From Melioribacteraceae bacterium (GTDB taxonomy: Bacteria > Bacteroidota > Ignavibacteria > Ignavibacteriales > Melioribacteraceae), in NCBI GenBank assembly GCA_016342755.1, contig JAEINS010000001.1, forward strand, positions 186,001 through 250,000: a stretch of 64,000 bases of DNA, given 5' to 3'. Under the pieces are notes generated by a model. The model was given only the letters and a program-made list of their open reading frames with translations, was not told where the DNA came from and did no database searches. This document shows, piece by piece, positions 1 to 64,000 of the stretch (positions within the stretch are counted from its first letter, which is position 1; each line of letters opens with the position of its first letter). Position numbers and translations under genes: made by a program.

Positions 1-85
1 ATTTCAGTTGTCACTTCCATTTATTAACCAATATCTTAATACAAAAAATTAAAACACCTATTTTATAAAATCTTGAAAATTATAC

Positions 86-1408
<1,323 letters not shown>

Positions 1409-1430
1409 CTAAAATTAGTTCTTTAAAACG

Positions 1431-1462
1431 AAAAAACCTCTTGGAAAGATTCCGAAGAGGTT
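1431..1462 (-). terminator. Riboswitch-controlled terminator hairpin
   Basis: Reading the minus strand, AACCTCTT and AAGAGGTT form a stem followed directly by a T run (TTTTTT). It lies between the SAM-I aptamer and the metY start codon, so it is the expression platform: formed when SAM is bound, prevented otherwise. Confidence 0.85.
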
Positions 1463-1474
1463 AACATTTAACAT

Positions 1475-1605
1475 CTGTTCTCATCTTTCCCATAATTTAA
1501 TAATGGGCAGGAATTAGCACCTTTTCCAGTAACGGAATGGTTGCTAAGGTGTCAACGGGCCTGATCCCTCAACCTTTCTTTATAAGATTAATTTTTAAAG
1601 AACAG
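1475..1605 (-). promoter_or_regulatory. SAM-I (S-box) riboswitch aptamer
   Basis: The minus strand shows the S-box core: GGTTGAGGGATCAGGCCC, then GCAACC, then GGTGCTAATTCCTGCC, closing with GGGAAAGATGAG. The outer P1 helix is CTGTTCT pairing with AGAACAG (1599-1605 with 1475-1481). It controls metY just downstream through the hairpin at 1431-1462. Confidence 0.93.
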
Positions 1606-1623
1606 ATATATTAAAATTGATTT

Positions 1624-1654
1624 GCAAGATATAATAAAAACGACATCATGTCAA
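1624..1654 (-). promoter_or_regulatory. Promoter of the SAM riboswitch-metY transcript
   Basis: On the minus strand TTGACA (1649-1654) is followed after 17 bases by TATCTTG. That would start transcription about 10 bases upstream of the riboswitch P1 helix, which fits an untranslated leader beginning with the aptamer. Confidence 0.55.
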
Positions 1655-1722
1655 GTATTAAATTGTTTTTAAGGTAAAAAAAGAAAAAAGCAGAAAAAAA
1701 ACAGGCAGTATTGAATAATTGC

Positions 1723-1753
1723 TTGACAAATAAAGGAAATAGCCTTAGTTTTG
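1723..1753 (+). promoter_or_regulatory. Promoter of the ilv-leu operon
   Basis: TTGACA (1723-1728), a 17-base spacer, then TAGTTTTG (1746-1753), an exact match to the Bacteroidota -7 element TAnnTTTG. Transcription would start near 1760, about 9 bases before the leader ORF. Confidence 0.7.
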
Positions 1754-1768
1754 TTTCAACATTTTATT

Positions 1769-1924
1769 ATGAATAGAATAAATAACTATATCGCCCCGGC
1801 AAACAACGCTTCTGTAATTAACAGAAATGGTGATATATTATTAATTAACCTACCTTTAAATATCCTTATTCTCGGTATAATTATTATTGTCAGCCTTCTG
1901 GGACTCTTTCTCCTAGTAGGCTAA
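1769..1924 (+). CDS. Putative ilv leader peptide (51 aa, Ile/Leu-rich)
   Basis: A 51-codon ATG-TAA ORF placed directly after the operon promoter. Of 51 residues, 11 are Ile, 11 Leu and 3 Val; they are dense from codon 23 onward and include four Ile codons in a row (37-40). No Shine-Dalgarno is visible. A 12-bp hairpin with one mismatch overlaps its last codons. Position and composition fit a leader peptide sensing charged Ile/Leu tRNA ahead of ilvD, as in attenuation. It could instead be a small membrane protein, because the same residues would make one transmembrane helix. Confidence 0.5.
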   Translation: MNRINNYIAPANNASVINRNGDILLINLPLNILILGIIIIVSLLGLFLLVG

Positions 1925-2003
1925 AATATAAGGTCAATACCGAACCAAATCAAAAAATAAACAAACATTTTAGGAAAAGAACTAAACGGATTTCGGGTTG
2001 ACC
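1892..2003 (+). promoter_or_regulatory. RNA hairpins in the ilv leader region
   Basis: Hairpin 1 is AGCCTTCTGGGA paired with TCCTAGTAGGCT (1892-1922), overlapping the leader stop. Hairpin 2 pairs GGTCAA...CCAAATC (1932-1951) with GATTTCGGGTTGACC (1989-2003). Neither is followed by a T run, so no classical terminator is seen; they could act through translation, Rho or pausing. Reported as structure, with function inferred. Confidence 0.35.
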
Positions 2004-2045
2004 GGGATAAGAATGGTTAAAGTGTAATGTGAAAAAGAGGTTTGT

Positions 2046-3722
2046 GTGAGATCAGATTTAATTAAGAAGGGATTTGAAAAGGCTCCGCATAGAAGCTTAC
2101 TTAAAGCTACCGGTGTTATTAAGAGTGATGAAGACTTTAATAAACCGTTTATAGGAGTTTGCAATTCTTATATTGATTTAATTCCCGGTCATGTTCATTT
2201 GCAAGAATTTGGGAAAATTGTTAAAGATGCAATTAGAGAAGCCGGCGGAGTTCCGTTTGAGTTTAATACAATTGGTGTTGATGATGGAATAGCAATGGGT
2301 CACGTAGGAATGCGGTATTCTTTAGCGAGCCGCGAACTGATTGCGGATTCTGTTGAAACAGTTGCGGAGGCTCATCGTTTAGACGGATTGATTTGCATTC
2401 CAAATTGTGATAAAATAGTTCCCGGAATGATGATGGCTGCAGTTCGTATTGATATCCCGACTATTTTTGTTTCGGGCGGACCTATGAAAGCCGGTGTATT
2501 AGCAAGTGGCGAAAAGGTAGATCTGATCTCGGTTTTTGAAGGTGTTGGTCAGTATAAGACCGGTGAAATTGATGATGAGAGACTTAAGGAATTGGAAGAC
2601 AACGGTTGTCCCGGGTGCGGTTCATGTTCGGGTATGTTTACAGCTAACTCAATGAACTGCCTTTCAGAAGCCTTAGGAATTGCTTTACCTGGCAATGGTA
2701 CCATTTTGGCATTAGATCCCAAAAGAAAAGAACTTATAACTACTGCCGCAAAACAGATTGTTAAATTAGTTAATGATAATGTTAAACCTTCTGATATAAT
2801 AACAAAAGAATCTTTTGAAAATGCTTTTGCGCTTGATATGGCTATGGGCGGAAGTACAAATACAATATTACATACATTGGCAATTGCTAACGAACTTGGA
2901 TTAGAATTTGAGTTGGAAGAGTTAAACAATATTGCTGATCGTGTACCATATATATGCAAAGTTAGCCCGGCAACAAAAGATGTTCATATTGAAGACGTAG
3001 ATATGGCTGGCGGAATTTCGGCAATACTTAACGAATTATCTAAAGTTGAAGGAGTAATTAATACCTCGGCAAAAACTGTTACCGGGAAAACACTTGGAGA
3101 AAACATTAAAAATAGCAGTGTTTTAAATACTAAGGTTATAAGAAGTGTTGATGATCCATATTCCAAAACTGGCGGCTTAGCAATTTTATTTGGAAATCTT
3201 GCGCCAAACGGATCAGTTGTTAAAACCGGTGCTGTAAGCGAAAAAATGTTAGTTCATAAAGGACCGGCCAGAATTTATGAATCTCAGGATGAGGCTATGG
3301 AAGGTATATTGAATAAAGAGGTTCAGGCTGGTGATGTTGTAATTATTAGGTATGAAGGACCAAAAGGCGGTCCGGGAATGCCGGAAATGTTATCACCAAC
3401 TAGTGCCATAATGGGCTTAGGTCTTGGAGATAGAGTTGCATTATTAACTGACGGAAGATTTTCCGGAGGAACGCGCGGTGCCTGTATTGGGCATGTATCG
3501 CCAGAGGCAGCTGAAAAAGGTCCTATTGCGGCAGTAAGAAATGGAGATATTATCTCAATAGATATCCCAAATAAAAAATTAGAAGTCGTATTATCAGATG
3601 AAGAAATTAATAATAGAATAAATGAATTACCGGAATTTGAGACCAAAATTAAAAAGGGATATTTAGCTAGATACGCAAAGTTAGTAACATCAGCTAACAC
3701 CGGTGCAGTATTAAAGGTTTGA
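2046..3722 (+). CDS. ilvD: Dihydroxy-acid dehydratase
   Basis: Fe-S dehydratase of 558 aa making 2-oxoisovalerate and 2-oxo-3-methylvalerate, the third common step to Val, Leu and Ile. Cluster cysteines are seen in [17 protein letters not shown] and [16 protein letters not shown]. The C-terminal domain has GGPGMPEML and [12 protein letters not shown]. The start is GTG at 2046 (the family begins MRSD) with AAAGAGG just upstream. It is the first structural gene of the operon, with a 280-base leader. Confidence 0.95.
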
Positions 3723-3745
3723 ATTACAAATTGAAAGGTATTAAA

Positions 3746-5458
3746 ATGAAAGCCGAGAAACAGAAATTAACGGGAGCAGAAATATTCTTTGAATGCCTTC
3801 GGGAAGAAGGGGTTGATACAATCTTTGGGTATCCGGGTGGGGCTACTCTGCAGATTTATGAAAAATTGTATGATGTAGATTTCTTAGAGCATGTTTTGGT
3901 TAGACACGAACAAGGGGCAACACATGCAGCCGAAGGCTATGCTAAGGCAACCGGTAAAGTCGGCGTTGTACTGGTTACATCGGGTCCCGGAGCAACTAAT
4001 ACCGTTACTGGTATAGCTGATGCATATATGGACTCTGTTCCTATTGTTGTTTTTACGGGGCAGGTTCCTACACATCTAATTGGAAACGATGCTTTCCAGG
4101 AAGCGGATATTGTAGGCATTACAAGACCTATAACAAAGCATAACTTTTTAGTTAGAGATATTAACAAACTTGCCGAAACTATTAGGAAAGCTTTTTTTAT
4201 AGCATCTACCGGAAGACCCGGTCCTGTTGTAGTAGATCTGCCAAAAGATGTAATTGCTTCATCTGCTATATTCGATTATCCGAAGGAAGTAGATATAAGA
4301 GGATATAAACCTCAGTATCAAGGTCATATGCATCAAATAAAAAAAGCAGCCGAAAAAATTAAAAATGCAAAAAAACCTTTATTGTATGTTGGCGGTGGTG
4401 TAATAATGTCTGGTGGTTCTGAAGAACTAAAGCTGTTAGCAAAAGAGTATAATCTTCCTGTAACAATGACTCTTCAAGGATTAGGAGCTTTCCCGGGTAA
4501 TGATGAACAATCATTAGGGATGCTGGGGATGCACGGAACTTTTCACGCAAATATGGCAGTAAATAATTGTGATCTGCTGATTGCTCTTGGAGCTCGTTTT
4601 GATGACAGAGTAACTGGCAAAGTAGATACCTTTGCAAAGGATGCTTATAAAATTCAAGTTGATTTAGATCCGACTGCAATTGATAAAAACGTGCTTGTTG
4701 ATTTACCTATTGTTGGTGATGTAAAACATGTTATAGCAGAGATTGCTGCTGAACTTGATGAAAAACCTCAGCTTGATGACTGGTGGCAGCAAATTAGAAG
4801 CTGGAAAGAAGAATGTCCATTGGAATATGATACAGAACATTTATGTACTGCGCATGTAATTGAAAAAATTAGTGAACTTACAGGTGGAAATGCTGTTATA
4901 GTAAGTGATGTTGGGCAGCATCAAATGTTTATTGCTCAATATTATAAATTTAATCATCCTCGTTCCCACTTGTCAAGCGGCGGATTAGGTACAATGGGAT
5001 TTTCAGTACCGGCCGCAATTGGAGCTGCATTTGGTGTAAAAGACCGCCCAATTATTTCTATCAGCGGTGACGGCGGTTTTCAGATGAACATACAGGAATT
5101 GATTACCGCTGTTTATTATAAACTGCCAATAAAATTTATTATAGTAAATAATAGCTTTTTAGGAATGGTTCGCCAGTGGCAGGAATTATTTCATGCCGAG
5201 AAATACAGCTTTACAGATCTTGGTGCAAGTAACCCGGATTTTGTTAAAATTGGTGAAGCACTTGGTATTCCTTCATTTTCAACTGATAAAGTTTCAGAAG
5301 TTGAAGACGTATTGAATAGAGCTTTTAATACTAACGGCGGACCAACACTAATAGAATTTAAAGTAGTTATGGAAGATATGGTATTCCCAATGGTTCCATC
5401 GGGAGCGGCAGTTTCTGACATGATAATTAAAAGATTAAATCCTAAAAGGATGGTGTAA
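3746..5458 (+). CDS. ilvB: Acetolactate synthase, large subunit
   Basis: TPP- and FAD-dependent enzyme condensing pyruvate with pyruvate or 2-oxobutyrate. The TPP motif runs from GDGGF to VNNSFLG, and the catalytic Glu region is RHEQGATHAAEGYAKATG. I place the start at the ATG at 3746, preceded by GAAAGG, giving 570 aa; an in-frame TTG at 3719 overlapping the ilvD stop is less likely. The small subunit follows 2 bases later. Confidence 0.95.
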   Translation: MKAEKQKLTGAEIFFECLREEGVDTIFGYPGGATLQIYEKLYDVDFLEHVLVRHEQGATHAAEGYAKATGKVGVVLVTSGPGATNTVTGIADAYMDSVPIVVFTGQVPTHLIGNDAFQEADIVGITRPITKHNFLVRDINKLAETIRKAFFIASTGRPGPVVVDLPKDVIASSAIFDYPKEVDIRGYKPQYQGHMHQIKKAAEKIKNAKKPLLYVGGGVIMSGGSEELKLLAKEYNLPVTMTLQGLGAFPGNDEQSLGMLGMHGTFHANMAVNNCDLLIALGARFDDRVTGKVDTFAKDAYKIQVDLDPTAIDKNVLVDLPIVGDVKHVIAEIAAELDEKPQLDDWWQQIRSWKEECPLEYDTEHLCTAHVIEKISELTGGNAVIVSDVGQHQMFIAQYYKFNHPRSHLSSGGLGTMGFSVPAAIGAAFGVKDRPIISISGDGGFQMNIQELITAVYYKLPIKFIIVNNSFLGMVRQWQELFHAEKYSFTDLGASNPDFVKIGEALGIPSFSTDKVSEVEDVLNRAFNTNGGPTLIEFKVVMEDMVFPMVPSGAAVSDMIIKRLNPKRMV

Positions 5459-5460
5459 TT

Positions 5461-5964
5461 ATGAAACATACAATTTCGCTATTAGTTGAAAATCGTTTTG
5501 GAGCATTTGACCGTGTTGCAACTATGTTTAGTGGCAAGGGATTCAATATCCAAAGTATCTCCATTGGGGAAACAGAGTTTGAAGAAATCTCCAGAATGAC
5601 GATTGTTACATCGGGTGATGATAAAATAATTGAACAGGTAGTTAAACAGTTAAATAGACTAATTGATACAATCAAGGTTATCGATTTAACCGAACACCAG
5701 ACAATTGAAAGAGAACTTGCTTTAGTTAAAGTGAATTTTCAAAAAAGCAATTACTCAGAAGTAAAAGATGTTTGTGATATTTTCAGAGGAAATGTTGTAG
5801 ATATAAATAATAAAACGGTTACGTTAGAAATTACCGGTCCTCCCGCAAAAATTGATGCAGCTATAAATGTCCTTCTGCCATTGGGTATAATAGAAGTAGC
5901 ACGTTCGGGAATGGTTGCGCTAAAACGCGGTGATCAAGTTAAAGTAAAAGCAATTAATAATTAA
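5461..5964 (+). CDS. ilvN: Acetolactate synthase, small (regulatory) subunit
   Basis: ACT-domain regulatory subunit of 167 aa. The N-terminal ACT domain (about residues 2-78) starts KHTISLLVENRFGAFDRVA; a second regulatory domain begins near VKVNFQ. It confers valine feedback inhibition on IlvB in known systems. The start lies 2 bases after the ilvB stop, implying translational coupling. Confidence 0.94.
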   Translation: MKHTISLLVENRFGAFDRVATMFSGKGFNIQSISIGETEFEEISRMTIVTSGDDKIIEQVVKQLNRLIDTIKVIDLTEHQTIERELALVKVNFQKSNYSEVKDVCDIFRGNVVDINNKTVTLEITGPPAKIDAAINVLLPLGIIEVARSGMVALKRGDQVKVKAINN

Positions 5965-5985
5965 ATAAAACAAGGAAATTTAGAG

Positions 5986-6996
5986 ATGAAAGTTTATTAT
6001 GACAATGACGCGAATTTAGATGTACTAAAGGATAAAAAAATTACAGTATTAGGATTTGGAAGCCAGGGACATGCTCATTCATTAAACCTAAAAAATAGCG
6101 GTATGAATGTTTGTGTCGGATTAAGAAAAGGAAGTTCTTCCTGGAAAAAAGCTGAATCGGCTGGTGTTGAAGTAAAAGAAGTTAAAGATGCTTGTAAATG
6201 GGCTGATGTAATAATGGTACTTTTGCCGGATCAATATCAAAAGGCAGTTTATGAAGAATCAATTGCGCCAAATTTAAAAGAAGGTGATACTTTAGCTTTT
6301 GCTCATGGATTTAATATTCATTACAAGTCTATAGTAGCTCCAGAGAATGTAAACGTAATGATGATAGCGCCAAAGAGCCCTGGTCATTTAGTTAGAAGAA
6401 CATTTTTAGAAGGCAATGGTGTTCCTTGTTTAATAGCTGTATCACAAGATTATACCGGTAATACAAAAGAATTAGCACTTGCGTGGGCAAAAGGATTAGG
6501 CGGTACAAAAGCTGGTGTAATTGAAACAACTTTCAAAGATGAAACTGAAACTGATCTTTTTGGTGAACAAGCTGTATTATGCGGCGGTGTTGCTGATCTT
6601 ATTAAATGCGGATTTGAAACACTTGTAGAAGGCGGATACCCACCCGAATTAGCTTATTTTGAGTGTATGCATGAAATGAAACTTATAGTTGATTTATTCT
6701 ATGAAGGCGGATTAACAAAAATGAATTACTCTGTTAGTGATACTGCTGAATACGGCGGTTATACAAGAGGACCAAGAGTTGTAACTAGTGCTTCTAAAGC
6801 CGCGATGAGAGAAATACTTGATGAAGTTCAGGACGGCAGATTTGCAAAAGAGTTTATTGATGAGTATAACGGTGATCAAAGTAATATGAATAAATTAAGA
6901 AAAGAAAATAGCGAACATCCAATTGAAAAGACAGGTTCAAAACTTCGTGAAATGATGTCATGGGTAATAAATCAAAATCAGAAAGAAGAGGTTTAA
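5986..6996 (+). CDS. ilvC: Ketol-acid reductoisomerase (class I)
   Basis: NAD(P)H-dependent isomeroreductase of 336 aa, the length of the short class I form. The Rossmann motif is [13 protein letters not shown]. The C-terminal knotted domain shows [12 protein letters not shown] and [10 protein letters not shown] with the metal-binding acidic residues. Coenzyme preference is not assigned here. It continues the operon 21 bases after ilvN. Confidence 0.95.
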
Positions 6997-6998
6997 TC

Positions 6999-8093
6999 AT
7001 GGCGAAAGTCACTTTGTTACCTGGTGATGGTATTGGAAAAGAAGTTGTAGAAGCGGCAGTAAAAGTAATGCATAAAACTGCTGCTGCATTCAATCTTAAG
7101 ATTGATACAGTTGAAAAAGATATAGGCGGATGTTCATACGATAAATTTGGAAATCCTTTAACAGACGATACTCTGCAGGCATGTTATGATGCGGATGCGG
7201 TATTATTAGGTGCTGTCGGCGGTTATGAGTGGGAAAATTTAGAGCACCATCTTAAGCCGGAAGCCGCTTTATTAAAGTTGAGAAAATCATTAGGGTTATA
7301 TTCAAACATTCGTCCGGCAAAGATATATCCGTCTTTTGTTGATTCATCATCATTAAAGAAAGAGGTTCTTGACGGAACTGACTTTGTGGTTTTGCGTGAA
7401 TTAACCGGTGGTATTTATTTTGGTCAGCCCCGTGGATACAATGAAAATCGCGGCTGGAATACAATGGAATATTCTCGGGAAGAAGTTGAACGTATTGCCA
7501 GAATGGGTTTTGAGATTGCCCGTAAAAGAGATAAAAAGTTAATGTCTGTTGATAAAGCGAATGTACTTGATGTTTCCCAGTTCTGGAGAAATATAGTAGC
7601 CGAAGTTCATAAAGACTATCCTGATGTAGAACTACAAAATATGTACGTTGATAACGCGGCAATGCAGATTGTTAGAAACCCTTTACAGTTTGATGTTATA
7701 GTAACATCAAATATTTTTGGTGATATAATAAGTGATATTGCCGGTATGATTACCGGAAGTTTAGGAATGCTGCCTTCTGCAAGTCTTGGTTCAAAATATG
7801 CCTTGTATGAGCCGGTTCACGGCAGTGCACCAGATATAGCCGGACAGAATAAGGCTAATCCTATTGCTACTATTTCTTCAGTTGCAATGATGTTCGAATA
7901 TTCATTTAAATTACCTAAAGCTGCGGAAGCAATTGAAAAAGCGATAGCTGAAACTTTAGGACAAGGTTTTAGAACACAAGATATTTATAAAGAAGGTGAT
8001 AAATTAGTATCAACAACAGAGATGACTGAAAAAATTATTGATAATCTCGAAAAAATCCTCGAAGCAGAATCTAAAAGTATTGAAGCTGTATAA
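6999..8093 (+). CDS. leuB: 3-isopropylmalate dehydrogenase
   Basis: NAD-dependent oxidative decarboxylase of leucine synthesis. Seen: LPGDGIGKEVV at the N-terminus, LLGAVGGYEW, RELTGGIYFG, and the metal-binding segment NIFGDIISDIAGMITGSLG. The start is the ATG at 6999 (MAKVTLLPGDG), preceded by AAAGAGG, giving 364 aa; an upstream in-frame ATG at 6960 lies inside ilvC. Probably also serves the 3-methylmalate step of the citramalate route, given cimA in the same operon (inference). Confidence 0.94.
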   Translation: MAKVTLLPGDGIGKEVVEAAVKVMHKTAAAFNLKIDTVEKDIGGCSYDKFGNPLTDDTLQACYDADAVLLGAVGGYEWENLEHHLKPEAALLKLRKSLGLYSNIRPAKIYPSFVDSSSLKKEVLDGTDFVVLRELTGGIYFGQPRGYNENRGWNTMEYSREEVERIARMGFEIARKRDKKLMSVDKANVLDVSQFWRNIVAEVHKDYPDVELQNMYVDNAAMQIVRNPLQFDVIVTSNIFGDIISDIAGMITGSLGMLPSASLGSKYALYEPVHGSAPDIAGQNKANPIATISSVAMMFEYSFKLPKAAEAIEKAIAETLGQGFRTQDIYKEGDKLVSTTEMTEKIIDNLEKILEAESKSIEAV

Positions 8094-8127
8094 ACTAATT
8101 TTATAATTAAAATTAACGAGGAATATC

Positions 8128-9696
8128 GTGGAAGATAAAGTAATAATTTTTGATACAACGTTAAGAGACGGTGAACAGTCACCCGGTGCTTCATTAAATG
8201 TTTTTGAGAAATTAGAAATTGCTAAGCAGTTAGAAAAACTGAATGTGGATGTTATAGAAGCTGGATTTCCTATTTCTTCTCCCGAGCAGTTTGAAGCTGT
8301 GCAGAGAATAGCAGATGAAGTAAACGTTACTATTGCTGCATTATGCCGTGCTAAAGAAAAAGATATTAAAGTTGCATTCGATGCAATTAGAAATTCAGAT
8401 AAACCTAGAATTCATACTTTCTCAAGTACATCTGATTTTCACATACTTGGTAAATTTGGCGATGATAGATATGGAAAAACTCTTGAAGAGAAACGTAAGA
8501 CTGTTCTAAAAATGTCTTACGATTCGGTTGCCTACGCTAAAACATTTTGTAATGATGTTGAATTTTCAGCGGAGGATGCGGGTCGTACTGAATTAGGTTA
8601 CCTTGCGGAAATTATAGAAACAGCAATTAATGCCGGTGCTACAACGGTTAATATTCCTGATACAACCGGCTATACATTCCCGCACGAATATGGGATGATT
8701 ATAGCTGAACTTAGAAAACGTGTTAGTAATATTGATAAAGCTATTATTAGTGTTCATTGTCATAACGATTTAGGACTTGCAGTCGCAAACTCTTTGGTAG
8801 CTGTTGAAAATGGTGCCCGGCAAGTAGAATGTACTATTAATGGTATTGGTGAAAGGGCTGGTAATGCTTCTTTAGAAGAATTTGTTATGGCACTTAATAC
8901 CCGTAAAGATATAACTAAGAATTATACTAACATCAATACAAGAGAAATATATAATACCAGTAAAATGGTTTCTGGTTTTACAGGAATTATTGTTCAGCCA
9001 AATAAAGCTATAGTTGGCGAAAATGCTTTTGCTCATGAGTCGGGAATTCATCAGGACGGTATGTTGAAAAACAGAAATACTTATGAGATAATGACTCCTG
9101 ATTCCGTTGGTGTTCCAAAAACAAAAATTGTATTAGGCAGACATTCGGGCAGACATGGATTAAAAGCACGTTTAGAAGAACTTGGCTACAATTTCACCGA
9201 AGAAGACTTAACAAAAATTTATAGTAAATTTATTGACTTATCTGATAAGAAAAAGGAAGTATTTGATGATGATTTGAGAGCTTTAATGGGTGATGAATCA
9301 TTAGTCTTAAAAGAGTATTATCATCTTGAGTATTTACACGTCCATGGCGGAACTGATACAATTCCAACTGCGACTGTAAAACTTCATGTTAATGGAAGTG
9401 GCGAAATTGCTGAATCCGCAACTGGTGATGGTCCGGTTGATGCAGTATTTAACGCTATTGATAGAGCATTAAATCTTGATACTACTATTGAGTCTTATCA
9501 TGTCCGTTCTGTTACATCCGGCAGAAATGCGATGGGCGAGGCTCTATTAAGAATTAGAAGCGGTCAAAAATCGTTTTCTGGAAGAGGGATTTCTACTGAT
9601 GTTGTAGAGGCAAGTGCCAAAGCTTATATAAATGCTCTTAACCAGGAATATAGATCCAAATTAAAAAAACAATCTGAAGAAAAAATTGAAGTCTAA
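8128..9696 (+). CDS. leuA: 2-isopropylmalate synthase
   Basis: First committed step of leucine synthesis, condensing acetyl-CoA with 2-oxoisovalerate. The HMGL-like TIM barrel begins FDTTLRDGEQSPGAS; the metal motif HCHNDLG and GIGERAGNASLEE are present. The C-terminal third is a LeuA dimer/regulatory domain, so the 522-aa enzyme is the leucine-sensitive long form. The start is GTG at 8128 behind GAGGAAT. Clearly distinct from the paralogue cimA further down. Confidence 0.93.
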   Translation: MEDKVIIFDTTLRDGEQSPGASLNVFEKLEIAKQLEKLNVDVIEAGFPISSPEQFEAVQRIADEVNVTIAALCRAKEKDIKVAFDAIRNSDKPRIHTFSSTSDFHILGKFGDDRYGKTLEEKRKTVLKMSYDSVAYAKTFCNDVEFSAEDAGRTELGYLAEIIETAINAGATTVNIPDTTGYTFPHEYGMIIAELRKRVSNIDKAIISVHCHNDLGLAVANSLVAVENGARQVECTINGIGERAGNASLEEFVMALNTRKDITKNYTNINTREIYNTSKMVSGFTGIIVQPNKAIVGENAFAHESGIHQDGMLKNRNTYEIMTPDSVGVPKTKIVLGRHSGRHGLKARLEELGYNFTEEDLTKIYSKFIDLSDKKKEVFDDDLRALMGDESLVLKEYYHLEYLHVHGGTDTIPTATVKLHVNGSGEIAESATGDGPVDAVFNAIDRALNLDTTIESYHVRSVTSGRNAMGEALLRIRSGQKSFSGRGISTDVVEASAKAYINALNQEYRSKLKKQSEEKIEV

Positions 9697-9707
9697 AGGA
9701 AAATAAA

Positions 9708-11003
9708 ATGGGAATGACGATTACAGAAAAAATCTTTGCAAAAGCATCTGGTAAAGATAAAGTTATACCGGGAGAAAGTGTGTGGTTAGATGTTGATGTG
9801 TTATTAACACACGATGTTTGCGGTCCTCCTACAATTGGTATTTGGGAAAACGAGTTTGGTAAAGAGGCAAAAATTTGGGATAAAGATAAGTTAGTGATTT
9901 TCCCTGATCATTACATATTTACTAAAAATCATCATGCAAATAGAAATATTGAAATACTTAGAGAGTTTGCTAAAAAGCATGATCTTCCAAACTATTATGA
10001 TGTTGGTACAGATAGATATAAAGGTGTATGTCACATTGCATTAGCTGAAGAAGGATTTAATCTGCCGGGAACAGTTTTATTCGGCACTGATTCTCATACA
10101 TGTACTTCAGGCGCATTTGGAATGTTTGCAACCGGTGTGGGTAATACTGATGCCGCGTTTATACTTGGGACTGGAAAAATTTGGGAAAAAGTTCCTGAAT
10201 CAATGAAGTTTATTTTTAATGGAGAAATGCCGGAATATCTTACAGCCAAAGATTTAATACTTCAAATACTAGGTGATATTACTACCGATGGAGCTACTTA
10301 CAGATCAATGGAGTTTGATGGTGAAGCTGTGTATTCACTTGATATGTGGGAAAGAATGACCCTTTGTAATATGGCTATTGAAGGCGGCGGAATGAACGGT
10401 ATTATTGCTGCGGATAAGATTACTGAGGAATTTGTAAAAGCAAGAAGCAATAAACCATACGAAATATTTAAAAGTGATTCTGACGCGGTATACCATAGTG
10501 TACGCGAGTATGATGTTAGTAAACTAGCTCCGGTAGTTGCAAAACCTCATAGCCCGGATAACAGAGCATCAATTGATGAAGTTAAAAATTCTAAAATCAC
10601 AAAATGTTATATAGGCTCTTGTACTGGCGGAAAAATAACTGACTTCAGATTTGCCGCGCCAATATTTTATGGCAGAGAAGCTAAGGTTCCTACCTTTATT
10701 GTTCCTGGAAGCACTGATGTTGATAGACAGCTTAATACTGAAATGTATAAAGACAAAACTTTAAAAGAAGTTTTTGCCGATGCTGGCTGTATTATTGCTG
10801 AATCATCTTGTGCTGCTTGTTTAGGTGGTCCGGCTGATACAATAGGCCGATCAGAAGACGGCGATTATGTGGTTTCTACTACAAACCGAAATTTCCCGGG
10901 TAGAATGGGAAGTAAAAATGCCGGTGTTTATTTAGCTTCGGCAAAAACTGTTGCTGCCTCAGCTGTATCAGGTGTGCTTGCAGATCCTAGAGAATTTATT
11001 TAA
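9708..11003 (+). CDS. leuC: 3-isopropylmalate dehydratase, large subunit
   Basis: Aconitase-family 4Fe-4S protein of 431 aa that isomerises 2- to 3-isopropylmalate with LeuD. Cluster and substrate motifs visible: GTDSHTCTSGAFG, YIGSCTGGKI and SSCAACLGGPAD. The length fits the shorter archaeal/thermophile-like LeuC subgroup. Followed 17 bases later by leuD. Confidence 0.92.
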   Translation: MGMTITEKIFAKASGKDKVIPGESVWLDVDVLLTHDVCGPPTIGIWENEFGKEAKIWDKDKLVIFPDHYIFTKNHHANRNIEILREFAKKHDLPNYYDVGTDRYKGVCHIALAEEGFNLPGTVLFGTDSHTCTSGAFGMFATGVGNTDAAFILGTGKIWEKVPESMKFIFNGEMPEYLTAKDLILQILGDITTDGATYRSMEFDGEAVYSLDMWERMTLCNMAIEGGGMNGIIAADKITEEFVKARSNKPYEIFKSDSDAVYHSVREYDVSKLAPVVAKPHSPDNRASIDEVKNSKITKCYIGSCTGGKITDFRFAAPIFYGREAKVPTFIVPGSTDVDRQLNTEMYKDKTLKEVFADAGCIIAESSCAACLGGPADTIGRSEDGDYVVSTTNRNFPGRMGSKNAGVYLASAKTVAASAVSGVLADPREFI

Positions 11004-11020
11004 TAAAGGTTGGAAAGATT

Positions 11021-11584
11021 ATGAATAATATAATTGTTGGGAAAGCATTTGTTCTAGGAGATAATATTGATACTGACCAAATTATCCCGGCTGAACATTT
11101 GGTATATAGTTTAACTGATCCAGAAGAAAGAAAAAAATATGGTCACTATGCGTTTTCAGGTGTCCCACCGGCTGAAGCTGGTTTGCCAGTTGGCAATACA
11201 GCTTTTATTGAAGGTGAAAAAACAGAGAGTGAATTTTCTATAATCATTGGCGGAACAAATTTTGGATGCGGTTCATCACGTGAACATGCACCTTTTGCGC
11301 TTAAAGAAGCCGGAGCCCAAGTAATACTGGCCGAATCTTATGCCCGTATATTTTATAGGAATTCGGTTGATGGCGGATTTATTATTCCGTTTGAAGCTAC
11401 AGAAAAATTGAACGATAAAATTAAAACCGGTGACAAAATTAAAGTCAATATTGATGACTGCAAAATTATAAATGAAACATCTGGTGAAAGCTTTTCATTA
11501 CGACCATTAGGAGACGTTCTGCCAATTATTGAAGCAGGAGGTTTATTCGAATATGCCCGCAAAGCTGATATGATTAAAAAATAA
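11021..11584 (+). CDS. leuD: 3-isopropylmalate dehydratase, small subunit
   Basis: Swivelling aconitase domain of 187 aa. Seen: GDNIDTDQIIPAEHL near the N-terminus and NFGCGSSREHAPFALKEAG, the substrate-specificity loop region. It forms the holoenzyme with LeuC immediately upstream, and may also act on citramalate in the cimA-dependent route (inference). Confidence 0.92.
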   Translation: MNNIIVGKAFVLGDNIDTDQIIPAEHLVYSLTDPEERKKYGHYAFSGVPPAEAGLPVGNTAFIEGEKTESEFSIIIGGTNFGCGSSREHAPFALKEAGAQVILAESYARIFYRNSVDGGFIIPFEATEKLNDKIKTGDKIKVNIDDCKIINETSGESFSLRPLGDVLPIIEAGGLFEYARKADMIKK

Positions 11585-11611
11585 TTTTATAACTAATTCG
11601 AAGTTAGGAAA

Positions 11612-13213
11612 ATGGTTAATAATAAAAAGATTGAATTATTTGATACAACTTTACGTGACGGTACTCAAGGGGAAAGTATAAATCTCTCTATACACGATAA
11701 ACTGATAATAACACAAAAGCTTGATGATTTTGGAATAAATATTATTGAAGGCGGCTGGCCTGGAAGTAATCCGAAAGATGAAGAGTATTTTCAGAAAGTA
11801 AAAACTTTAAACTTAAAGAACGCGCAAATATGCGCCTTCGGATCAACTGCCAGATATCCTGATAAAATTAGAGAAGATAATAACTTAAATAAACTTCTAG
11901 CTGCTGAAACTCCTTATATATCGATCTTTGGTAAAACGTGGCAATTTCACTCTTCACGCAGTCTTGGTTTAACGGATGAGCAAAACGAAGAATTGATTTA
12001 TAATTCAGTTGAGTATTTAAAGCAGGAAGGACGAAAAGTTATATTCGATGCTGAACATTTCTTCGATGGTTATAAAGACAATAAAGAGTTTGCATTAACA
12101 ATGATAAAAGCCGCAGAAAATGCTGGTGCAGATATTATAGCTCTATGTGATACTAATGGCGGAACACTGCCTCATGAAATATCATCAATAGTAAATGTTG
12201 TTTCAAAAACTGTAAGAGTTCCAATTGGTATACATGCCCATAATGATAGTGATACTGCGGTGGCTAACACTCTTGCCGCCATTGAAGCGGGTGTAACTCA
12301 TGTTCAGGGCACTATAAACGGAGTTGGCGAAAGATGCGGGAACGCAAACTTGTGCAGTATAATTTCTAACTTAATGTTAAAAATGAATTATGAAATGGTT
12401 AGTGATATCAATACAAAAAAAATCACTCCGCTTTCAAACTTTGTTTATGAGCTAATGAATTTAATTCCTAATCAGCGTGCGCCATTTGTAGGTAAATCCG
12501 CGTTTGCACATAAGGGCGGTATACATGTAAGCTCTGTTCTAAAAGACAGCAGAATGTACGAGCATATTTCTCCGGCTGAAGTTGGGAATAAACAAAGAGT
12601 CCTTGTATCAGATCTTTCCGGGCAAAGTAATATTCGTTATAAAGCTAAAGAATTTGGAATTGATTTAGAAGTTGATAAAGAATTAGGCAAAAAGATTGTG
12701 CAGCGTATTAAAAATTTGGAATATGATGGTTATCAGTATGATGGTGCGGAAGCATCATTTGAATTAATACTTAGAAGTGAACTTGGTGAATATAGTCCTT
12801 TGTTTAATATAGATTACGCAAAAGTAAATGTAATGTTTGATGATCAGGATCAAGATTATTCTGAAGCTGTTCTAAAAGTAAGTGTTGAAGGGGAAATTGA
12901 ACATACTGCATCAGACGGAAGCGGACCAGTAGGTGCGCTTGATAATGCGATTAGAAAAGCACTTTGTAGGTTCTATCCAGAATTATCAGTTGTTAAACTG
13001 GTTGATTATAAAGTACGTGTTCTTGGCGAAAAAAATGGAACAGGTGCAAAAGTAAGAGTGTTAGTCGAATCAAGCGATGGTGAAAATACATGGTCAACTG
13101 TTGGTGTTTCAGAAGATATTATTCATGCTAGTTTACAGGCTTTAGCGGATAGTCTTAACTATAAATTATATCAGTTGAAGAAAGAAGATAAACTAGTAAG
13201 CGAAGTTAATTAG
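11612..13213 (+). CDS. cimA: (R)-citramalate synthase
   Basis: Condenses pyruvate and acetyl-CoA to citramalate, a threonine-independent entry to isoleucine. The HMGL-like barrel begins FDTTLRDGTQGESINLS with GGWPGSNP; the metal motif is HAHNDSDTAVANT. A C-terminal LeuA-type regulatory domain gives 533 aa, typical of CimA. It ends the operon, and no threonine dehydratase (ilvA) is in the window, which supports isoleucine synthesis through citramalate. Confidence 0.9.
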   Translation: MVNNKKIELFDTTLRDGTQGESINLSIHDKLIITQKLDDFGINIIEGGWPGSNPKDEEYFQKVKTLNLKNAQICAFGSTARYPDKIREDNNLNKLLAAETPYISIFGKTWQFHSSRSLGLTDEQNEELIYNSVEYLKQEGRKVIFDAEHFFDGYKDNKEFALTMIKAAENAGADIIALCDTNGGTLPHEISSIVNVVSKTVRVPIGIHAHNDSDTAVANTLAAIEAGVTHVQGTINGVGERCGNANLCSIISNLMLKMNYEMVSDINTKKITPLSNFVYELMNLIPNQRAPFVGKSAFAHKGGIHVSSVLKDSRMYEHISPAEVGNKQRVLVSDLSGQSNIRYKAKEFGIDLEVDKELGKKIVQRIKNLEYDGYQYDGAEASFELILRSELGEYSPLFNIDYAKVNVMFDDQDQDYSEAVLKVSVEGEIEHTASDGSGPVGALDNAIRKALCRFYPELSVVKLVDYKVRVLGEKNGTGAKVRVLVESSDGENTWSTVGVSEDIIHASLQALADSLNYKLYQLKKEDKLVSEVN

Positions 13214-13220
13214 CTGAAGA

Positions 13221-13248
13221 GATGACATCTTTTTAAGAAGATGTCATC
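13221..13248 (+). terminator. Terminator of the ilv-leu operon
   Basis: Perfect 11-bp stem GATGACATCTT / AAGATGTCATC with a short loop, followed by TTTATATTTTG. It sits 8 bases after the cimA stop and separates the operon from the convergent gene on the other strand. Confidence 0.88.
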
Positions 13249-13259
13249 TTTATATTTTG

Positions 13260-14525
13260 TTATAAATTCATCAAAGAAACAAATGCAACAATCCCCGTGG
13301 CAAAGCTAACACAGAAGACATATACAGTAAGAATAAATCCCATCTTAAAGAATGTTTTAATTCTTGATTGTCCGTAAACTCGTCTCATAGCGATAAATAT
13401 TGATACATTCAGTAGTATAAAAATGATTAAAAATATATACCATGCACTCCAGAAAAGCAGAATGATAATATAAATAAAGAAGATTGAATGTATATGAAGC
13501 GTAAAAATAAGATGGTTTATGTAGTAAATTTTATGTCGGACATATAATAGCTTGAGTAAAAAGGCAAAAATAGGCAGCAATAGAAATATGGCTTTAGGTG
13601 CCTGGTTTATCATATCCTTGATAAACATTTCTTGAGATACTTTCCCACCCGTCATTATTTTTTTTGCTTGTTTTTCAATGAGAGACGCGAATCCTGAACT
13701 GTCCGCTTTTTCTTCATTCCATAAATATGTAACGTTTAAAGAATCTCTATCAGGATCATTTAACATTATTACATATTTAGTAATACTATGCCTTAAACCT
13801 ATTTTATAAATATTAGAAAGTCCGGCAACAAGCGTATCTTTTTCATTAAGAGAAGAACCAATTTCAGTATTGTTTATGAGGGTTTTTAGTGAATCTAAAA
13901 TTTCCGAATTATTTATTTTGTCCTTTTTCTTTTTAAAAATAAAACTATCACATAAAATTGATAAAAAATGTTTCTTTTTAATATATGGGAGATTAGAACT
14001 TTTCATTATAGACAGAGTATCGTAAATCTGATCTTGAATGCTGCCAAAAGTTTCTCTTTGAGTTAAAATATATTTTGATGTTAATTCACGAGGTAGCATT
14101 TCTTTTCCGAGATCACTAATCTCATCATCATACATATCTAATAAATGGGTTAGTGTGTCAGTATTCGCAAAAATCATTTCATTTTTCGAATCAAAAAATT
14201 TCCCATCAACAAAGCCTGATAACGAATAAAAGAAAAAGAACATTAAACTTGTAAATAGATATAACCTCAATGGAAATACATAAGAAGCTCTCCGACCCTC
14301 ATTATATTCATTTGTGAGATGCCCGGGTTTCTTAAGTAATGGAATAATACTCTTGAAAAATTTTGAATCGAATGTAAATAAATCCCCAAACATTTCATGA
14401 AGAAACACTCTTAGCGGAATTTGTTTGTGGGTGTTTAACTGACCGCAGTTAGGACAGTAGTTATAATCCTCAATTTTCACTCCACAATTAAGATATGACT
14501 CAGATTTTCTTAGTTTTTTTGACAT
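13260..14525 (-). CDS. DUF3667-type membrane protein
   Basis: Inner-membrane protein of unknown function. The N-terminus carries a small zinc-ribbon-like segment (NCG...CPNCGQ) followed by the family signature: FDSKFFKSIIPLLKKPG, EYNEGRRASYVFPLRLYLF. A C-terminal cluster of four or so transmembrane helices follows a long soluble middle (about residues 120-310). I prefer the ATG at 14525; an in-frame ATG at 14591 would add 22 hydrophobic residues. The first zinc Cys usual in relatives (CLNCG) is Tyr here (YLNCG). Divergent from the M14 peptidase gene. Confidence 0.75.
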   Translation of the reverse strand: MSKKLRKSESYLNCGVKIEDYNYCPNCGQLNTHKQIPLRVFLHEMFGDLFTFDSKFFKSIIPLLKKPGHLTNEYNEGRRASYVFPLRLYLFTSLMFFFFYSLSGFVDGKFFDSKNEMIFANTDTLTHLLDMYDDEISDLGKEMLPRELTSKYILTQRETFGSIQDQIYDTLSIMKSSNLPYIKKKHFLSILCDSFIFKKKKDKINNSEILDSLKTLINNTEIGSSLNEKDTLVAGLSNIYKIGLRHSITKYVIMLNDPDRDSLNVTYLWNEEKADSSGFASLIEKQAKKIMTGGKVSQEMFIKDMINQAPKAIFLLLPIFAFLLKLLYVRHKIYYINHLIFTLHIHSIFFIYIIILLFWSAWYIFLIIFILLNVSIFIAMRRVYGQSRIKTFFKMGFILTVYVFCVSFATGIVAFVSLMNL

Positions 14526-14648
14526 AGTTCTCAAACTTTTTTTTTCAGAATTAGCGAGTAAAAGGATTATTATCAAATTTAAAGATTCCATGTTAAAATA
14601 TTTCTATACATTTAGTTAACTTTCAGAATTAAATTTTATCCAATTATT

Positions 14649-16403
14649 ATGAAGCTGCTTATGAGACTAATAACATTTCTATTACTAATTCTGACAATTG
14701 TGAATTATGGACAGATAGAAAATAAATGGCTGACTAAATTTGAAAAGTCAGTTTATAAAGCCACGTTTTCTTATGATGAAACGATGGAATATTTTGGCAA
14801 GTTAGCTGACCACTCTGAAAATGCGGATATGATTGAGTTTGGGATTTCTCCACAGGGCAGAAAGCTATATTGCTTTATTGCCGCAAGTAACAATGAATTT
14901 ACACCCGAAAAGGCAAAAAAGTCTGGAAAACCTATTATATTTATAAATAATGGGATTCATTCAGGCGAGATTGAAGGGAAAGACGCATGTGCATTATTAC
15001 TCCGCCAGATTTTAATTACAAAAGAAAAGAAAGAATATTTAGATGATGTAATTTTAATGGTTATTCCAATTCATAATGTAGACGGACATGAAAGGAAGAG
15101 CAAATATAATCGTATAAATCAGAATGGTCCTGAAGAAATGGGCTGGAGAACTACTGCTCAGAATCTTAATCTTAACAGAGACTTTTTAAAAGCTGATGCT
15201 CTGGAAATGCAGTCATGGCTGAAATTGTTCGGTGAATGGCTTCCTGATCTGCTTATTGATGTTCACACAACCAACGGAGCCAATTATCAGTATACAATTA
15301 CATACTCGATGGAAACATATAAGAACATCCCGGATAAAACAGCTAAATGGGTGAAGAATGAATTCTTGCCGATAATAACTAAAGAAACTGAAGATGCCGG
15401 ATATTTAACGGCTCCATACTTGTGGTTTAGAGATGGGATTATAGACGGGTTTACCGGATGGGTTGCTGGGCCTCGTTTTTCAAATGGTTACGCAGCGGCT
15501 CAAAACAGACCCGGACTTTTAATTGAGACTCACATGCTTAAATCTTATAAGGATCGTGTGTATGGAACAAAGGCCATGTTAGAATCTGTAATTAAATATT
15601 ATAATACGAACGCTAATGAAATTGTGCTGATGAATAAAGAGGCTGATGAGTTTGTAGTTAGTAAATATGCTTTAAGAAAGGAGTATTTCCCAATTAAATT
15701 TGCTAATACAAAAAAGTTTGAAAACTTTAAGTTTAAAGGATTTAAATCTATTAGTGAATATAGTATGATCTCTGGAAGTGAAGTTGTGAAATACACTGAT
15801 AAAAAATGCGAAGTGGATATTCCATTCTATAATGATTTTTTTGTTAAGGATTCTGTTAAACTTCCTGACGCCTATTTAATCCCATCTGAATGGAGTGATT
15901 TAGTTCGTGTATTAAAATATCATGGTGTAGAAGTAGAAATACTTGATAGTGATGAAGAATTTGAAGTTGAGGAATATAAATTTAATGATGTGAAGTTTTC
16001 TACTCTTCCGTATGAGGGCAGATTCCAGCCAGGGTTTAAATTTGAAATAGATAATAAAAAAGCAGTGCTTCCTAAAGGAACTTTTAGAGTAAAAACGGCT
16101 CAAAGAAATTTGCCGGTTATAGCACATCTTTTAGAGCCAATAGCTGATGATTCCTTTGTCAGATGGGGTTTTATGAATCAGATTTTTGAAAGGAAAGAAT
16201 ATTTTGAAATGTATTCTATGGAGCCAATAGCTAATGAAATGTTCCAGAGTGATGAAGCTTTGCGGGAAGAGTTTTTAAGGAAAATTGATTCTGATGAAAA
16301 GTTTAAAAATGATCCGAGAGCGAGAATCAATTTCTTTTATGAAAAATCGGAGTATTATGATAAAAAACATAATGTTTATCCGGTGTTAAGACAAATTAAG
16401 TAA
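14649..16403 (+). CDS. Secreted M14-family zinc carboxypeptidase
   Basis: Predicted exported metallopeptidase of 584 aa. Residues 1-22 form a signal peptide (hydrophobic run ending NYGQ). The zinc ligands are in NNGIHSGEIEGKDA (HxxE) and LIDVHTTNG; the catalytic Glu lies in LLIETHMLKS. The C-terminal half (from about residue 320) is an accessory region I do not recognise. Ends 8 bases before the next gene, so probably co-transcribed with it. The natural substrate cannot be told from sequence. Confidence 0.85.
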   Translation: MKLLMRLITFLLLILTIVNYGQIENKWLTKFEKSVYKATFSYDETMEYFGKLADHSENADMIEFGISPQGRKLYCFIAASNNEFTPEKAKKSGKPIIFINNGIHSGEIEGKDACALLLRQILITKEKKEYLDDVILMVIPIHNVDGHERKSKYNRINQNGPEEMGWRTTAQNLNLNRDFLKADALEMQSWLKLFGEWLPDLLIDVHTTNGANYQYTITYSMETYKNIPDKTAKWVKNEFLPIITKETEDAGYLTAPYLWFRDGIIDGFTGWVAGPRFSNGYAAAQNRPGLLIETHMLKSYKDRVYGTKAMLESVIKYYNTNANEIVLMNKEADEFVVSKYALRKEYFPIKFANTKKFENFKFKGFKSISEYSMISGSEVVKYTDKKCEVDIPFYNDFFVKDSVKLPDAYLIPSEWSDLVRVLKYHGVEVEILDSDEEFEVEEYKFNDVKFSTLPYEGRFQPGFKFEIDNKKAVLPKGTFRVKTAQRNLPVIAHLLEPIADDSFVRWGFMNQIFERKEYFEMYSMEPIANEMFQSDEALREEFLRKIDSDEKFKNDPRARINFFYEKSEYYDKKHNVYPVLRQIK

Positions 16404-16411
16404 GAGTAGCA

Positions 16412-17275
16412 ATGAGAAAAATTAAAACGTTAATTATAATTATGTTTATAGGTGTAACAAGTTTATTATCTCAGGATAAAATCAGTACAGTGTTATTTCC
16501 GGTCGGACTAAATTTTGTTCCGTTAAAAGCAAATATGTGTGAACCAAAAATGGGAATCTGGTATCATAATGCTTCTACAAATCTGAAAGTCGATATTGGT
16601 AATAGTGTTGATTTATTCGGTTATAGAATTGGATCTGATGTTTATATAACTGCCGGAGCCGATTTCTGGGGGTATGCTTTAACAACAAGTTATTCTGGCA
16701 ACAGACTTCAGATTGATGCGCTGGATGGATTTTTTGGCGGCAACATTTCCTATTCGCAAAAATTTGAGAATAGAAAAGTATTAATAAGATTTAGAATTAT
16801 TCATAATAGTGCTCATTTAGTTGATGGACATTATGATAAAAATAAAGGAGGCTGGCTTAAACAAGAGCCAATCCCTTATACAGAAGATTTTGGAGAAATT
16901 ACAATTGCACAAGAAAGCTATTTCGAAAATTTTGTTGTTAAGTATTATGGATCAATAGCTTATTCAACAATGGTTAGACCTCTTGGGCTTAAAAAATGGG
17001 CTTATAATGCTGGGTTTGAATTAGCGGCGAATAATTATTTCAAAAACTTATTTGGAAGTGATTCATCTCCATTTATAGCTTATCATTTTGAACTTGATGG
17101 AATTCCAGAATATATAGGAAACAATAATATAATGCTGGGAATTAAGTTTGGTAACTGGTATGAAAAAGGACTTTCATTATATATATCTTACTACAGCGGC
17201 AGTAATTATTTTAGCGAATATTATTTTCAGCGAATATCTAAGTTTGGTATTGGCATGAGTGTCGACTTCTTTTAA
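16412..17275 (+). CDS. Outer-membrane beta-barrel protein, DUF1207-like (copy 1)
   Basis: Protein of 287 aa with an N-terminal signal peptide, alternating hydrophobic strands and a terminal aromatic residue, as in outer-membrane barrels. The segment HNSAHLVDGHYDK resembles the HxSxHLGDE motif I associate with DUF1207. It is a clear paralogue of the protein at 22064-22891: both have EPKMG, DIGNSxDL and SAHLVDGxYDK at matching places. Together they bracket the envelope-glycan genes. Function unknown. Confidence 0.6.
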   Translation: MRKIKTLIIIMFIGVTSLLSQDKISTVLFPVGLNFVPLKANMCEPKMGIWYHNASTNLKVDIGNSVDLFGYRIGSDVYITAGADFWGYALTTSYSGNRLQIDALDGFFGGNISYSQKFENRKVLIRFRIIHNSAHLVDGHYDKNKGGWLKQEPIPYTEDFGEITIAQESYFENFVVKYYGSIAYSTMVRPLGLKKWAYNAGFELAANNYFKNLFGSDSSPFIAYHFELDGIPEYIGNNNIMLGIKFGNWYEKGLSLYISYYSGSNYFSEYYFQRISKFGIGMSVDFF

Positions 17276-17316
17276 AAGTTGTAAACTTTAAACATAAAAA
17301 TGAACGGCAAAGATTA

Positions 17317-18243
17317 TTGAAGTTTCTAAATAATAAAAAAATATTTTCAGGTTTAAAAATTATTATCTCAATTGGATTATTGATATTTCTTGTTGAGTAT
17401 ATAAAAGGGAAAAACATTATTAGTGTGTTAAAGACGGCTGATACTTTGTTAGTAGTATTTGTAATACTTTTAATGCCGTTAAATCTGTTTATACAAATTA
17501 TAAAGTGGAAGATAATTGTTAAGAAGTTTTTGGATATTGATGATTATTCAAAAACAATAAAATCTTTTTTTAACGGGATCAGTTCCGGTATTTTAACACC
17601 TCTTTTTATTGGAGAGTATCTGGGACGCGGTTTTGTTTTTAAAGAAATTGGTTATGCAAAAGTTTCACTTGTTACTTTTATTGATAAAATAATTCCGCTC
17701 TTAATTATAGTTTTTTGCGGCGGAGTTTTGTCTCTGTATTATACCAGCCTTTATTTCCCTCAGTTTTATATCTACTCGTTAATACTTGCTCTTCTTTTAA
17801 TTTTGGCTGTCGGCATTGCTCTTGTAATGAGAAAAAAAATGTTTAACTATATAAAAAGGAGATTCGATAAGTTTAGCATTATAATAGAAAGTATATTTTC
17901 CTCAAATAGAATGGATCTAAAATTAGTTTCAAAAATTTCATTGTTATCAGTTCTCTACATTTTTATTTACACAACACAGTTTTCATTATTAATTATGGCT
18001 TTTAATCAGAGTGATCTTTCAATTCACTTTTTTGGGATAACTATTGTATTGATGTTTGCAAAATCAATAATTCCACCCATTACTATTGCTGATATCGGGA
18101 TACGCGAAACTTTGTCAGTTGCGTTGTTTTCAATTATTGCAGTTAATGAGGCCGCAGCTTTTAACGCCGCAATGGTTCTATTCATAATTAATATTTTAAC
18201 TCCTGCCGTAATTGGAATCCCGTTACTAAAGGATTCAAAATGA
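17317..18243 (+). CDS. Flippase-like / LPG-synthase-TM family membrane protein
   Basis: Polytopic protein of 308 aa with about eight transmembrane helices and the pattern of the lysylphosphatidylglycerol-synthase membrane region family (UPF0104). Key segments: GISSGILTPLFIGEYLGRG and IADIGIRETLSVALF. No soluble aminoacyl-transfer domain is present, so a role in lipid or lipid-linked sugar handling is likelier than amino-acyl transfer. The start is taken as TTG at 17317; no in-frame ATG precedes the first helix. Overlaps the next gene by 4 bases. Confidence 0.7.
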   Translation: MKFLNNKKIFSGLKIIISIGLLIFLVEYIKGKNIISVLKTADTLLVVFVILLMPLNLFIQIIKWKIIVKKFLDIDDYSKTIKSFFNGISSGILTPLFIGEYLGRGFVFKEIGYAKVSLVTFIDKIIPLLIIVFCGGVLSLYYTSLYFPQFYIYSLILALLLILAVGIALVMRKKMFNYIKRRFDKFSIIIESIFSSNRMDLKLVSKISLLSVLYIFIYTTQFSLLIMAFNQSDLSIHFFGITIVLMFAKSIIPPITIADIGIRETLSVALFSIIAVNEAAAFNAAMVLFIINILTPAVIGIPLLKDSK

Positions 18244-19361
18244 TTTATCTAATTTGTTTTCTCTGTGTACATTATCTATGGTTTTTATCAAGAATTTATA
18301 AGGGTTTAATTAGCCTAAATCAACCAAACAATGTTTATCAGTCAGCTATAACAGCTACTATCATAATTCCATTTAGAAATGAATCTGAAAAGATTCTAAA
18401 AAGTCTGGAGTCAATTGAAAATCAGAGTTACTCAATTAATCATTTTGAGGTTATTTATGTTGATGATAATTCAGAGGATGATTCACTTGAAAAGTTGAAA
18501 ACCAATATTTCGAAAGAGAATATCCGTGTTATAAATCTTGATAATTCAATTCATGATAGAGCTCATAAAAAACAAGCTATAGAGGCGGGAATTGGAAAAT
18601 CGGATAATGAAATTATAGTTATAACTGATGCAGACTGCACACATGATATTGAATGGTTAAATAATTTACTTAGTTATTTTGAAAATGATACCGCTCTTGT
18701 TAGTGGTCCGGTTCAATTTTCATCAGACGGAACTATGTTTCAAGAATTGCAGCAGATTGAATTCTCGAGTTTGATAATAGCAGGTGCGGGTTTAATTGGA
18801 AGCGGAACCCCGACTATTTGTAATTCCGCGAATCTTGCTTTCAGAAAAAAAGTGTTTTATGAGGTTGATGGTTATAATGACAATAAACATTTATCTTCCG
18901 GCGATGATGAATTTTTAATGCAGAAAATTGCCAATACTACAAAGTATAATATTAAGTTTTGTACTAATAAAAAAACTATAGTTAAGACTGAACCGAATTC
19001 AAGTTTAACTTCATTTTTTGAGCAACGAAAAAGATGGGCTAGTAAAGGTGTCTTTTATAAGGAGAATGTATTAATTCTAAAGCTTGTTCTTATATTTTTA
19101 TTCTATGTTTTATTTCCAAGTACCTTTATTATAGGGTTATTTCTCAATCCAATATATCTCATAATGTTTTTTTCTTTATTTATAATCAAAGGAATTAGTG
19201 AATATTTTGTTATGTCAACCGGACAAAAAATAGTTTATGGGAAAAGAAAATTGAAGTATTTCTTTTTAGCCGAGCTTGTTCAAATCCCTTATATAATTAT
19301 ATCTTCATTACTTGGGCTATTTGGTAATTACTCTTGGAAAGGCAGAAAGGTGGAAAGATAA
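18240..19361 (+). CDS. Membrane-anchored family 2 glycosyltransferase (copy 1)
   Basis: Protein of 373 aa with an N-terminal helix, a GT-A domain and C-terminal helices. Seen: IIPFRNESEKILKSLESI, VDDNSEDDS, the DxD-type VITDADCTHD and the acceptor-site FFEQRKRWASKG (QxxRW-like), as in processive GT2 enzymes. The ATG overlaps the preceding stop, and the deacetylase gene follows immediately, so the three are translated together. Sugar donor unknown. Confidence 0.82.
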   Translation: MIYLICFLCVHYLWFLSRIYKGLISLNQPNNVYQSAITATIIIPFRNESEKILKSLESIENQSYSINHFEVIYVDDNSEDDSLEKLKTNISKENIRVINLDNSIHDRAHKKQAIEAGIGKSDNEIIVITDADCTHDIEWLNNLLSYFENDTALVSGPVQFSSDGTMFQELQQIEFSSLIIAGAGLIGSGTPTICNSANLAFRKKVFYEVDGYNDNKHLSSGDDEFLMQKIANTTKYNIKFCTNKKTIVKTEPNSSLTSFFEQRKRWASKGVFYKENVLILKLVLIFLFYVLFPSTFIIGLFLNPIYLIMFFSLFIIKGISEYFVMSTGQKIVYGKRKLKYFFLAELVQIPYIIISSLLGLFGNYSWKGRKVER

Positions 19362-19997
19362 ATGAAGTATAAATTTAATCCTCCCGGTATTCTTAAGTTT
19401 ATGTTCAGTGATTTTTATTGGACAACCAATAATGATAAGCTATTATTAACATTTGATGACGGACCAATTCCAGACAACACATATCAAATTCTGAATTTTT
19501 TAAAATCAAATAATATAAAGGCACTCTTTTTTTGTGTGGGGAACAACATCCGGAAGTACCCGGAAATTGCAAAAAGTATTTTAGATGAAGGACATACAAT
19601 CGGGAACCATATGTATAATCACACAAATATAAGAACAGTTGCAAAAAGTGAGACCCAAAAGGAGATTGACCAGTTTAACAAAATCACTTTGAAAGAATTA
19701 AATTATAAAACTGAATTTTTCAGACCTCCTCATGGAAGATTTAATCTTGCCACTTCTGGTTTAATGAAACAAAATAAATTGAAAAACGTAATGTGGTCGC
19801 TTTTATCCTATGATTATAAAAATGATAAAAATATTGTTAAATTTGCACTTGAAAATTTTTTAATGAAAAACTCAATTTTAGTTTTTCATGATAATATATC
19901 TTCTCAACCAATTATAATTGACTGTCTAGAGTTTTTAGTAAAAGAGGCTGAGAAAAAAGGCTTTGAATTCGGAGATCCGGCTGAATGTTTGAAATAG
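19362..19997 (+). CDS. Polysaccharide deacetylase (NodB fold, CE4)
   Basis: Protein of 211 aa with all CE4 motifs: LTFDDGP, GNHMYNH (metal-binding His pair), FRPPHGRFN and LVFHDN. Removes N- or O-acetyl groups from a glycan. No signal peptide is obvious, which suggests cytoplasmic or membrane-proximal action on a precursor. Overlaps the next glycosyltransferase by 13 bases and is part of the same operon. Confidence 0.85.
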   Translation: MKYKFNPPGILKFMFSDFYWTTNNDKLLLTFDDGPIPDNTYQILNFLKSNNIKALFFCVGNNIRKYPEIAKSILDEGHTIGNHMYNHTNIRTVAKSETQKEIDQFNKITLKELNYKTEFFRPPHGRFNLATSGLMKQNKLKNVMWSLLSYDYKNDKNIVKFALENFLMKNSILVFHDNISSQPIIIDCLEFLVKEAEKKGFEFGDPAECLK

Positions 19998-21076
19998 TTT
20001 TTCTAATTGCACTTATATTTTACTTCACTGTATTGGTAATATTTTCTATCGGTGCGTCTAAGAAATTTAATAGATTAGATGGAAATAAATTACCATTAGC
20101 CTCAGTTATTGTTGCTGCGCGAAATGAAGAATTAAACATTTTAGATTGTTTGGATTCGTTAAATAAATTAGAATATCCGGAAGGAAAGTTAGAGGTAATT
20201 ATTATAGATGACCATTCAACTGATAAAACATATTCAATTATAACTGAGTTTATTCATGATAAGCCGATTTTCAAAGTAGTTCAGCCTGCTAAAGAAATTG
20301 GTTCGTTACGCGGAAAAGCAAATGCTATTGCAAACGGAATTGAAATTGCTTCCGGCGAAATAATTCTTACTACTGATGCTGACTGTTCAGTTTCAAAAAC
20401 ATGGGCAAAAACAATTGCTTCATATTTTAAAGACGATGTTGCAATGGTTTGCGGGTATACAAATCAGTTTAGCAAAAATATTTTTGAAGGCGCGCAATCT
20501 ATCGATTTCATACACCTTTTAACGGTTGCTGCCGGAACTATGAACTTAGGAAAGCCTATTAGTGCTATCGGTAATAATATGTCGTACAGGAAATCTGTTT
20601 ATCAAGAGGTTGGCGGTTACGAAGCATTAGAGTTTTCTGTAACAGAAGATTTTAATTTGTTAATGGCAATTCACAAGTTAAAGAAGTATAAAATAATTTA
20701 TCCTTTAGATATTGGCGGTCTTGTTACTTCTAAACCAATGGAAGATATAAAGTCACTGTATTGGCAGAAAAAAAGGTGGAGCGTTGGCGGATTGAAATCT
20801 GATATTGCCGGATTCTCTGTAATGCTTTTGGCATATGCTCCGCAGATATGTTTATTGCTTTCTCCATTTTATTTTTCAAAAGAAGTTTTATATCTGATTT
20901 TTTTTAAGCTGATTATTGATTTTACATTTTTAAAACCAATTCACTCCCGATTAGAACTTCAGTTTAGTATAAAACATTTTCTCGGATTCCAGATATATTA
21001 TTTCCTTTATGTTTTAATAATGCCGCCGTTAGTTTTTCTTAATCGAAAAGTTGAATGGAAAGGCAGGAAATACTAG
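19985..21076 (+). CDS. Membrane-anchored family 2 glycosyltransferase (copy 2)
   Basis: Protein of 363 aa organised like its neighbour at 18240: one N-terminal helix, a GT-A core (VIVAARNEELNILDCLDSL, IIDDHSTD, TTDADCSVS), a QKKRWSVGG acceptor motif, then C-terminal helices. Divergent from copy 1, so it probably adds a different sugar or link. Overlaps the radical SAM gene by 22 bases. Confidence 0.82.
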   Translation: MFEIVFLIALIFYFTVLVIFSIGASKKFNRLDGNKLPLASVIVAARNEELNILDCLDSLNKLEYPEGKLEVIIIDDHSTDKTYSIITEFIHDKPIFKVVQPAKEIGSLRGKANAIANGIEIASGEIILTTDADCSVSKTWAKTIASYFKDDVAMVCGYTNQFSKNIFEGAQSIDFIHLLTVAAGTMNLGKPISAIGNNMSYRKSVYQEVGGYEALEFSVTEDFNLLMAIHKLKKYKIIYPLDIGGLVTSKPMEDIKSLYWQKKRWSVGGLKSDIAGFSVMLLAYAPQICLLLSPFYFSKEVLYLIFFKLIIDFTFLKPIHSRLELQFSIKHFLGFQIYYFLYVLIMPPLVFLNRKVEWKGRKY

Positions 21077-22050
21077 TGTTATTGCTATGTAATTATTACG
21101 TAACCTATAAATGCAACTCGTCATGCAAGTTTTGTCATTTTGCGGATCACGAAAAATTTAAAAATTCTCAAAATGCTTCGTTAGAAGATTTTAAAAATAA
21201 TGTTTCGCAGTTAAGTAAACTTGGAATTCGGTTTATTGATCTAACCGGAGGAGAACCATTATTAAATAATGATATTGATAAAATGGCGGAGTTTGCGAGA
21301 AATAACTCGATGCAGACTAGTATAACAACTAATACATTGTTATATCCAAAATTTGCGGAAAGATTAGCAGGTAAGGTTAATTTGCTTCACTTCTCATTGG
21401 ATTCTCCTGATAAAGATGAGCATAATAATATTAGGCAGGCAGATTGTTATGATAAAGTTTTTGAAAGCATAGATATAGCTAAGTCGATTGGTGAGTATCC
21501 TGATATCCTGTTTACTGTAACTAGTGATACATATCACAAATTACCAGAGATGCATGAGATTGCTCTTAAAAAAGATCTAATATTAATTGTAAATCCTGTA
21601 TTTTCATACTTCGGAAATCCAGGTTTAAGTGATGAAGCTCTTGAATATATTGAAGAATTTTGTTCTGGCAAAAAGAATGTTTATATAAACAGGGCGTTCT
21701 TAGAGTTACGGAAAAATGGTGGTAATAAAATTGAGACTCCTTCCTGTAAAGCGGTTTCGCGCGTGATTGTAATATCGCCGGATAATAAAATTATTTTGCC
21801 TTGTTATCATTTTGCGAATAAAGAAATTTCAATTGATAAACCGATTAAAGAAATTAGAGAAACTGAAGAGTATCAGGATATAAAGAGAAAAGAAGGACGT
21901 TTTAAGTTTTGTGAAGGCTGTACTGTAAACTGTTATTTTGAACCTTCCTTTGCGTTTCCCACTAATAAATATGGTATGATGGCGGCCTCATCAAAAATTA
22001 AATATGGATATTATAAACTTGTTAAACAGATGTTAAAGAAAAAAAGTTAA
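21055..22050 (+). CDS. Radical SAM protein with SPASM-like C-terminus
   Basis: Protein of 331 aa with the CxxxCxxC cluster motif in YKCNSSCKFCHFA, then DLTGGEPLL and a partial TIM barrel. C-terminal cysteines (CYHF, FCEGCTVNCYF) suggest an extra Fe-S cluster as in SPASM/twitch proteins. Substrate unknown; sitting among two glycosyltransferases and a deacetylase, it may modify a sugar or lipid precursor. The start is the ATG at 21055; a GTG at 21076 is an alternative. Confidence 0.75.
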   Translation: MERQEILVLLLCNYYVTYKCNSSCKFCHFADHEKFKNSQNASLEDFKNNVSQLSKLGIRFIDLTGGEPLLNNDIDKMAEFARNNSMQTSITTNTLLYPKFAERLAGKVNLLHFSLDSPDKDEHNNIRQADCYDKVFESIDIAKSIGEYPDILFTVTSDTYHKLPEMHEIALKKDLILIVNPVFSYFGNPGLSDEALEYIEEFCSGKKNVYINRAFLELRKNGGNKIETPSCKAVSRVIVISPDNKIILPCYHFANKEISIDKPIKEIRETEEYQDIKRKEGRFKFCEGCTVNCYFEPSFAFPTNKYGMMAASSKIKYGYYKLVKQMLKKKS

Positions 22051-22063
22051 GGATTTGTAAGTG

Positions 22064-22891
22064 ATGAAGAAGTTAGTTTTATTGATTTTATTGTTAAGTA
22101 ATGTGATTGTGAATGCACAAGATAAATTTGAAATTTTCCCGGACGATTTACTAATACAGCCGTTTTCGGCAAATACTATTGAACCAAAAATGGGTTTTGT
22201 ATTTCAGACTAGCGGCAATGAACTTCGTTTAGATATTGGTAATTCTCTGGATTTACTGAGATATAATGTGTCTGAAAAAGAATCAATTTCGTTTGGTGCC
22301 GATTTATTCACGTATACTAAGTTAAGAAAGGAAGGGGATTTCCATTTTCCCGTGGATGCTGTAGATTATTTGTTTGGTTTAAATTGGGGTTATGTTAAAA
22401 AATTAGATAATTCGGAATTTGGCGTTAGGTTAAGATTTAGTCATATTAGTGCGCATTTAGTTGATGGGCGATATGATAAAAAGAATATGGAATGGGTAGA
22501 AGAGCATTTGCCGAGAGTTTATAGTCGTGAATTTATTGAGTTCTTTCCATATTATAAATTTAATAACCTTCGTGTTTATGCTGGTTATACATATATATAT
22601 CACATTGATCCGGGATATATTGGAAAGAATAATTATCAAGCCGGATTCGATTATTATTTATGCGGTGTAATTAACAGCTTTATAACACCGTTTGCGGCGT
22701 ATGATATTAAGATAGTTGATATAGACGGGAAGACCGCGAATAACTCTATTAATATAGGAGTCAAATTCGGTAAACCTTTTGGAAAAGGCTTTAGTGTTTA
22801 TTATCATTATTATTCCGGTAAAAGTGTTCATGGCGAATTTTACGAATTTAAAAAAGACTACAGTGCAATTGGAGTTAATTTCGATTTATAA
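22064..22891 (+). CDS. Outer-membrane beta-barrel protein, DUF1207-like (copy 2)
   Basis: Protein of 275 aa with signal peptide (cleavage after NAQ likely), alternating strands and the SAHLVDGRYDK motif. Paralogue of the protein at 16412-17275. It follows the radical SAM gene by about 13 bases and precedes the M50 protease by 2, so it belongs to the same operon. The ATG at 22064 is preferred to the in-frame GTG at 22061. Function unknown. Confidence 0.6.
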   Translation: MKKLVLLILLLSNVIVNAQDKFEIFPDDLLIQPFSANTIEPKMGFVFQTSGNELRLDIGNSLDLLRYNVSEKESISFGADLFTYTKLRKEGDFHFPVDAVDYLFGLNWGYVKKLDNSEFGVRLRFSHISAHLVDGRYDKKNMEWVEEHLPRVYSREFIEFFPYYKFNNLRVYAGYTYIYHIDPGYIGKNNYQAGFDYYLCGVINSFITPFAAYDIKIVDIDGKTANNSINIGVKFGKPFGKGFSVYYHYYSGKSVHGEFYEFKKDYSAIGVNFDL

Positions 22892-22893
22892 TT

Positions 22894-23895
22894 ATGAGTG
22901 AAAATTCAGAAGAAAATATCTTTTCTAAGATTTTTGAAAATAGAAAAAAAAAGAAGGATAGAGTTTATATTCATATTCTGCTTTTTGTTGTAACTTTTAT
23001 AACAACTACAATTGCCGGGATGGAATGGACTACTGGCAAAATTGGTCCGTATGAATTTCATGATTTATTAAAGGCACTTCCTTATTCCGTTTCTATTCTT
23101 CTTATTTTAGGCTTCCATGAGTTTGGGCATTACTTTGCGTCAATATTTCATAAAGTAAAAGCAACGCTGCCTTATTTTATCCCGTTTCCGCCAATACCCG
23201 GGTTCTTAAATTTCGGAACAATTGGAGCTGTAATTAAAACAAAAACTCCGGTCCCAAATAATAAAGCTATGTTCGATATTGGTGTTGCAGGACCTATTGC
23301 GGGTTTTATAATGTGTCTGGCAATTCTTATTTATGGATTTTTAAATGTTCCCGGTGAGGAATATATTTTAGCAATTCATCCGGATTATTTTTTAGATACT
23401 TATGGACAGAATGCAATCTCACTTGAGTTTGGAAATAATCTGCTTTTTATAATTCTAAAAAGTATTTTTATTGAACCTGGTCAGTTTTTTCCGCCAATGT
23501 CTGAAATATATCACTATCCATATTTATGTGTCGGCTGGTTCGGACTTTTTGTAACCGCTATGAATATGGTTCCGGTTGGACAACTGGATGGCGGTCATGT
23601 AATTTATGCAATGTTTGGATTAAAAAAACATGAACATATAGCTGGCTTTTCTATGCTTATACTATTATTGTTAGGTTTCATGGGCTTATTCGATACACTT
23701 CTGGAATTACAATTAAATGTTGGCTGGAGCGGATGGCTTTTCTGGGCTGGTATTCTTTATTTCATTATAAAAATTAAACATCCTCCGGTTTATCATTTTG
23801 AAAAATTAAATTTAGGTAGGCAGATAGTCGGATATATTAGCCTTCTGATTCTAATATTGTCATTTATGCCGTCGCCGTTTATTATTAGTTTATAA
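22894..23895 (+). CDS. Site-2-protease family (M50) intramembrane metalloprotease
   Basis: Polytopic membrane protein of 333 aa. The zinc motif is GFHEFGHYFAS, and the second conserved motif is NMVPVGQLDGGH (NxxPxxxLDG type). No PDZ domain is visible, so it belongs to the compact, non-RseP branch. Such proteases cut membrane-embedded substrates; the target is unknown. Last gene of the rightward cluster starting at 16.4 kb. Confidence 0.85.
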   Translation: MSENSEENIFSKIFENRKKKKDRVYIHILLFVVTFITTTIAGMEWTTGKIGPYEFHDLLKALPYSVSILLILGFHEFGHYFASIFHKVKATLPYFIPFPPIPGFLNFGTIGAVIKTKTPVPNNKAMFDIGVAGPIAGFIMCLAILIYGFLNVPGEEYILAIHPDYFLDTYGQNAISLEFGNNLLFIILKSIFIEPGQFFPPMSEIYHYPYLCVGWFGLFVTAMNMVPVGQLDGGHVIYAMFGLKKHEHIAGFSMLILLLLGFMGLFDTLLELQLNVGWSGWLFWAGILYFIIKIKHPPVYHFEKLNLGRQIVGYISLLILILSFMPSPFIISL

Positions 23896-23924
23896 CGTGA
23901 TTATGTTGTCAGGTTTAAATGCCC

Positions 23925-23956
23925 TTGACATTTATATTCTGCTTTGGTTAAATTTG
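23925..23956 (+). promoter_or_regulatory. Bacteroidota-type promoter
   Basis: TTGACA (23925-23930), 18 bases, then TAAATTTG (23949-23956), an exact TAnnTTTG. It should drive the small ORF at 24038 and probably the secreted-protein genes from 24181. Confidence 0.65.
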
Positions 23957-24037
23957 TGTCACAAAAAAAGGAAAGGCCTATAGAGATTTTTACATTTTTA
24001 ACAATTAATTAAAAGTAATTTCCGGCAGGAGTTAAAA

Positions 24038-24169
24038 ATGATTTATATAATCTCGAAAGTGGTGTTTCTGGTTGTTATGATTCCACTCTTAAGTTTTGTA
24101 TCCCCAAAAATAGCTGATGAATTTATTCCAGTTAAAATCAGAAGAAATAATAGAAATAAACAATTATAG
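24038..24169 (+). CDS. Small membrane peptide (43 aa), hypothetical
   Basis: ATG-TAG ORF of 43 codons with a strong AGGAG 7 bases upstream and a good promoter about 80 bases before it. Residues 2-22 are hydrophobic (one transmembrane helix or signal anchor), and the tail is basic (KIRRNNRNK). Ends 11 bases before the lipoprotein gene. No homologue recognised; the translation signals make it more likely real than chance. Confidence 0.5.
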   Translation: MIYIISKVVFLVVMIPLLSFVSPKIADEFIPVKIRRNNRNKQL

Positions 24170-24180
24170 ATAGAATAAAA

Positions 24181-24972
24181 ATGAAGAAAATAATTTTGAT
24201 CTTATTTATGGCAATATTCATAGGGTGCGACGAAATACCTGATGGAGTTGTTGAAAAAGAAGCAAGCCAGTATGATGTATTAGAAATATCAGCACCGGAT
24301 GATTTCATTTATAGTGAAACAGATTCAGTATTTAATACTTATATTGAATTTAATTCTTCCGAGGCAATTAAAAATGTAACAATCGCGGTTTTAACTATTG
24401 ATGGTTCTAAGAAGGTTCTTGATAATCATCCTTTGGCAGACAATGGTATTCCAACAAACGGAGATCAGGTTTTTCGTGATAATAAGTATTCCGCATTAGT
24501 TACAATGGGTAAAAACACTCCTATTGGTAAATATCAGATAGAGTATTATGTTACCGGGCAATCAAACAGTACTAATTTAGTAGGATTCCATAATTTTGAT
24601 TTCGACCGAAGTAAACCAAATACCGCTCCTGTAGTTTCTGGTCTTCTTCTTTCTGATACTTTGGGAACTGGAGATGACAATCCGTTTTTTATAGAATTAT
24701 CAGTTAGTGACGAAGACGGTTACAATGATATAAAGAGTGTATTGTTTAATCTGTATGATGAAAATGATCAGCTGATGAATCCAAATATTTTTATGTACGA
24801 TGACGGGAACACTGTTCAGAACGGTGATAAGACAGCGGGAGACGGAATATTTAGTTTCAAGAACACTTTTAATAGTAGTGCCATAGGGAAAACTAGGAAA
24901 TTCGAGTTCTGGGCAATTGATTTAAGTAATGCGCAAAGTAACGTAATAACTAAAGAAGTATATATAAAATGA
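24181..24972 (+). CDS. Predicted lipoprotein with Ig-like repeats
   Basis: Protein of 263 aa with a type II signal peptide; the lipobox is IFIGC. Two similar segments follow, each with an ADNGIP or DDGNTVQNGD-type loop (DG.....GD...GDGIFS), resembling periplasmic Ig-like or calcium-binding modules. Overlaps the next gene by 4 bases. Probably attached to the outer membrane; role unknown. Confidence 0.65.
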   Translation: MKKIILILFMAIFIGCDEIPDGVVEKEASQYDVLEISAPDDFIYSETDSVFNTYIEFNSSEAIKNVTIAVLTIDGSKKVLDNHPLADNGIPTNGDQVFRDNKYSALVTMGKNTPIGKYQIEYYVTGQSNSTNLVGFHNFDFDRSKPNTAPVVSGLLLSDTLGTGDDNPFFIELSVSDEDGYNDIKSVLFNLYDENDQLMNPNIFMYDDGNTVQNGDKTAGDGIFSFKNTFNSSAIGKTRKFEFWAIDLSNAQSNVITKEVYIK

Positions 24973-26540
24973 TAAAACGAATTTTAGTACTAATAATTAT
25001 AGTCAGTAGTTTTAATCTCTATTCACAGGAATATCCGGCTACCTTTAAGTTGGGCGAAAAATCTTTAAAGAAATCTGATGATAAATCTCCTATCGGAAAT
25101 TCTATTGGTGATATTGCTATTGGAAATGGAATGATCTGGGCGTCAACCGGTCAGGGGTTAACTATGACTAACGATGGCGGAAATACATGGCAAAATTTCC
25201 CGCTATCAAATTTTGGAAATAATAAAATTTACTCGATGGGATATCACGAAGATATTATCTGGGTTGGTGTTGGCAAAAAGAATAGTGATGATGTTGATGT
25301 TGGCGGGGGAATTTGGTTCTCGCAGAATAATGGTGAGAACTGGACTAATATACCTCAGCCAGTTGATGATCCTGGTGATTCCTCTATTATTTACGGTATA
25401 AACAATATGCGGGCGTTGCCGGTTACTGTGCCGCAGCAAAATGTAATTTGGGATATATCATTTACATCCGATGAGATCTGGATTGCATCCTGGGCCGCAG
25501 GAATAAGAAAATGTAAAACAAGTGAACTGATCTCAAATCCTACAATGAGTTGGGATAGAGTTATTCTGCCATCTGATAATCTTAATTCTATTTCGCCTAA
25601 TGATGTTCTCACTTTTTCACTGCAAGTTCAATCCGGTAAATTTGGGCCGGAAGCTTATTTAAATCATCTTGGTTTTTCGGTAGATGCGGTTAATGATAAT
25701 GAGATTTTTGCCGGAACAGCCGGCGGATTAAACAGGTCAACTGATGGCGGTATTAGCTGGGAAAAATTCACACACACTAATCAGGATAAGCCAATGGGTG
25801 CCAATTGGGTTGTTGGTGTTGATGTAAATCCGTACAATGGTGAAATTTGGGCTGCAACCTGGAAAGCAGAAGGAACCGATGAATTCTACGGAGTAAGTGC
25901 TTCTGCTGATAATGGACAGACATGGAGCACCTTTTTAAGCGGCAGCAAAGCTAATAATTTTGGATTTAAATTTGACGAAGTAATGGCGGCAACTAACATT
26001 GGTCTGTTCAGAACTTTGGATAAAGGAACAAACTGGATTGCTCCGGCATCTATTATTGATGCCCGGACCGGAGCTCCAATACATTCAAATTTTTATATCT
26101 CAGCTATAACTGAGTATCTGCCAGATAACAAAGTAAATATATGGCTGGGTTCATCGGGTGGTCTGGCAGTAATTACTGAAGATGATAATTCCAAAGTTTG
26201 GGAAGGTGACTGGAATGTGTTTAAAGCTTCACAGCCTTTAAGTTCGGTAAATGAAACTTATTGCGCTCCAAATCCATATTACCCAAATAAGAATAGACCT
26301 CTTAAGATTGTTTACAGTACAAATAATAAATTGGCTAATGTAACTATCAGGGTTTTCGATTTTGGAATGAACCTGGTTAAAACAATAATTCAAAATGTTT
26401 CGAGAAACGGAAATGAACTTGAAGAATATTGGGATGGACGGGATGAGTCGGGAACAGTTCTTCCAAACGGAGTATATTTTTATAGTGTGGTTCGTAATGA
26501 CGATGACCCGATTTTTAATAAAATAATGATTTTGAGATAA
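24969..26540 (+). CDS. Secreted beta-propeller protein with FlgD-like C-terminal module
   Basis: Protein of 523 aa with a signal peptide (residues 1-20). BNR/sortilin-like repeats recur (STDGGISWEKF, NDGGNTWQNF, ADNGQTWS), pointing to a propeller of about 50-400. The C-terminus (about 430-523) has the FlgD-Ig type pattern: VRIFD-like strand, EEYWDGRDESGTVLPNGVYFY and terminal KIMILR, used as a type IX secretion or sorting module in this phylum. Neighbouring PorV/PorQ genes agree. Confidence 0.75.
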   Translation: MIKRILVLIIIVSSFNLYSQEYPATFKLGEKSLKKSDDKSPIGNSIGDIAIGNGMIWASTGQGLTMTNDGGNTWQNFPLSNFGNNKIYSMGYHEDIIWVGVGKKNSDDVDVGGGIWFSQNNGENWTNIPQPVDDPGDSSIIYGINNMRALPVTVPQQNVIWDISFTSDEIWIASWAAGIRKCKTSELISNPTMSWDRVILPSDNLNSISPNDVLTFSLQVQSGKFGPEAYLNHLGFSVDAVNDNEIFAGTAGGLNRSTDGGISWEKFTHTNQDKPMGANWVVGVDVNPYNGEIWAATWKAEGTDEFYGVSASADNGQTWSTFLSGSKANNFGFKFDEVMAATNIGLFRTLDKGTNWIAPASIIDARTGAPIHSNFYISAITEYLPDNKVNIWLGSSGGLAVITEDDNSKVWEGDWNVFKASQPLSSVNETYCAPNPYYPNKNRPLKIVYSTNNKLANVTIRVFDFGMNLVKTIIQNVSRNGNELEEYWDGRDESGTVLPNGVYFYSVVRNDDDPIFNKIMILR

Positions 26541-26555
26541 TAAAACGCTAGCGAT

Positions 26556-27545
26556 ATGAACATAAAAAAAATTAGTCTAATCATTTTATTTGTAACAACA
26601 ATTGCTTTTGGTCAGGCTGAAGTAAATGAAATAAGCAGTATGCCCGGCGCATTTAGCCGAATGGGTTTTGGTGCCCGTGGAATGGGAATGGGTAACGCAA
26701 TGGCGGCTGTGACTGATGGTAATATGATTCCTTATTACAATCCGGCACTTGGTGTTTTCCAGGAAGATAATTATTTCCAAACCTCGTATTCTTTTTTGTC
26801 GTTAGATAGATCGTTAAACTTTCTAAATTTCACGAAAAGATTTAACGTCGGGAAAAAAAGAGAAAGAGATGATTTTCAGAGATATGCCGGAATAAGTGTA
26901 GGACTTATTAATGCCGGAGTTAGCGGAATTGAAGAAAGAACTTCCGAAGGCTACAAAACCGGTGATCTTTCTACTTCAGAAAATGTTTTCTTTTTGTCAC
27001 TTTCAAATAAGTTTTCAGAAAAACTTGCTCTGGGTATTACTGTAAAATATTTCTATTACAGTTTATATGAAGATATATCATCAACCGGACTTGGTGTTGA
27101 TATTGGAGCTCTTTATAAATTTAGCAATAAAATTATGCTATCATTTATGATATCAGATATAAACAGTAAATATAAGTGGGATACTAACGATTTATTCGGT
27201 CAGGACGGCAATACATCAACAGATAAATTTCCATTGCTTAAAAAAATTGGTCTGGCTTACAAAGTGAATGAAAATGTTTTAACATCATTTGAGTTTGAGA
27301 GCAGTAACGCCGGTACAAGTATTTTACGCGGCGGAATAGAATATTGTATTCAGGAAGGTCTTTATCTGCGAGGTGGAATTGATAAATTTAATATTAGTAA
27401 TTCAGATTTTCCGGCTAGACCTTCATTAGGATTTTCTTATCTTTACACTTTAAATTCATGGAAAGTAGGGATTGACTATGCGTTTGTTATAGAACCGTAT
27501 TCTACACATGATCAACATATTATTGGACTAAATATTAGGTTTTAA
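26556..27545 (+). CDS. PorV/PorQ-family outer-membrane protein (copy 1)
   Basis: Protein of 329 aa with a signal peptide and the FadL-like barrel start seen in PorV/PorQ proteins: SRMGFGARGMGMGNAMAAVTDGN...YYNPAL. These outer-membrane proteins assist type IX secretion cargo at the surface. It lies 16 bases after the FlgD-tailed protein and 7 before a paralogue, so the trio is probably one unit. Which Por role it fills cannot be settled here. Confidence 0.75.
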   Translation: MNIKKISLIILFVTTIAFGQAEVNEISSMPGAFSRMGFGARGMGMGNAMAAVTDGNMIPYYNPALGVFQEDNYFQTSYSFLSLDRSLNFLNFTKRFNVGKKRERDDFQRYAGISVGLINAGVSGIEERTSEGYKTGDLSTSENVFFLSLSNKFSEKLALGITVKYFYYSLYEDISSTGLGVDIGALYKFSNKIMLSFMISDINSKYKWDTNDLFGQDGNTSTDKFPLLKKIGLAYKVNENVLTSFEFESSNAGTSILRGGIEYCIQEGLYLRGGIDKFNISNSDFPARPSLGFSYLYTLNSWKVGIDYAFVIEPYSTHDQHIIGLNIRF

Positions 27546-27551
27546 TTATAT

Positions 27552-28454
27552 ATGAATTTTATTAAAAAGATTTTAATGCTTTTATTAGTATTTACTGTAG
27601 CTATAAGTGCACAGTCAGCGGGTAAAGCCGGTCTCTCATTTTTAAAAATTGGTTTTGGCGCAAGAAACTTAGGTATGAGTGATCTTGGAGTTGCAGGTGT
27701 AAAAGATGTTTCTGCTATAAATTATAATCCTGCTCAGTTAGTTGATAATACTCAGCAACTGATGTTCAATCATAATGAGTGGATTCAGGATGTTAGTACA
27801 GAAATCTTTGCCGGGCAATTTCAATTCTGGGGATTACCTTTTGCTATTGGAGTTAACACAACAAGTGTGTCTGATTTAGAATATAGAGATGTACCAGGTC
27901 CGGTTCAAACTACTTTTGATGTCAGTTATTTTTATTCTAGTATTTCAACGGCGTTTAATTTAACTGAGCAAATAAGAGTTGGTGCTACAATGAAATATAT
28001 ATACGAAAGTATGTGGCGCGATGATGCTGCCGGAATTGGTTATGATCTTGGATTGCTTTACAGCGATGTAATTGAAAATCTTGAATTAGGTTTATCATTT
28101 AGAAATCTTGGCAGTATGGATATTCTAAGAAACGAAAAAACCGAACTTCCTGCCGATATGAGGTTTGGTGCCGCTTACGATTACGAGTTAGAATCGTTAG
28201 AGGCCAATTTGCAAATTATTGGCGGTGTTCAAAAATATTTAGATGTTGATGAAACTCATATACATTTTGGTGGTGAGTTTTTATATAAAAAAATTATTGC
28301 TCTACGAGGAGGATATGTAACAAGTTATGAATCGAAAGGAATTTCTGCCGGATTAGGACTTCTATACAACGATTTTAATTTTGATTACGCATATTCACCA
28401 TTTGATTTTGATCTTGGCAGCGCACATACAATTTCATTAAAATATACTTTTTAA
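27552..28454 (+). CDS. PorV/PorQ-family outer-membrane protein (copy 2)
   Basis: Protein of 300 aa with a signal peptide, then SFLKIGFGARNLGMSDLGVAGVKD...NYNPAQL and HNEWIQDVSTEIFAG, the family pattern. Shorter than copy 1 and clearly diverged. The C-terminus (SLKYTF) ends in Phe as expected for an outer-membrane barrel. Confidence 0.78.
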   Translation: MNFIKKILMLLLVFTVAISAQSAGKAGLSFLKIGFGARNLGMSDLGVAGVKDVSAINYNPAQLVDNTQQLMFNHNEWIQDVSTEIFAGQFQFWGLPFAIGVNTTSVSDLEYRDVPGPVQTTFDVSYFYSSISTAFNLTEQIRVGATMKYIYESMWRDDAAGIGYDLGLLYSDVIENLELGLSFRNLGSMDILRNEKTELPADMRFGAAYDYELESLEANLQIIGGVQKYLDVDETHIHFGGEFLYKKIIALRGGYVTSYESKGISAGLGLLYNDFNFDYAYSPFDFDLGSAHTISLKYTF

Positions 28455-28498
28455 CAAAGTTGTTCCGCAGTATTCTGTGTTGAACTGTTGGATTCTAT

Positions 28499-29461
28499 AT
28501 GGAAATAATTAAATATTCTGAAGAGTGGAAAGATAAATGGGATGAGTTTGTTTTCAACTCTAATAATGGAACAATGTTCCACACTCAAAAGTTTTTCGAT
28601 TATCACACACCTGGTAAATTCAAATTTGATCATTTAATGTTTATTCATAAGGGCGAAATTGAAGCAGTTCTTCCGGGAGCTATATTAAATGGCGGATTGT
28701 TTGAATCTCCAATTGGTGCAAGTTACGGCTCTATTGTAACTAAGGATATTAAGTTTGCCGATACGATGGAGCTTGTATCAACTCTTCTTGATTACGGGCG
28801 TAAAGAAGGTATCAGTGAGTTTATGTTAACATCAGCTCCAATAATTTATGACCGTGTTCAAAATCAGAGTTTAGATTTTGCAATGTTATGGCAAGGTTTC
28901 AAGTTCGATCTTCATTATATATCGAGTGCAATCAGGCTTAATGAGGATGAAGATATTATCAATAAGTTTAGTCCGTCTGCAAGAAGAGATGTAAGGAAGA
29001 CGCTGAAGAATGAAGATATCAGGGTTGAGATAAACGAAAGATATGATGAATTCTATCCAATATTATTAGAGAATAAAGGCCGCCATAATGTTAAGCCTAC
29101 ACACTCTTACGAAGATATGCTTAAGCTTCGTGATTTAATGCCCGATAATCTGAAGTTATTTATGGTATACTATAAAGACGAACCTATAGCCGGATCATCA
29201 ATGTTTTTCACAAATAATCAGGTTGCACTTTGTTTCTATAATATGTTAAAGTATGAATATCAGCATCTTAAACCAATTCAAAGAGTTATGTACGAAGTTG
29301 TAAAATATTCTACTGAACAAGGTTATAAGTATGTTGATATTGGTGTTTCTCAAGATACTAAGGCTGATAATCCAATGACTCCAAGTATGGAACTTATAAA
29401 TTTTAAGGAAAGATTTGGAGCCAGAACAACTATGAGAAATACTTTCTATATCAAATTATAA
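28499..29461 (+). CDS. GNAT/FemAB-like acyl- or aminoacyl-transferase
   Basis: Cytoplasmic protein of 320 aa with the tandem GNAT layout of the FemAB/BioF2-like family. Visible: SPSARRDVRKTLKN, the second-domain core LFMVYYKDEPIAGSSMFFTNNQ and the GYKYVDIGVSQDT segment. Members modify peptidoglycan precursors, exopolysaccharide or lipids; the acceptor is unknown. Followed by a repeat and a glycosyltransferase. Confidence 0.65.
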   Translation: MEIIKYSEEWKDKWDEFVFNSNNGTMFHTQKFFDYHTPGKFKFDHLMFIHKGEIEAVLPGAILNGGLFESPIGASYGSIVTKDIKFADTMELVSTLLDYGRKEGISEFMLTSAPIIYDRVQNQSLDFAMLWQGFKFDLHYISSAIRLNEDEDIINKFSPSARRDVRKTLKNEDIRVEINERYDEFYPILLENKGRHNVKPTHSYEDMLKLRDLMPDNLKLFMVYYKDEPIAGSSMFFTNNQVALCFYNMLKYEYQHLKPIQRVMYEVVKYSTEQGYKYVDIGVSQDTKADNPMTPSMELINFKERFGARTTMRNTFYIKL

Positions 29462-29490
29462 GTATCAAATATTAAATAAGAGAAAATATA

Positions 29491-29570
29491 AGATTTCTCA
29501 AATTCGCTTCGCTCAATTCGAAATGACATAATTGTCATCTCGAATCCGATTTATCGGGTGAGAGATCTCA
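29491..29570. repeat. REP-like palindromic element
   Basis: Nested inverted repeats: outer AGATTTCTC with GAGAGATCT, middle TTCGAAATGACA with TGTCATCTCGAA (11 of 12 paired), inner CCGAT with ATCGG. Contains the CGCTTCGCT core also seen, in either orientation, near 35.78 and 47.39 kb, so it looks like a dispersed genomic repeat. It fills the gap between the acyltransferase and the glycosyltransferase. Confidence 0.6.
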
Positions 29571-29583
29571 ACTTTTTGAATTG

Positions 29584-30708
29584 ATGAAAAAATTATCCAT
29601 TGTTATATCATTTCTTGGTAACGCCTATCACGATTCCCGTGTTGTGAATCTAACTGAATCACTTCAAGAAGACGGGCACTTTGTTAAGGTTATTTCATTT
29701 GATTGGGAAACTCCAAATTTTAAACCGATTACGGGAAATACCTCGGTTCAAAAACTATCTAAAGAAAAATCTTCACTCTTTTTTTATTTCAAATTCATCT
29801 GGCTCTTAATAAAAGGACTGTTAAAAACTAAAGCAGATATATATATAGCTGAAGATATTTACACACTTCCATTTGTTTATTACATAGCAAAATATAGAAA
29901 AGCTAAAGTATATTATAATTCTAGAGAGTTTTATGCTTTTCTTGCCGGGCTGCGTAATAAATCAGTTGTGCAGAATATAATTCGGAAAATAGAATCCGCA
30001 TTTATAACTAAAGTTGATTTGGTTCTTACCACAGGTGAGATGGATTCTGAATTTCTGGAAGAATATTATTCAATTAAAAATACTTTAGTAATTAGAAATA
30101 TTCCCAAATTAGCTATCCCGACTGAAGATATTGATCTTCGGGAGAAACTGGGGATTTCTAAGGAGTCTAAAATACTTCTCTATCAAGGTGTACTTTTAGA
30201 AGGAAGAGGATTACAAATTGCTATAAAAAGTTTGAAGGATTTAGAAAATTGTGAACTTGTAATTATTGGTGATGGTCCGTTTAGAGGCAAGTTCGAGATG
30301 ATTGCCGAAGAATTTTCTATCTCTGATAAAGTACATTTTTTAGGAAAAGTCCCACATAAGGATTTAATGAATTACACTGCTTCAGCAGATTTTGGTTTAT
30401 GTCTTATCGAAAATATTAGTAAAAGTTATTATTATGCTTTGCCAAATAAATTGTTTGAATACATTATGTCTGGACTTCCAATTATTTCTAGTAATTTGCC
30501 ACAGATGAAAAAAATTGTTGAGGATTATAAAATTGGTAAAGTTGTTGAAATTGAGAAGAAGGAAAATATAACTCAGGAATTGAATGAAATTATTAATGAT
30601 GATTCTTCTGTTAAATCGTATAAACTCAACAGCAGGGAAGCAGCAAAAGAGCTGAATTGGCAAAGAGAGTTTGCAAAAGTAAGATCAAAATTGCTGGATG
30701 TAACTTAA
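29584..30708 (+). CDS. Family 4 glycosyltransferase (GT-B)
   Basis: Protein of about 374 aa with two Rossmann-like domains. The C-terminal donor site reads LGISKESKILLYQGVLLEGRGLQ, VIIGDGPFRG and the EX7E-like region NKLFEYIMSGLPIISSNLPQM. No signal peptide or helix. Start taken at the ATG at 29584 rather than the in-frame TTG at 29581. Probably adds a sugar to a surface glycan; acceptor unknown. Confidence 0.82.
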   Translation: MKKLSIVISFLGNAYHDSRVVNLTESLQEDGHFVKVISFDWETPNFKPITGNTSVQKLSKEKSSLFFYFKFIWLLIKGLLKTKADIYIAEDIYTLPFVYYIAKYRKAKVYYNSREFYAFLAGLRNKSVVQNIIRKIESAFITKVDLVLTTGEMDSEFLEEYYSIKNTLVIRNIPKLAIPTEDIDLREKLGISKESKILLYQGVLLEGRGLQIAIKSLKDLENCELVIIGDGPFRGKFEMIAEEFSISDKVHFLGKVPHKDLMNYTASADFGLCLIENISKSYYYALPNKLFEYIMSGLPIISSNLPQMKKIVEDYKIGKVVEIEKKENITQELNEIINDDSSVKSYKLNSREAAKELNWQREFAKVRSKLLDVT

Positions 30709-30783
30709 ATTGTCTTTTCGTTGATAATCAGCTTTTTATTTAATTCTAATTCTGCTATATTAGCAACCTAAGTTTTAAAAGTT

Positions 30784-30876
30784 TGCCAGGTGCTGGCTAA
30801 CAGATTGTCGCCCAATTCCGCCAGGACCGGAAGGTAGCAACGGTAAGTGTTCAATTTGTGTAGTTATGTGCCTGGC
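30784..30876 (+). ncRNA. ffs: Signal recognition particle RNA (4.5S type)
   Basis: The universally conserved apical domain is present: CGCCAGGACCGGAAGG, then TAGCAACGG. The ends pair as GCCAGG (30784-30789) with CCTGGC (30871-30876), and a T-rich terminator tract follows. About 93 nt, the small bacterial form without an Alu domain. Confidence 0.93.
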
Positions 30877-30974
30877 TTTTTTTATTTTAAAATTCCGATC
30901 AAAATCCCAGCATATATAGACTAATTATTTCCCTTAAATTCCATAAAATTTTTTGCGTTGCTTTTATATGCCAA

Positions 30975-31520
30975 ATGACTATATTGGAAGTGACAAAAGA
31001 CGTAAGGATTGGTATGGAAACTTTTATAGAAAAAACAAAAGTTAAAAAGGCAAAAAGAATTACAATTAAAGCAAAAGATGTTATTAACAAAAAGAAATCA
31101 GAAAATAAATTAAATAGCATGATTGAAGAATTATTTAATGAGTGTGATTTTTTAAAAATATCAAATTCTGTAATTCGAGGATTTCCTGTTGAATATTTAA
31201 TTAATCTAAAAGATTTATTAGGTTTAACAAACGATAAATTAGCAGACCTTCTTGGTGTTAGTACAAGAACAATAACAAGGAGTATAAGCTTACCTAAAGA
31301 AGAAAGACTTACCATTACCCTAAGTGACAGAGTGTATAGAGTATTCAAAATTATTAGTATAGCTATTGAAGTTTTTAATGATAAGTACGAAGCTCTTATT
31401 TGGTTAAAAACGGAACAATACGGATTATATAATGAAACCCCTATCTCTCTATTGAAAACAGAGGCTGGTACCCGGGAGGTTGAAAATCTGCTTGGTAGAA
31501 TTGAATATGGTGTCTATTAG
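30975..31520 (+). CDS. Xre/MbcA/ParS-type antitoxin (DUF2384)
   Basis: Antitoxin of a RES-Xre toxin-antitoxin pair. The helix-turn-helix is LTNDKLADLLGVSTRTITRSI; the C-terminal toxin-binding region (SDRVYRVFKIISIAIEVFNDKYEALIWLKT...) is the DUF2384 pattern. The N-terminal 80 residues are basic and variable. An internal ATG at 31014 is an alternative start. Its stop overlaps the toxin's GTG by one base. Probably binds its own promoter as in known modules. Confidence 0.85.
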   Translation: MTILEVTKDVRIGMETFIEKTKVKKAKRITIKAKDVINKKKSENKLNSMIEELFNECDFLKISNSVIRGFPVEYLINLKDLLGLTNDKLADLLGVSTRTITRSISLPKEERLTITLSDRVYRVFKIISIAIEVFNDKYEALIWLKTEQYGLYNETPISLLKTEAGTREVENLLGRIEYGVY

Positions 31521-31993
31521 TGATTACTTTGTGGAGAATTGAGAAAAGAAAGTATATTGATTCATTTCTTTTAGGTGAAGGTTCAAGACTTTATCCGGGA
31601 AGGTGGAATAAATTAGGGACTCCAATAGTTTATACATCTGATAGTATGTCTTTAGCGGCATGGGAAAAATATGTTCATATTTCTAGAGTAACTCCGGGTA
31701 AAATACCTATGTGTAATGTTGATTTAGTTGCTTTAGAAATTAGTGCTCCAGATGATATAATTACAGCTGATGTTTCTAATTTAGGATATGACTGGATGAG
31801 GTTAAATAATATTAAGATTACACAAGTATTAGGATCTGAATGGTATCATTCAAAAGCTTCATTATTATTAGAAGTGCCAACTGCTATTATGCCTCGTGGA
31901 GTTAATTATTTAATTAACTCTTCACACCCATTAGTAAAAGATATTAAAATCAAAAATGTAATTGATTTTAAATTTGATATACGAATTATTTAA
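31520..31993 (+). CDS. RES-domain toxin
   Basis: Protein of 157 aa with the RES signature: LYPGRWNKLGTPIVYTSDSMSLAAWE supplies the conserved Arg and Glu, with the conserved Ser further on. Characterised RES toxins degrade NAD+ (MbcT type) or ADP-ribosylate a metabolic enzyme (ParT type). The start is GTG at 31520, coupled to the antitoxin. Full length, so the module may be active. Confidence 0.88.
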   Translation: MITLWRIEKRKYIDSFLLGEGSRLYPGRWNKLGTPIVYTSDSMSLAAWEKYVHISRVTPGKIPMCNVDLVALEISAPDDIITADVSNLGYDWMRLNNIKITQVLGSEWYHSKASLLLEVPTAIMPRGVNYLINSSHPLVKDIKIKNVIDFKFDIRII

Positions 31994-32300
31994 GTAGTAT
32001 GTAATATTAAATCCTATTTTACATCAGTATCAATGGTATAATCTAGATTCTGCAATTAAAATTATTCTTGCATTTAAATTCGAAACCAATTAAATTTTGA
32101 TTCAAATCAATAAAGGATTTTTTATAAATGGGAAATGCCATTTATCTAAATACTACAATCAAAGGTTACCGCAGACTATTTTCCTGTCTAATGTTTTACA
32201 ATTAATATTACTTCATTTATTCAATTCTAAAAAAAAACATAATTGTTATTTCGAATTCTAAAAAGAAACTCGGATATATAATTTAAATGGAGTTATTAAT
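31994..32300 (+). promoter_or_regulatory. Regulatory region with a perfect FNR-type box (32097-32110)
   Basis: This 307-base gap holds no convincing ORF. At 32097-32110 it reads TTGAT-TCAA-ATCAA, the ideal FNR half-site pair, 190 bases upstream of the glycyl radical enzyme gene. Binding by an FNR/CRP-superfamily regulator would couple this oxygen-sensitive enzyme to anaerobiosis. No clear -7 element was found, so the start of transcription is open. Confidence 0.55.
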
Positions 32301-34763
32301 ATGTTTGAAAAAATAAATTCACACAACGAAGTTCCAGCTAGAGAAGCAAAAGCGGAAGGGAATTATTATAATTCATCAAAACCAGCAATTGATCCCGGGA
32401 TGAATGAAAGAATTCAGAAACTTAGAAAAATAAGTTATGAGACTGAACCTTCTATTTCCATAGAACGGGCATTACATCTTACTGAATTTTATAAAGCGAA
32501 TTACGGTAAGTATTCAATACCGGTTTTACGTGCAATGTCTTTTTTAGATCATTGTAAAAAGAAAACTATTTATATAGGCGAAGGTGAATTGATTGTTGGC
32601 GAAAGAGGCCCGTCTCCTAAAACTATACCTACATTCCCGGAATTAACATGTCATAGTGTGGAAGATTTAAACACACTTAATGATAGAGAACTTCAAAAAT
32701 ATCATGTTAGTGAAGATGATATTAATACTTATGCCGAAGAAGTAATTCCATATTGGGAAGGAAAAACTCAGCGTGAAAGAATTTTTGATCATGTTCCCAA
32801 AGAGTGGAAAGCAGCTTATGAAGCCGGTATATTCACTGAGTTTATGGAACAGAGAGCTCCGGGGCATACAGCCTTAGACGGTGAGATTTATAAAAAAGGT
32901 ATGCTGGATTATAAAATCGAAATTTCTGAGCATCTTGCTTCCTTAGATTATATGAACGATAAGGAAGCTACTGATAAGGCTGATGAGCTTAAGGCAATGG
33001 ATATAGCTTGTGATGCAGCCATTCTGTTTGCTGAAAGACATGCTGAACAAGCAGAAAAATTTGCTTTGGAAGAGGATAATCCAAAAAGAAAAGAAGAACT
33101 TAAAAAGATTGCTGAAGTTTGCAGATGGGTTCCGGCAAAAGCTCCAAGGAATTTCTGGGAAGCAATTCAAATGTACTGGTTTGTTCATCTTGGAACAATT
33201 ACAGAATTAAACGGCTGGGACGCGATGAACCCCGGCCATTTTGATCAGCATTTAGCACCATTTTATGAAAAGGAAATTGAAGAAAATAATTTAACCAGAG
33301 ATGAAGCAAAAGAACTTTTATCATGTTTCTGGATCAAGGTTAACAATCATCCGGCTCCTCCTAAGGTTGGTGTTACAGCAAAAGAGAGCGGAACATATAA
33401 CGATTTTACAAACATCAATATTGGCGGACTTAAACGTGACGGAAGCGATGGAACCAATGAAGTTTCATATATAATGTTAGAAATTATAGAAGAACTTCAT
33501 GTTCTGCAGCCCGGGAATTCTATTCATATAAGTGCTAAAACACCAGACAAGTTTTTGAAAGCCGGTGTAAAGGTTATCAGACAGGGACACGGCTATCCAT
33601 CAGTGTTCAACCCGGATATTTACATCCAGGAAATGATTAGGCAAGGGAAATCGATTGAAGACGCTAGAGAAGGCGGATGCAGCGGCTGTATTGAAGTTGG
33701 AGCTTTTGGTAAAGAGGCTTATCTGCTTACCGGATATCTTAATGTTCCAAAAATCTTAGAGGTTACTTTAAATAATGGAATAGATCCGGTTACCGGAAAA
33801 ACTGTGGGGATTGAAACCGGAGATCCTAAAAACTTTAAAAGTTTTGAAGAACTTTATTCAGCTTTTTTAAAACAATTAAATTTTATTGTCGATCTGAAAA
33901 TACAAGTAAGCAATTATATTGATAGAATGTTTGCAAAGTACGCTCCGGCTCCGTTTTTATCGGTTGTTATAAATGATTGTATTAGCAAAGGGAAAGATTA
34001 TTACGACGGCGGTCCAAGATATAATACCAGTTATATTCAGTGCTGCGGTTTAGGAACCGTTACAGATAGTCTGGCGGCTATTAAAAAACATGTTTATGAA
34101 AATCAAAAAATTGATATGCCAAAACTTCTTGAAGCAGTTTCAAATAACTTTAAAGGTGAAGAAGTTCTTCGTCAGACCATTATGAACAAAACTCCATTCT
34201 TCGGAAATGATGATGATTACGCTGATAATATTGCGGTTACAGTTTATAACGATCTTCTTGACGCAATTGACGGGAGGCCTAATATTAAAGATGGCGGAAA
34301 GTATCATTTAAATATGCTTTCTACAACGTGCCATATTTATTTTGGAAAAGTATTAGGTGCTACACCAAACGGGCGATTGGCCGGAAAGTCAATCTCAGAC
34401 GGGACTTCTCCTTCTCATGGTGCTGATACACACGGACCATCGGCAGTAATAAAATCTCTGTCAAAACTAGATCAGGTTAAATCTGGAGGAACACTTTTAA
34501 ATCAGCGGTTTCTTCCGAGTCTTCTTAAGCGTGATGAAGACATAAAAAAACTCGGCAGCTTAATCAGAAGTTATTTTACTTTAGGCGGACATCACATTCA
34601 GTTTAACATTGTTGATACAGCTACATTACTGGCAGCTCAAAAATGCCCTGAGGATTATAAAGATCTTCTAGTAAGAATGGCTGGTTATAGTGATTATTTT
34701 AACGATATGAACGCTGATCTGCAGCAGGAAGTAATTGAGCGAACTGAAAACGATGCATTTTAA
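32301..34763 (+). CDS. hypD: Glycyl radical enzyme, probable trans-4-hydroxy-L-proline dehydratase
   Basis: PFL-like glycyl radical enzyme of 820 aa. The radical glycine is in VRMAGYSDYF (about Gly795); the thiyl cysteine is in GGCSGCIEVG (about Cys463) followed by Glu, as in dehydratase and lyase members. Long stretches (EFMEQRAPGHT, PAPPKVG, KEAYLLTGYLN, IETGDP) match what I recall of the clostridial hydroxyproline dehydratase rather than PFL or choline lyase. It would make pyrroline-5-carboxylate; no proC is adjacent. The activase follows 13 bases later. Substrate is an inference. Confidence 0.75.
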   Translation: MFEKINSHNEVPAREAKAEGNYYNSSKPAIDPGMNERIQKLRKISYETEPSISIERALHLTEFYKANYGKYSIPVLRAMSFLDHCKKKTIYIGEGELIVGERGPSPKTIPTFPELTCHSVEDLNTLNDRELQKYHVSEDDINTYAEEVIPYWEGKTQRERIFDHVPKEWKAAYEAGIFTEFMEQRAPGHTALDGEIYKKGMLDYKIEISEHLASLDYMNDKEATDKADELKAMDIACDAAILFAERHAEQAEKFALEEDNPKRKEELKKIAEVCRWVPAKAPRNFWEAIQMYWFVHLGTITELNGWDAMNPGHFDQHLAPFYEKEIEENNLTRDEAKELLSCFWIKVNNHPAPPKVGVTAKESGTYNDFTNINIGGLKRDGSDGTNEVSYIMLEIIEELHVLQPGNSIHISAKTPDKFLKAGVKVIRQGHGYPSVFNPDIYIQEMIRQGKSIEDAREGGCSGCIEVGAFGKEAYLLTGYLNVPKILEVTLNNGIDPVTGKTVGIETGDPKNFKSFEELYSAFLKQLNFIVDLKIQVSNYIDRMFAKYAPAPFLSVVINDCISKGKDYYDGGPRYNTSYIQCCGLGTVTDSLAAIKKHVYENQKIDMPKLLEAVSNNFKGEEVLRQTIMNKTPFFGNDDDYADNIAVTVYNDLLDAIDGRPNIKDGGKYHLNMLSTTCHIYFGKVLGATPNGRLAGKSISDGTSPSHGADTHGPSAVIKSLSKLDQVKSGGTLLNQRFLPSLLKRDEDIKKLGSLIRSYFTLGGHHIQFNIVDTATLLAAQKCPEDYKDLLVRMAGYSDYFNDMNADLQQEVIERTENDAF

Positions 34764-34776
34764 TTCTTGGTGAATT

Positions 34777-35685
34777 ATGAATAGCGGATTAATTTTTGAC
34801 GTAAAAAGGTATGCAATTAATGATGGTCCTGGAATTAGAATTACATTTTTTTTCAAAGGCTGTTCTCTAAATTGTGCTTGGTGTCATAACCCAGAAAGTA
34901 TTTCAAAAGATATTCAAAAAATGTATTCGGCTGATAAATGTATAGGCTGTGGTACTTGCGTAGATGAATGCCCAAAGACTGCTTTAACATTGACTGAAAG
35001 AGGAATAATAACAAATTCGGAACTCTGCAATATGTGTGGGATTTGTGCAGAGGTTTGTCCAACTGGTGCAATTGAAATGTCTGGTAGAATGGAAACTGTT
35101 GATGACATTATGAAGATGATTGAGAATGAACAAATCTTTTTTGATCAGTCTGGAGGAGGTGTTACATTTTCTGGTGGAGAACCAATATTACATTATGATG
35201 TATTAATTGATCTGTTGGATAAATGTGGTGAAAGGGGAATTCATAGAACGGTTGATACAGCTGGATTAGTGGGAACAGAAAAACTTTTAGAAGTTGCGAA
35301 AAGAACAGATTTGTTTTTGTACGATCTTAAAATGATTGATGAAGACAAACATAAAAGATGGACTGATGTTAGCAATAAAAAGATTTTGGAAAACTTGCAA
35401 AAATTATCAAAAACTGGTGCTGAGATTAATATTAGAATTCCACTAATAAAAGGTGTAAACACCGATGATGAAAATATTGTAAAAACTGCTGAATATGTTT
35501 CTTCACTTGCTGGCAAAAAGAAAAAAGTAAACTTGTTACCTTATCATAACATTGCCCAAAAGAAGTATACAAAACTTGGAGAAGAGTATGATGAAAGCGG
35601 AATGGGAGAACCCGGTAAAGAATTAATAGATTCAATTGTTGCAAAATTTAATGAATACGAAATTGAAGTTGTTGTAGGAGGTTGA
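34777..35685 (+). CDS. Glycyl radical enzyme activating protein
   Basis: Radical SAM activase of 302 aa. The SAM cluster motif is CSLNCAWCHNPES. A ferredoxin-like insert has two clusters: CIGCGTCVDECP and CNMCGICAEVCP. FSGGEPILH and NIRIPLIKGVN follow. It installs the glycyl radical on the upstream enzyme. The insert matches activases of dehydratases and decarboxylases rather than the PFL activase, which lacks it. Confidence 0.9.
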   Translation: MNSGLIFDVKRYAINDGPGIRITFFFKGCSLNCAWCHNPESISKDIQKMYSADKCIGCGTCVDECPKTALTLTERGIITNSELCNMCGICAEVCPTGAIEMSGRMETVDDIMKMIENEQIFFDQSGGGVTFSGGEPILHYDVLIDLLDKCGERGIHRTVDTAGLVGTEKLLEVAKRTDLFLYDLKMIDEDKHKRWTDVSNKKILENLQKLSKTGAEINIRIPLIKGVNTDDENIVKTAEYVSSLAGKKKKVNLLPYHNIAQKKYTKLGEEYDESGMGEPGKELIDSIVAKFNEYEIEVVVGG

Positions 35686-35692
35686 AATATTT

Positions 35693-35738
35693 GGGATTGC
35701 CTATTATTACTATTAAAATCCCGAATAATATTTTTTTT
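35693..35738 (+). terminator. Weak terminator after the activase
   Basis: GGGATT (35693-35698) pairs with AATCCC (35717-35722), with an 8-base T run at 35731-35738. The stem is short and the loop long, so confidence is modest. Confidence 0.4.
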
Positions 35739-35769
35739 GTTTTGGGAATTTTTTATTAATAGCTGTAAT

Positions 35770-35845
35770 TTCAAATGAACGAAGCGAAGAGAAATCTTTT
35801 ATTCAACTCCTAGATTTCTCAGTCGTTCCTCTTTCGAAACGATAC
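35770..35845. repeat. REP-like palindromic element
   Basis: GAGAAATCT (35789-35797) and AGATTTCTC (35812-35820) form an inverted repeat, flanked by CGAAGCGAAG and TTTCGAAACG. It shares the AGATTTCTC arm and GAAGCGA core with the element at 29491-29570. Lies between the activase and convergent sixA. Confidence 0.5.
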
Positions 35846-35875
35846 ATTATATAATGTGTAATGTTTGTTTAAGTA

Positions 35876-36340
35876 TTATCCCACTGTAGGAATAATAAAT
35901 TCTAATCTGCCATTGTTCAATTTTGCTTCTCTATCAAAAGAGATTTTGGCTATAGTAGCCGGTTGATAATTTACTTTTGAATATCCATCACCAATAAACG
36001 CTGATAAACACCTGGAAATATCCGGTTCATGAAAAACCAGCAGTATATTTTTTGCATCTAAGCTATTTACAAGAACTATTATATCTTCGGGGAGTGCACC
36101 GGGATTGAGGGAAATATCATGCATTGCCGGATCATCTAAATTAAACGAACGTCGCATTATATCGGCTGTTTCTTTAGCTCGTTCCAAATTAGAGCTTAGA
36201 ACATAATCTAATCTGTGTATATAATTATTAAGCATAAATGTTAAACTTCGTATTTTAGATTTGCCAGATTCAGTTAATGCTTTTTCGTTTTTACCTGGTT
36301 GTATTTCAGCTTCACCATGACGCATTAAATATAGATTCAT
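35876..36340 (-). CDS. SixA-like phosphohistidine phosphatase
   Basis: Histidine-phosphatase superfamily protein of 154 aa with the catalytic LMRHGEAE at residues 5-12 and LSSNLERAKETADIM. The second conserved His is in LLVFHEPDISR. SixA removes phosphate from histidine phosphotransfer domains in E. coli; here the partner is unknown. The start is 1 base from the stop of the upstream nuclease gene, so the two are co-transcribed. Confidence 0.8.
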   Translation of the reverse strand: MNLYLMRHGEAEIQPGKNEKALTESGKSKIRSLTFMLNNYIHRLDYVLSSNLERAKETADIMRRSFNLDDPAMHDISLNPGALPEDIIVLVNSLDAKNILLVFHEPDISRCLSAFIGDGYSKVNYQPATIAKISFDREAKLNNGRLEFIIPTVG

Positions 36341-36341
36341 T

Positions 36342-37994
36342 TTACATCCCTTTAATATTTAAATATAATTCTTCTTTTGATGAATATTCTGATAAATAAT
36401 ATAGCTGAGCCTGGGTTCTGTTTTTAACAAGCCAGCTGAGAGTGATTTTTGTCCGTTCTAAATCACGTTCTTCAAGTTTATCAAATATGTTAATAGTTCC
36501 ACTAAAATAATCATCTATAGCTGAATTAAAAAGATTTTTTTCGTCAGTAAGATCATCTTTAATAAACACTTTACCCTGCAGCATTAATATATATTCTCTG
36601 CCAAACGAACTTCTGATTTGAATAAAGGCATTTGCTTTGTTGATTGGTTCAGCTAGTATTGAAGCACGTTTAAGCTGATTTAAAATATTCTGTATTGTAT
36701 CTCTTATTAAAGCAGCTTCCTCAAATTTTTGTTCTTCCGATAAGGTTTTCATTTTATCTAACAATCTGTTTACTGCAAATTGATTCTGACCTCTTAAAAA
36801 TTCGTAAACCTTATCCATTTCTTCAGTGTATTCTGACTGATCCTCAATACAGCATGGAGCTGTACATCTTTCTATATCTGATAAATAACAAGATTTCTTT
36901 TTCTTAAAATCCTTTTCAGTACATTCCCTAAGCTTAAAAGTTTTATTTACTATTTCAACAAGTGTGCTGGCCGTTTCTCTATTAGCATAGGGTCCAAAAT
37001 AATCGTTATCATCAAATTCAAATTTGGAGGTAACCTTTGGCCGGGCATATTCCATTTCATTATCAATTTTTATAAAATAAGCCTGACTGTATTTTTTTAG
37101 TAAGGAATTGAATTTTGGTTTGTGAACTTTTATTAATTCAGCTTCAGTAATTAAGGCTGATAACTCAGAGTTTGTCTTTTTAAATTCAATTCTAGAAGCT
37201 GCTTGTACAATCTTTTTTGGTTTTCTGGCAGCGTTGCTTCCAAAATAATTTTGAAGTCTTTTTTTTATTGATTTAGCTTTGCCGATGTATACAATATTTC
37301 CTTTCGCGTTTTTGAAAAAATATACTCCGGGTTTGTCGGGCAGTTCTGTAATATCTTCAGCCATCGATTTTTTAATCAATGTGAAGTTTTTTTTGTTCAT
37401 GGGCATCGATTGAAAAGTAATAAGATCCTTTACATTCTCAATCTCAAATTCATCCCTTGCTCTTTTGAACATTTTAATTAGAACTTTAGCGGTTACCGAT
37501 GCATCTCCCAAAGCTCTGTGAACGTTTTTGTGCTGTATCCGAAGGCTTTTGGTTAGATTCCCCAATGATTTACTTGGCAAATCGGCATAAATTTTCCTGG
37601 CTAATTTTAATGTACATAAAGTTTTATTTGTAATAAGTTCAGCTTCAGCTCTTTGGTATTCATGTTTTAGAAATGAAAAATCAAACTGCATGTTGTGCGC
37701 TACCAGAATAGAATTCCCGATGAACTCATTTATATCATCAATTATTTCATAAAAAGTTGGAGCTCCAACTATATCTAGATTAGTTATACTAGTAATTTGT
37801 GTAATATGGAATGGGATTAGGCATTCAGGATCAACAAATGACTGATACGTATCAACAACTTTTGCATTCTTAATTTTTACCAGCCCGACTTCAATAACTC
37901 TATTGTGAGCAGCGGAAGTTCCAGTTGTCTCAAAATCCAAGACAGTATATTCTGCCTTTTCCATTGGTATATTTAGTAGTTCAATAGAATTCAT
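36342..37994 (-). CDS. DnaQ-like exonuclease fused to a GIY-YIG (UvrC N-terminal-like) nuclease
   Basis: Two-domain DNA enzyme of 550 aa. Residues 15-180 are a DEDDh exonuclease (LDFETTG, HNMQFDFSFL, HRALGDAS). Residues about 215-300 form a GIY-YIG domain (PGVYFFKNAKGNIVYIGKAKSIKKRL), followed by cysteines like those of UvrC (CTAPC) and a UVR-like segment (LSEEQKFEEAALIRD). It lacks UvrC's C-terminal endonuclease and HhH region. A recurrent fusion, probably an alternative excision or end-processing nuclease. Confidence 0.85.
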   Translation of the reverse strand: MNSIELLNIPMEKAEYTVLDFETTGTSAAHNRVIEVGLVKIKNAKVVDTYQSFVDPECLIPFHITQITSITNLDIVGAPTFYEIIDDINEFIGNSILVAHNMQFDFSFLKHEYQRAEAELITNKTLCTLKLARKIYADLPSKSLGNLTKSLRIQHKNVHRALGDASVTAKVLIKMFKRARDEFEIENVKDLITFQSMPMNKKNFTLIKKSMAEDITELPDKPGVYFFKNAKGNIVYIGKAKSIKKRLQNYFGSNAARKPKKIVQAASRIEFKKTNSELSALITEAELIKVHKPKFNSLLKKYSQAYFIKIDNEMEYARPKVTSKFEFDDNDYFGPYANRETASTLVEIVNKTFKLRECTEKDFKKKKSCYLSDIERCTAPCCIEDQSEYTEEMDKVYEFLRGQNQFAVNRLLDKMKTLSEEQKFEEAALIRDTIQNILNQLKRASILAEPINKANAFIQIRSSFGREYILMLQGKVFIKDDLTDEKNLFNSAIDDYFSGTINIFDKLEERDLERTKITLSWLVKNRTQAQLYYLSEYSSKEELYLNIKGM

Positions 37995-38043
37995 GGCTCT
38001 AAAGATATTTTAGATGAGGGAGAAATGAAAGGACAATTTTAGA

Positions 38044-38076
38044 ATTGATGACATCTTTTAAAAAGATGCCATCAAT
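38044..38076 (-). terminator. Terminator after the DUF4249 gene
   Basis: ATTGATGACATCTTTT and AAAAGATGCCATCAAT form a long stem with one mismatch, just beyond the stop of the minus-strand gene at 38083. Reading leftwards it is followed by TCTAAAATTG, so the T tract is weak. Confidence 0.55.
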
Positions 38077-38082
38077 AGAATT

Positions 38083-38946
38083 TTATTTCACAATATTAAA
38101 ATGTATAGTATCTCTTATTGCTGATGCAAAAACACCGATTGCATCACCTTCAAAAAGCACTTTGGGTTCATGGAAATTACCATCCATTTCTTTTACGTTT
38201 TTTGCAGTGAATAAATATTCTTTGAAATTTTTATCGCCAGCGTATGCAATTACTGTGTAAGGTCCATAAAACCATGAATCAAAATCATCAACTATATATT
38301 TATATGTACCGTTATAATAAGAATTAACATTTGAAAAATATCTTCCTTGAAAAAGGAAATTATTATAACCCTCTTCAACATCTTCAATATCCATATCTGG
38401 ATTAAACGAATTATCGAAAATAAAAGATTCTATACTTGCTGAATCTGCAATTACCGAAAATGCATAGAAATCAGTTCCCGGAGAAGGGAAATATTCAATT
38501 GTTGGTTTTTCTATTCCATACTTAATAATTCCAAGATCTTGATCCTTTAGCTTGAATCCAATTTCAGGCGTAATGGTTGTTGAACTTGCGGAGAGCGAGA
38601 GATTATCAATACTAGCAGATATTTCTAGCGTATACTCTTCAGCATAATCAATTATAATTGATCTATTGAAGTATGTGCTTTTTTCAGAATCAAATTCAAG
38701 TGGAATTCCATTAATAGAAACCATCGTACTATTTTTATCTGGGGTTAAATATAACTTCTCGATATCAATTTTTTCTCCCAGTTGAAAGTTTCTCATAATC
38801 TTAATATCTGAAACTGAGTCTTCTGGATAAAGATAAGCCTCAACAGTTATTTTTGGTTCGTATTTAACTTCTTCTAAATTTACAGAAGGATCTCCACAGG
38901 CTTGAAGAAGAGTTATTGTAATTAATATTAAAAATATATTTTTCAT
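38083..38946 (-). CDS. DUF4249-type lipoprotein
   Basis: Protein of 287 aa with a lipoprotein signal (lipobox LLQAC). The N-terminal strand pattern PKITVEAYLYPEDSVSDIKIMRNF is typical of DUF4249, a Bacteroidota family usually encoded next to TonB receptors. It starts 9 bases after the receptor stop, so the pair forms one operon. Probably a surface-exposed partner in uptake; substrate unknown. Confidence 0.72.
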   Translation of the reverse strand: MKNIFLILITITLLQACGDPSVNLEEVKYEPKITVEAYLYPEDSVSDIKIMRNFQLGEKIDIEKLYLTPDKNSTMVSINGIPLEFDSEKSTYFNRSIIIDYAEEYTLEISASIDNLSLSASSTTITPEIGFKLKDQDLGIIKYGIEKPTIEYFPSPGTDFYAFSVIADSASIESFIFDNSFNPDMDIEDVEEGYNNFLFQGRYFSNVNSYYNGTYKYIVDDFDSWFYGPYTVIAYAGDKNFKEYLFTAKNVKEMDGNFHEPKVLFEGDAIGVFASAIRDTIHFNIVK

Positions 38947-38955
38947 TTTATCCTC

Positions 38956-41319
38956 TTAAAACTTTATTGTTACACCAAGACTTGGTAAAATTGGAAGCAT
39001 ATTTGTTTCATCAACTTTTTGAATTATTGAGCCATCTGATAATTCTTCCTGATAATCAATAAACCAGACATTTTTTCTGTTGCCAATATTAAATATTTGT
39101 AGGTATGGACTTATAGACCAGTTTCCATAGTCTTTTTCGTAAGTTAAACTTAAATCTAAACGAGTGTAGCCTGGCAGTCTGTAAGAATTGATATCGCCTG
39201 GATATAGATTATAACTGGGATTATTCTCGCCACTAAGCTCAACCTGATTCCAGTCAGGCAATGTATTAGTGTAATAAGCCGAGGTCGGAACCGTAATAGG
39301 CTGTCCTGTTGCATATATAAAGCTTAATCCCAACATCCATTTGCTGCCACCTTTTTTAGAGCTTCCGTCATAGTTACCATTCCAAAGGCTAGTTATATCT
39401 GTGTTTAATACAAAGTTCACAACTGAACTTCTATCATGTCTGGGTATAAATTCGTTCCCATGATTTATTTTATTATATGTATAATTTGTTCTTGATAAGG
39501 CATAAGAAATCCATCCGGTTAAAGCTCCAATATCTTTTCTTAATAAAACTTCTACGCCATAAGAATGACCTTTTCCAGTATTAAATAAATTTTCTGTGGA
39601 ATTATAAACAGCTTTACCTCTGTTATCATAGGCAGCAGGAGTAACTTCTGCTCCAAACAGCTGATTAAATGTATGTATATTATCATAAGTTTTATAATAT
39701 GTTTCAATTTCAAATTCGTATATCTGACCAACTTCTCTTTGATATCCGAAAATAAAATGTGTTGAACTGGATTCTTTATTGAATTCATCGGCTGTTGTCC
39801 ATATTGAAGAGAAAAATAATCTTGGAATTCTATTTAAGTACTGATGATAAATACCAGTAGCAAATTTCAAATTACTTTCTTCCGATAATCGATATTTAAT
39901 AGTTAAGCGGGGATCTAAGTGAATAATATTTTCATCTGTTTTAAATCTATTAAATCTTAAACCAGTTTCAATATCCCAATGGTTGCCTGGTTTCCAATTA
40001 GAAGTTAAATATGCCGATGTATATTGTCTTCTCTGATCAATATCTACTTTCCCTTCATCCCAGTTTTGTTTATAAACACCATGAAGTAATTTGTGTTCGA
40101 TGCCAAATCTTAAATTAAAATTATTTGAAGCATAATACTCTAGTGCACCTTTTAATGCATAGTCTGAAAGTATATTATCTTCTGACATATTCATTATATT
40201 ACTCATATCAAAATTAGATGAGAAACGGCTTGCTGTAAACCAAAAACTGGAAAAAAGCTGTGGTGAGAAAATATACTTATAGTTAATACTTCCTGTTAAA
40301 TTTCCCCAGTCGTAGAGAAAGCCAAATGAATCTTTTGAATCTTCATCAAGTTGGAAATCCAAAGCATCCTGGCTTTTAAAAAAACTTATGGATAATTTAT
40401 TGTTATCATTAAAATCAAAATAGGCTTTTAAATTTCCGTCATAGAAATAATAGTCGGGAATATCATCTATAACTTTCGAATAGGTTTGATCGAGGTAAGT
40501 TCTTCTTATAGATCCAGAAATTGATCCAATAGAACCAAGCGGCATCTGCAATGTTGTTGAAGCTGAAATTAAACTTAAATTAAAAACTCCTTCAAAGTCA
40601 TTTCTGTTCCCATCAACATTGGTTACATCCAGTACGGAAGATAAACGTCCGCCGTAGGAAGCATCAAATCCTCCTTTCGAAACTTCAACACGTTTTATGG
40701 CGTTTGTATTAAATGTTGAGAATATTCCAAATGCGTGTTCAGGATTGTAAACATCAGTGCCATCTATTAAATATAGGTTCTGATCAGGTGTTCCGCCTCT
40801 AACATATAATGCAGAAGAAAAATCTGATAAGGCAGTTATTCCCGGCATAGTTTGTAGTGCACGCAATAGATCAGCTTCAACCACTTTAGGAATTGCGTTT
40901 ACCTGGGTCTGGGTTAAATTGATTTTTGATATGGGTTTACTAAATAATTTTTCTGCTATTCTGATAGAGTCTGCCGAAACAACAACTTCACCAGTTTTTA
41001 AAGTAGTTGGAGTTAGTTGGAGTTTTAATGTTTCAAGAGTTTTTTTCCCTATCTTAATTGAAATGCGTTGTGGCTGATAACCCATATAGCTTACTATAAG
41101 TGTGTAATTTCCATATGGGATATTTGGGATTACGAAATATCCGCTGATATTTGTACTTGCTCCAATTGAAATTTCTTTTAATATAATATTTGCCCCAATT
41201 AATGATTCGCCATTTTCTTTATCAGAAATAAAACCACTAATTGTTTGTGTTTGTGCGGAGATATTACTGAATACAAACAGAAGATATACTAATAAAACAA
41301 ACTTTTTTGTAATGCTCAT
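38956..41319 (-). CDS. TonB-dependent receptor with CarboxypepD-like N-terminal domain
   Basis: Outer-membrane transporter of 787 aa. Signal peptide 1-22; carboxypeptidase regulatory-like domain about 23-110 (SGFISDKENGESLIGANIILK); plug about 125-230 (LLRALQTMPGITALSDFSSALYV); then a 22-strand-type barrel ending in LGVTIKF. No SusD homologue is adjacent; the partner is the DUF4249 lipoprotein. Ligand cannot be inferred. Confidence 0.88.
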   Translation of the reverse strand: MSITKKFVLLVYLLFVFSNISAQTQTISGFISDKENGESLIGANIILKEISIGASTNISGYFVIPNIPYGNYTLIVSYMGYQPQRISIKIGKKTLETLKLQLTPTTLKTGEVVVSADSIRIAEKLFSKPISKINLTQTQVNAIPKVVEADLLRALQTMPGITALSDFSSALYVRGGTPDQNLYLIDGTDVYNPEHAFGIFSTFNTNAIKRVEVSKGGFDASYGGRLSSVLDVTNVDGNRNDFEGVFNLSLISASTTLQMPLGSIGSISGSIRRTYLDQTYSKVIDDIPDYYFYDGNLKAYFDFNDNNKLSISFFKSQDALDFQLDEDSKDSFGFLYDWGNLTGSINYKYIFSPQLFSSFWFTASRFSSNFDMSNIMNMSEDNILSDYALKGALEYYASNNFNLRFGIEHKLLHGVYKQNWDEGKVDIDQRRQYTSAYLTSNWKPGNHWDIETGLRFNRFKTDENIIHLDPRLTIKYRLSEESNLKFATGIYHQYLNRIPRLFFSSIWTTADEFNKESSSTHFIFGYQREVGQIYEFEIETYYKTYDNIHTFNQLFGAEVTPAAYDNRGKAVYNSTENLFNTGKGHSYGVEVLLRKDIGALTGWISYALSRTNYTYNKINHGNEFIPRHDRSSVVNFVLNTDITSLWNGNYDGSSKKGGSKWMLGLSFIYATGQPITVPTSAYYTNTLPDWNQVELSGENNPSYNLYPGDINSYRLPGYTRLDLSLTYEKDYGNWSISPYLQIFNIGNRKNVWFIDYQEELSDGSIIQKVDETNMLPILPSLGVTIKF

Positions 41320-41508
41320 AACATAATGTTCCAGACTATTTTTAATTATTTAGAATTAATGTGAAATAAATGTAAGAATGAAATGTTACAATTTATTTAC
41401 AATGCGCTTTATACCAACAATGATACCAAAAGTAAAATGCCAAATATACCATATAAAGGATAGATTTGATTTATAATTGTATATTATAATGGAAGTAATG
41501 TATTCTAA

Positions 41509-41542
41509 TTTGTTCAATTTACTATTGTGAATTTTATTTTTG
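41509..41542 (+). promoter_or_regulatory. Probable promoter of the ymdB-aroA operon
   Basis: TTTG at 41509-41512 and TATTTTTG (41535-41542, exact TAnnTTTG) fit the Bacteroidota pattern, about 40 bases before the YmdB-like gene. The 264-base divergent gap otherwise shows nothing notable. Confidence 0.5.
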
Positions 41543-41583
41543 GGCTAATTTCAATATATTTAGGTTCAAATTATTGAGGAATT

Positions 41584-42384
41584 ATGAGTTTAAAATTATT
41601 ATTTATAGGCGATGTTGTTGGTAAACCTGGTTTAAGTATGGTTAATATGTGGCTTCCGGGTTTAATTAAAAAATATAAGACTGATATAGTTATTGCTAAC
41701 GGTGAAAATGCAGCTGATGGCAAAGGTTGTACTGAGAAAGAAGGTACGATGCTCCTTAATTTAGGTGTTGATGTTATAACCGGAGGAAATCATACTTGGG
41801 ATAAACATCAATCGCAGGATTATCTTAAAAAAGAACCAAGATCACTAAGACCTTTAAACTATCCAAAAGGTACTTACGGAAATGGTTTTTGTATAGCTGA
41901 TACTAAAAAAGGGAAAGTCGGCGTAGTTAGTTTACAAGGGAGATCTTTTATGTCGCCCATTGATTGCCCTTTCAGAACTGCGGAATGGGTTGTTGGAAAA
42001 CTTTCTGCCGAAACTAAATTTATATTTATAGATTTTCATGCCGAGGCAACTGCTGAGAAACTAGCATTAGTAAATCATCTTGATGGTAAAATAAGTGTTT
42101 TAGTTGGAACTCATACGCACATCCAAACTTCAGATGAAAGAATAATGAAGGGCGGAACCGCATACATAACTGATGTTGGTATGACTGGGCCTTACGATTC
42201 TGTTATCGGGATGAAAACAGAGGCGGCAATAAACAGGTTTATTTATCAGACACCACAAAAATATCAGGCTGCTACTGATAGTGCCCATCTTTGCGGAGTG
42301 TTTGTTGAGCTAAACGAAGAAACTGGATTAGCTGAAAAAATAGAAAGAATAATAATTCCAGAATTTGAGAAAACCAGGCAATGA
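41584..42384 (+). CDS. YmdB/TIGR00282-family metallophosphoesterase
   Basis: Protein of 266 aa with dinuclear-metal motifs in order: FIGDVVGKPG, NGENAADGKG, GGNHTWDK, FIDFHAEATAEK and VGTHTHIQTSDE. Homologues hydrolyse 2',3'- or 3',5'-cyclic nucleotides and affect biofilm and RNA processing. The start has GAGGAATT upstream. Overlaps the methylase gene by 4 bases. Confidence 0.88.
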   Translation: MSLKLLFIGDVVGKPGLSMVNMWLPGLIKKYKTDIVIANGENAADGKGCTEKEGTMLLNLGVDVITGGNHTWDKHQSQDYLKKEPRSLRPLNYPKGTYGNGFCIADTKKGKVGVVSLQGRSFMSPIDCPFRTAEWVVGKLSAETKFIFIDFHAEATAEKLALVNHLDGKISVLVGTHTHIQTSDERIMKGGTAYITDVGMTGPYDSVIGMKTEAAINRFIYQTPQKYQAATDSAHLCGVFVELNEETGLAEKIERIIIPEFEKTRQ

Positions 42385-43370
42385 TAAATTTTGGTTTACC
42401 GCGTCTTGATAAAGATCAGAAACTTCGGGAAATGTTCAGCAAATATTGTCGGCTAAAAAAAGGTGATATTTGGGTTGATGAAGAGAAGAAACACAAAATA
42501 GGCTGTTTAGATATTCTTGATAAAGATGCGTTAATTAAAACTCTTGATGGTGAAAAACCAACTTTAGCAATTCATGATCCGCCATATAATTTAGTAGCTT
42601 TCAAAACCAGGAAGGTTGAAGAGTTTATAGGATGGTGTAAAGAGTGGATTGATTTTACAAACGAAATTTTAACCGATGATGCATCCTTATACATCTGGTT
42701 AGGAGCCGATCAGAAAAAACACTTTGAGCCGTTTCCTGAATTTATTTTGATGATGAAAGAAACTGCCTTTGAATCAAAAAGTTTTATCACAATGAGGAAT
42801 CAGAGAGGTTACGGAACTCAGAAAAACTGGATGGCAATTAGGCAGGAGCTGTTGTATTACGCAAAAGGGAAACCTGTTTTTAATACAAAGGATGTTTACA
42901 CAGAAATTCCAAAAGTAGTGCAGGGTTATTACAAAGAGATAAACGGAATAAAAACAGAAAATCTTGAACGCAGTAAATCGAATAATATTAGAGCCGGTAA
43001 TGTGTGGGTTGATGTTCAGCAGGTTTTTCATTTATTACAGGAAAATGTAAATGGCTGTTTTGCCCAGAAACCATTAAAAAGTATTGAAAGAATTATTAAT
43101 GTTTCAAGTAAAGAAGATGATCTGGTAGTTGATTTTTTTGCACATGCCGGAAGTACACTTATAGCGTCTGAACTGCATAACCGTAGGTGTTTTACTATAG
43201 ATATAGAACCAGTATTTTGCGAGATATCTATACGCAGACTAGAAAGACTTAGAGAAACCGGGAAACCAGGTTGGCAAAATTCAAATCCATTTGCCGGAGA
43301 AATTAGAAAAGATAAGGAAATAAGGGAGTATTTGATAAATAATTACAATTTAAATATTCCTGAACTCTAA
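42381..43370 (+). CDS. Orphan site-specific DNA methyltransferase (N6-adenine or N4-cytosine)
   Basis: Protein of 329 aa. The catalytic DPPY motif appears early (HDPPYNLVAF) and the SAM-binding motif late (VVDFFAHAGSTLIASELHNRR), so the order is beta class (CcrM-like). No restriction enzyme lies nearby; the gene sits inside a housekeeping operon, which suggests a regulatory or maintenance methylase. Target sequence unknown. Confidence 0.82.
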   Translation: MINFGLPRLDKDQKLREMFSKYCRLKKGDIWVDEEKKHKIGCLDILDKDALIKTLDGEKPTLAIHDPPYNLVAFKTRKVEEFIGWCKEWIDFTNEILTDDASLYIWLGADQKKHFEPFPEFILMMKETAFESKSFITMRNQRGYGTQKNWMAIRQELLYYAKGKPVFNTKDVYTEIPKVVQGYYKEINGIKTENLERSKSNNIRAGNVWVDVQQVFHLLQENVNGCFAQKPLKSIERIINVSSKEDDLVVDFFAHAGSTLIASELHNRRCFTIDIEPVFCEISIRRLERLRETGKPGWQNSNPFAGEIRKDKEIREYLINNYNLNIPEL

Positions 43371-43419
43371 AAATTATCTTATATTCACATCATAAAAATT
43401 GAATTAAAAAGAGAATAAA

Positions 43420-44304
43420 ATGGAATTAATTGACGGCAAAAAAACTGCTCAGGATATAAGAGCAGAATTAAAAGAAAAAGTTGAAAAGTTAAAATATAAA
43501 AGTGATAAAGTTCCGGGTCTTGTTACAATTTTAGTAGGAGATGATCCTGCTTCACAGGTTTATGTAAGATCTAAAGGGAAAGCGTGTGAGGAAATAGGTT
43601 TTAACTCAACTTCTGAGAGACTGCCGGCTGATATATCTGAAGAAGAATTATTAAGTATTGTTAACAAATATAATAATGATGATAAGTACAATGGTATTTT
43701 AGTTCAATTACCATTGCCAAAACATATAAACGAAGACAAGATTATTGAAGCAATTAACCCAAGTAAAGATGTAGACGGTTTTCACCCAAGCAGTGTTGGA
43801 AATCTGGTGATTGGAAAAGATACATTGTTCCCATGCACACCTTATGGAATTGTTGAACTGCTTAAAAGATATAAGATTGATCCCAAAGGGAAACATGTTG
43901 TTGTTGTTGGCAGAAGTAATATTGTTGGTAAACCAGTTGCAAATCTTCTTGTTCAAAAAGCTGAAGGTGCAAATGCTATAGTTACAATTTGTCATTCAGC
44001 GGCAAAAGATTTAAGTCAGTTTACAAAAAGTGCGGATATATTGATTGCGGCAATAGGCAGAGCTAATTTTATTACTGCTGATATGGTTAAAGATGGTGCT
44101 GTAGTAATTGATGTTGGTATAAACCGAGTTGATGATTCTACCGCTAAAAAAGGTTATAAAATTGTTGGTGATGTCGATTTTGAAAATGTTGCTCCAAAAA
44201 CTTCATTTATAACTCCGGTACCTGGCGGAGTTGGTCCAATGACTATTGCAATGTTAATGCAAAACACTTTTAAAGCCTTTACGTTAGTTAATAATTTAGA
44301 TTAA
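43420..44304 (+). CDS. folD: Bifunctional methylene-THF dehydrogenase / methenyl-THF cyclohydrolase
   Basis: One-carbon enzyme of 294 aa. Seen: [14 protein letters not shown] (catalytic Lys), [17 protein letters not shown], the nucleotide-binding [16 protein letters not shown] and [15 protein letters not shown]. Supplies 10-formyl-THF for purine and fMet synthesis. Promoter not evident; 49 bases follow the methylase stop. Confidence 0.95.
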
Positions 44305-44321
44305 AAATTTTAGGTGTTCTG

Positions 44322-45191
44322 ATGAAATCTGAAACCATTGAAAAAATAGTATCACAAGTTTTTACCGAAAAAGCACTTAAAGATTTTTATTGTGTTGGCG
44401 ATACTTGTGCGGGCTGGGAAAGAAATGTTATTGATCAGCCGGAAACTATTAAAAAGATTATAGATAACGGTGCGGAAAGAGTTAGTGCCGGAAGCGGAAT
44501 AGGACAGAATATTTCTGAGATTGGTCTTGCGCGTATGATTGATCATACACTTTTAAAAGCTGATGCAACATGTGACGAAGTTACTGTTCTTTGCTCAGAA
44601 GCAAAACAATATAGTTTTGCATCCGTGTGTATTAATCCGTCTTATGTTAGTCGCTGTGCTGAATTATTAAAAGGAACTCCTGTAAAAGTATGTACTGTTA
44701 TTGGGTTTCCGCTTGGTGCTACAACAACCGAAACAAAACGATTTGAAGCGGAACAGGCTATACAGAACGGTGCAACTGAAATTGATATGGTTATCAATAT
44801 TGGTAAACTTAAAGCAGGCGATTATAAATATGTATTTAATGATATAAACCAAGTGGTGCTTGCTGCAAAGAGAAAAAACGCGGTTTGTAAAGTTATTTTA
44901 GAAACGGCTCTTTTAAGTGATGAAGAAAAAGTGAAGGCATGTGTTTTATGTAAAGAAGCTAAAGCAGATTTTGTAAAAACATCTACCGGATTTAGTAAAG
45001 GCGGAGCTACTGCCGGTGATGTTGCTCTAATGAGATATGTTGTTGGTTCAAGTATAGGTGTAAAAGCTTCGGGTGGTGTTAGAAGCCACGAAGACGCAGT
45101 AGCAATGATAGAAAGCGGAGCTGATAGAATTGGTGCAAGTGCAAGCGTGAAAATTGTTAAAGGTGAAAAACCGGAAGGAAGTGGTTATTAG
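44322..45191 (+). CDS. deoC: Deoxyribose-phosphate aldolase
   Basis: Class I aldolase splitting 2-deoxyribose-5-phosphate to glyceraldehyde-3-phosphate and acetaldehyde. The Schiff-base lysine is in [25 protein letters not shown] and KVILETALL are also present. At 289 aa it carries about 65 extra N-terminal residues ([12 protein letters not shown]...[11 protein letters not shown]) before the core, a known variant form. The stop overlaps the next GTG. Confidence 0.92.
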
Positions 45192-45424
45192 TGGTAATTG
45201 ATCTTATTGTAACTGCTTCTGATGATGGTTATACTGCAGAAGTCCCATCATTAAAAGAATGTGAAAGCTGGGCGCATACTGAAGATGAAGTGATTGAGAA
45301 AGTATTAGAATTAGTAAGGTACTATACAAATCTTCCTGAAGAAAACGAAATTTTAGTTGATAGAGCCCGTAAACAAAAAAACAAAACAATATTTAAATTA
45401 GTTTTTGATAAAGATAAAAAATGA
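45191..45424 (+). CDS. HicB-like small protein
   Basis: Protein of 77 aa with the HicB N-terminal fold pattern: a beta-strand, DDGYTAEVPSLKECESWAHTEDEVIEKVLELVRYY. No HicA toxin gene is adjacent and no DNA-binding C-terminus follows, so it is a solitary member. GTG start overlapping the deoC stop, and its own end overlaps the TrmH gene by 4 bases: fully embedded in the operon. Confidence 0.65.
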   Translation: MVIDLIVTASDDGYTAEVPSLKECESWAHTEDEVIEKVLELVRYYTNLPEENEILVDRARKQKNKTIFKLVFDKDKK

Positions 45425-46011
45425 GAAAGTTTAAAACCGAGGAACGATTAAACAAAATCATAAAAGTAGTAAAATCGAGACAACCCTCCTTAAATGTAGT
45501 TATAGAAAATGTTCATGATCCGCATAATGTGAGTGCAATTTTTAGAACATGTGACGCGGTCGGTGTTCCAAAAATTTCACTTCTTTATCATATTGAAGAT
45601 TTCCCTAAGATAAGTAATGTTACTTCTTCATCCGCGGTTAAATGGGTTGAAAAGGAAAGATTTAATAAAACAAAAGAATGTTTTGCTAAACTTAAAAAAG
45701 ACGGGTATAAAATTTACGCAAGTATGTTGTCAGAAAATGCAAAAAATATGTATGACATAGATTTCACAGAAAAAGTTGCAATTGTTTTAGGTAATGAAAA
45801 TCGTGGTGTTTCTGAGGAAGCTGCTGAATTAGCCCATGAATGCTTTTATATACCAATGCGCGGTATGATTCAGAGCTTAAATGTTTCTGTGGCAGCAGCG
45901 GTAACTCTATATGAAGCTCAAAGGCAAAGAGACGCAAAAGGTATGTACAATCAGTCTGAGCTTTCGGAAGAAAAATTAAATGAAGTTATAGATGAATGGT
46001 GTGATAAATGA
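45421..46011 (+). CDS. TrmH-family tRNA/rRNA 2'-O-methyltransferase
   Basis: SPOUT-fold methylase of 196 aa. Motif 1 NVHDPHNVSAIFRTCDAVG; motif 2 IVLGNENRGVSEEA; motif 3 IPMRGMIQSLNVSVAAAVTLYE with the knotted SAM site. Closest in layout to TrmH (Gm18 of tRNA), but RlmB-like alternatives cannot be excluded. Stop overlaps aroA start. Confidence 0.85.
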   Translation: MRKFKTEERLNKIIKVVKSRQPSLNVVIENVHDPHNVSAIFRTCDAVGVPKISLLYHIEDFPKISNVTSSSAVKWVEKERFNKTKECFAKLKKDGYKIYASMLSENAKNMYDIDFTEKVAIVLGNENRGVSEEAAELAHECFYIPMRGMIQSLNVSVAAAVTLYEAQRQRDAKGMYNQSELSEEKLNEVIDEWCDK

Positions 46012-47288
46012 TTAAAATTTTAGATAAAATTAAAAGTGTTAACGGAATTTTAAATTTACCCGGTGATAAATCTCTTTCACACAGAGCAGTAATGTTTTCT
46101 GCTATGTCTAAAGGGGAATCACATATCTATAATTATTTAGAATCTGCTGATATTAATTCTACAATAAATTGTTTTAAGCAACTCGGCTGCGAAATTGAAA
46201 AGTCAGAAAAAGAAATTATAGTAATTGGAAAGGGGATTAAGGGATTTACTAAACCAAGTGAAGATTTAGACTGCGGAAATTCAGGTACAACAGCCAGGTT
46301 AATTAGCGGGGTTTTAGCAGCGCAGAAATTTGAAACAAGATTAGTCGGGGATGCTTCTTTATCTAAACGACCAATGACAAGAGTTACAGAACCTCTTTCT
46401 GAAATGGGAGCAAAGTTTGAAACATCTGAAAACGGAACTCTTCCAATGACTATTATTCCCTCAAAAGAGTTTCATGCTATTGACTACAAACTTCCTGTAG
46501 CCAGCGCACAGGTTAAAAGTGCGGTATTACTAGCAGGATTGCATAATGAAAATATTACTACTGTAATTGAAAATGAAGCGACAAGAAATCATACTGAGAA
46601 CTTATTAAACCTTGAAGTTAAAGAAATTGAGGATGGAAGAATTATTTCAGTTTCAAGTAAAAACTATCCTAAACCATCTATATATAATGTGCCTTCTGAT
46701 ATTTCAAGCGCAGCATTTTTTATCGTTTTAGCTCTTATAACTAAAAATTCTGAACTGAGATTAAATAACGTTCTATTAAATGAAACTAGAAATGGTATTA
46801 TTCGTATTCTTATTAAGATGGGGGCCGATATAACTATTGAAAATGAATCGAATGAGAATGGTGAATTATCCGGAGATATTATTGTTAGATCTAGCAAGTT
46901 AAAAAATGTTGAAATTGAAAAAGATATTATAGCCAATATAATTGACGAAATTCCAATTCTTTCTGTAGCCGGTATTTTTGCTGAAGGGGAGTTTTGCGTT
47001 AGAAATGCAAGAGAACTTCGTGTTAAGGAAAGTGATCGTATTCGTTCGATGGTTAACAACTATAATCTGTTAGGGCTTGATACCATTGAATATGACGATG
47101 GATTTTCTGTCTCCGGTAAAGTATTAAACAGCGGCTGTACAGTTGAATGTTACCACGATCACAGAATTGCAATGGCGTTTGGAATTCTCTCTACCGTAAT
47201 TGAACAAGAAATTAAAATCGATGGTTTTGAATGTGTAGACATATCTAATCCAAAATTCCTTGAACAATTAGGCTCGATTAAAAATTAA
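46008..47288 (+). CDS. aroA: 3-phosphoshikimate 1-carboxyvinyltransferase (EPSP synthase)
   Basis: Shikimate-pathway enzyme of 426 aa. Seen: LPGDKSLSHRAVMFSAMS, DCGNSGTTARLISG, LSKRPMTRV, ELRVKESDRI and CYHDHRIAMAFGI. Last gene of the operon. No terminator hairpin was found after it, and the accessory region begins about 580 bases downstream. Confidence 0.95.
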   Translation: MIKILDKIKSVNGILNLPGDKSLSHRAVMFSAMSKGESHIYNYLESADINSTINCFKQLGCEIEKSEKEIIVIGKGIKGFTKPSEDLDCGNSGTTARLISGVLAAQKFETRLVGDASLSKRPMTRVTEPLSEMGAKFETSENGTLPMTIIPSKEFHAIDYKLPVASAQVKSAVLLAGLHNENITTVIENEATRNHTENLLNLEVKEIEDGRIISVSSKNYPKPSIYNVPSDISSAAFFIVLALITKNSELRLNNVLLNETRNGIIRILIKMGADITIENESNENGELSGDIIVRSSKLKNVEIEKDIIANIIDEIPILSVAGIFAEGEFCVRNARELRVKESDRIRSMVNNYNLLGLDTIEYDDGFSVSGKVLNSGCTVECYHDHRIAMAFGILSTVIEQEIKIDGFECVDISNPKFLEQLGSIKN

Positions 47289-47865
47289 TTACTCCCGTCT
47301 AAAGTTTATTCCTATTTCACCGTCAAGAACCACTTCTTTACGGAATGTAGACGTTTACTCAGTTCCAACCAAAAGGACATCGAGTGATTTCGCGAAGCGA
47401 AATTTTATCGAGATGCCGAAATCATAAATTGTATTTCCATTCAACCATTCATTCAATTTTCTTCGTTCTCAATCTTTTCAGGTAATTCTTATAGATGAGT
47501 AGAAAAGCGGGTAATTGATCTTTTTTGTTTTTTTTAAAAAAAACTTTCTTAACTCTTTTTATTTTATTAGTTTCGTACTGAATCTGGGTAACAAAAGCAT
47601 CGGCAAATAGATTTCTTATTTTATATATAAATTTTAGTTTTCAATATTTCAGAGCATTTATAATATTCGGTTTGTTATACTGAATTTTATTGATTGATTT
47701 TATAAATAGAGAGATGAGAGTTCCTTTTTATTGACTTAATTTTCTGATTATAAACTAAAACAGAACGTTTTTTTTAATAAGAATATTAATTAACAATTTT
47801 AAATAAGAGAAAAACCTATGAATAATATCTGGAATGCTATGCAGAACCATTCAGTATATTATTAG
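47289..47865. other. Gene-free spacer between aroA and the cassette region
   Basis: About 580 bases with no supported gene. At 47378-47411 there is a REP-like hairpin (ATTTCGC gaa GCGAAAT inside CATCGAG...CGAGATG) sharing the GAAGCGA core of the elements near 29.5 and 35.8 kb. A 15-codon ORF at 47818-47865 lacks support. I looked for an integrase gene or a recognisable attI here and found neither. Confidence 0.5.
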
Positions 47866-47866
47866 G

Positions 47867-48280
47867 TTAGGTAAGGAATAAAATGATAAAAAAACTCTTA
47901 ATAATCTCTATGCTCCTCAGCTCTACTAGCTACGGAGAAACGTTATTAAAATCTGTTGTAAACACAAAAATGACACACGTAGATGATACAAGATATTTCA
48001 CATTCATTAAGTTTAAAAATAATGAAATCGGATTAACTAAAGAAGAAGCCGAATCATTATTAAGGACAATTCCTAGTCATTTAAGAAAAAGAGAAAATAA
48101 TAAAGAAATTAACCAACCAAAAACAGTGAATGTGATTTTTGAAAAACGTTATGATAAAACACTCAAAAAACCTATTATAGAATTTGCTGGAACTATTTAT
48201 AATTTTGAATAAATAATGAAATACCTAACCATTAGATGCACCTGATACTCTCGTACCTCGAGCACAGGTGATCTAGGACG
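47867..48280 (+). mobile_element. Putative cassette A (414 bp)
   Basis: Starts at G|TTAGGTA and ends in the short attC at 48222-48286, whose R'' TACCTAAC is the exact complement of GTTAGGTA. The gene's ATG lies 16 bases inside the left end, as in typical cassettes. Carries only the 109-aa secreted protein. Confidence 0.55.
47883..48212 (+). CDS. Small secreted protein, hypothetical (109 aa)
   Basis: ATG with AAGGA upstream. Residues 1-18 form a signal peptide (LLIISMLLSSTSYG). The mature part is basic and polar with a central EEAESLLRTIPSHLRKRENN helix and a C-terminal beta-rich stretch. No homologue recognised. It is the only gene of putative cassette A, and its promoter would have to lie upstream of 47866. 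Confidence 0.7.
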   Translation: MIKKLLIISMLLSSTSYGETLLKSVVNTKMTHVDDTRYFTFIKFKNNEIGLTKEEAESLLRTIPSHLRKRENNKEINQPKTVNVIFEKRYDKTLKKPIIEFAGTIYNFE

Positions 48281-48286
48281 TTATAA
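48222..48286 (+). other. Short attC-like site (about 65 bp)
   Basis: R'' TACCTAAC, then L'' TAGATGCACCTG; L' CAGGTGATCTA, then R' GTTATAAG. The arms pair completely apart from one bulged G, the layout of classical 59-base elements. No T run follows, so a terminator explains it less well. R'' against R' pairs only in TAAC, as expected once cassettes have integrated. Confidence 0.55.
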
Positions 48287-48558
48287 GCTTTCCAAATTAG
48301 AAATTCAATAAGAACCAAATTCCGTATTGTTATAATATATGATGTGTGTAACGCTGTTGTAAAATTTTTGGTATCAGATTATATATATTACTAGAACTCA
48401 TCTTCTGTGTCGACAATAAAATATTATTCATGTAAAAACCGTCTTTCCATTCTCGCCCTCATCAGGTAAAATTCGACTTCAGCAACTAATTTCTGAAAAG
48501 ATTAAAACAACCCGGTATCATTACAAAGAGTTTATAAAAACATTTTTTTGGAGAGATA
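48287..48558. other. Upstream region of the efflux operon
   Basis: About 270 bases without a supported gene between the short attC and the TolC-like gene. GGAGAG precedes the first ATG. No exact TAnnTTTG promoter or convincing LytTR site was picked out by eye. Confidence 0.4.
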
Positions 48559-49926
48559 ATGAAGAGAATCTTTATCCTTTTTTTGTTCTTTCTGAGTATA
48601 ACTTCAGTTTTTGCTCAGAGCAATATCCTAGACAATTATATTAATGCAGCATTAGATAGCAATTTAACACTTCAGCAAAAGAAATATTCTTACCAAAAAA
48701 GCCTTGAAGCTTTAAAAGAAGCAAAACGAATGTTTTTACCAACAGTTTCGTTTGAAGCCCGCTATACAGTTGCTGAAGGTGGAAGGACGGTAACAATCCC
48801 GTTTGGAGATATGATGAATCCGGCTTATAATAACCTTAATTCAGTTAATCAGTCACTTAACATGCCTGTTTCACAATATCCTGAAATAGAAAATTACTCA
48901 TTGACTTTTGTTCGAAGTCCGGAGCAGGAAACAAAACTTGTCGTCGGTCTGCCGGTATTTAATTATGCAATAATTCAAAACCACAAAATCAAGAAAAGTC
49001 TCGTTGAGGTAGAAGAGATTAATGTTGAAATCTACAAACGAGAACTCGTTAAGGAAGTAAAAGAAGCTTATGTGAAATACTTGCAAGCAGAGCAAATATA
49101 TAATCTCTATAATAATGCGCTAAGCCTCGTAAATCAGAGCCTTAAATCAAGACAAAGTCTTTTTGCCAACGATAAGATTACTATTGACGAAGTATATGCT
49201 GCTAAAGCGCAGGTTAAACAGGTTGAAAAAGATCTTACAGAAGCAAATAAAAATAGAACAATGGCTGCTACCTGGTTTAATTTTCTTCTAAACAGGGATT
49301 TTGATGCTGAGATAGAAATAGAAGAATTAACAGTACCTGTAATTACCAATTATGATTTGGAAGATTTAAAGAAGGCTTCACTTTCCAATCGTGAGGAATT
49401 TACCCAACTGGGTAAGTTTATTGAAATACAGGAACACACTGTGAAGCTCGAAAAGGGAGAAGCTTTACCTAAAATTTCAATAGGTGCACAGTATGGTTTT
49501 CAGGGAGAAGAATATACCTTTAATGATGAAAGTCATTTTGCAGCGGTAGGTATAAACTTATCTTGGAGTTTGTTTACTTCAGGCCAAAGGCAATCGAAAA
49601 TTAGCCAGGCTCAAATAGAAAGGAAAATCCTCGAAAGTCGCAAACAGGAAATAGAACTTCAGATTCAAATGGAAGCTACCGAAACTTATTACTCCCTAAA
49701 AACAGCCCAAGAAGGGATTGAATTGGCCGAGGGGGAACTACAGAATTTCCGCCTTTCCTATTTGCTTGTTGAAAAAAAATACCAACAGGGAATTGTAAAT
49801 TATTTAGAATATTCAAGCGCCCTAAATAATAAAATGAACGCAGAAATTAAATTGATCTTAGCAAAATACACCTATCAGATTGAACAAATAAACCTCGAAC
49901 GGGAGATATCAGCTTATGAATTATAA
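48559..49926 (+). CDS. TolC-family outer-membrane efflux protein
   Basis: Protein of 455 aa with a signal peptide (cut near FAQ) and two repeats of the outer-membrane efflux fold: long helices such as KEVKEAYVKYLQAEQIYNLYNNAL and ETYYSLKTAQEGIELAEGEL, with QYGFQGE-type strands between. First gene of a three-part pump with the next two genes. Overlaps the adaptor gene by 11 bases. Confidence 0.88.
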   Translation: MKRIFILFLFFLSITSVFAQSNILDNYINAALDSNLTLQQKKYSYQKSLEALKEAKRMFLPTVSFEARYTVAEGGRTVTIPFGDMMNPAYNNLNSVNQSLNMPVSQYPEIENYSLTFVRSPEQETKLVVGLPVFNYAIIQNHKIKKSLVEVEEINVEIYKRELVKEVKEAYVKYLQAEQIYNLYNNALSLVNQSLKSRQSLFANDKITIDEVYAAKAQVKQVEKDLTEANKNRTMAATWFNFLLNRDFDAEIEIEELTVPVITNYDLEDLKKASLSNREEFTQLGKFIEIQEHTVKLEKGEALPKISIGAQYGFQGEEYTFNDESHFAAVGINLSWSLFTSGQRQSKISQAQIERKILESRKQEIELQIQMEATETYYSLKTAQEGIELAEGELQNFRLSYLLVEKKYQQGIVNYLEYSSALNNKMNAEIKLILAKYTYQIEQINLEREISAYEL

Positions 49927-50983
49927 TAAATGTAAACTAGTTATGAGCAATAAAATCATTAGAAACAGCTTAGTTGCTATTTCTTTAGCTCTAATTGTGG
50001 GATGCTCTGAAAATGATAGTAGAGAAATAGCAAGCAAAATCCCTACAGTGCGTACCGAGGATGTTAAAGCAGTTGAATATTCCGACCGCATAAGGACAAC
50101 TGGCAGGTTGGCATTCAACAACGAATACAAAATGTCATTTAAAACTTCGGGTATTGTTAAAACGGTTTTTGTGAAAGATGGACAATATGCAAAAAAAGGT
50201 ATGCTATTGGCATCTCTAAAGCTAGACGAGATTGAGTCTAAAGTTAAGCAGGCTGAATTTTCTTTTGAAAAAGCAAAACGAGACTTTGACAGGGCAACAG
50301 CTTTGTATGCTGACAGTGTAGCTACTTTGGAACAACTGCAGAATGCCAAAAGCCAGCTGCAAAATGCTGAGATGAACTTACAAGCGGCACAGTTCAATCT
50401 AAAACATTCCCAAATAGTTGCTCCGGCAAATGGAATCATTCAAAAAATACTGGTAAAGGAAAATGAAATTACAGGTGCCGGCAATCCCATTATTATTTTT
50501 GGTGCAGAAAACCAAGGGAAAGTTCTTGTTGCTAATGTTTCTGATGTGGATGTAGTTAAAATAAAAATTGACGATAAAACTTCACTTCATTTTGATGCTT
50601 GGCGCGAAACTGTTTTCAATGGTAAAGTTTTAGAAATTGCAGGAATGGCAAGCCCCTCAACCGGAACCTATGAAATAAAAATTCAGGTAAGTGATGCTGA
50701 TAATAAATTAAAACCCGGTTTTATCGGGAGTGCAACCATTACTTCATCAAAAGTAAGCCACCAGATTGAAATCCCCATTGAAGGATTGGTGCAAGCCAAC
50801 AACAAAACAGCAGTCGTTTATAAAGTTGAAAATGAATTGGCGATTAAACAGGATGTTCATGTAGCTAAAATTTTAAACAAAAAGTTGCTCATCTCTAGTG
50901 GTCTTTCTGAAAATGACAAAATAATAGTCGAAGGATTAGGAGAACTAAAAGGCGACAGCATTTCTGTAAAATCAATTCATTAA
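49916..50983 (+). CDS. RND periplasmic adaptor (membrane fusion protein)
   Basis: Protein of 355 aa. A lipoprotein signal ends ALIVGC. Order: half-lipoyl (FKTSGIVKTVFVKDGQYAKKGMLLASL), alpha-hairpin (about 100-150), second half-lipoyl (IVAPANGIIQKILVKENEITGAG), then beta-barrel domains. Start kept at 49916 because GGGAGA precedes it; an in-frame ATG at 49943 also gives a good signal peptide. Bridges the TolC-like and RND proteins. Confidence 0.88.
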   Translation: MNYNKCKLVMSNKIIRNSLVAISLALIVGCSENDSREIASKIPTVRTEDVKAVEYSDRIRTTGRLAFNNEYKMSFKTSGIVKTVFVKDGQYAKKGMLLASLKLDEIESKVKQAEFSFEKAKRDFDRATALYADSVATLEQLQNAKSQLQNAEMNLQAAQFNLKHSQIVAPANGIIQKILVKENEITGAGNPIIIFGAENQGKVLVANVSDVDVVKIKIDDKTSLHFDAWRETVFNGKVLEIAGMASPSTGTYEIKIQVSDADNKLKPGFIGSATITSSKVSHQIEIPIEGLVQANNKTAVVYKVENELAIKQDVHVAKILNKKLLISSGLSENDKIIVEGLGELKGDSISVKSIH

Positions 50984-50996
50984 AAGCGGAAAAATT

Positions 50997-53900
50997 ATGA
51001 ATAATTTACCAAAATTTTCAATCAATAATTATCAGTTCGTACTGATAGTCTTCGTAGTAACATTAATATGGGGTATGAATTCGTTCTTAACCATGCCTCG
51101 TACAGAAGACCCACCTGCAGCACAACCTGGAGCAATAGTTACTGTGATCTACCCCGGAGCCTCACCCAGCGATATGGAGGAGTTAATTATAAACCCCATT
51201 GAAGAGGAAGTAAATGGCTTAGAACTCATTTCAGAAATAAAATCATCAGCCGGCAATGGCTATGCTTTCATAAATGTGAGTTTTGATTATGGCAATTACA
51301 ATTTCGACGACAAATACGATGACGTTGTTCAGGCGGTTAATGAAGTAAAAACCGAACTGCCATCAGGAATTGGCGATATAAACTTTCGCAAAAAAACAAC
51401 AACCGATACCAAGATATTACAATTAGCACTTAGTTCAGAAACGGTTGAATTTAGCGACATGAGAATCTGGGCTGAAAGCCTTGAGAAAAAACTGGAACAA
51501 GTTAAGGGCATTAAAACGGTTGATATCATTGCGCTCCCGGAACAGCAGGTAAAAATACTTATGCAGCCCGATAAAATGGTAAACATGGGTATTGGTGTTT
51601 CCGATATCGAAAATGGGATTAAGGCCAACAACCAAAACATACCGGGTGGTGAACTAGTAATGGGCGAAAACAGTTTTAATATAAAAACAAGTGGTTCGTA
51701 CGAGTCGTTGGATGAAATCAGAAATACGGTAGTTGGCTCAGTTGAAGGTCAGTTGGTTTACCTGAAAGATATTGCCGATGTTGAAATTGACTACGAAGAA
51801 AATAATTACCTGGCAGGTTTTAACGGTACCCGCAGTATTTTCTTGACTGCCGAACAAAAAAGCGGAACCAATGTACTGGCTATTGTTGATGAAGCGAAAG
51901 TAATTATTGATGACTTTGAAGCGTCGATGCCGGAGAATATACATATCCATTATGTGCATAATCAAGCCGAAAATGTTGAGAAAAGTGTCAATGGATTTTT
52001 AAATAACCTTTTTCAGGGAATCGTTTTAGTAGGTTTTGCCATTATGCTGGCCATAGGTTTTAAATCGAGCCTGGTAATAATGCTGGCTATACCTTCATCG
52101 ATACTTATCGGATTAGGTTTTGTTGACCTGGCAGGCTTCGGTCTGCAAAGTGTATCTATTGCCGCATTGGTTATTGCCCTGGGTTTGTTGGTTGATAATT
52201 CAATTGTTGTCATTGAAAATACCGAACGCTATCTGAAACAAGGGATGAGCAGTAAAGAAGCAGCCATAAAAGGTACAAAACAAGTTGCTTACCCAATCAT
52301 CAGTTCTACCTTAACCACATTGGCTGCTTTTATCCCTATTGCCATGCTTTCTGATGCTGCCGGAGATTTTATTCAAAGTATGCCGGTAACGGTAGTTGCC
52401 ACATTAACGGCATCGGTTGTTCTTGCCCTTAGCGTATCACCTTTGTTGATGGCTATTTTATTTAAACGTAAAAAAGAAACCCAACATAGTGAGAATTGGT
52501 TGCAGAAAAAGTTGGCAAGTTTTATATCAGGACCCTACCGTAAGATTCTGCATTTCTCGCTTACGAACACCAAAACGGTGCTGTTGGCTTCATTTGTGCT
52601 GTTTCTGTCGGCAGTGATGGTTTTTAAATTCTTTGTTGGCAGCAGCTTTTTTCCAAAAGCCGAGAAACCATTATTAATGGTTCAGGCAACACTACCTCAA
52701 AATAAAACTATTAAAGAAACTGAAAAGGTGGCCCATTATATCGAGAGTGTATTGGATACCATACCTGAAATTAAACAATATGCAAGCAATGTTGGAAATG
52801 GAAATCCAAAAGTTCATTTCAATCTTTTCCCAAAAGATAATGCGAAAAATTTTACCGAGTTTTTTGTGGAATTAAAGGAGTATGACCTCAAAGCTTTTGA
52901 GCAATTTGTATCTCGTTTGCGAAACACATTCAGTGATTATTCAAAAGCCGAAATTGTAATAAAAGAATTTCAGAGCGGACAGGTCATTCAATATCCGGTA
53001 CAAATTATTTTAAATGGTGACAATATCGAAAACCTGATGAAAGCAGCCGATGATGTGGAGGCAATAATGAAAAACCATCCGGGTATTATTAATGTTGAAA
53101 ATGAACTGGATGGAATGCGCACAGACCTTCATGTAATAATCAATAAAGACAAGGCTTCAATGCTTGGTGTTGCCGTATCGGCTATTGATAAAACCATAAG
53201 AACAGCCATGAACGGAACAACGGTATCAAAATTCAATGCACTCGATGGTAAGGAATACGATATACAATTAAGCTTGCCGTTGGATGGTAAAGCAAAAATA
53301 GAGGATTTTGATAAAATCTTTATAAAATCGATGCTTGGAAAGCAAATACCACTTAGCCAGTTAGCACGAGTTGAATTTGTTAAAAACCCAAACAAAATCA
53401 CCCACTACAACCTTAGCAGAAGTGCAACAGTAGGTAGTGATGTAGCAAGCGGATACAATACGGCTAAAGTTACTAAACAAATTGAAGCACAAATAAAAGC
53501 ATATAAAATGCCTCTTGGAGTTAGTTATATAGTTGCAGGAGAATCGGCAAAACAGAATAAATCATTTGGAGGACTTGGAGCTGCAGCGGTTATTGCAATG
53601 TTGATAATTTTTGCCATTCTCGTTTTACAGTTTCATTCGTTTATGCAGCCATTTATCATTTTTACATCCATACCTTTTGCACTTACAGGCTCATTTTATG
53701 CTCTGTTTCTATCGGGTTTCGATTTTTCATTCACAGCTTTTATCGGTGCCATTGCGCTAATAGGTATAGCAGTTAACGATGCCATTGTTTTTATTGATTT
53801 TGCCAATGAAGAACGCAAACAAGGGAAAAACATTTATGAAGCCCTCATGGAAACAGGAAAGCTTCGTTTTGTGCCAATTTTAATTACCTCTGTTACAACA

Positions 53901-54059
53901 ATTGGCGGATTACTTCCATTAACGCTTGGAGGAGGCTTGTTTTGGGGGCCTTTAGGTTGGACAATCATAGGGGGCTTATCGTTATCAACGCTGTTGACGC
54001 TGGTTATAGTTCCCGTTTTATATAAAGTAATGATTAAAGAAAAAAGTTTAATTAAATAG
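50997..54059 (+). CDS. RND-family efflux pump, inner-membrane permease
   Basis: AcrB/HAE1-type transporter of 1020 aa. TM1, a large periplasmic loop (SYPGASP-like VIYPGASPSDMEE), TM2-6 with the proton-relay Asp in ALGLLVDNSIVVIEN, then the second half with GAIALIGIAVNDAIVFIDFA. No heavy-metal signature was recognised, so drugs or other amphiphiles are as likely as metals. Central part of the three-gene pump. Confidence 0.92.
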   Translation: MNNLPKFSINNYQFVLIVFVVTLIWGMNSFLTMPRTEDPPAAQPGAIVTVIYPGASPSDMEELIINPIEEEVNGLELISEIKSSAGNGYAFINVSFDYGNYNFDDKYDDVVQAVNEVKTELPSGIGDINFRKKTTTDTKILQLALSSETVEFSDMRIWAESLEKKLEQVKGIKTVDIIALPEQQVKILMQPDKMVNMGIGVSDIENGIKANNQNIPGGELVMGENSFNIKTSGSYESLDEIRNTVVGSVEGQLVYLKDIADVEIDYEENNYLAGFNGTRSIFLTAEQKSGTNVLAIVDEAKVIIDDFEASMPENIHIHYVHNQAENVEKSVNGFLNNLFQGIVLVGFAIMLAIGFKSSLVIMLAIPSSILIGLGFVDLAGFGLQSVSIAALVIALGLLVDNSIVVIENTERYLKQGMSSKEAAIKGTKQVAYPIISSTLTTLAAFIPIAMLSDAAGDFIQSMPVTVVATLTASVVLALSVSPLLMAILFKRKKETQHSENWLQKKLASFISGPYRKILHFSLTNTKTVLLASFVLFLSAVMVFKFFVGSSFFPKAEKPLLMVQATLPQNKTIKETEKVAHYIESVLDTIPEIKQYASNVGNGNPKVHFNLFPKDNAKNFTEFFVELKEYDLKAFEQFVSRLRNTFSDYSKAEIVIKEFQSGQVIQYPVQIILNGDNIENLMKAADDVEAIMKNHPGIINVENELDGMRTDLHVIINKDKASMLGVAVSAIDKTIRTAMNGTTVSKFNALDGKEYDIQLSLPLDGKAKIEDFDKIFIKSMLGKQIPLSQLARVEFVKNPNKITHYNLSRSATVGSDVASGYNTAKVTKQIEAQIKAYKMPLGVSYIVAGESAKQNKSFGGLGAAAVIAMLIIFAILVLQFHSFMQPFIIFTSIPFALTGSFYALFLSGFDFSFTAFIGAIALIGIAVNDAIVFIDFANEERKQGKNIYEALMETGKLRFVPILITSVTTIGGLLPLTLGGGLFWGPLGWTIIGGLSLSTLLTLVIVPVLYKVMIKEKSLIK

Positions 54060-54067
54060 AGGATAGT

Positions 54068-54430
54068 ATGAAAAGTTTAAGAAATATTATAGTAGTAGTC
54101 ATTATCAGCTTTCTTAGTTCAAATGTTTTTGCTCAATCAAATTTATGCGGTAAATGGATTGTCGGTGAACAAAACACAGTAATAAAAATAGAACAAGACA
54201 ATGGCATTTATAGTGGAAAAATTATCTCCTCTGATAATCCCAAAGCAAAAATTGGAAAGCTGATGGTTAAAGAAGTCAAAAAAATAAAAAGTAAATGGGA
54301 AGGGAAAGTATATTCACCAAAACGTAAAGAGTGGTACGATGCTGAATTTACAGTAGAAAGTAACAAGCTAAATATTAAAATATCTGTTGGTTTTTACAGT
54401 AAAATTGTTGAATGGATTAGAGTTAAATAG
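54068..54430 (+). CDS. DUF2147-like secreted protein
   Basis: Protein of 120 aa with a signal peptide (ending FAQ). The mature part begins LCGKWIVGEQNTVIKIEQDNGIYSG and ends VGFYSKIVEWIRVK, the start and end signatures of DUF2147 calycin-like proteins. Sits 8 bases after the pump gene. Role unknown; possibly a lipophilic-ligand binder. Confidence 0.6.
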   Translation: MKSLRNIIVVVIISFLSSNVFAQSNLCGKWIVGEQNTVIKIEQDNGIYSGKIISSDNPKAKIGKLMVKEVKKIKSKWEGKVYSPKRKEWYDAEFTVESNKLNIKISVGFYSKIVEWIRVK

Positions 54431-54438
54431 GATTTTTA

Positions 54439-54630
54439 ATGGAAGAAGACATATATGGTATAACATACGCATGCCCTCATGGCAAACGAAAAACTGAATG
54501 CCCCTTAATAGAAATTGAGCATCTTTCTCTAAAAGAAAAGTTACATTGGATTAACCACCTACAACCAGATCAAAAGAGACAGATTATAAATTTTCATCTT
54601 GACTGTTCAGTTAAAAGAGAATTTAAATAA
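54439..54630 (+). CDS. Small Cys/His protein (63 aa), hypothetical
   Basis: Soluble protein of 63 aa with conserved-looking Cys and His: YACPHGKRKTECPL near the N-terminus and FHLDC near the C-terminus, spacing that could hold one metal ion. I recall similar short proteins in Bacteroidota but know no function. Lies between the DUF2147-like and barrel genes in the efflux operon. Confidence 0.6.
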   Translation: MEEDIYGITYACPHGKRKTECPLIEIEHLSLKEKLHWINHLQPDQKRQIINFHLDCSVKREFK

Positions 54631-54640
54631 AATTTGAATA

Positions 54641-55555
54641 ATGAATATGAATTGTAAAAAAAATATATTTATTAGTTGTACAGTTGTTTTAATAGCCTTT
54701 ATTACTCTGTCACAAAATAGTAATGCGCAGGATTTCGAATTAGCCGGAATTAAATATGCATATTATCCCAAAGCAGCAATAAAAGATGTTTCGGAAAATA
54801 GAGAAATTTCGTTTCATGAATTTAATGCTTTTGTAAACATACCTATGAAATTTAAAAATCAAAAAACAGGGTTGGTACATGGATTTGGATATGGCTTTGT
54901 AGAAGCTGCATTCAATAATTCGTCACCAGATGAAGCAAGCAAACCCAAGAAAAATCTACATGCGTTTTATTATCAATTAAGGTTGGTACATAAATGGAAC
55001 GAAAAGTGGAGCTTATTGGTTGCATTGAAACCTACAATCGCCTCAGACTTTGAACAAAAGTTAAGTTCGGAAGATCTTATTTTTCAAGGAGCTGTTATTG
55101 CAACAAGAACAATTAACAACAAATTAAAAATAGGTGCCGGTGTTGTGTATGGTGCACAGTGGGGCAGCCCCAGAGTGTTGCCGGTTGTTAGCATTAATTA
55201 CAAAAACGATAGGCACAGTTTGAATACACTTTTACCCATGGATATCAAATATACCTATTCGCTATTTCCTGAAGAAAAATTAAAACTTGGTTTGAGGTAT
55301 ACCCGAAATGGAGCTAATTTTAATGTTTCAGGCTCTGACATGGCCGAGATTGATAAAATAAATTATTCTCGGGCAAATATCGGAGTGCTTGCTAATTATA
55401 AATTAACAACAATACTCCGTATAGAAGCATTCGGGGGAATAAGTACAGGACGAAAATACAGGTTTGTAGATTTTGATAATAATGAGCATGATTTTGATTC
55501 CAAAGCAGCTCCATTTTTTAGTGTCGGGATTGTATTTGTTTCGCCCCAAATATAA
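54641..55555 (+). CDS. Outer-membrane beta-barrel protein (DUF6268-like)
   Basis: Protein of 304 aa with a signal peptide (cut near NAQ), alternating strands throughout and a terminal FFSVGIVFVSPQI. The segment NKLKIGAGVVYGAQWGSPRVLPVVSINY resembles what I associate with DUF6268. Perhaps a porin-like partner of the pump; not assignable from sequence. Confidence 0.55.
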   Translation: MNMNCKKNIFISCTVVLIAFITLSQNSNAQDFELAGIKYAYYPKAAIKDVSENREISFHEFNAFVNIPMKFKNQKTGLVHGFGYGFVEAAFNNSSPDEASKPKKNLHAFYYQLRLVHKWNEKWSLLVALKPTIASDFEQKLSSEDLIFQGAVIATRTINNKLKIGAGVVYGAQWGSPRVLPVVSINYKNDRHSLNTLLPMDIKYTYSLFPEEKLKLGLRYTRNGANFNVSGSDMAEIDKINYSRANIGVLANYKLTTILRIEAFGGISTGRKYRFVDFDNNEHDFDSKAAPFFSVGIVFVSPQI

Positions 55556-55614
55556 TTAATGTAAAAAGTTGATGTGGTTTACAAAATCATTCAATAAATT
55601 GCGAATATTGATAG

Positions 55615-56658
55615 ATGAAAAATAGAAACGATAAAAATATTAGAAATACCATAATTCGTGTAGTTTTGGTTTCATTATATGCAATGCTTGTAATGAAATT
55701 AGTGAAATACACAATGCCTGATGATATTGAGATTGTCGGACATTTTCCAAGAGGATTGTTCGTAGTTTTTTATATTTTACTTTCCAATTTGAACACAGAA
55801 GGAAATCTTATATTTAACAGCCTTCTCAATAAAAAACTTCCTTGGTTTTATTTTCCCCAAAAACGCTTGCTCACACAATTGTCATTCATTTTGATGTGGA
55901 CAATAGTTACAATCGGAATTCCATTTACTATCTGGTATTTTTATAACGGACGTTCTTTTACCTATCCTCCATTTTCAGTAGCTGCCTTTGTTAGTTCAAT
56001 AATACTATTATTGGTTGTTTTAGGTATATCTCTGACAATTAATTTCTTTAAGCATTGGCAAATTTCTTTGCTGGATGCTGAACATTATAAGCAAGAAAAA
56101 CTCAAAGCCGATTACCGGGTTCTGCAAAATCAGGTAAACCCGCATTTTTTGTTTAACAGTCTGAATGTAATAGTCTCAGAAATAAAACATAATCCCAATT
56201 CTGCGGTTGAATTTACGCGCAGATTATCAAAAGTATACCGTTATGTATTGCAAAGTAAAAATCATGATTTAATTACCTTAAGTAAAGAACTTGAATTTAT
56301 TGATTCGTTTATTTTTTTGCATAAAGTCAGAATTGGCAATGCTTTGGAGTATTCGGTAAAGATTTCGGCAGAAACATTAGAAATGCAATTACCCCCGTTA
56401 ACGCTCCAAATTTTAATTGAGAATGCAATTAAACACAATATAGCTAATAAAGAAAATGTTCTAAAAATTTCTATTGCAAGTGGCGAGGATAATAAGTTGA
56501 TTGTAAGTAATAACCTGCAAGCTATTGAAAATGCAGACTCGACATATACTGGATTATCAAACTTGAGTAAACGATTTGAATTGCTTAAAAAAGATGGATT
56601 TACCTATGGAGAACAAGAAGAAAAATTTGTTGTAACCATTCCTTTAATTGAGGAATAA
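55615..56658 (+). CDS. LytS-type sensor histidine kinase
   Basis: Protein of 347 aa. Four transmembrane helices (about 10-150), then the His_kinase domain: NQVNPHFLFNSLNVI with the phosphorylated His, and LTLQILIENAIKHNI (N box). The ATPase G-box is short (YTGLSNLSKRFELL). Its stop is 1 base from the regulator's ATG. Forms a two-component system with the next gene; likely controls the efflux operon. Confidence 0.85.
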   Translation: MKNRNDKNIRNTIIRVVLVSLYAMLVMKLVKYTMPDDIEIVGHFPRGLFVVFYILLSNLNTEGNLIFNSLLNKKLPWFYFPQKRLLTQLSFILMWTIVTIGIPFTIWYFYNGRSFTYPPFSVAAFVSSIILLLVVLGISLTINFFKHWQISLLDAEHYKQEKLKADYRVLQNQVNPHFLFNSLNVIVSEIKHNPNSAVEFTRRLSKVYRYVLQSKNHDLITLSKELEFIDSFIFLHKVRIGNALEYSVKISAETLEMQLPPLTLQILIENAIKHNIANKENVLKISIASGEDNKLIVSNNLQAIENADSTYTGLSNLSKRFELLKKDGFTYGEQEEKFVVTIPLIEE

Positions 56659-56659
56659 G

Positions 56660-57436
56660 ATGGCCCTAAAAGTATTAATTATAGAAGATGAAATTCCAGC
56701 ACAACGTTTGTTGAAAGAAACCATACAAGAGCTGGATTATGAAACTGAAGTTATTGGCTGCCTGAATAGTATTAAGTCAGCCGTTGAATGGTTTCAAAAT
56801 AACAGCCATCCTGAAATAGTATTAATGGATATTCAACTTTCCGACGGAACCAGCTTTGAAATTTTTGAGAAGGTTCGGATTGAGAGTATGATAATTTTTA
56901 CTACCGCTTATGATGAATATGCTGTTCAGGCTTTCAAAGTAAACAGTCTTGATTATTTGTTAAAACCTATAGACAGGGAAGAACTTCAAGCGGCATTTGA
57001 AAAATTTCAGAATTACAGTAAATCATTTGTAAAGCAAAAAAATAGCGGAATAGAATATTCAGAAATAGCATCTCTAATTAAAAATGAAGTCAAAGATTAC
57101 AGAAAACGATTTCTTATTCAATCGAATGAAACATTCTACCAGATTCCTGTGGAGAAAATCGCTTTTTTTAATAGCATTCAAAAAATAACGTTTGCTGTTA
57201 CATTCGAAAACAGTAAATATCCTATTTCATATTCTCTTGAAAATTTAAAAGAACAATTAAATCCGGAACATTTTTTTAAGGTAAACAGGCAGTTAATTAT
57301 TAATATTTCTGCTATTAAAAAGATCCATTCTTACTTCCAGGGAAAGTTGGTAATAGAGACGAATTCGAAGCATACCGAAAAAATTATTGTTGGAAAAGAT
57401 AAAGCCGCCGATTTTAAAAGATGGCTTGATAGATAA
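56660..57436 (+). CDS. LytTR-family response regulator
   Basis: Receiver domain about 1-120 (LIIEDEIPAQRLL, VLMDIQLSDG with the phospho-Asp, KVNSLDYLLKPI) and a LytTR DNA-binding domain about 155-258 (RFLIQSNETFYQIPVEKIAFF, HFFKVNRQLIINISAI). Start taken at the ATG at 56660 (258 aa), not the upstream in-frame TTG. Last gene before the attC at 57.5 kb. Confidence 0.87.
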   Translation: MALKVLIIEDEIPAQRLLKETIQELDYETEVIGCLNSIKSAVEWFQNNSHPEIVLMDIQLSDGTSFEIFEKVRIESMIIFTTAYDEYAVQAFKVNSLDYLLKPIDREELQAAFEKFQNYSKSFVKQKNSGIEYSEIASLIKNEVKDYRKRFLIQSNETFYQIPVEKIAFFNSIQKITFAVTFENSKYPISYSLENLKEQLNPEHFFKVNRQLIINISAIKKIHSYFQGKLVIETNSKHTEKIIVGKDKAADFKRWLDR

Positions 57437-57491
57437 ATATTCAATGGGTGAAGATTTACTATGCCCTTTGTAAATCTTAAAATTAGAAAAC

Positions 57492-57681
57492 GCTTATAAC
57501 AAGTTGCTCAAGGCGACAGCTTTTACGATTTCGGCATTTGTGTAATTCTAATTTTTGTTCTACCGTTTCGGCTTTGTCGTTTGGTTTTGTTTATAAATGA
57601 AAGTTTTTAGTTATTAAAAAGTTGTTTAATCAATACGGTATAGTTGTTATGGGCTGCGCCTTAGCAACCACGCCGTTATAC
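57492..57681 (+). other. attC site 1
   Basis: R'' GCTTATAAC, L'' GTTGCTCAAGGCGACAGC; L' GCTGCGCCTTAGCAAC, R' GTTATAC. The arms pair as GTTGCT(c)AAGGCG(a)CAGC, with bulged C and A in the left arm. About 190 bp long, of the long VCR-like class. Nearly identical in design to attC site 2. Confidence 0.8.
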
Positions 57682-57720
57682 GCTTAGTAAGTAATATTTA
57701 ATCATCATCATAGAGGAATT

Positions 57721-58806
57721 ATGTCTGGGCAAATTAGCTTACAAGATATTGAATCATTTTCATCAACATTAGGAGAATGTATTAAATCTTCATTTGAAAA
57801 AAAGGATGAAGTGCTTGAAACACTTAATTTGGTTAAAAAAGAAGCAAACTTTACAAAAGATGGAGAAAAAACATTAAACCGCTTAATTAAAGAATTAAGC
57901 AGTGATATTGAAGTTTCAGATTTATTAGATGATTCCACATTTGTAGAATTGATTTCACTTCATTGTCTAATAAAATTGTCTGAGAAGGTGGAAGCAACAA
58001 TTAAATACAAATTAGGATCTACAAAATTTCCAGACATCACAATTGAAGATAAAGAAAAGAACAGATACGGTTTCGAAATTAAGCGAGTTGGAGGTGATGC
58101 CATACTGGGCAATAGCTCAACACAAACAGTAAAAAATATTGATACATTTAAAAAAATATATGCCATATCATTTTTTAACGATGGCGATACTATCCATATT
58201 TCCAACTATGAAGATTTGATATTTGATATAGAGGTTGATCACAACCCAAGGTTTCGCCTAAAAATGCAACTCGAAGACAAAAGTAATTTCAAAGAAATCT
58301 TTTCAGAAGGGAATCTGATAGATTATTATTCATTAGATCAAGAATCTCGTGAGAAGCTAGTAGCAAATTATTTAAGAAAGAAATACGCCGATAATGAAGA
58401 TCGGTGGTTTTTGGGTCAATCTACAACAATAATCAATGAATTTTTGGAACAAATTCAAAATATTAAGCTTGATCGTGAAAAAATAAGAACTTTTGTATTT
58501 TGCAATTACCCCGCTATATTCACTTTTTCAAATTATCACGATTTGAGAAAGGTAATAATGAAAAAATATAAATACATTGGTGCAGTGAAGGATATTTTTA
58601 CTGCTGGTGGTCAAGAAAACGGTTTCCCTAGAATTTATGTTCATCTGATAACATTACTCCCCCAAATTAATTCCGAACTTGAGAAAAGCAGTATCAACAA
58701 ATCAGCTTGGATCAAGGAAATTAAAGACTCTGTAATAACCGCTAGCGATTTATCTCCTGCCAAGCAGAAAGAATTATTCGAACTGGTGGACAAACATATT
58801 ACTTGA
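57721..58806 (+). CDS. Putative type II restriction endonuclease (PD-(D/E)XK)
   Basis: Protein of 361 aa with a PD-(D/E)XK active site: P104-D105, then E119-I-K121 (FPDITIEDKE...YGFEIKRVGG). No membrane segments. I do not recognise the specificity family. It precedes the C5-methyltransferase by 68 bases and shares its cassette, which is the main support for a restriction role. The start has AGAGGAATT upstream. Confidence 0.72.
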   Translation: MSGQISLQDIESFSSTLGECIKSSFEKKDEVLETLNLVKKEANFTKDGEKTLNRLIKELSSDIEVSDLLDDSTFVELISLHCLIKLSEKVEATIKYKLGSTKFPDITIEDKEKNRYGFEIKRVGGDAILGNSSTQTVKNIDTFKKIYAISFFNDGDTIHISNYEDLIFDIEVDHNPRFRLKMQLEDKSNFKEIFSEGNLIDYYSLDQESREKLVANYLRKKYADNEDRWFLGQSTTIINEFLEQIQNIKLDREKIRTFVFCNYPAIFTFSNYHDLRKVIMKKYKYIGAVKDIFTAGGQENGFPRIYVHLITLLPQINSELEKSSINKSAWIKEIKDSVITASDLSPAKQKELFELVDKHIT

Positions 58807-58832
58807 CAATGATTTCTGAAATAATAATTTTG
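58803..58832 (+). promoter_or_regulatory. Promoter of the methyltransferase gene
   Basis: TTGACA (58803-58808), 16 bases, then TAATTTTG (58825-58832), an exact TAnnTTTG. The -35 side touches the stop of the endonuclease gene. The -7 element is overlapped by the left arm of the inverted repeat at 58829. Confidence 0.6.
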
Positions 58833-58865
58833 TGTTTACAATAATAATGTATTTGTAAACACAAA
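58829..58865 (+). promoter_or_regulatory. Operator-like inverted repeat before the methyltransferase
   Basis: Perfect 13-bp arms TTTGTGTTTACAA (58829-58841) and TTGTAAACACAAA (58853-58865), 11 bases apart, between the promoter and the ATG at 58875. No T run follows, so a terminator is unlikely. Placement over the -7 element fits a repressor site, most simply for the RHH domain of the methyltransferase itself. Confidence 0.65.
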
Positions 58866-58874
58866 GGAAACAAG

Positions 58875-60014
58875 ATGGGAAGAAAGCCAGATCATAATTC
58901 GATATCAAGAAACGCAAAGCGACAAACATATCATATTCAGAATGATTTAATTGAGAAAATTAATTCTTTCTGTGACTCAAAAAGCCTAAATAAATCCAGC
59001 TTTGTAAATGAGCTGTTCTATTCATATTTCGCTAAAAAATCTGATAGTGACAACTCTAAATATAAAGTGGTTTCCTTATTTTCTGGTTGTGGCGGAATGG
59101 ATTTAGGATTTCAAGGTGATTTCACCTATTTAGGGAAAAACTATCCTGCAAGGAATTTTGAAATAGTTTTTGCCAACGATATTATGGGAGCAGCTTGTAA
59201 AACATATAAAGAAAATTTCAAACATACACCCCATATTGGTGATATAAAAGAATACCTCGACTTTAATGGGATTATTCCTGATTGCGACGTAGTTATTGGT
59301 GGTTTTCCTTGTCAAGATTTTAGTTTAGCCGGTAAACGCAATGGACTAAATTCAGAACGTGGAAGATTATATGAACAAATGAAACGGGTTATTGCGCTTA
59401 AGAGACCCAAAATATTTATAGCTGAGAATGTTAAAGGATTGTCAATTGGGGATGCTCTTGAAACAATAAAAAGGGACTTTAGCAATATAGAACCAAAATA
59501 TGAGATAACTCATTTTTTAAAAATGGCTGCTGATTTTGGAGTACCTCAGACGAGAGAAAGAATTTTTATTGTTGGTACAAGAAAAGAATATGATATATCA
59601 TTTGTTCCTCCTACAGAAACTCATTCGGCTGATGGCAATGAGGACAGAGAGCTATGGATTTCATCCAAACAAGCTATTGGTGATTTGGAATCACTAGAAA
59701 ATGATGTCCCAAATCATTCTCAATATTCGAAAGCCCGGAACTATGGCTCTCATCTACAAGGCAACAAACCTATCAAGGCAGATTATCCTAGTCCTACTAT
59801 TAGAGCCGAACACCACGGGAATATAGAGTTTCACTATTGTCTAGATCGAAGATTGACAGTAAGAGAGTGCGCAAGAATACAGTCTTTCCCGGATAACTTT
59901 GTTTTTCATAGTAGTGCCTCAAAAAACTATGTTGTTATTGGGAATGCTGTTCCTCCAGTCTTAGGATGGAATATTGCTAAAAGTGTTGAGGATTATCTTG
60001 ATAAATTGAAGTAA
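58875..60014 (+). CDS. DNA (cytosine-5) methyltransferase with N-terminal RHH-like domain
   Basis: Protein of 379 aa. Residues about 15-55 (RQTYHIQNDLIEKINSFCD, NKSSFVNELFYSYF) look like a ribbon-helix-helix DNA-binding domain. The catalytic core has all main motifs: SLFSGCGGMDLGF, GGFPCQDF (catalytic C146), FIAENVKGL, QTRERIFIVG, RLTVRECARIQSFP and GNAVPP. It would protect the cassette's recognition site. The extra domain plus the palindrome upstream suggest that it represses its own gene. Confidence 0.88.
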   Translation: MGRKPDHNSISRNAKRQTYHIQNDLIEKINSFCDSKSLNKSSFVNELFYSYFAKKSDSDNSKYKVVSLFSGCGGMDLGFQGDFTYLGKNYPARNFEIVFANDIMGAACKTYKENFKHTPHIGDIKEYLDFNGIIPDCDVVIGGFPCQDFSLAGKRNGLNSERGRLYEQMKRVIALKRPKIFIAENVKGLSIGDALETIKRDFSNIEPKYEITHFLKMAADFGVPQTRERIFIVGTRKEYDISFVPPTETHSADGNEDRELWISSKQAIGDLESLENDVPNHSQYSKARNYGSHLQGNKPIKADYPSPTIRAEHHGNIEFHYCLDRRLTVRECARIQSFPDNFVFHSSASKNYVVIGNAVPPVLGWNIAKSVEDYLDKLK

Positions 60015-60020
60015 TCTGTT

Positions 60021-60446
60021 TTATCTAGATTGATAAATTTTGAGTATTTTTAGAGCGATTTGGGCACAATTCATTTTTATTTCACTCTCCCAAAATCGCA
60101 AAACTAACCAGTTTTGTTGTTTCAATTTTTTGTTCACTATTTTATCACGACGTATGTTTCTTATGATTTTATCTTGCCAAAATTTTGAATATCTGGCTAA
60201 TTCTTCTTCAAGAGTATTTAAGCCTCTTATTTTCCAATTATTACCGTGCCAAAAATCTCCATCAACAAAGATCGCTATACGTTTCTTTACAAATACAAAA
60301 TCCGGCTTACCTTCGATTTTATATTGCTTTCTATACCTAAGTCCTAACACAAATAATTCTTTCCCCAACAATTTTTCTGGCTTGGTATTAGCGGAAGGTA
60401 TTTTAGACATAATTTTTGAGGTAATATTTTTATCTCTTTTTTTCAT
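60021..60446 (-). CDS. Vsr-like patch-repair endonuclease
   Basis: Protein of 141 aa with the Vsr layout: MSKIPSANTKPEKLLGKELF, GLRYRKQYKIEGKPDFVF, IAIFVDGDFWHGNNW, DKIIRNIRRDKIVNKKL, WLVLRFWESEI. The zinc cysteine usual in GCFWH is Asp here. Such enzymes nick T:G mismatches left by deaminated 5-methylcytosine and accompany C5-methylases. The start is the ATG at 60446; an in-frame TTG at 60470 would lie inside the attC. Convergent with the methylase gene, 6 bases apart. Confidence 0.8.
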   Translation of the reverse strand: MKKRDKNITSKIMSKIPSANTKPEKLLGKELFVLGLRYRKQYKIEGKPDFVFVKKRIAIFVDGDFWHGNNWKIRGLNTLEEELARYSKFWQDKIIRNIRRDKIVNKKLKQQNWLVLRFWESEIKMNCAQIALKILKIYQSR

Positions 60447-60449
60447 AAT

Positions 60450-60639
60450 AGCGTATAACAAGTTGCTCAAGGCGACAGCGTTTTCGCACTAGGCATTTAT
60501 GTAAATATAAAATTTGTTTTACCGTTTTGGCTTTAGTGTTAAAATGTATTTGTAAATGTAATTATTTTGCAAATAAAAGTTTATTTATCAATTTGGTATT
60601 GTTGTTATGGGCTGCGCCTTAGCAACATCGCCGTTATGT
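60450..60639 (+). other. attC site 2
   Basis: R'' AGCGTATAAC, L'' GTTGCTCAAGGCGACAGC; L' GCTGCGCCTTAGCAAC, R' GTTATGT. Both arms are identical to attC site 1, with the same bulged C and A, and the interior is also similar. Confidence 0.8.
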
Positions 60640-61209
60640 AGCGGAGGATAAAAATGGGATATCCAATAAAAACAAGTCAAGATGATTGGTTGAACAAGGC
60701 CATTGAACTTTTTTATAATAGAGTTTCCTTTGATTTAATTGATGATGGTAATTTTGATCTAAATTTAGATTCTGAAATTCTAAAAGTATTCGCTAAAACT
60801 ACTTTAAAAGAAAGTCAAATTATTTGGAGATCTATTTTTTATGTTTTCGCATTAGTTTGTGCTTACTTATTCGTAATTAGTTTTTCGGTTATATATGGTA
60901 GAGAAATTGCACAAATATTGTCAGCTCTCGGCGTGGTTGCATGCATAGCAATACCATCTTTAATGTTGAAAAGAAACAAATCTCCTAAAATTATTGAAGA
61001 GGATGGATTAATAAAAATCACATTTAAATAATGCTACATAACCCACGCATCAAAGCGACCGCAGTTACGCCCGGTCTTTTCCAATTTTTATGCGTGTAAA
61101 AAGTAGTTGTGGTAAATAAGCAGTTTAGAATAGATAGGTTTTAAATTAATTTAGGTTGTAGCGTTTGCGTCTCGTAGCTCGAAAACTGCGGCGCTTTATG
61201 CATCAGCCG
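60634..61209 (+). mobile_element. Cassette D (576 bp)
   Basis: Left end G|TTATGTAGC; its complement GCTACATAAC is exactly the R'' region of attC site 3. One gene, with GGAGG 12 bases into the cassette and the ATG at 60654. Confidence 0.72.
60654..61031 (+). CDS. Cassette-borne membrane protein, hypothetical (125 aa)
   Basis: Protein of 125 aa. A soluble acidic N-terminus (about 1-60), two transmembrane helices (about 62-85 and 89-106) and a short charged tail. Strong Shine-Dalgarno (GGAGG). No family recognised. Sole gene of its cassette. Confidence 0.7.
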   Translation: MGYPIKTSQDDWLNKAIELFYNRVSFDLIDDGNFDLNLDSEILKVFAKTTLKESQIIWRSIFYVFALVCAYLFVISFSVIYGREIAQILSALGVVACIAIPSLMLKRNKSPKIIEEDGLIKITFK

Positions 61210-61215
61210 TTATAT
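61033..61215 (+). other. attC site 3
   Basis: R'' GCTACATAAC, L'' GCATCAAAGCGACCGCAGTT; L' AACTGCGGCGCTTTATGC, R' GTTATAT. The arms pair as GCAT(c)AAAGCG(a)CCGCAGTT, again with bulged C and A at corresponding places. A second attC subtype, shared with site 4. Confidence 0.78.
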
Positions 61216-61695
61216 TGCTAAAAGCGAATTAATGGATACCGAGTTTTATGGGTAAAATAATTGTGGTTGCATTAATATTATTTGTCTTAGCCTTAATTGC
61301 AATTTCATTCTACTTTGCCCGAAGATACGCGTTAATTTGTAAAAAGTGTGATTCTAGAGCGACAAAAAGAACTGGCAATACTCGCAAAATTGAAAGGAAC
61401 AGGCGTGCATTGATTGCATCTCCTCTTCCTTCAAAAAGTTTTGAGTATAAATGTGAAAACTGTGGCTATATTTTCTGGAGTTCTATTGAAGGAATTTATG
61501 ATATTTATTAACGCAACATAACCCACGCATCAAAGCGACCGCAGTTATGCTCGGTTTTTTCGTGTTTTGAAAGTGGTTTATTGTTTGTAGTTTTTGAAAA
61601 GTAGTTCAAGTTAGTAAGTTGAATTTTTAATAAATAAATTTAGGCGTATGCGTTAAGTGAGTTCGATAAACTGCGGACGCTTTATGCATCAGCCG
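61210..61695 (+). mobile_element. Cassette E (486 bp)
   Basis: Left end G|TTATATTGC; its complement GCAATATAAC matches the R'' region GCAACATAAC of attC site 4 with one mismatch. One gene (61248). Confidence 0.68.
61248..61511 (+). CDS. Cassette-borne small membrane protein with zinc ribbon (87 aa)
   Basis: Protein of 87 aa. One N-terminal transmembrane helix (about 3-23) then a zinc-ribbon pattern CKKCDS...KCENCGY with a basic linker between. Just upstream, an 8-codon ORF (ATG 61233, stop TAA) overlaps the start ATG, which might couple translation. No family recognised. Confidence 0.68.
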   Translation: MGKIIVVALILFVLALIAISFYFARRYALICKKCDSRATKRTGNTRKIERNRRALIASPLPSKSFEYKCENCGYIFWSSIEGIYDIY

Positions 61696-61701
61696 TTAGG
61701 C
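61513..61701 (+). other. attC site 4
   Basis: R'' GCAACATAAC, L'' GCATCAAAGCGACCGCAGTT; L' AACTGCGGACGCTTTATGC, R' GTTAGGC, which is the canonical GTTRRRY. L'' is identical to that of attC site 3. Confidence 0.82.
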
Positions 61702-61711
61702 AACTAAAATA

Positions 61712-62650
61712 ATGAGTCCCTTGATAAAAATATTAACTCGTGAAGAAGAAGAATTAATTTTCAAAGCTAAAATGACTCAAATTCAGTTTTATGCTTTAGC
61801 TTTGAAATTACAAAAATCTAAAATACTTCAAGAGTTAACCTTATTAAAATATTTTAACGAATTTAAGCGAAGCTCAACTTGTGATATAAAAGAAGTTAAA
61901 AAGTGGATTGTAAATGGTTGGAATACAGAATATTTACTAAGAATAAACTTTAAAACTCTTAAAGGAGATGCTCTACGAAACTCATTACATTGGTCATTTC
62001 CACAAGCATACTATTCTGTTTATACAATATGCCTTGCTTTTTTTAAGGTAGCTGGTTTCACCGAATCAAGCCATACTTCAGTAATATCAAAAGTCGGTAA
62101 ACTTATGTATGAAGGAAAATACCCAAACGTAATTAGTTTTTTATCAGATGGGGGAATGAAAAAAATAAGTTTTACAAATATTAATAGAGTTGAACTTCCT
62201 TCAACAATTTACTTCGCAAAAACTCCCGAAGTAATAGATACTCATATATGTCAGTTCTTAAAATCTACACGCGAAATGGATTTAGATGATAGAAAAGTTA
62301 ATATTAAATGCTACACAGTTAAAGGCAAAAGAAAAGTAAATTTTTCTGAATTGGATTGGGAAAAAGTTTCACATAATCTTGGTTATACTTCAATAATGAG
62401 TTTATTATATCGAAAGAGGATTAAATCGAACTACAGAGATATAGAAACTTTTTTATGTGAAGAATTGAATGTTGATGAAGTTTATAAATATCTAATTGCT
62501 ATTACATCGTCTATAAATATAGTTCACGAATCATTTATAATGAAAGGATTAGGTGAAACACAATATATTTCACTTTATCAAAAACTAAATGATGAGATAA
62601 AAGAAATTATTTTCAAAAGAAGCTCTGCAATAAGTAAAATAATTGCCTAA
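61712..62650 (+). CDS. Cassette-borne hypothetical protein, HEPN-like segment (312 aa)
   Basis: Mostly helical soluble protein of 312 aa. Residues about 85-125 (NSLHWSFPQAYYSVYTICLAFFKVAGFTESSHTSVI, split here only for description) resemble the helix pairs of HEPN proteins, but no RxxxxH motif was located. Basic stretches surround residue 200. Function unknown; a nucleic-acid or toxin role would be speculation. The ATG is 17 bases from the cassette end. Confidence 0.65.
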   Translation: MSPLIKILTREEEELIFKAKMTQIQFYALALKLQKSKILQELTLLKYFNEFKRSSTCDIKEVKKWIVNGWNTEYLLRINFKTLKGDALRNSLHWSFPQAYYSVYTICLAFFKVAGFTESSHTSVISKVGKLMYEGKYPNVISFLSDGGMKKISFTNINRVELPSTIYFAKTPEVIDTHICQFLKSTREMDLDDRKVNIKCYTVKGKRKVNFSELDWEKVSHNLGYTSIMSLLYRKRIKSNYRDIETFLCEELNVDEVYKYLIAITSSINIVHESFIMKGLGETQYISLYQKLNDEIKEIIFKRSSAISKIIA

Positions 62651-62684
62651 TCAATAATCAAGCAACTAAATTAAAGGAGTTATT

Positions 62685-63710
62685 ATGAGTATTTATGATT
62701 TATTTAAAAACAGTAAACCTACTCCTCTTAATTATGCAGATTTAGTAAATGATGGTGTTAGAATGGCTTCCGCTGGAGATATTCACAAAGCCATAAATAA
62801 TTATAAAGAAGCTATTAATTTAGACCCTACACGGGAAGAAGCATATGCAAATCTCGCAAATGCTTATGATGACCTTAATGATTATGAAAATGCTATAGCA
62901 ATTTATGAAAAGTGCATTGAAATTAATCCTACTAATCCCAATCATTATTTTAACTTGGGAATAATCTATAATAATTTCAGAAATAAAAGTGCGTTAAATA
63001 TTTTTGATTTAGACCAACCTATTGGTCAAGTTTCAGAAAACGAGGAAAATTCAAATGCTTGTTTTTTAATGGCAACATATTTAGGAGACGAAGAAGCTAA
63101 ACGATTTTTAGAAACCAGAGAAATAGTCGTTTCATCTAAAGGGAAAATTGAACGGAAAAAACCAAATCTTTCAACCAAATTAGGTATTATAAAAGACCTC
63201 ATACTTATAGCTCAATATAAAATCGAATGGGGATTCTATCGTTCCGCGAAAAAAATCTTTACTTACGTTCTATCTGTTGACAAATCAAATAAAGATGCAA
63301 TTACTGGAATAAATGCTTGTGAAAATTATGATGAAGATATGGACACTGCTCCAAGTGAAACGAATAATAGTTTTAAAAAATTCGTAGCTGACTTAAATAC
63401 TCTCTCCTTAACTAAAAAATACAGATGTGATGTTTATAAGGAAACTGATCAAAAGTTAATAAATAACGAAAAAGGATTCATAAGAATTCAAAATGATATA
63501 GTGACTTTAGAAACAGATGATGAATCTGGCGATAAGATTTTATTTTATCCAAAAGAAGATAAATTATTTTGTAAATATGTGGTTATGAATGGAAGAATAA
63601 TGGTAGATGAAACTTTTAAAAGCGTTGAATTTCAAATGGTAGAATTTCCCAACACTAAATTAAATATTGAAGTTCAGAATGATGATGGTGATCTGGAAGT
63701 TTATTTTTAA
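62685..63710 (+). CDS. Cassette-borne TPR protein (341 aa)
   Basis: Protein of 341 aa. Residues about 15-100 hold two or three tetratricopeptide repeats (GDIHKAINNYKEAINLDPTREEAY, NDYENAIAIYEKCIEINPTNPNHY). A further helical pair near 165-215 and a beta-rich C-terminus (about 250-341) follow. The start has AAAGGAG upstream. Follows the HEPN-like gene by 34 bases, so the two probably act together. Confidence 0.75.
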   Translation: MSIYDLFKNSKPTPLNYADLVNDGVRMASAGDIHKAINNYKEAINLDPTREEAYANLANAYDDLNDYENAIAIYEKCIEINPTNPNHYFNLGIIYNNFRNKSALNIFDLDQPIGQVSENEENSNACFLMATYLGDEEAKRFLETREIVVSSKGKIERKKPNLSTKLGIIKDLILIAQYKIEWGFYRSAKKIFTYVLSVDKSNKDAITGINACENYDEDMDTAPSETNNSFKKFVADLNTLSLTKKYRCDVYKETDQKLINNEKGFIRIQNDIVTLETDDESGDKILFYPKEDKLFCKYVVMNGRIMVDETFKSVEFQMVEFPNTKLNIEVQNDDGDLEVYF

Positions 63711-63722
63711 ATTAACTAAAAG

Positions 63723-63914
63723 GTTGCCTAACAAGTGCATCAAGCCGACAGCGTTTTCGCATTCGGCATTTTTAAATTTTTCAAGGTAGTTGCTCCGTTT
63801 TGGGTAACTTGTTCGGCTTTGTTCTACTAAACAAAATTTTTTAAATCATTAATGTTTGTGCTTCTATTCGGTAGCCTTGTAATGGGCTGCGGGTTAAGCA
63901 CAACGCCGTTATAC
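63723..63914 (+). other. attC site 5
   Basis: R'' GTTGCCTAAC (GCCTAAC is canonical), L'' GTGCATCAAGCCGACAGC; L' GCTGCGGGTTAAGCAC, R' GTTATAC. The arms pair less perfectly than the others, but the bulged C and A fall at the same places. Confidence 0.75.
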
Positions 63915-63936
63915 ATCTTAAACATTCGGAGAAAAT

Positions 63937-64000
63937 ATGTCAAAAACAAAAGTGTTCTGGCTCGTATTCATCATTACAACAATTATTTCATTTATTATAG
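63937..64000 (+). CDS. Start of a further cassette gene (cut by window edge)
   Basis: ATG at 63937 with GGAG upstream, 29 bases after the last crossover point. The 21 visible codons begin MSKTKVFWLVF and continue hydrophobic, so it encodes a signal peptide or membrane helix. The array therefore continues to the right. Confidence 0.6.
   Translation, partial: MSKTKVFWLVFIITTIISFII

Follow-up and report, generated by a model that had tools for sequence, protein, structure and literature searches.

A block of 9,395 bp in the genome of a Melioribacteraceae bacterium, encoding an RND-type efflux pump together with a LytS/LytTR regulatory pair, is very likely one genuine integron cassette, made up of a horizontally acquired operon, a leader and a single attC at the 3' end, and standing second in a sedentary chromosomal array. 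The block was analysed within a window of 64,000 nucleotides (contig C12:186001-250000) from a draft genome of 4.73 Mb in 56 contigs. A preliminary description of the sequence had proposed that the whole pump and its regulators form one cassette unit. The chief support for this reading comes from the unique match between the two ends of the block, the lack of space for an internal attC, a foreign codon signature and an orthologous operon that is itself a 9,426-bp cassette in an uncultured Owenweeksia metagenome-assembled genome (MAG). The unit had also been called far larger than usual, and the published values agree: the median CDS length is 362 bp in sedentary and 575 bp in mobile integrons, and cassettes of at least 1.5 kb are termed very large (PMC5371416).

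The integron cassette array starts at a copy of attI and ends near position 69,010 in window coordinates, past the end of the window (Table 1). Upstream of the attI copy lies aroA (46008-47288), and on the 3' side the array gives way to chromosomal genes again, a bshC-like gene followed by argH/argG. All cassettes after G47866 share one orientation, each abutting the next. The attI copy is identical to the attI on a second contig, C53, from AACCTATGAATAATATCTGG to the crossover, that is, over the last ~50 bases. Cassette 1 is small, and its short, left-hand attC (hairpin z of -5.5) is of a different type from the other attCs of the array. A Pfam search with the 109-aa ORF of this cassette gave no match. 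No family match was found for the 361-aa protein of cassette 3, which is possibly the cognate endonuclease.

Table 1. Features of the cassette array, in window coordinates
Feature	Position	Strand	Evidence or remark
attI copy, without neighbouring integrase gene	~47786..47866	+	Crossover G at 47866; 88 % identity over 85 bp to sequence beside intact intI on C53
Cassette 1, 414 bp; 109-aa ORF at 47883-48212; short attC at ~48222-48287	47867..48280	+	5' end GTTAGGTA and R'' TACCTAAC, 8/8 complementary
Cassette 2 (efflux cassette), 9,395 bp	48281..57675	+	5' GTTATAAGC versus R'' GCTTATAAC, 9/9
Leader with tandem TTCGACTTCA-type repeat, second copy at 48472	48281..48558	+	Alignment and motif scan
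Outer-membrane efflux protein (TolC/OEP family)	48559..49926	+	PF02321, E 5.7e-52
Periplasmic adaptor, RND membrane-fusion protein (MFP)	49916..50983	+	TIGR01730, 190 bits, above cut-off; PF16576
RND permease, 1020 aa, intact	50997..54059	+	PF00873, E 2.6e-209
Secreted DUF2147 protein	54068..54430	+	PF09917, E 3.6e-7
63-aa cysteine-containing ORF (MEEDIYGITYACPHG...)	54439..54630	+	Translation
DUF6268 outer-membrane-type protein	54641..55555	+	PF19783, E 5.7e-23; also in the Owenweeksia MAG
LytS-like sensor histidine kinase	55615..56658	+	PF06580, E 1.1e-23
LytTR response regulator	56660..57436	+	PF00072, PF04397
attC of cassette 2 plus R' of cassette 3	57492..57683	+	79 % identity to cassette 3 attC; bottom-strand hairpin
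Cassette 3: 361-aa protein, C5-cytosine methylase, Vsr endonuclease; attC at 60451-60633	57676..60633	+	End match 10/10
Cassette 4	60634..61209	+	End match 10/10
Cassette 5	61210..61695	+	End match 9/10
Cassette 6: 312-aa ORF and TPR protein (TPR families)	61696..63908	+	End match 10/10
Cassette 7: attC interrupted by IS110-family element	Beyond window		Obeys end rule
Cassette 8: PemK/MazF-type toxin gene	Beyond window		Obeys end rule
Cassette 9: truncated	Beyond window, ending near 69,010		Obeys end rule

Cassette boundaries were assessed by an end rule, under which the R'' of a cassette's own attC must complement that cassette's own 5' end. The left junction of cassette 2, G|TTATAAGC at 48280/48281, coincides with the end of cassette 1, which itself begins at the attI copy. 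At the right end, GCTTATAAC at 57492-57500 forms the R'' of the attC ending at G57675. The exact 9-base complementarity between the two ends given in the preliminary description was confirmed, and GTTATAAGC and GCTTATAAC each occur once on the plus strand of the window. Over 13 cassettes (nine of this array, one on C53 and three in the Owenweeksia MAG), own-end pairing held at 76 of 78 variable positions, whereas 100,000 shuffles averaged 34.6 and never exceeded 62. The attC of cassette 2 belongs to the family of this genome's other long attCs, which is also represented elsewhere on C12 and on C53. When the bottom strand of this attC is folded, an R-box stem forms together with an L stem from which two single bases protrude as extrahelical bulges; the whole-site z of only -2.2 is due to a long AT-rich loop. 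A fold of this kind, with R and L stems and single unpaired bases, is known for IntI substrates. Cassette 2 has the marks of an integron gene cassette: a G|TT start, a matching R'', a bottom-strand attC fold, a single attC and a place in an array that runs from attI. Given the repeated nature of attCs and a draft assembly of many contigs, a short-read misjoin at attC repeats could have placed a foreign operon in the array. However, had the assembly been joined wrongly at an attC, the 5' end would no longer match its own R'', and this match is perfect here; the most similar attC is only 79 % identical, and genome completeness is 100 % with contamination of 0.48 %. An assembly artefact is scarcely credible.

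The eight coding regions of cassette 2 are separated by gaps of -11, 13, 8, 8, 10, 59 and 1 bp. With no gap longer than 59 bp, neither an internal attC of the ~190-bp type nor one of the ~66-bp type found in cassette 1 would fit, which upholds the earlier remark that none is visible inside the segment. A hairpin scan of the block found only weak AAC...GTT hairpins, all within coding sequence. The scan was poorly specific, scoring real sites at 20-41 but a chance site within the block as high as 32.5, so the case against an internal attC rests on the gene gaps. An earlier arm-alignment scan missed most true attC sites. The weak hairpins could be read in favour of several ancestral cassettes that were fused by loss of internal attCs, an alternative that the preliminary description had offered. 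However, they lie in genes and come from a scan that separates sites poorly, whereas the overlapping or abutting genes have the spacing of an operon, their order is conserved in two orthologous operons from other genomes, and the OEP-MFP-RND core forms an operon in many Bacteroidota genomes. This fusion is disfavoured by gene order and spacing and is judged very improbable.

The orthologous operons were identified by scanning a single genome from each species, which yielded two close relatives, one in a Bacteroidales MAG (L015) and one in the Owenweeksia MAG (L016). The OEP, MFP and RND permease genes of cassette 2 are intact and in operon order. The closest solved sequences to the permease were 6vej and MexK, and its score fell below the cut-off of every named NCBIfam permease subfamily, named multidrug permeases included. 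The 63-aa ORF was not found by tblastn of the two MAGs. The operon of the Bacteroidales MAG lacks DUF6268 and has an in-frame stop in the permease. A tandem TTCGACTTCA-type repeat was present upstream of the operon in all three orthologues (at 7479 in the Bacteroidales MAG and at 3542 and 3562 in the Owenweeksia MAG), with one further copy inside the Owenweeksia operon. The tandem repeat in the leader is proposed as a putative LytTR operator or promoter site.

Comparison of the three genomes showed a permease identity of 78-84 %, with values relative to the host copy of 84.3 % for the Bacteroidales MAG and 79.7 % for the Owenweeksia MAG. RpoB identity to the host was 58.3 and 60.6 %, respectively, and 69.7 % for the third pair. 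Permease identity far above RpoB identity indicates that the operon was acquired horizontally between lineages. Codon use, which had been suggested as a check, supported a foreign signature: the codon-frequency distance was 0.054 between the block and the Bacteroidales block, and 0.102 both between the block and host genes and between the Bacteroidales host and its own block. Other permeases in relatives of the host and of the two MAGs, none of these relatives being of the host's genus, had at most 48 % identity and were without the DUF, kinase and regulator part. The block was accordingly not seen in the same place without attC in the genomes searched, an observation that would have spoken against a cassette. 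Among plasmid records only distant permeases were found, with at most 35 % identity.

An occurrence of the same block elsewhere with flanking attCs had also been suggested as a check, and this was the case in the Owenweeksia MAG, which belongs to another bacterial class. There the operon is a single attC-bounded cassette from G3465 to G12891, with ends GTTGTGTGC and GCACACAAC that match at 9/9 positions. Two ordinary cassettes of 894 and 1,358 bp stand ahead of it, each with ends matching at 9/9. Its attC is of a different sequence family from that of the host, has other copies in the Owenweeksia genome and folds strongly (z of -8.4). The two operon cassettes share no alignable sequence at their ends, so common descent is supported for the operon only and not for the cassette. 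The Bacteroidales operon sits inside a split MORN-type gene. On its right it is flanked by a long hairpin that recurs in the same MAG, and nine bases of the 5' flank are complementary to this hairpin, but without the AAC/GTT core; no recognizable attC array was found around this copy. The operon has therefore been inserted elsewhere as a unit at least once, which lends some weight to an insertion of the efflux operon, by transposition or homologous recombination, into an ordinary small cassette of the present array whose ends still match; the end concordance would survive such an event. However, the coding operon leaves just 278 bp on its 5' side and 55 bp on its 3' side, no cassette gene is left, no IS, transposase or flanking repeat was seen in the block, and the Owenweeksia MAG independently has the operon equally tightly packed between cassette ends. 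An insertion of this kind is considered unlikely, and the reading of the block as one cassette is preferred; under both histories the unit as it stands today is bounded by cassette ends.

No TIGR02249 match was found on contig C12 (459 kb), and the array is without an integrase gene on its own contig. The arrangement of a complete integron, with intI adjoining attI and array, is absent from C12, with intI located on C53. The C53 integron integrase is intact (318 aa, 454 bits versus a cut-off of 265) and lies beside the near-identical attI; the first cassette there has ends that match at 10/10 positions. The cassette after it measures 5,866 bp, has ends that match over 8 bases and carries genes for a SIMPL protein, a 312-aa protein, an ECF-type sigma factor, a FecR protein and a TonB-type receptor. 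This second multi-gene cassette indicates that large multi-gene cassettes are not a one-off in this genome.

Most likely, the C53 integrase would fold the bottom strand of the cassette 2 attC and cut at G|TT, so that IntI would act in trans on the C12 array. The 9.4-kb unit may have been integrated as one circle and would in principle be excisable. In the usual description a gene cassette is small, holds a single gene and lacks a promoter. Cassette 2 would instead keep its own regulated leader, with the LytTR regulator presumably controlling the operon, and could work wherever it is inserted with no requirement for the integron promoter.

Integrons are known in Ignavibacteriae and a few Bacteroidetes (PMC9024848). 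In a curated set of mobile integrons the longest cassette was 1,860 bp (PMC3087341), and with certain pairs of attCs the frequency of excision drops when cassettes are very large, as tested to ~3 kb only (PMC5371416). A literature search covering few subscription papers found no report of an RND operon cassette, a multi-kb operon cassette or a cassette near 9 kb. A common definition of an array requires its attCs to be spaced by less than 4 kb (PMC9668308); under this criterion the present array would be split at cassette 2, and large cassettes should be undercounted. Integrons are thus probably able to carry entire operons that would escape standard surveys, and the undercounting is testable on existing genomes through the R''/R' end rule. 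A pump with its own regulator, found as a cassette with cassette-perfect ends in two distant hosts, implies that an integron can pass on a complete trait, regulation included, in a single step. We give slightly less than even weight to a broader proposal, in which Bacteroidota-type integrons regularly carry sensing-plus-transport cassettes of 5-10 kb that are largely unseen under the 4 kb rule, and in which the conversion of this operon into a cassette, or an exchange of its attC, took place two or more times. The latter is suggested by the different attC families in the Ignavibacteria-like host and the Owenweeksia MAG, and the association of the same operon with two attC families is relevant to the unsettled question of cassette formation.

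The array has in common with sedentary chromosomal integrons an attI, G|TT junctions, R''/R' complementarity and bottom-strand attC hairpins with extrahelical bases, as well as an intact IntI in the genome and accessory genes in one orientation. Like the clusters of attC sites lacking integrase known as CALIN (PMC9024848), it has no integrase on its contig, but unlike these it keeps a near-identical attI and has an intact integrase on another contig of the genome. The cargo resembles RND tripartite efflux operons, with OEP, adaptor and permease in one operon and a full-length match to the AcrB-type family. However, it differs from these in the DUF2147, DUF6268 and LytS/LytTR genes downstream and in being carried as a cassette. 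Compared with usual cassettes, cassette 2 is set apart by its 9.4 kb, its approximately eight genes and its two-component regulator. The efflux cassette is an instance of known integron biology that is new in scale, as an operon-scale cassette, and not a new kind of element.

The efflux cassette is not the only giant cassette in this genome. Contig C53, at the locus that carries an intact integrase gene (L011), holds a second one of 5,866 bp, which encodes a SIMPL protein, a 312-aa protein, an ECF-type sigma factor, a FecR protein and a TonB-type receptor. The integrase on C53 is adjoined by an attI near-identical to the copy in the window, which has no adjoining integrase gene, and the integron platform in the window may have been either duplicated or decapitated. 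Since the attC of cassette 1 is short and its sequence is unrelated to the ~190-bp attCs in the rest of the array, cassette 1, which adjoins attI, appears to be foreign and the latest uptake.

Features of the arrays and of the efflux operon copies (L009, array on contig C12 beyond the window; L015, Bacteroidales MAG; L016, Owenweeksia MAG)
Feature	Location	Strand	Remark
attI copy	window 47289-47866		
Cassette 1 attC	window 48222-48287		~66 bp
Methylase/Vsr cassette	window 57676-60633		
Last cassette	L009 9617-10009		window coordinates about 68617-69009
IS110-family copy 1	L009 about 6747-8450		in c7 attC
IS110-family copy 2	L011 about 1832 down to about 110		directly behind attC R''
Multi-gene cassette	L011 10493 down to 4628	minus	end match 8 bases
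Split MORN-type gene	L015 7207-7394 and 15597-16004	minus	
Hairpin, right of efflux operon	L015 about 15510-15595		
Extra ORF, second operator copy	L016 9144-9606		

The Bacteroidales MAG has its efflux operon within a MORN-type gene, which is thereby split. The ends of this insertion have a 9-base complement and lack an AAC/GTT core, and the right-side hairpin has further copies elsewhere in that genome (L100, L101). In the Owenweeksia cassette, the permease and DUF2147 genes are separated by an additional ORF together with a second copy of the presumed LytTR operator.

Besides a C5-cytosine methylase, the cassette following the efflux cassette encodes a Vsr endonuclease, whose gene lies on the opposite strand, and a 361-aa protein, for which no family match was found and which is possibly the restriction enzyme partnering the methylase. 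The C12 array ends truncated, its last cassette having a matching R'' (AGGTATAAC) with the remaining attC missing. Two copies of an IS110-family element lie immediately after an attC R'' (at the junction of AAC and CAGTTATTCCGG), as though the element targets attC, for which work on IS1111/IS110 target selection offers a point of comparison.
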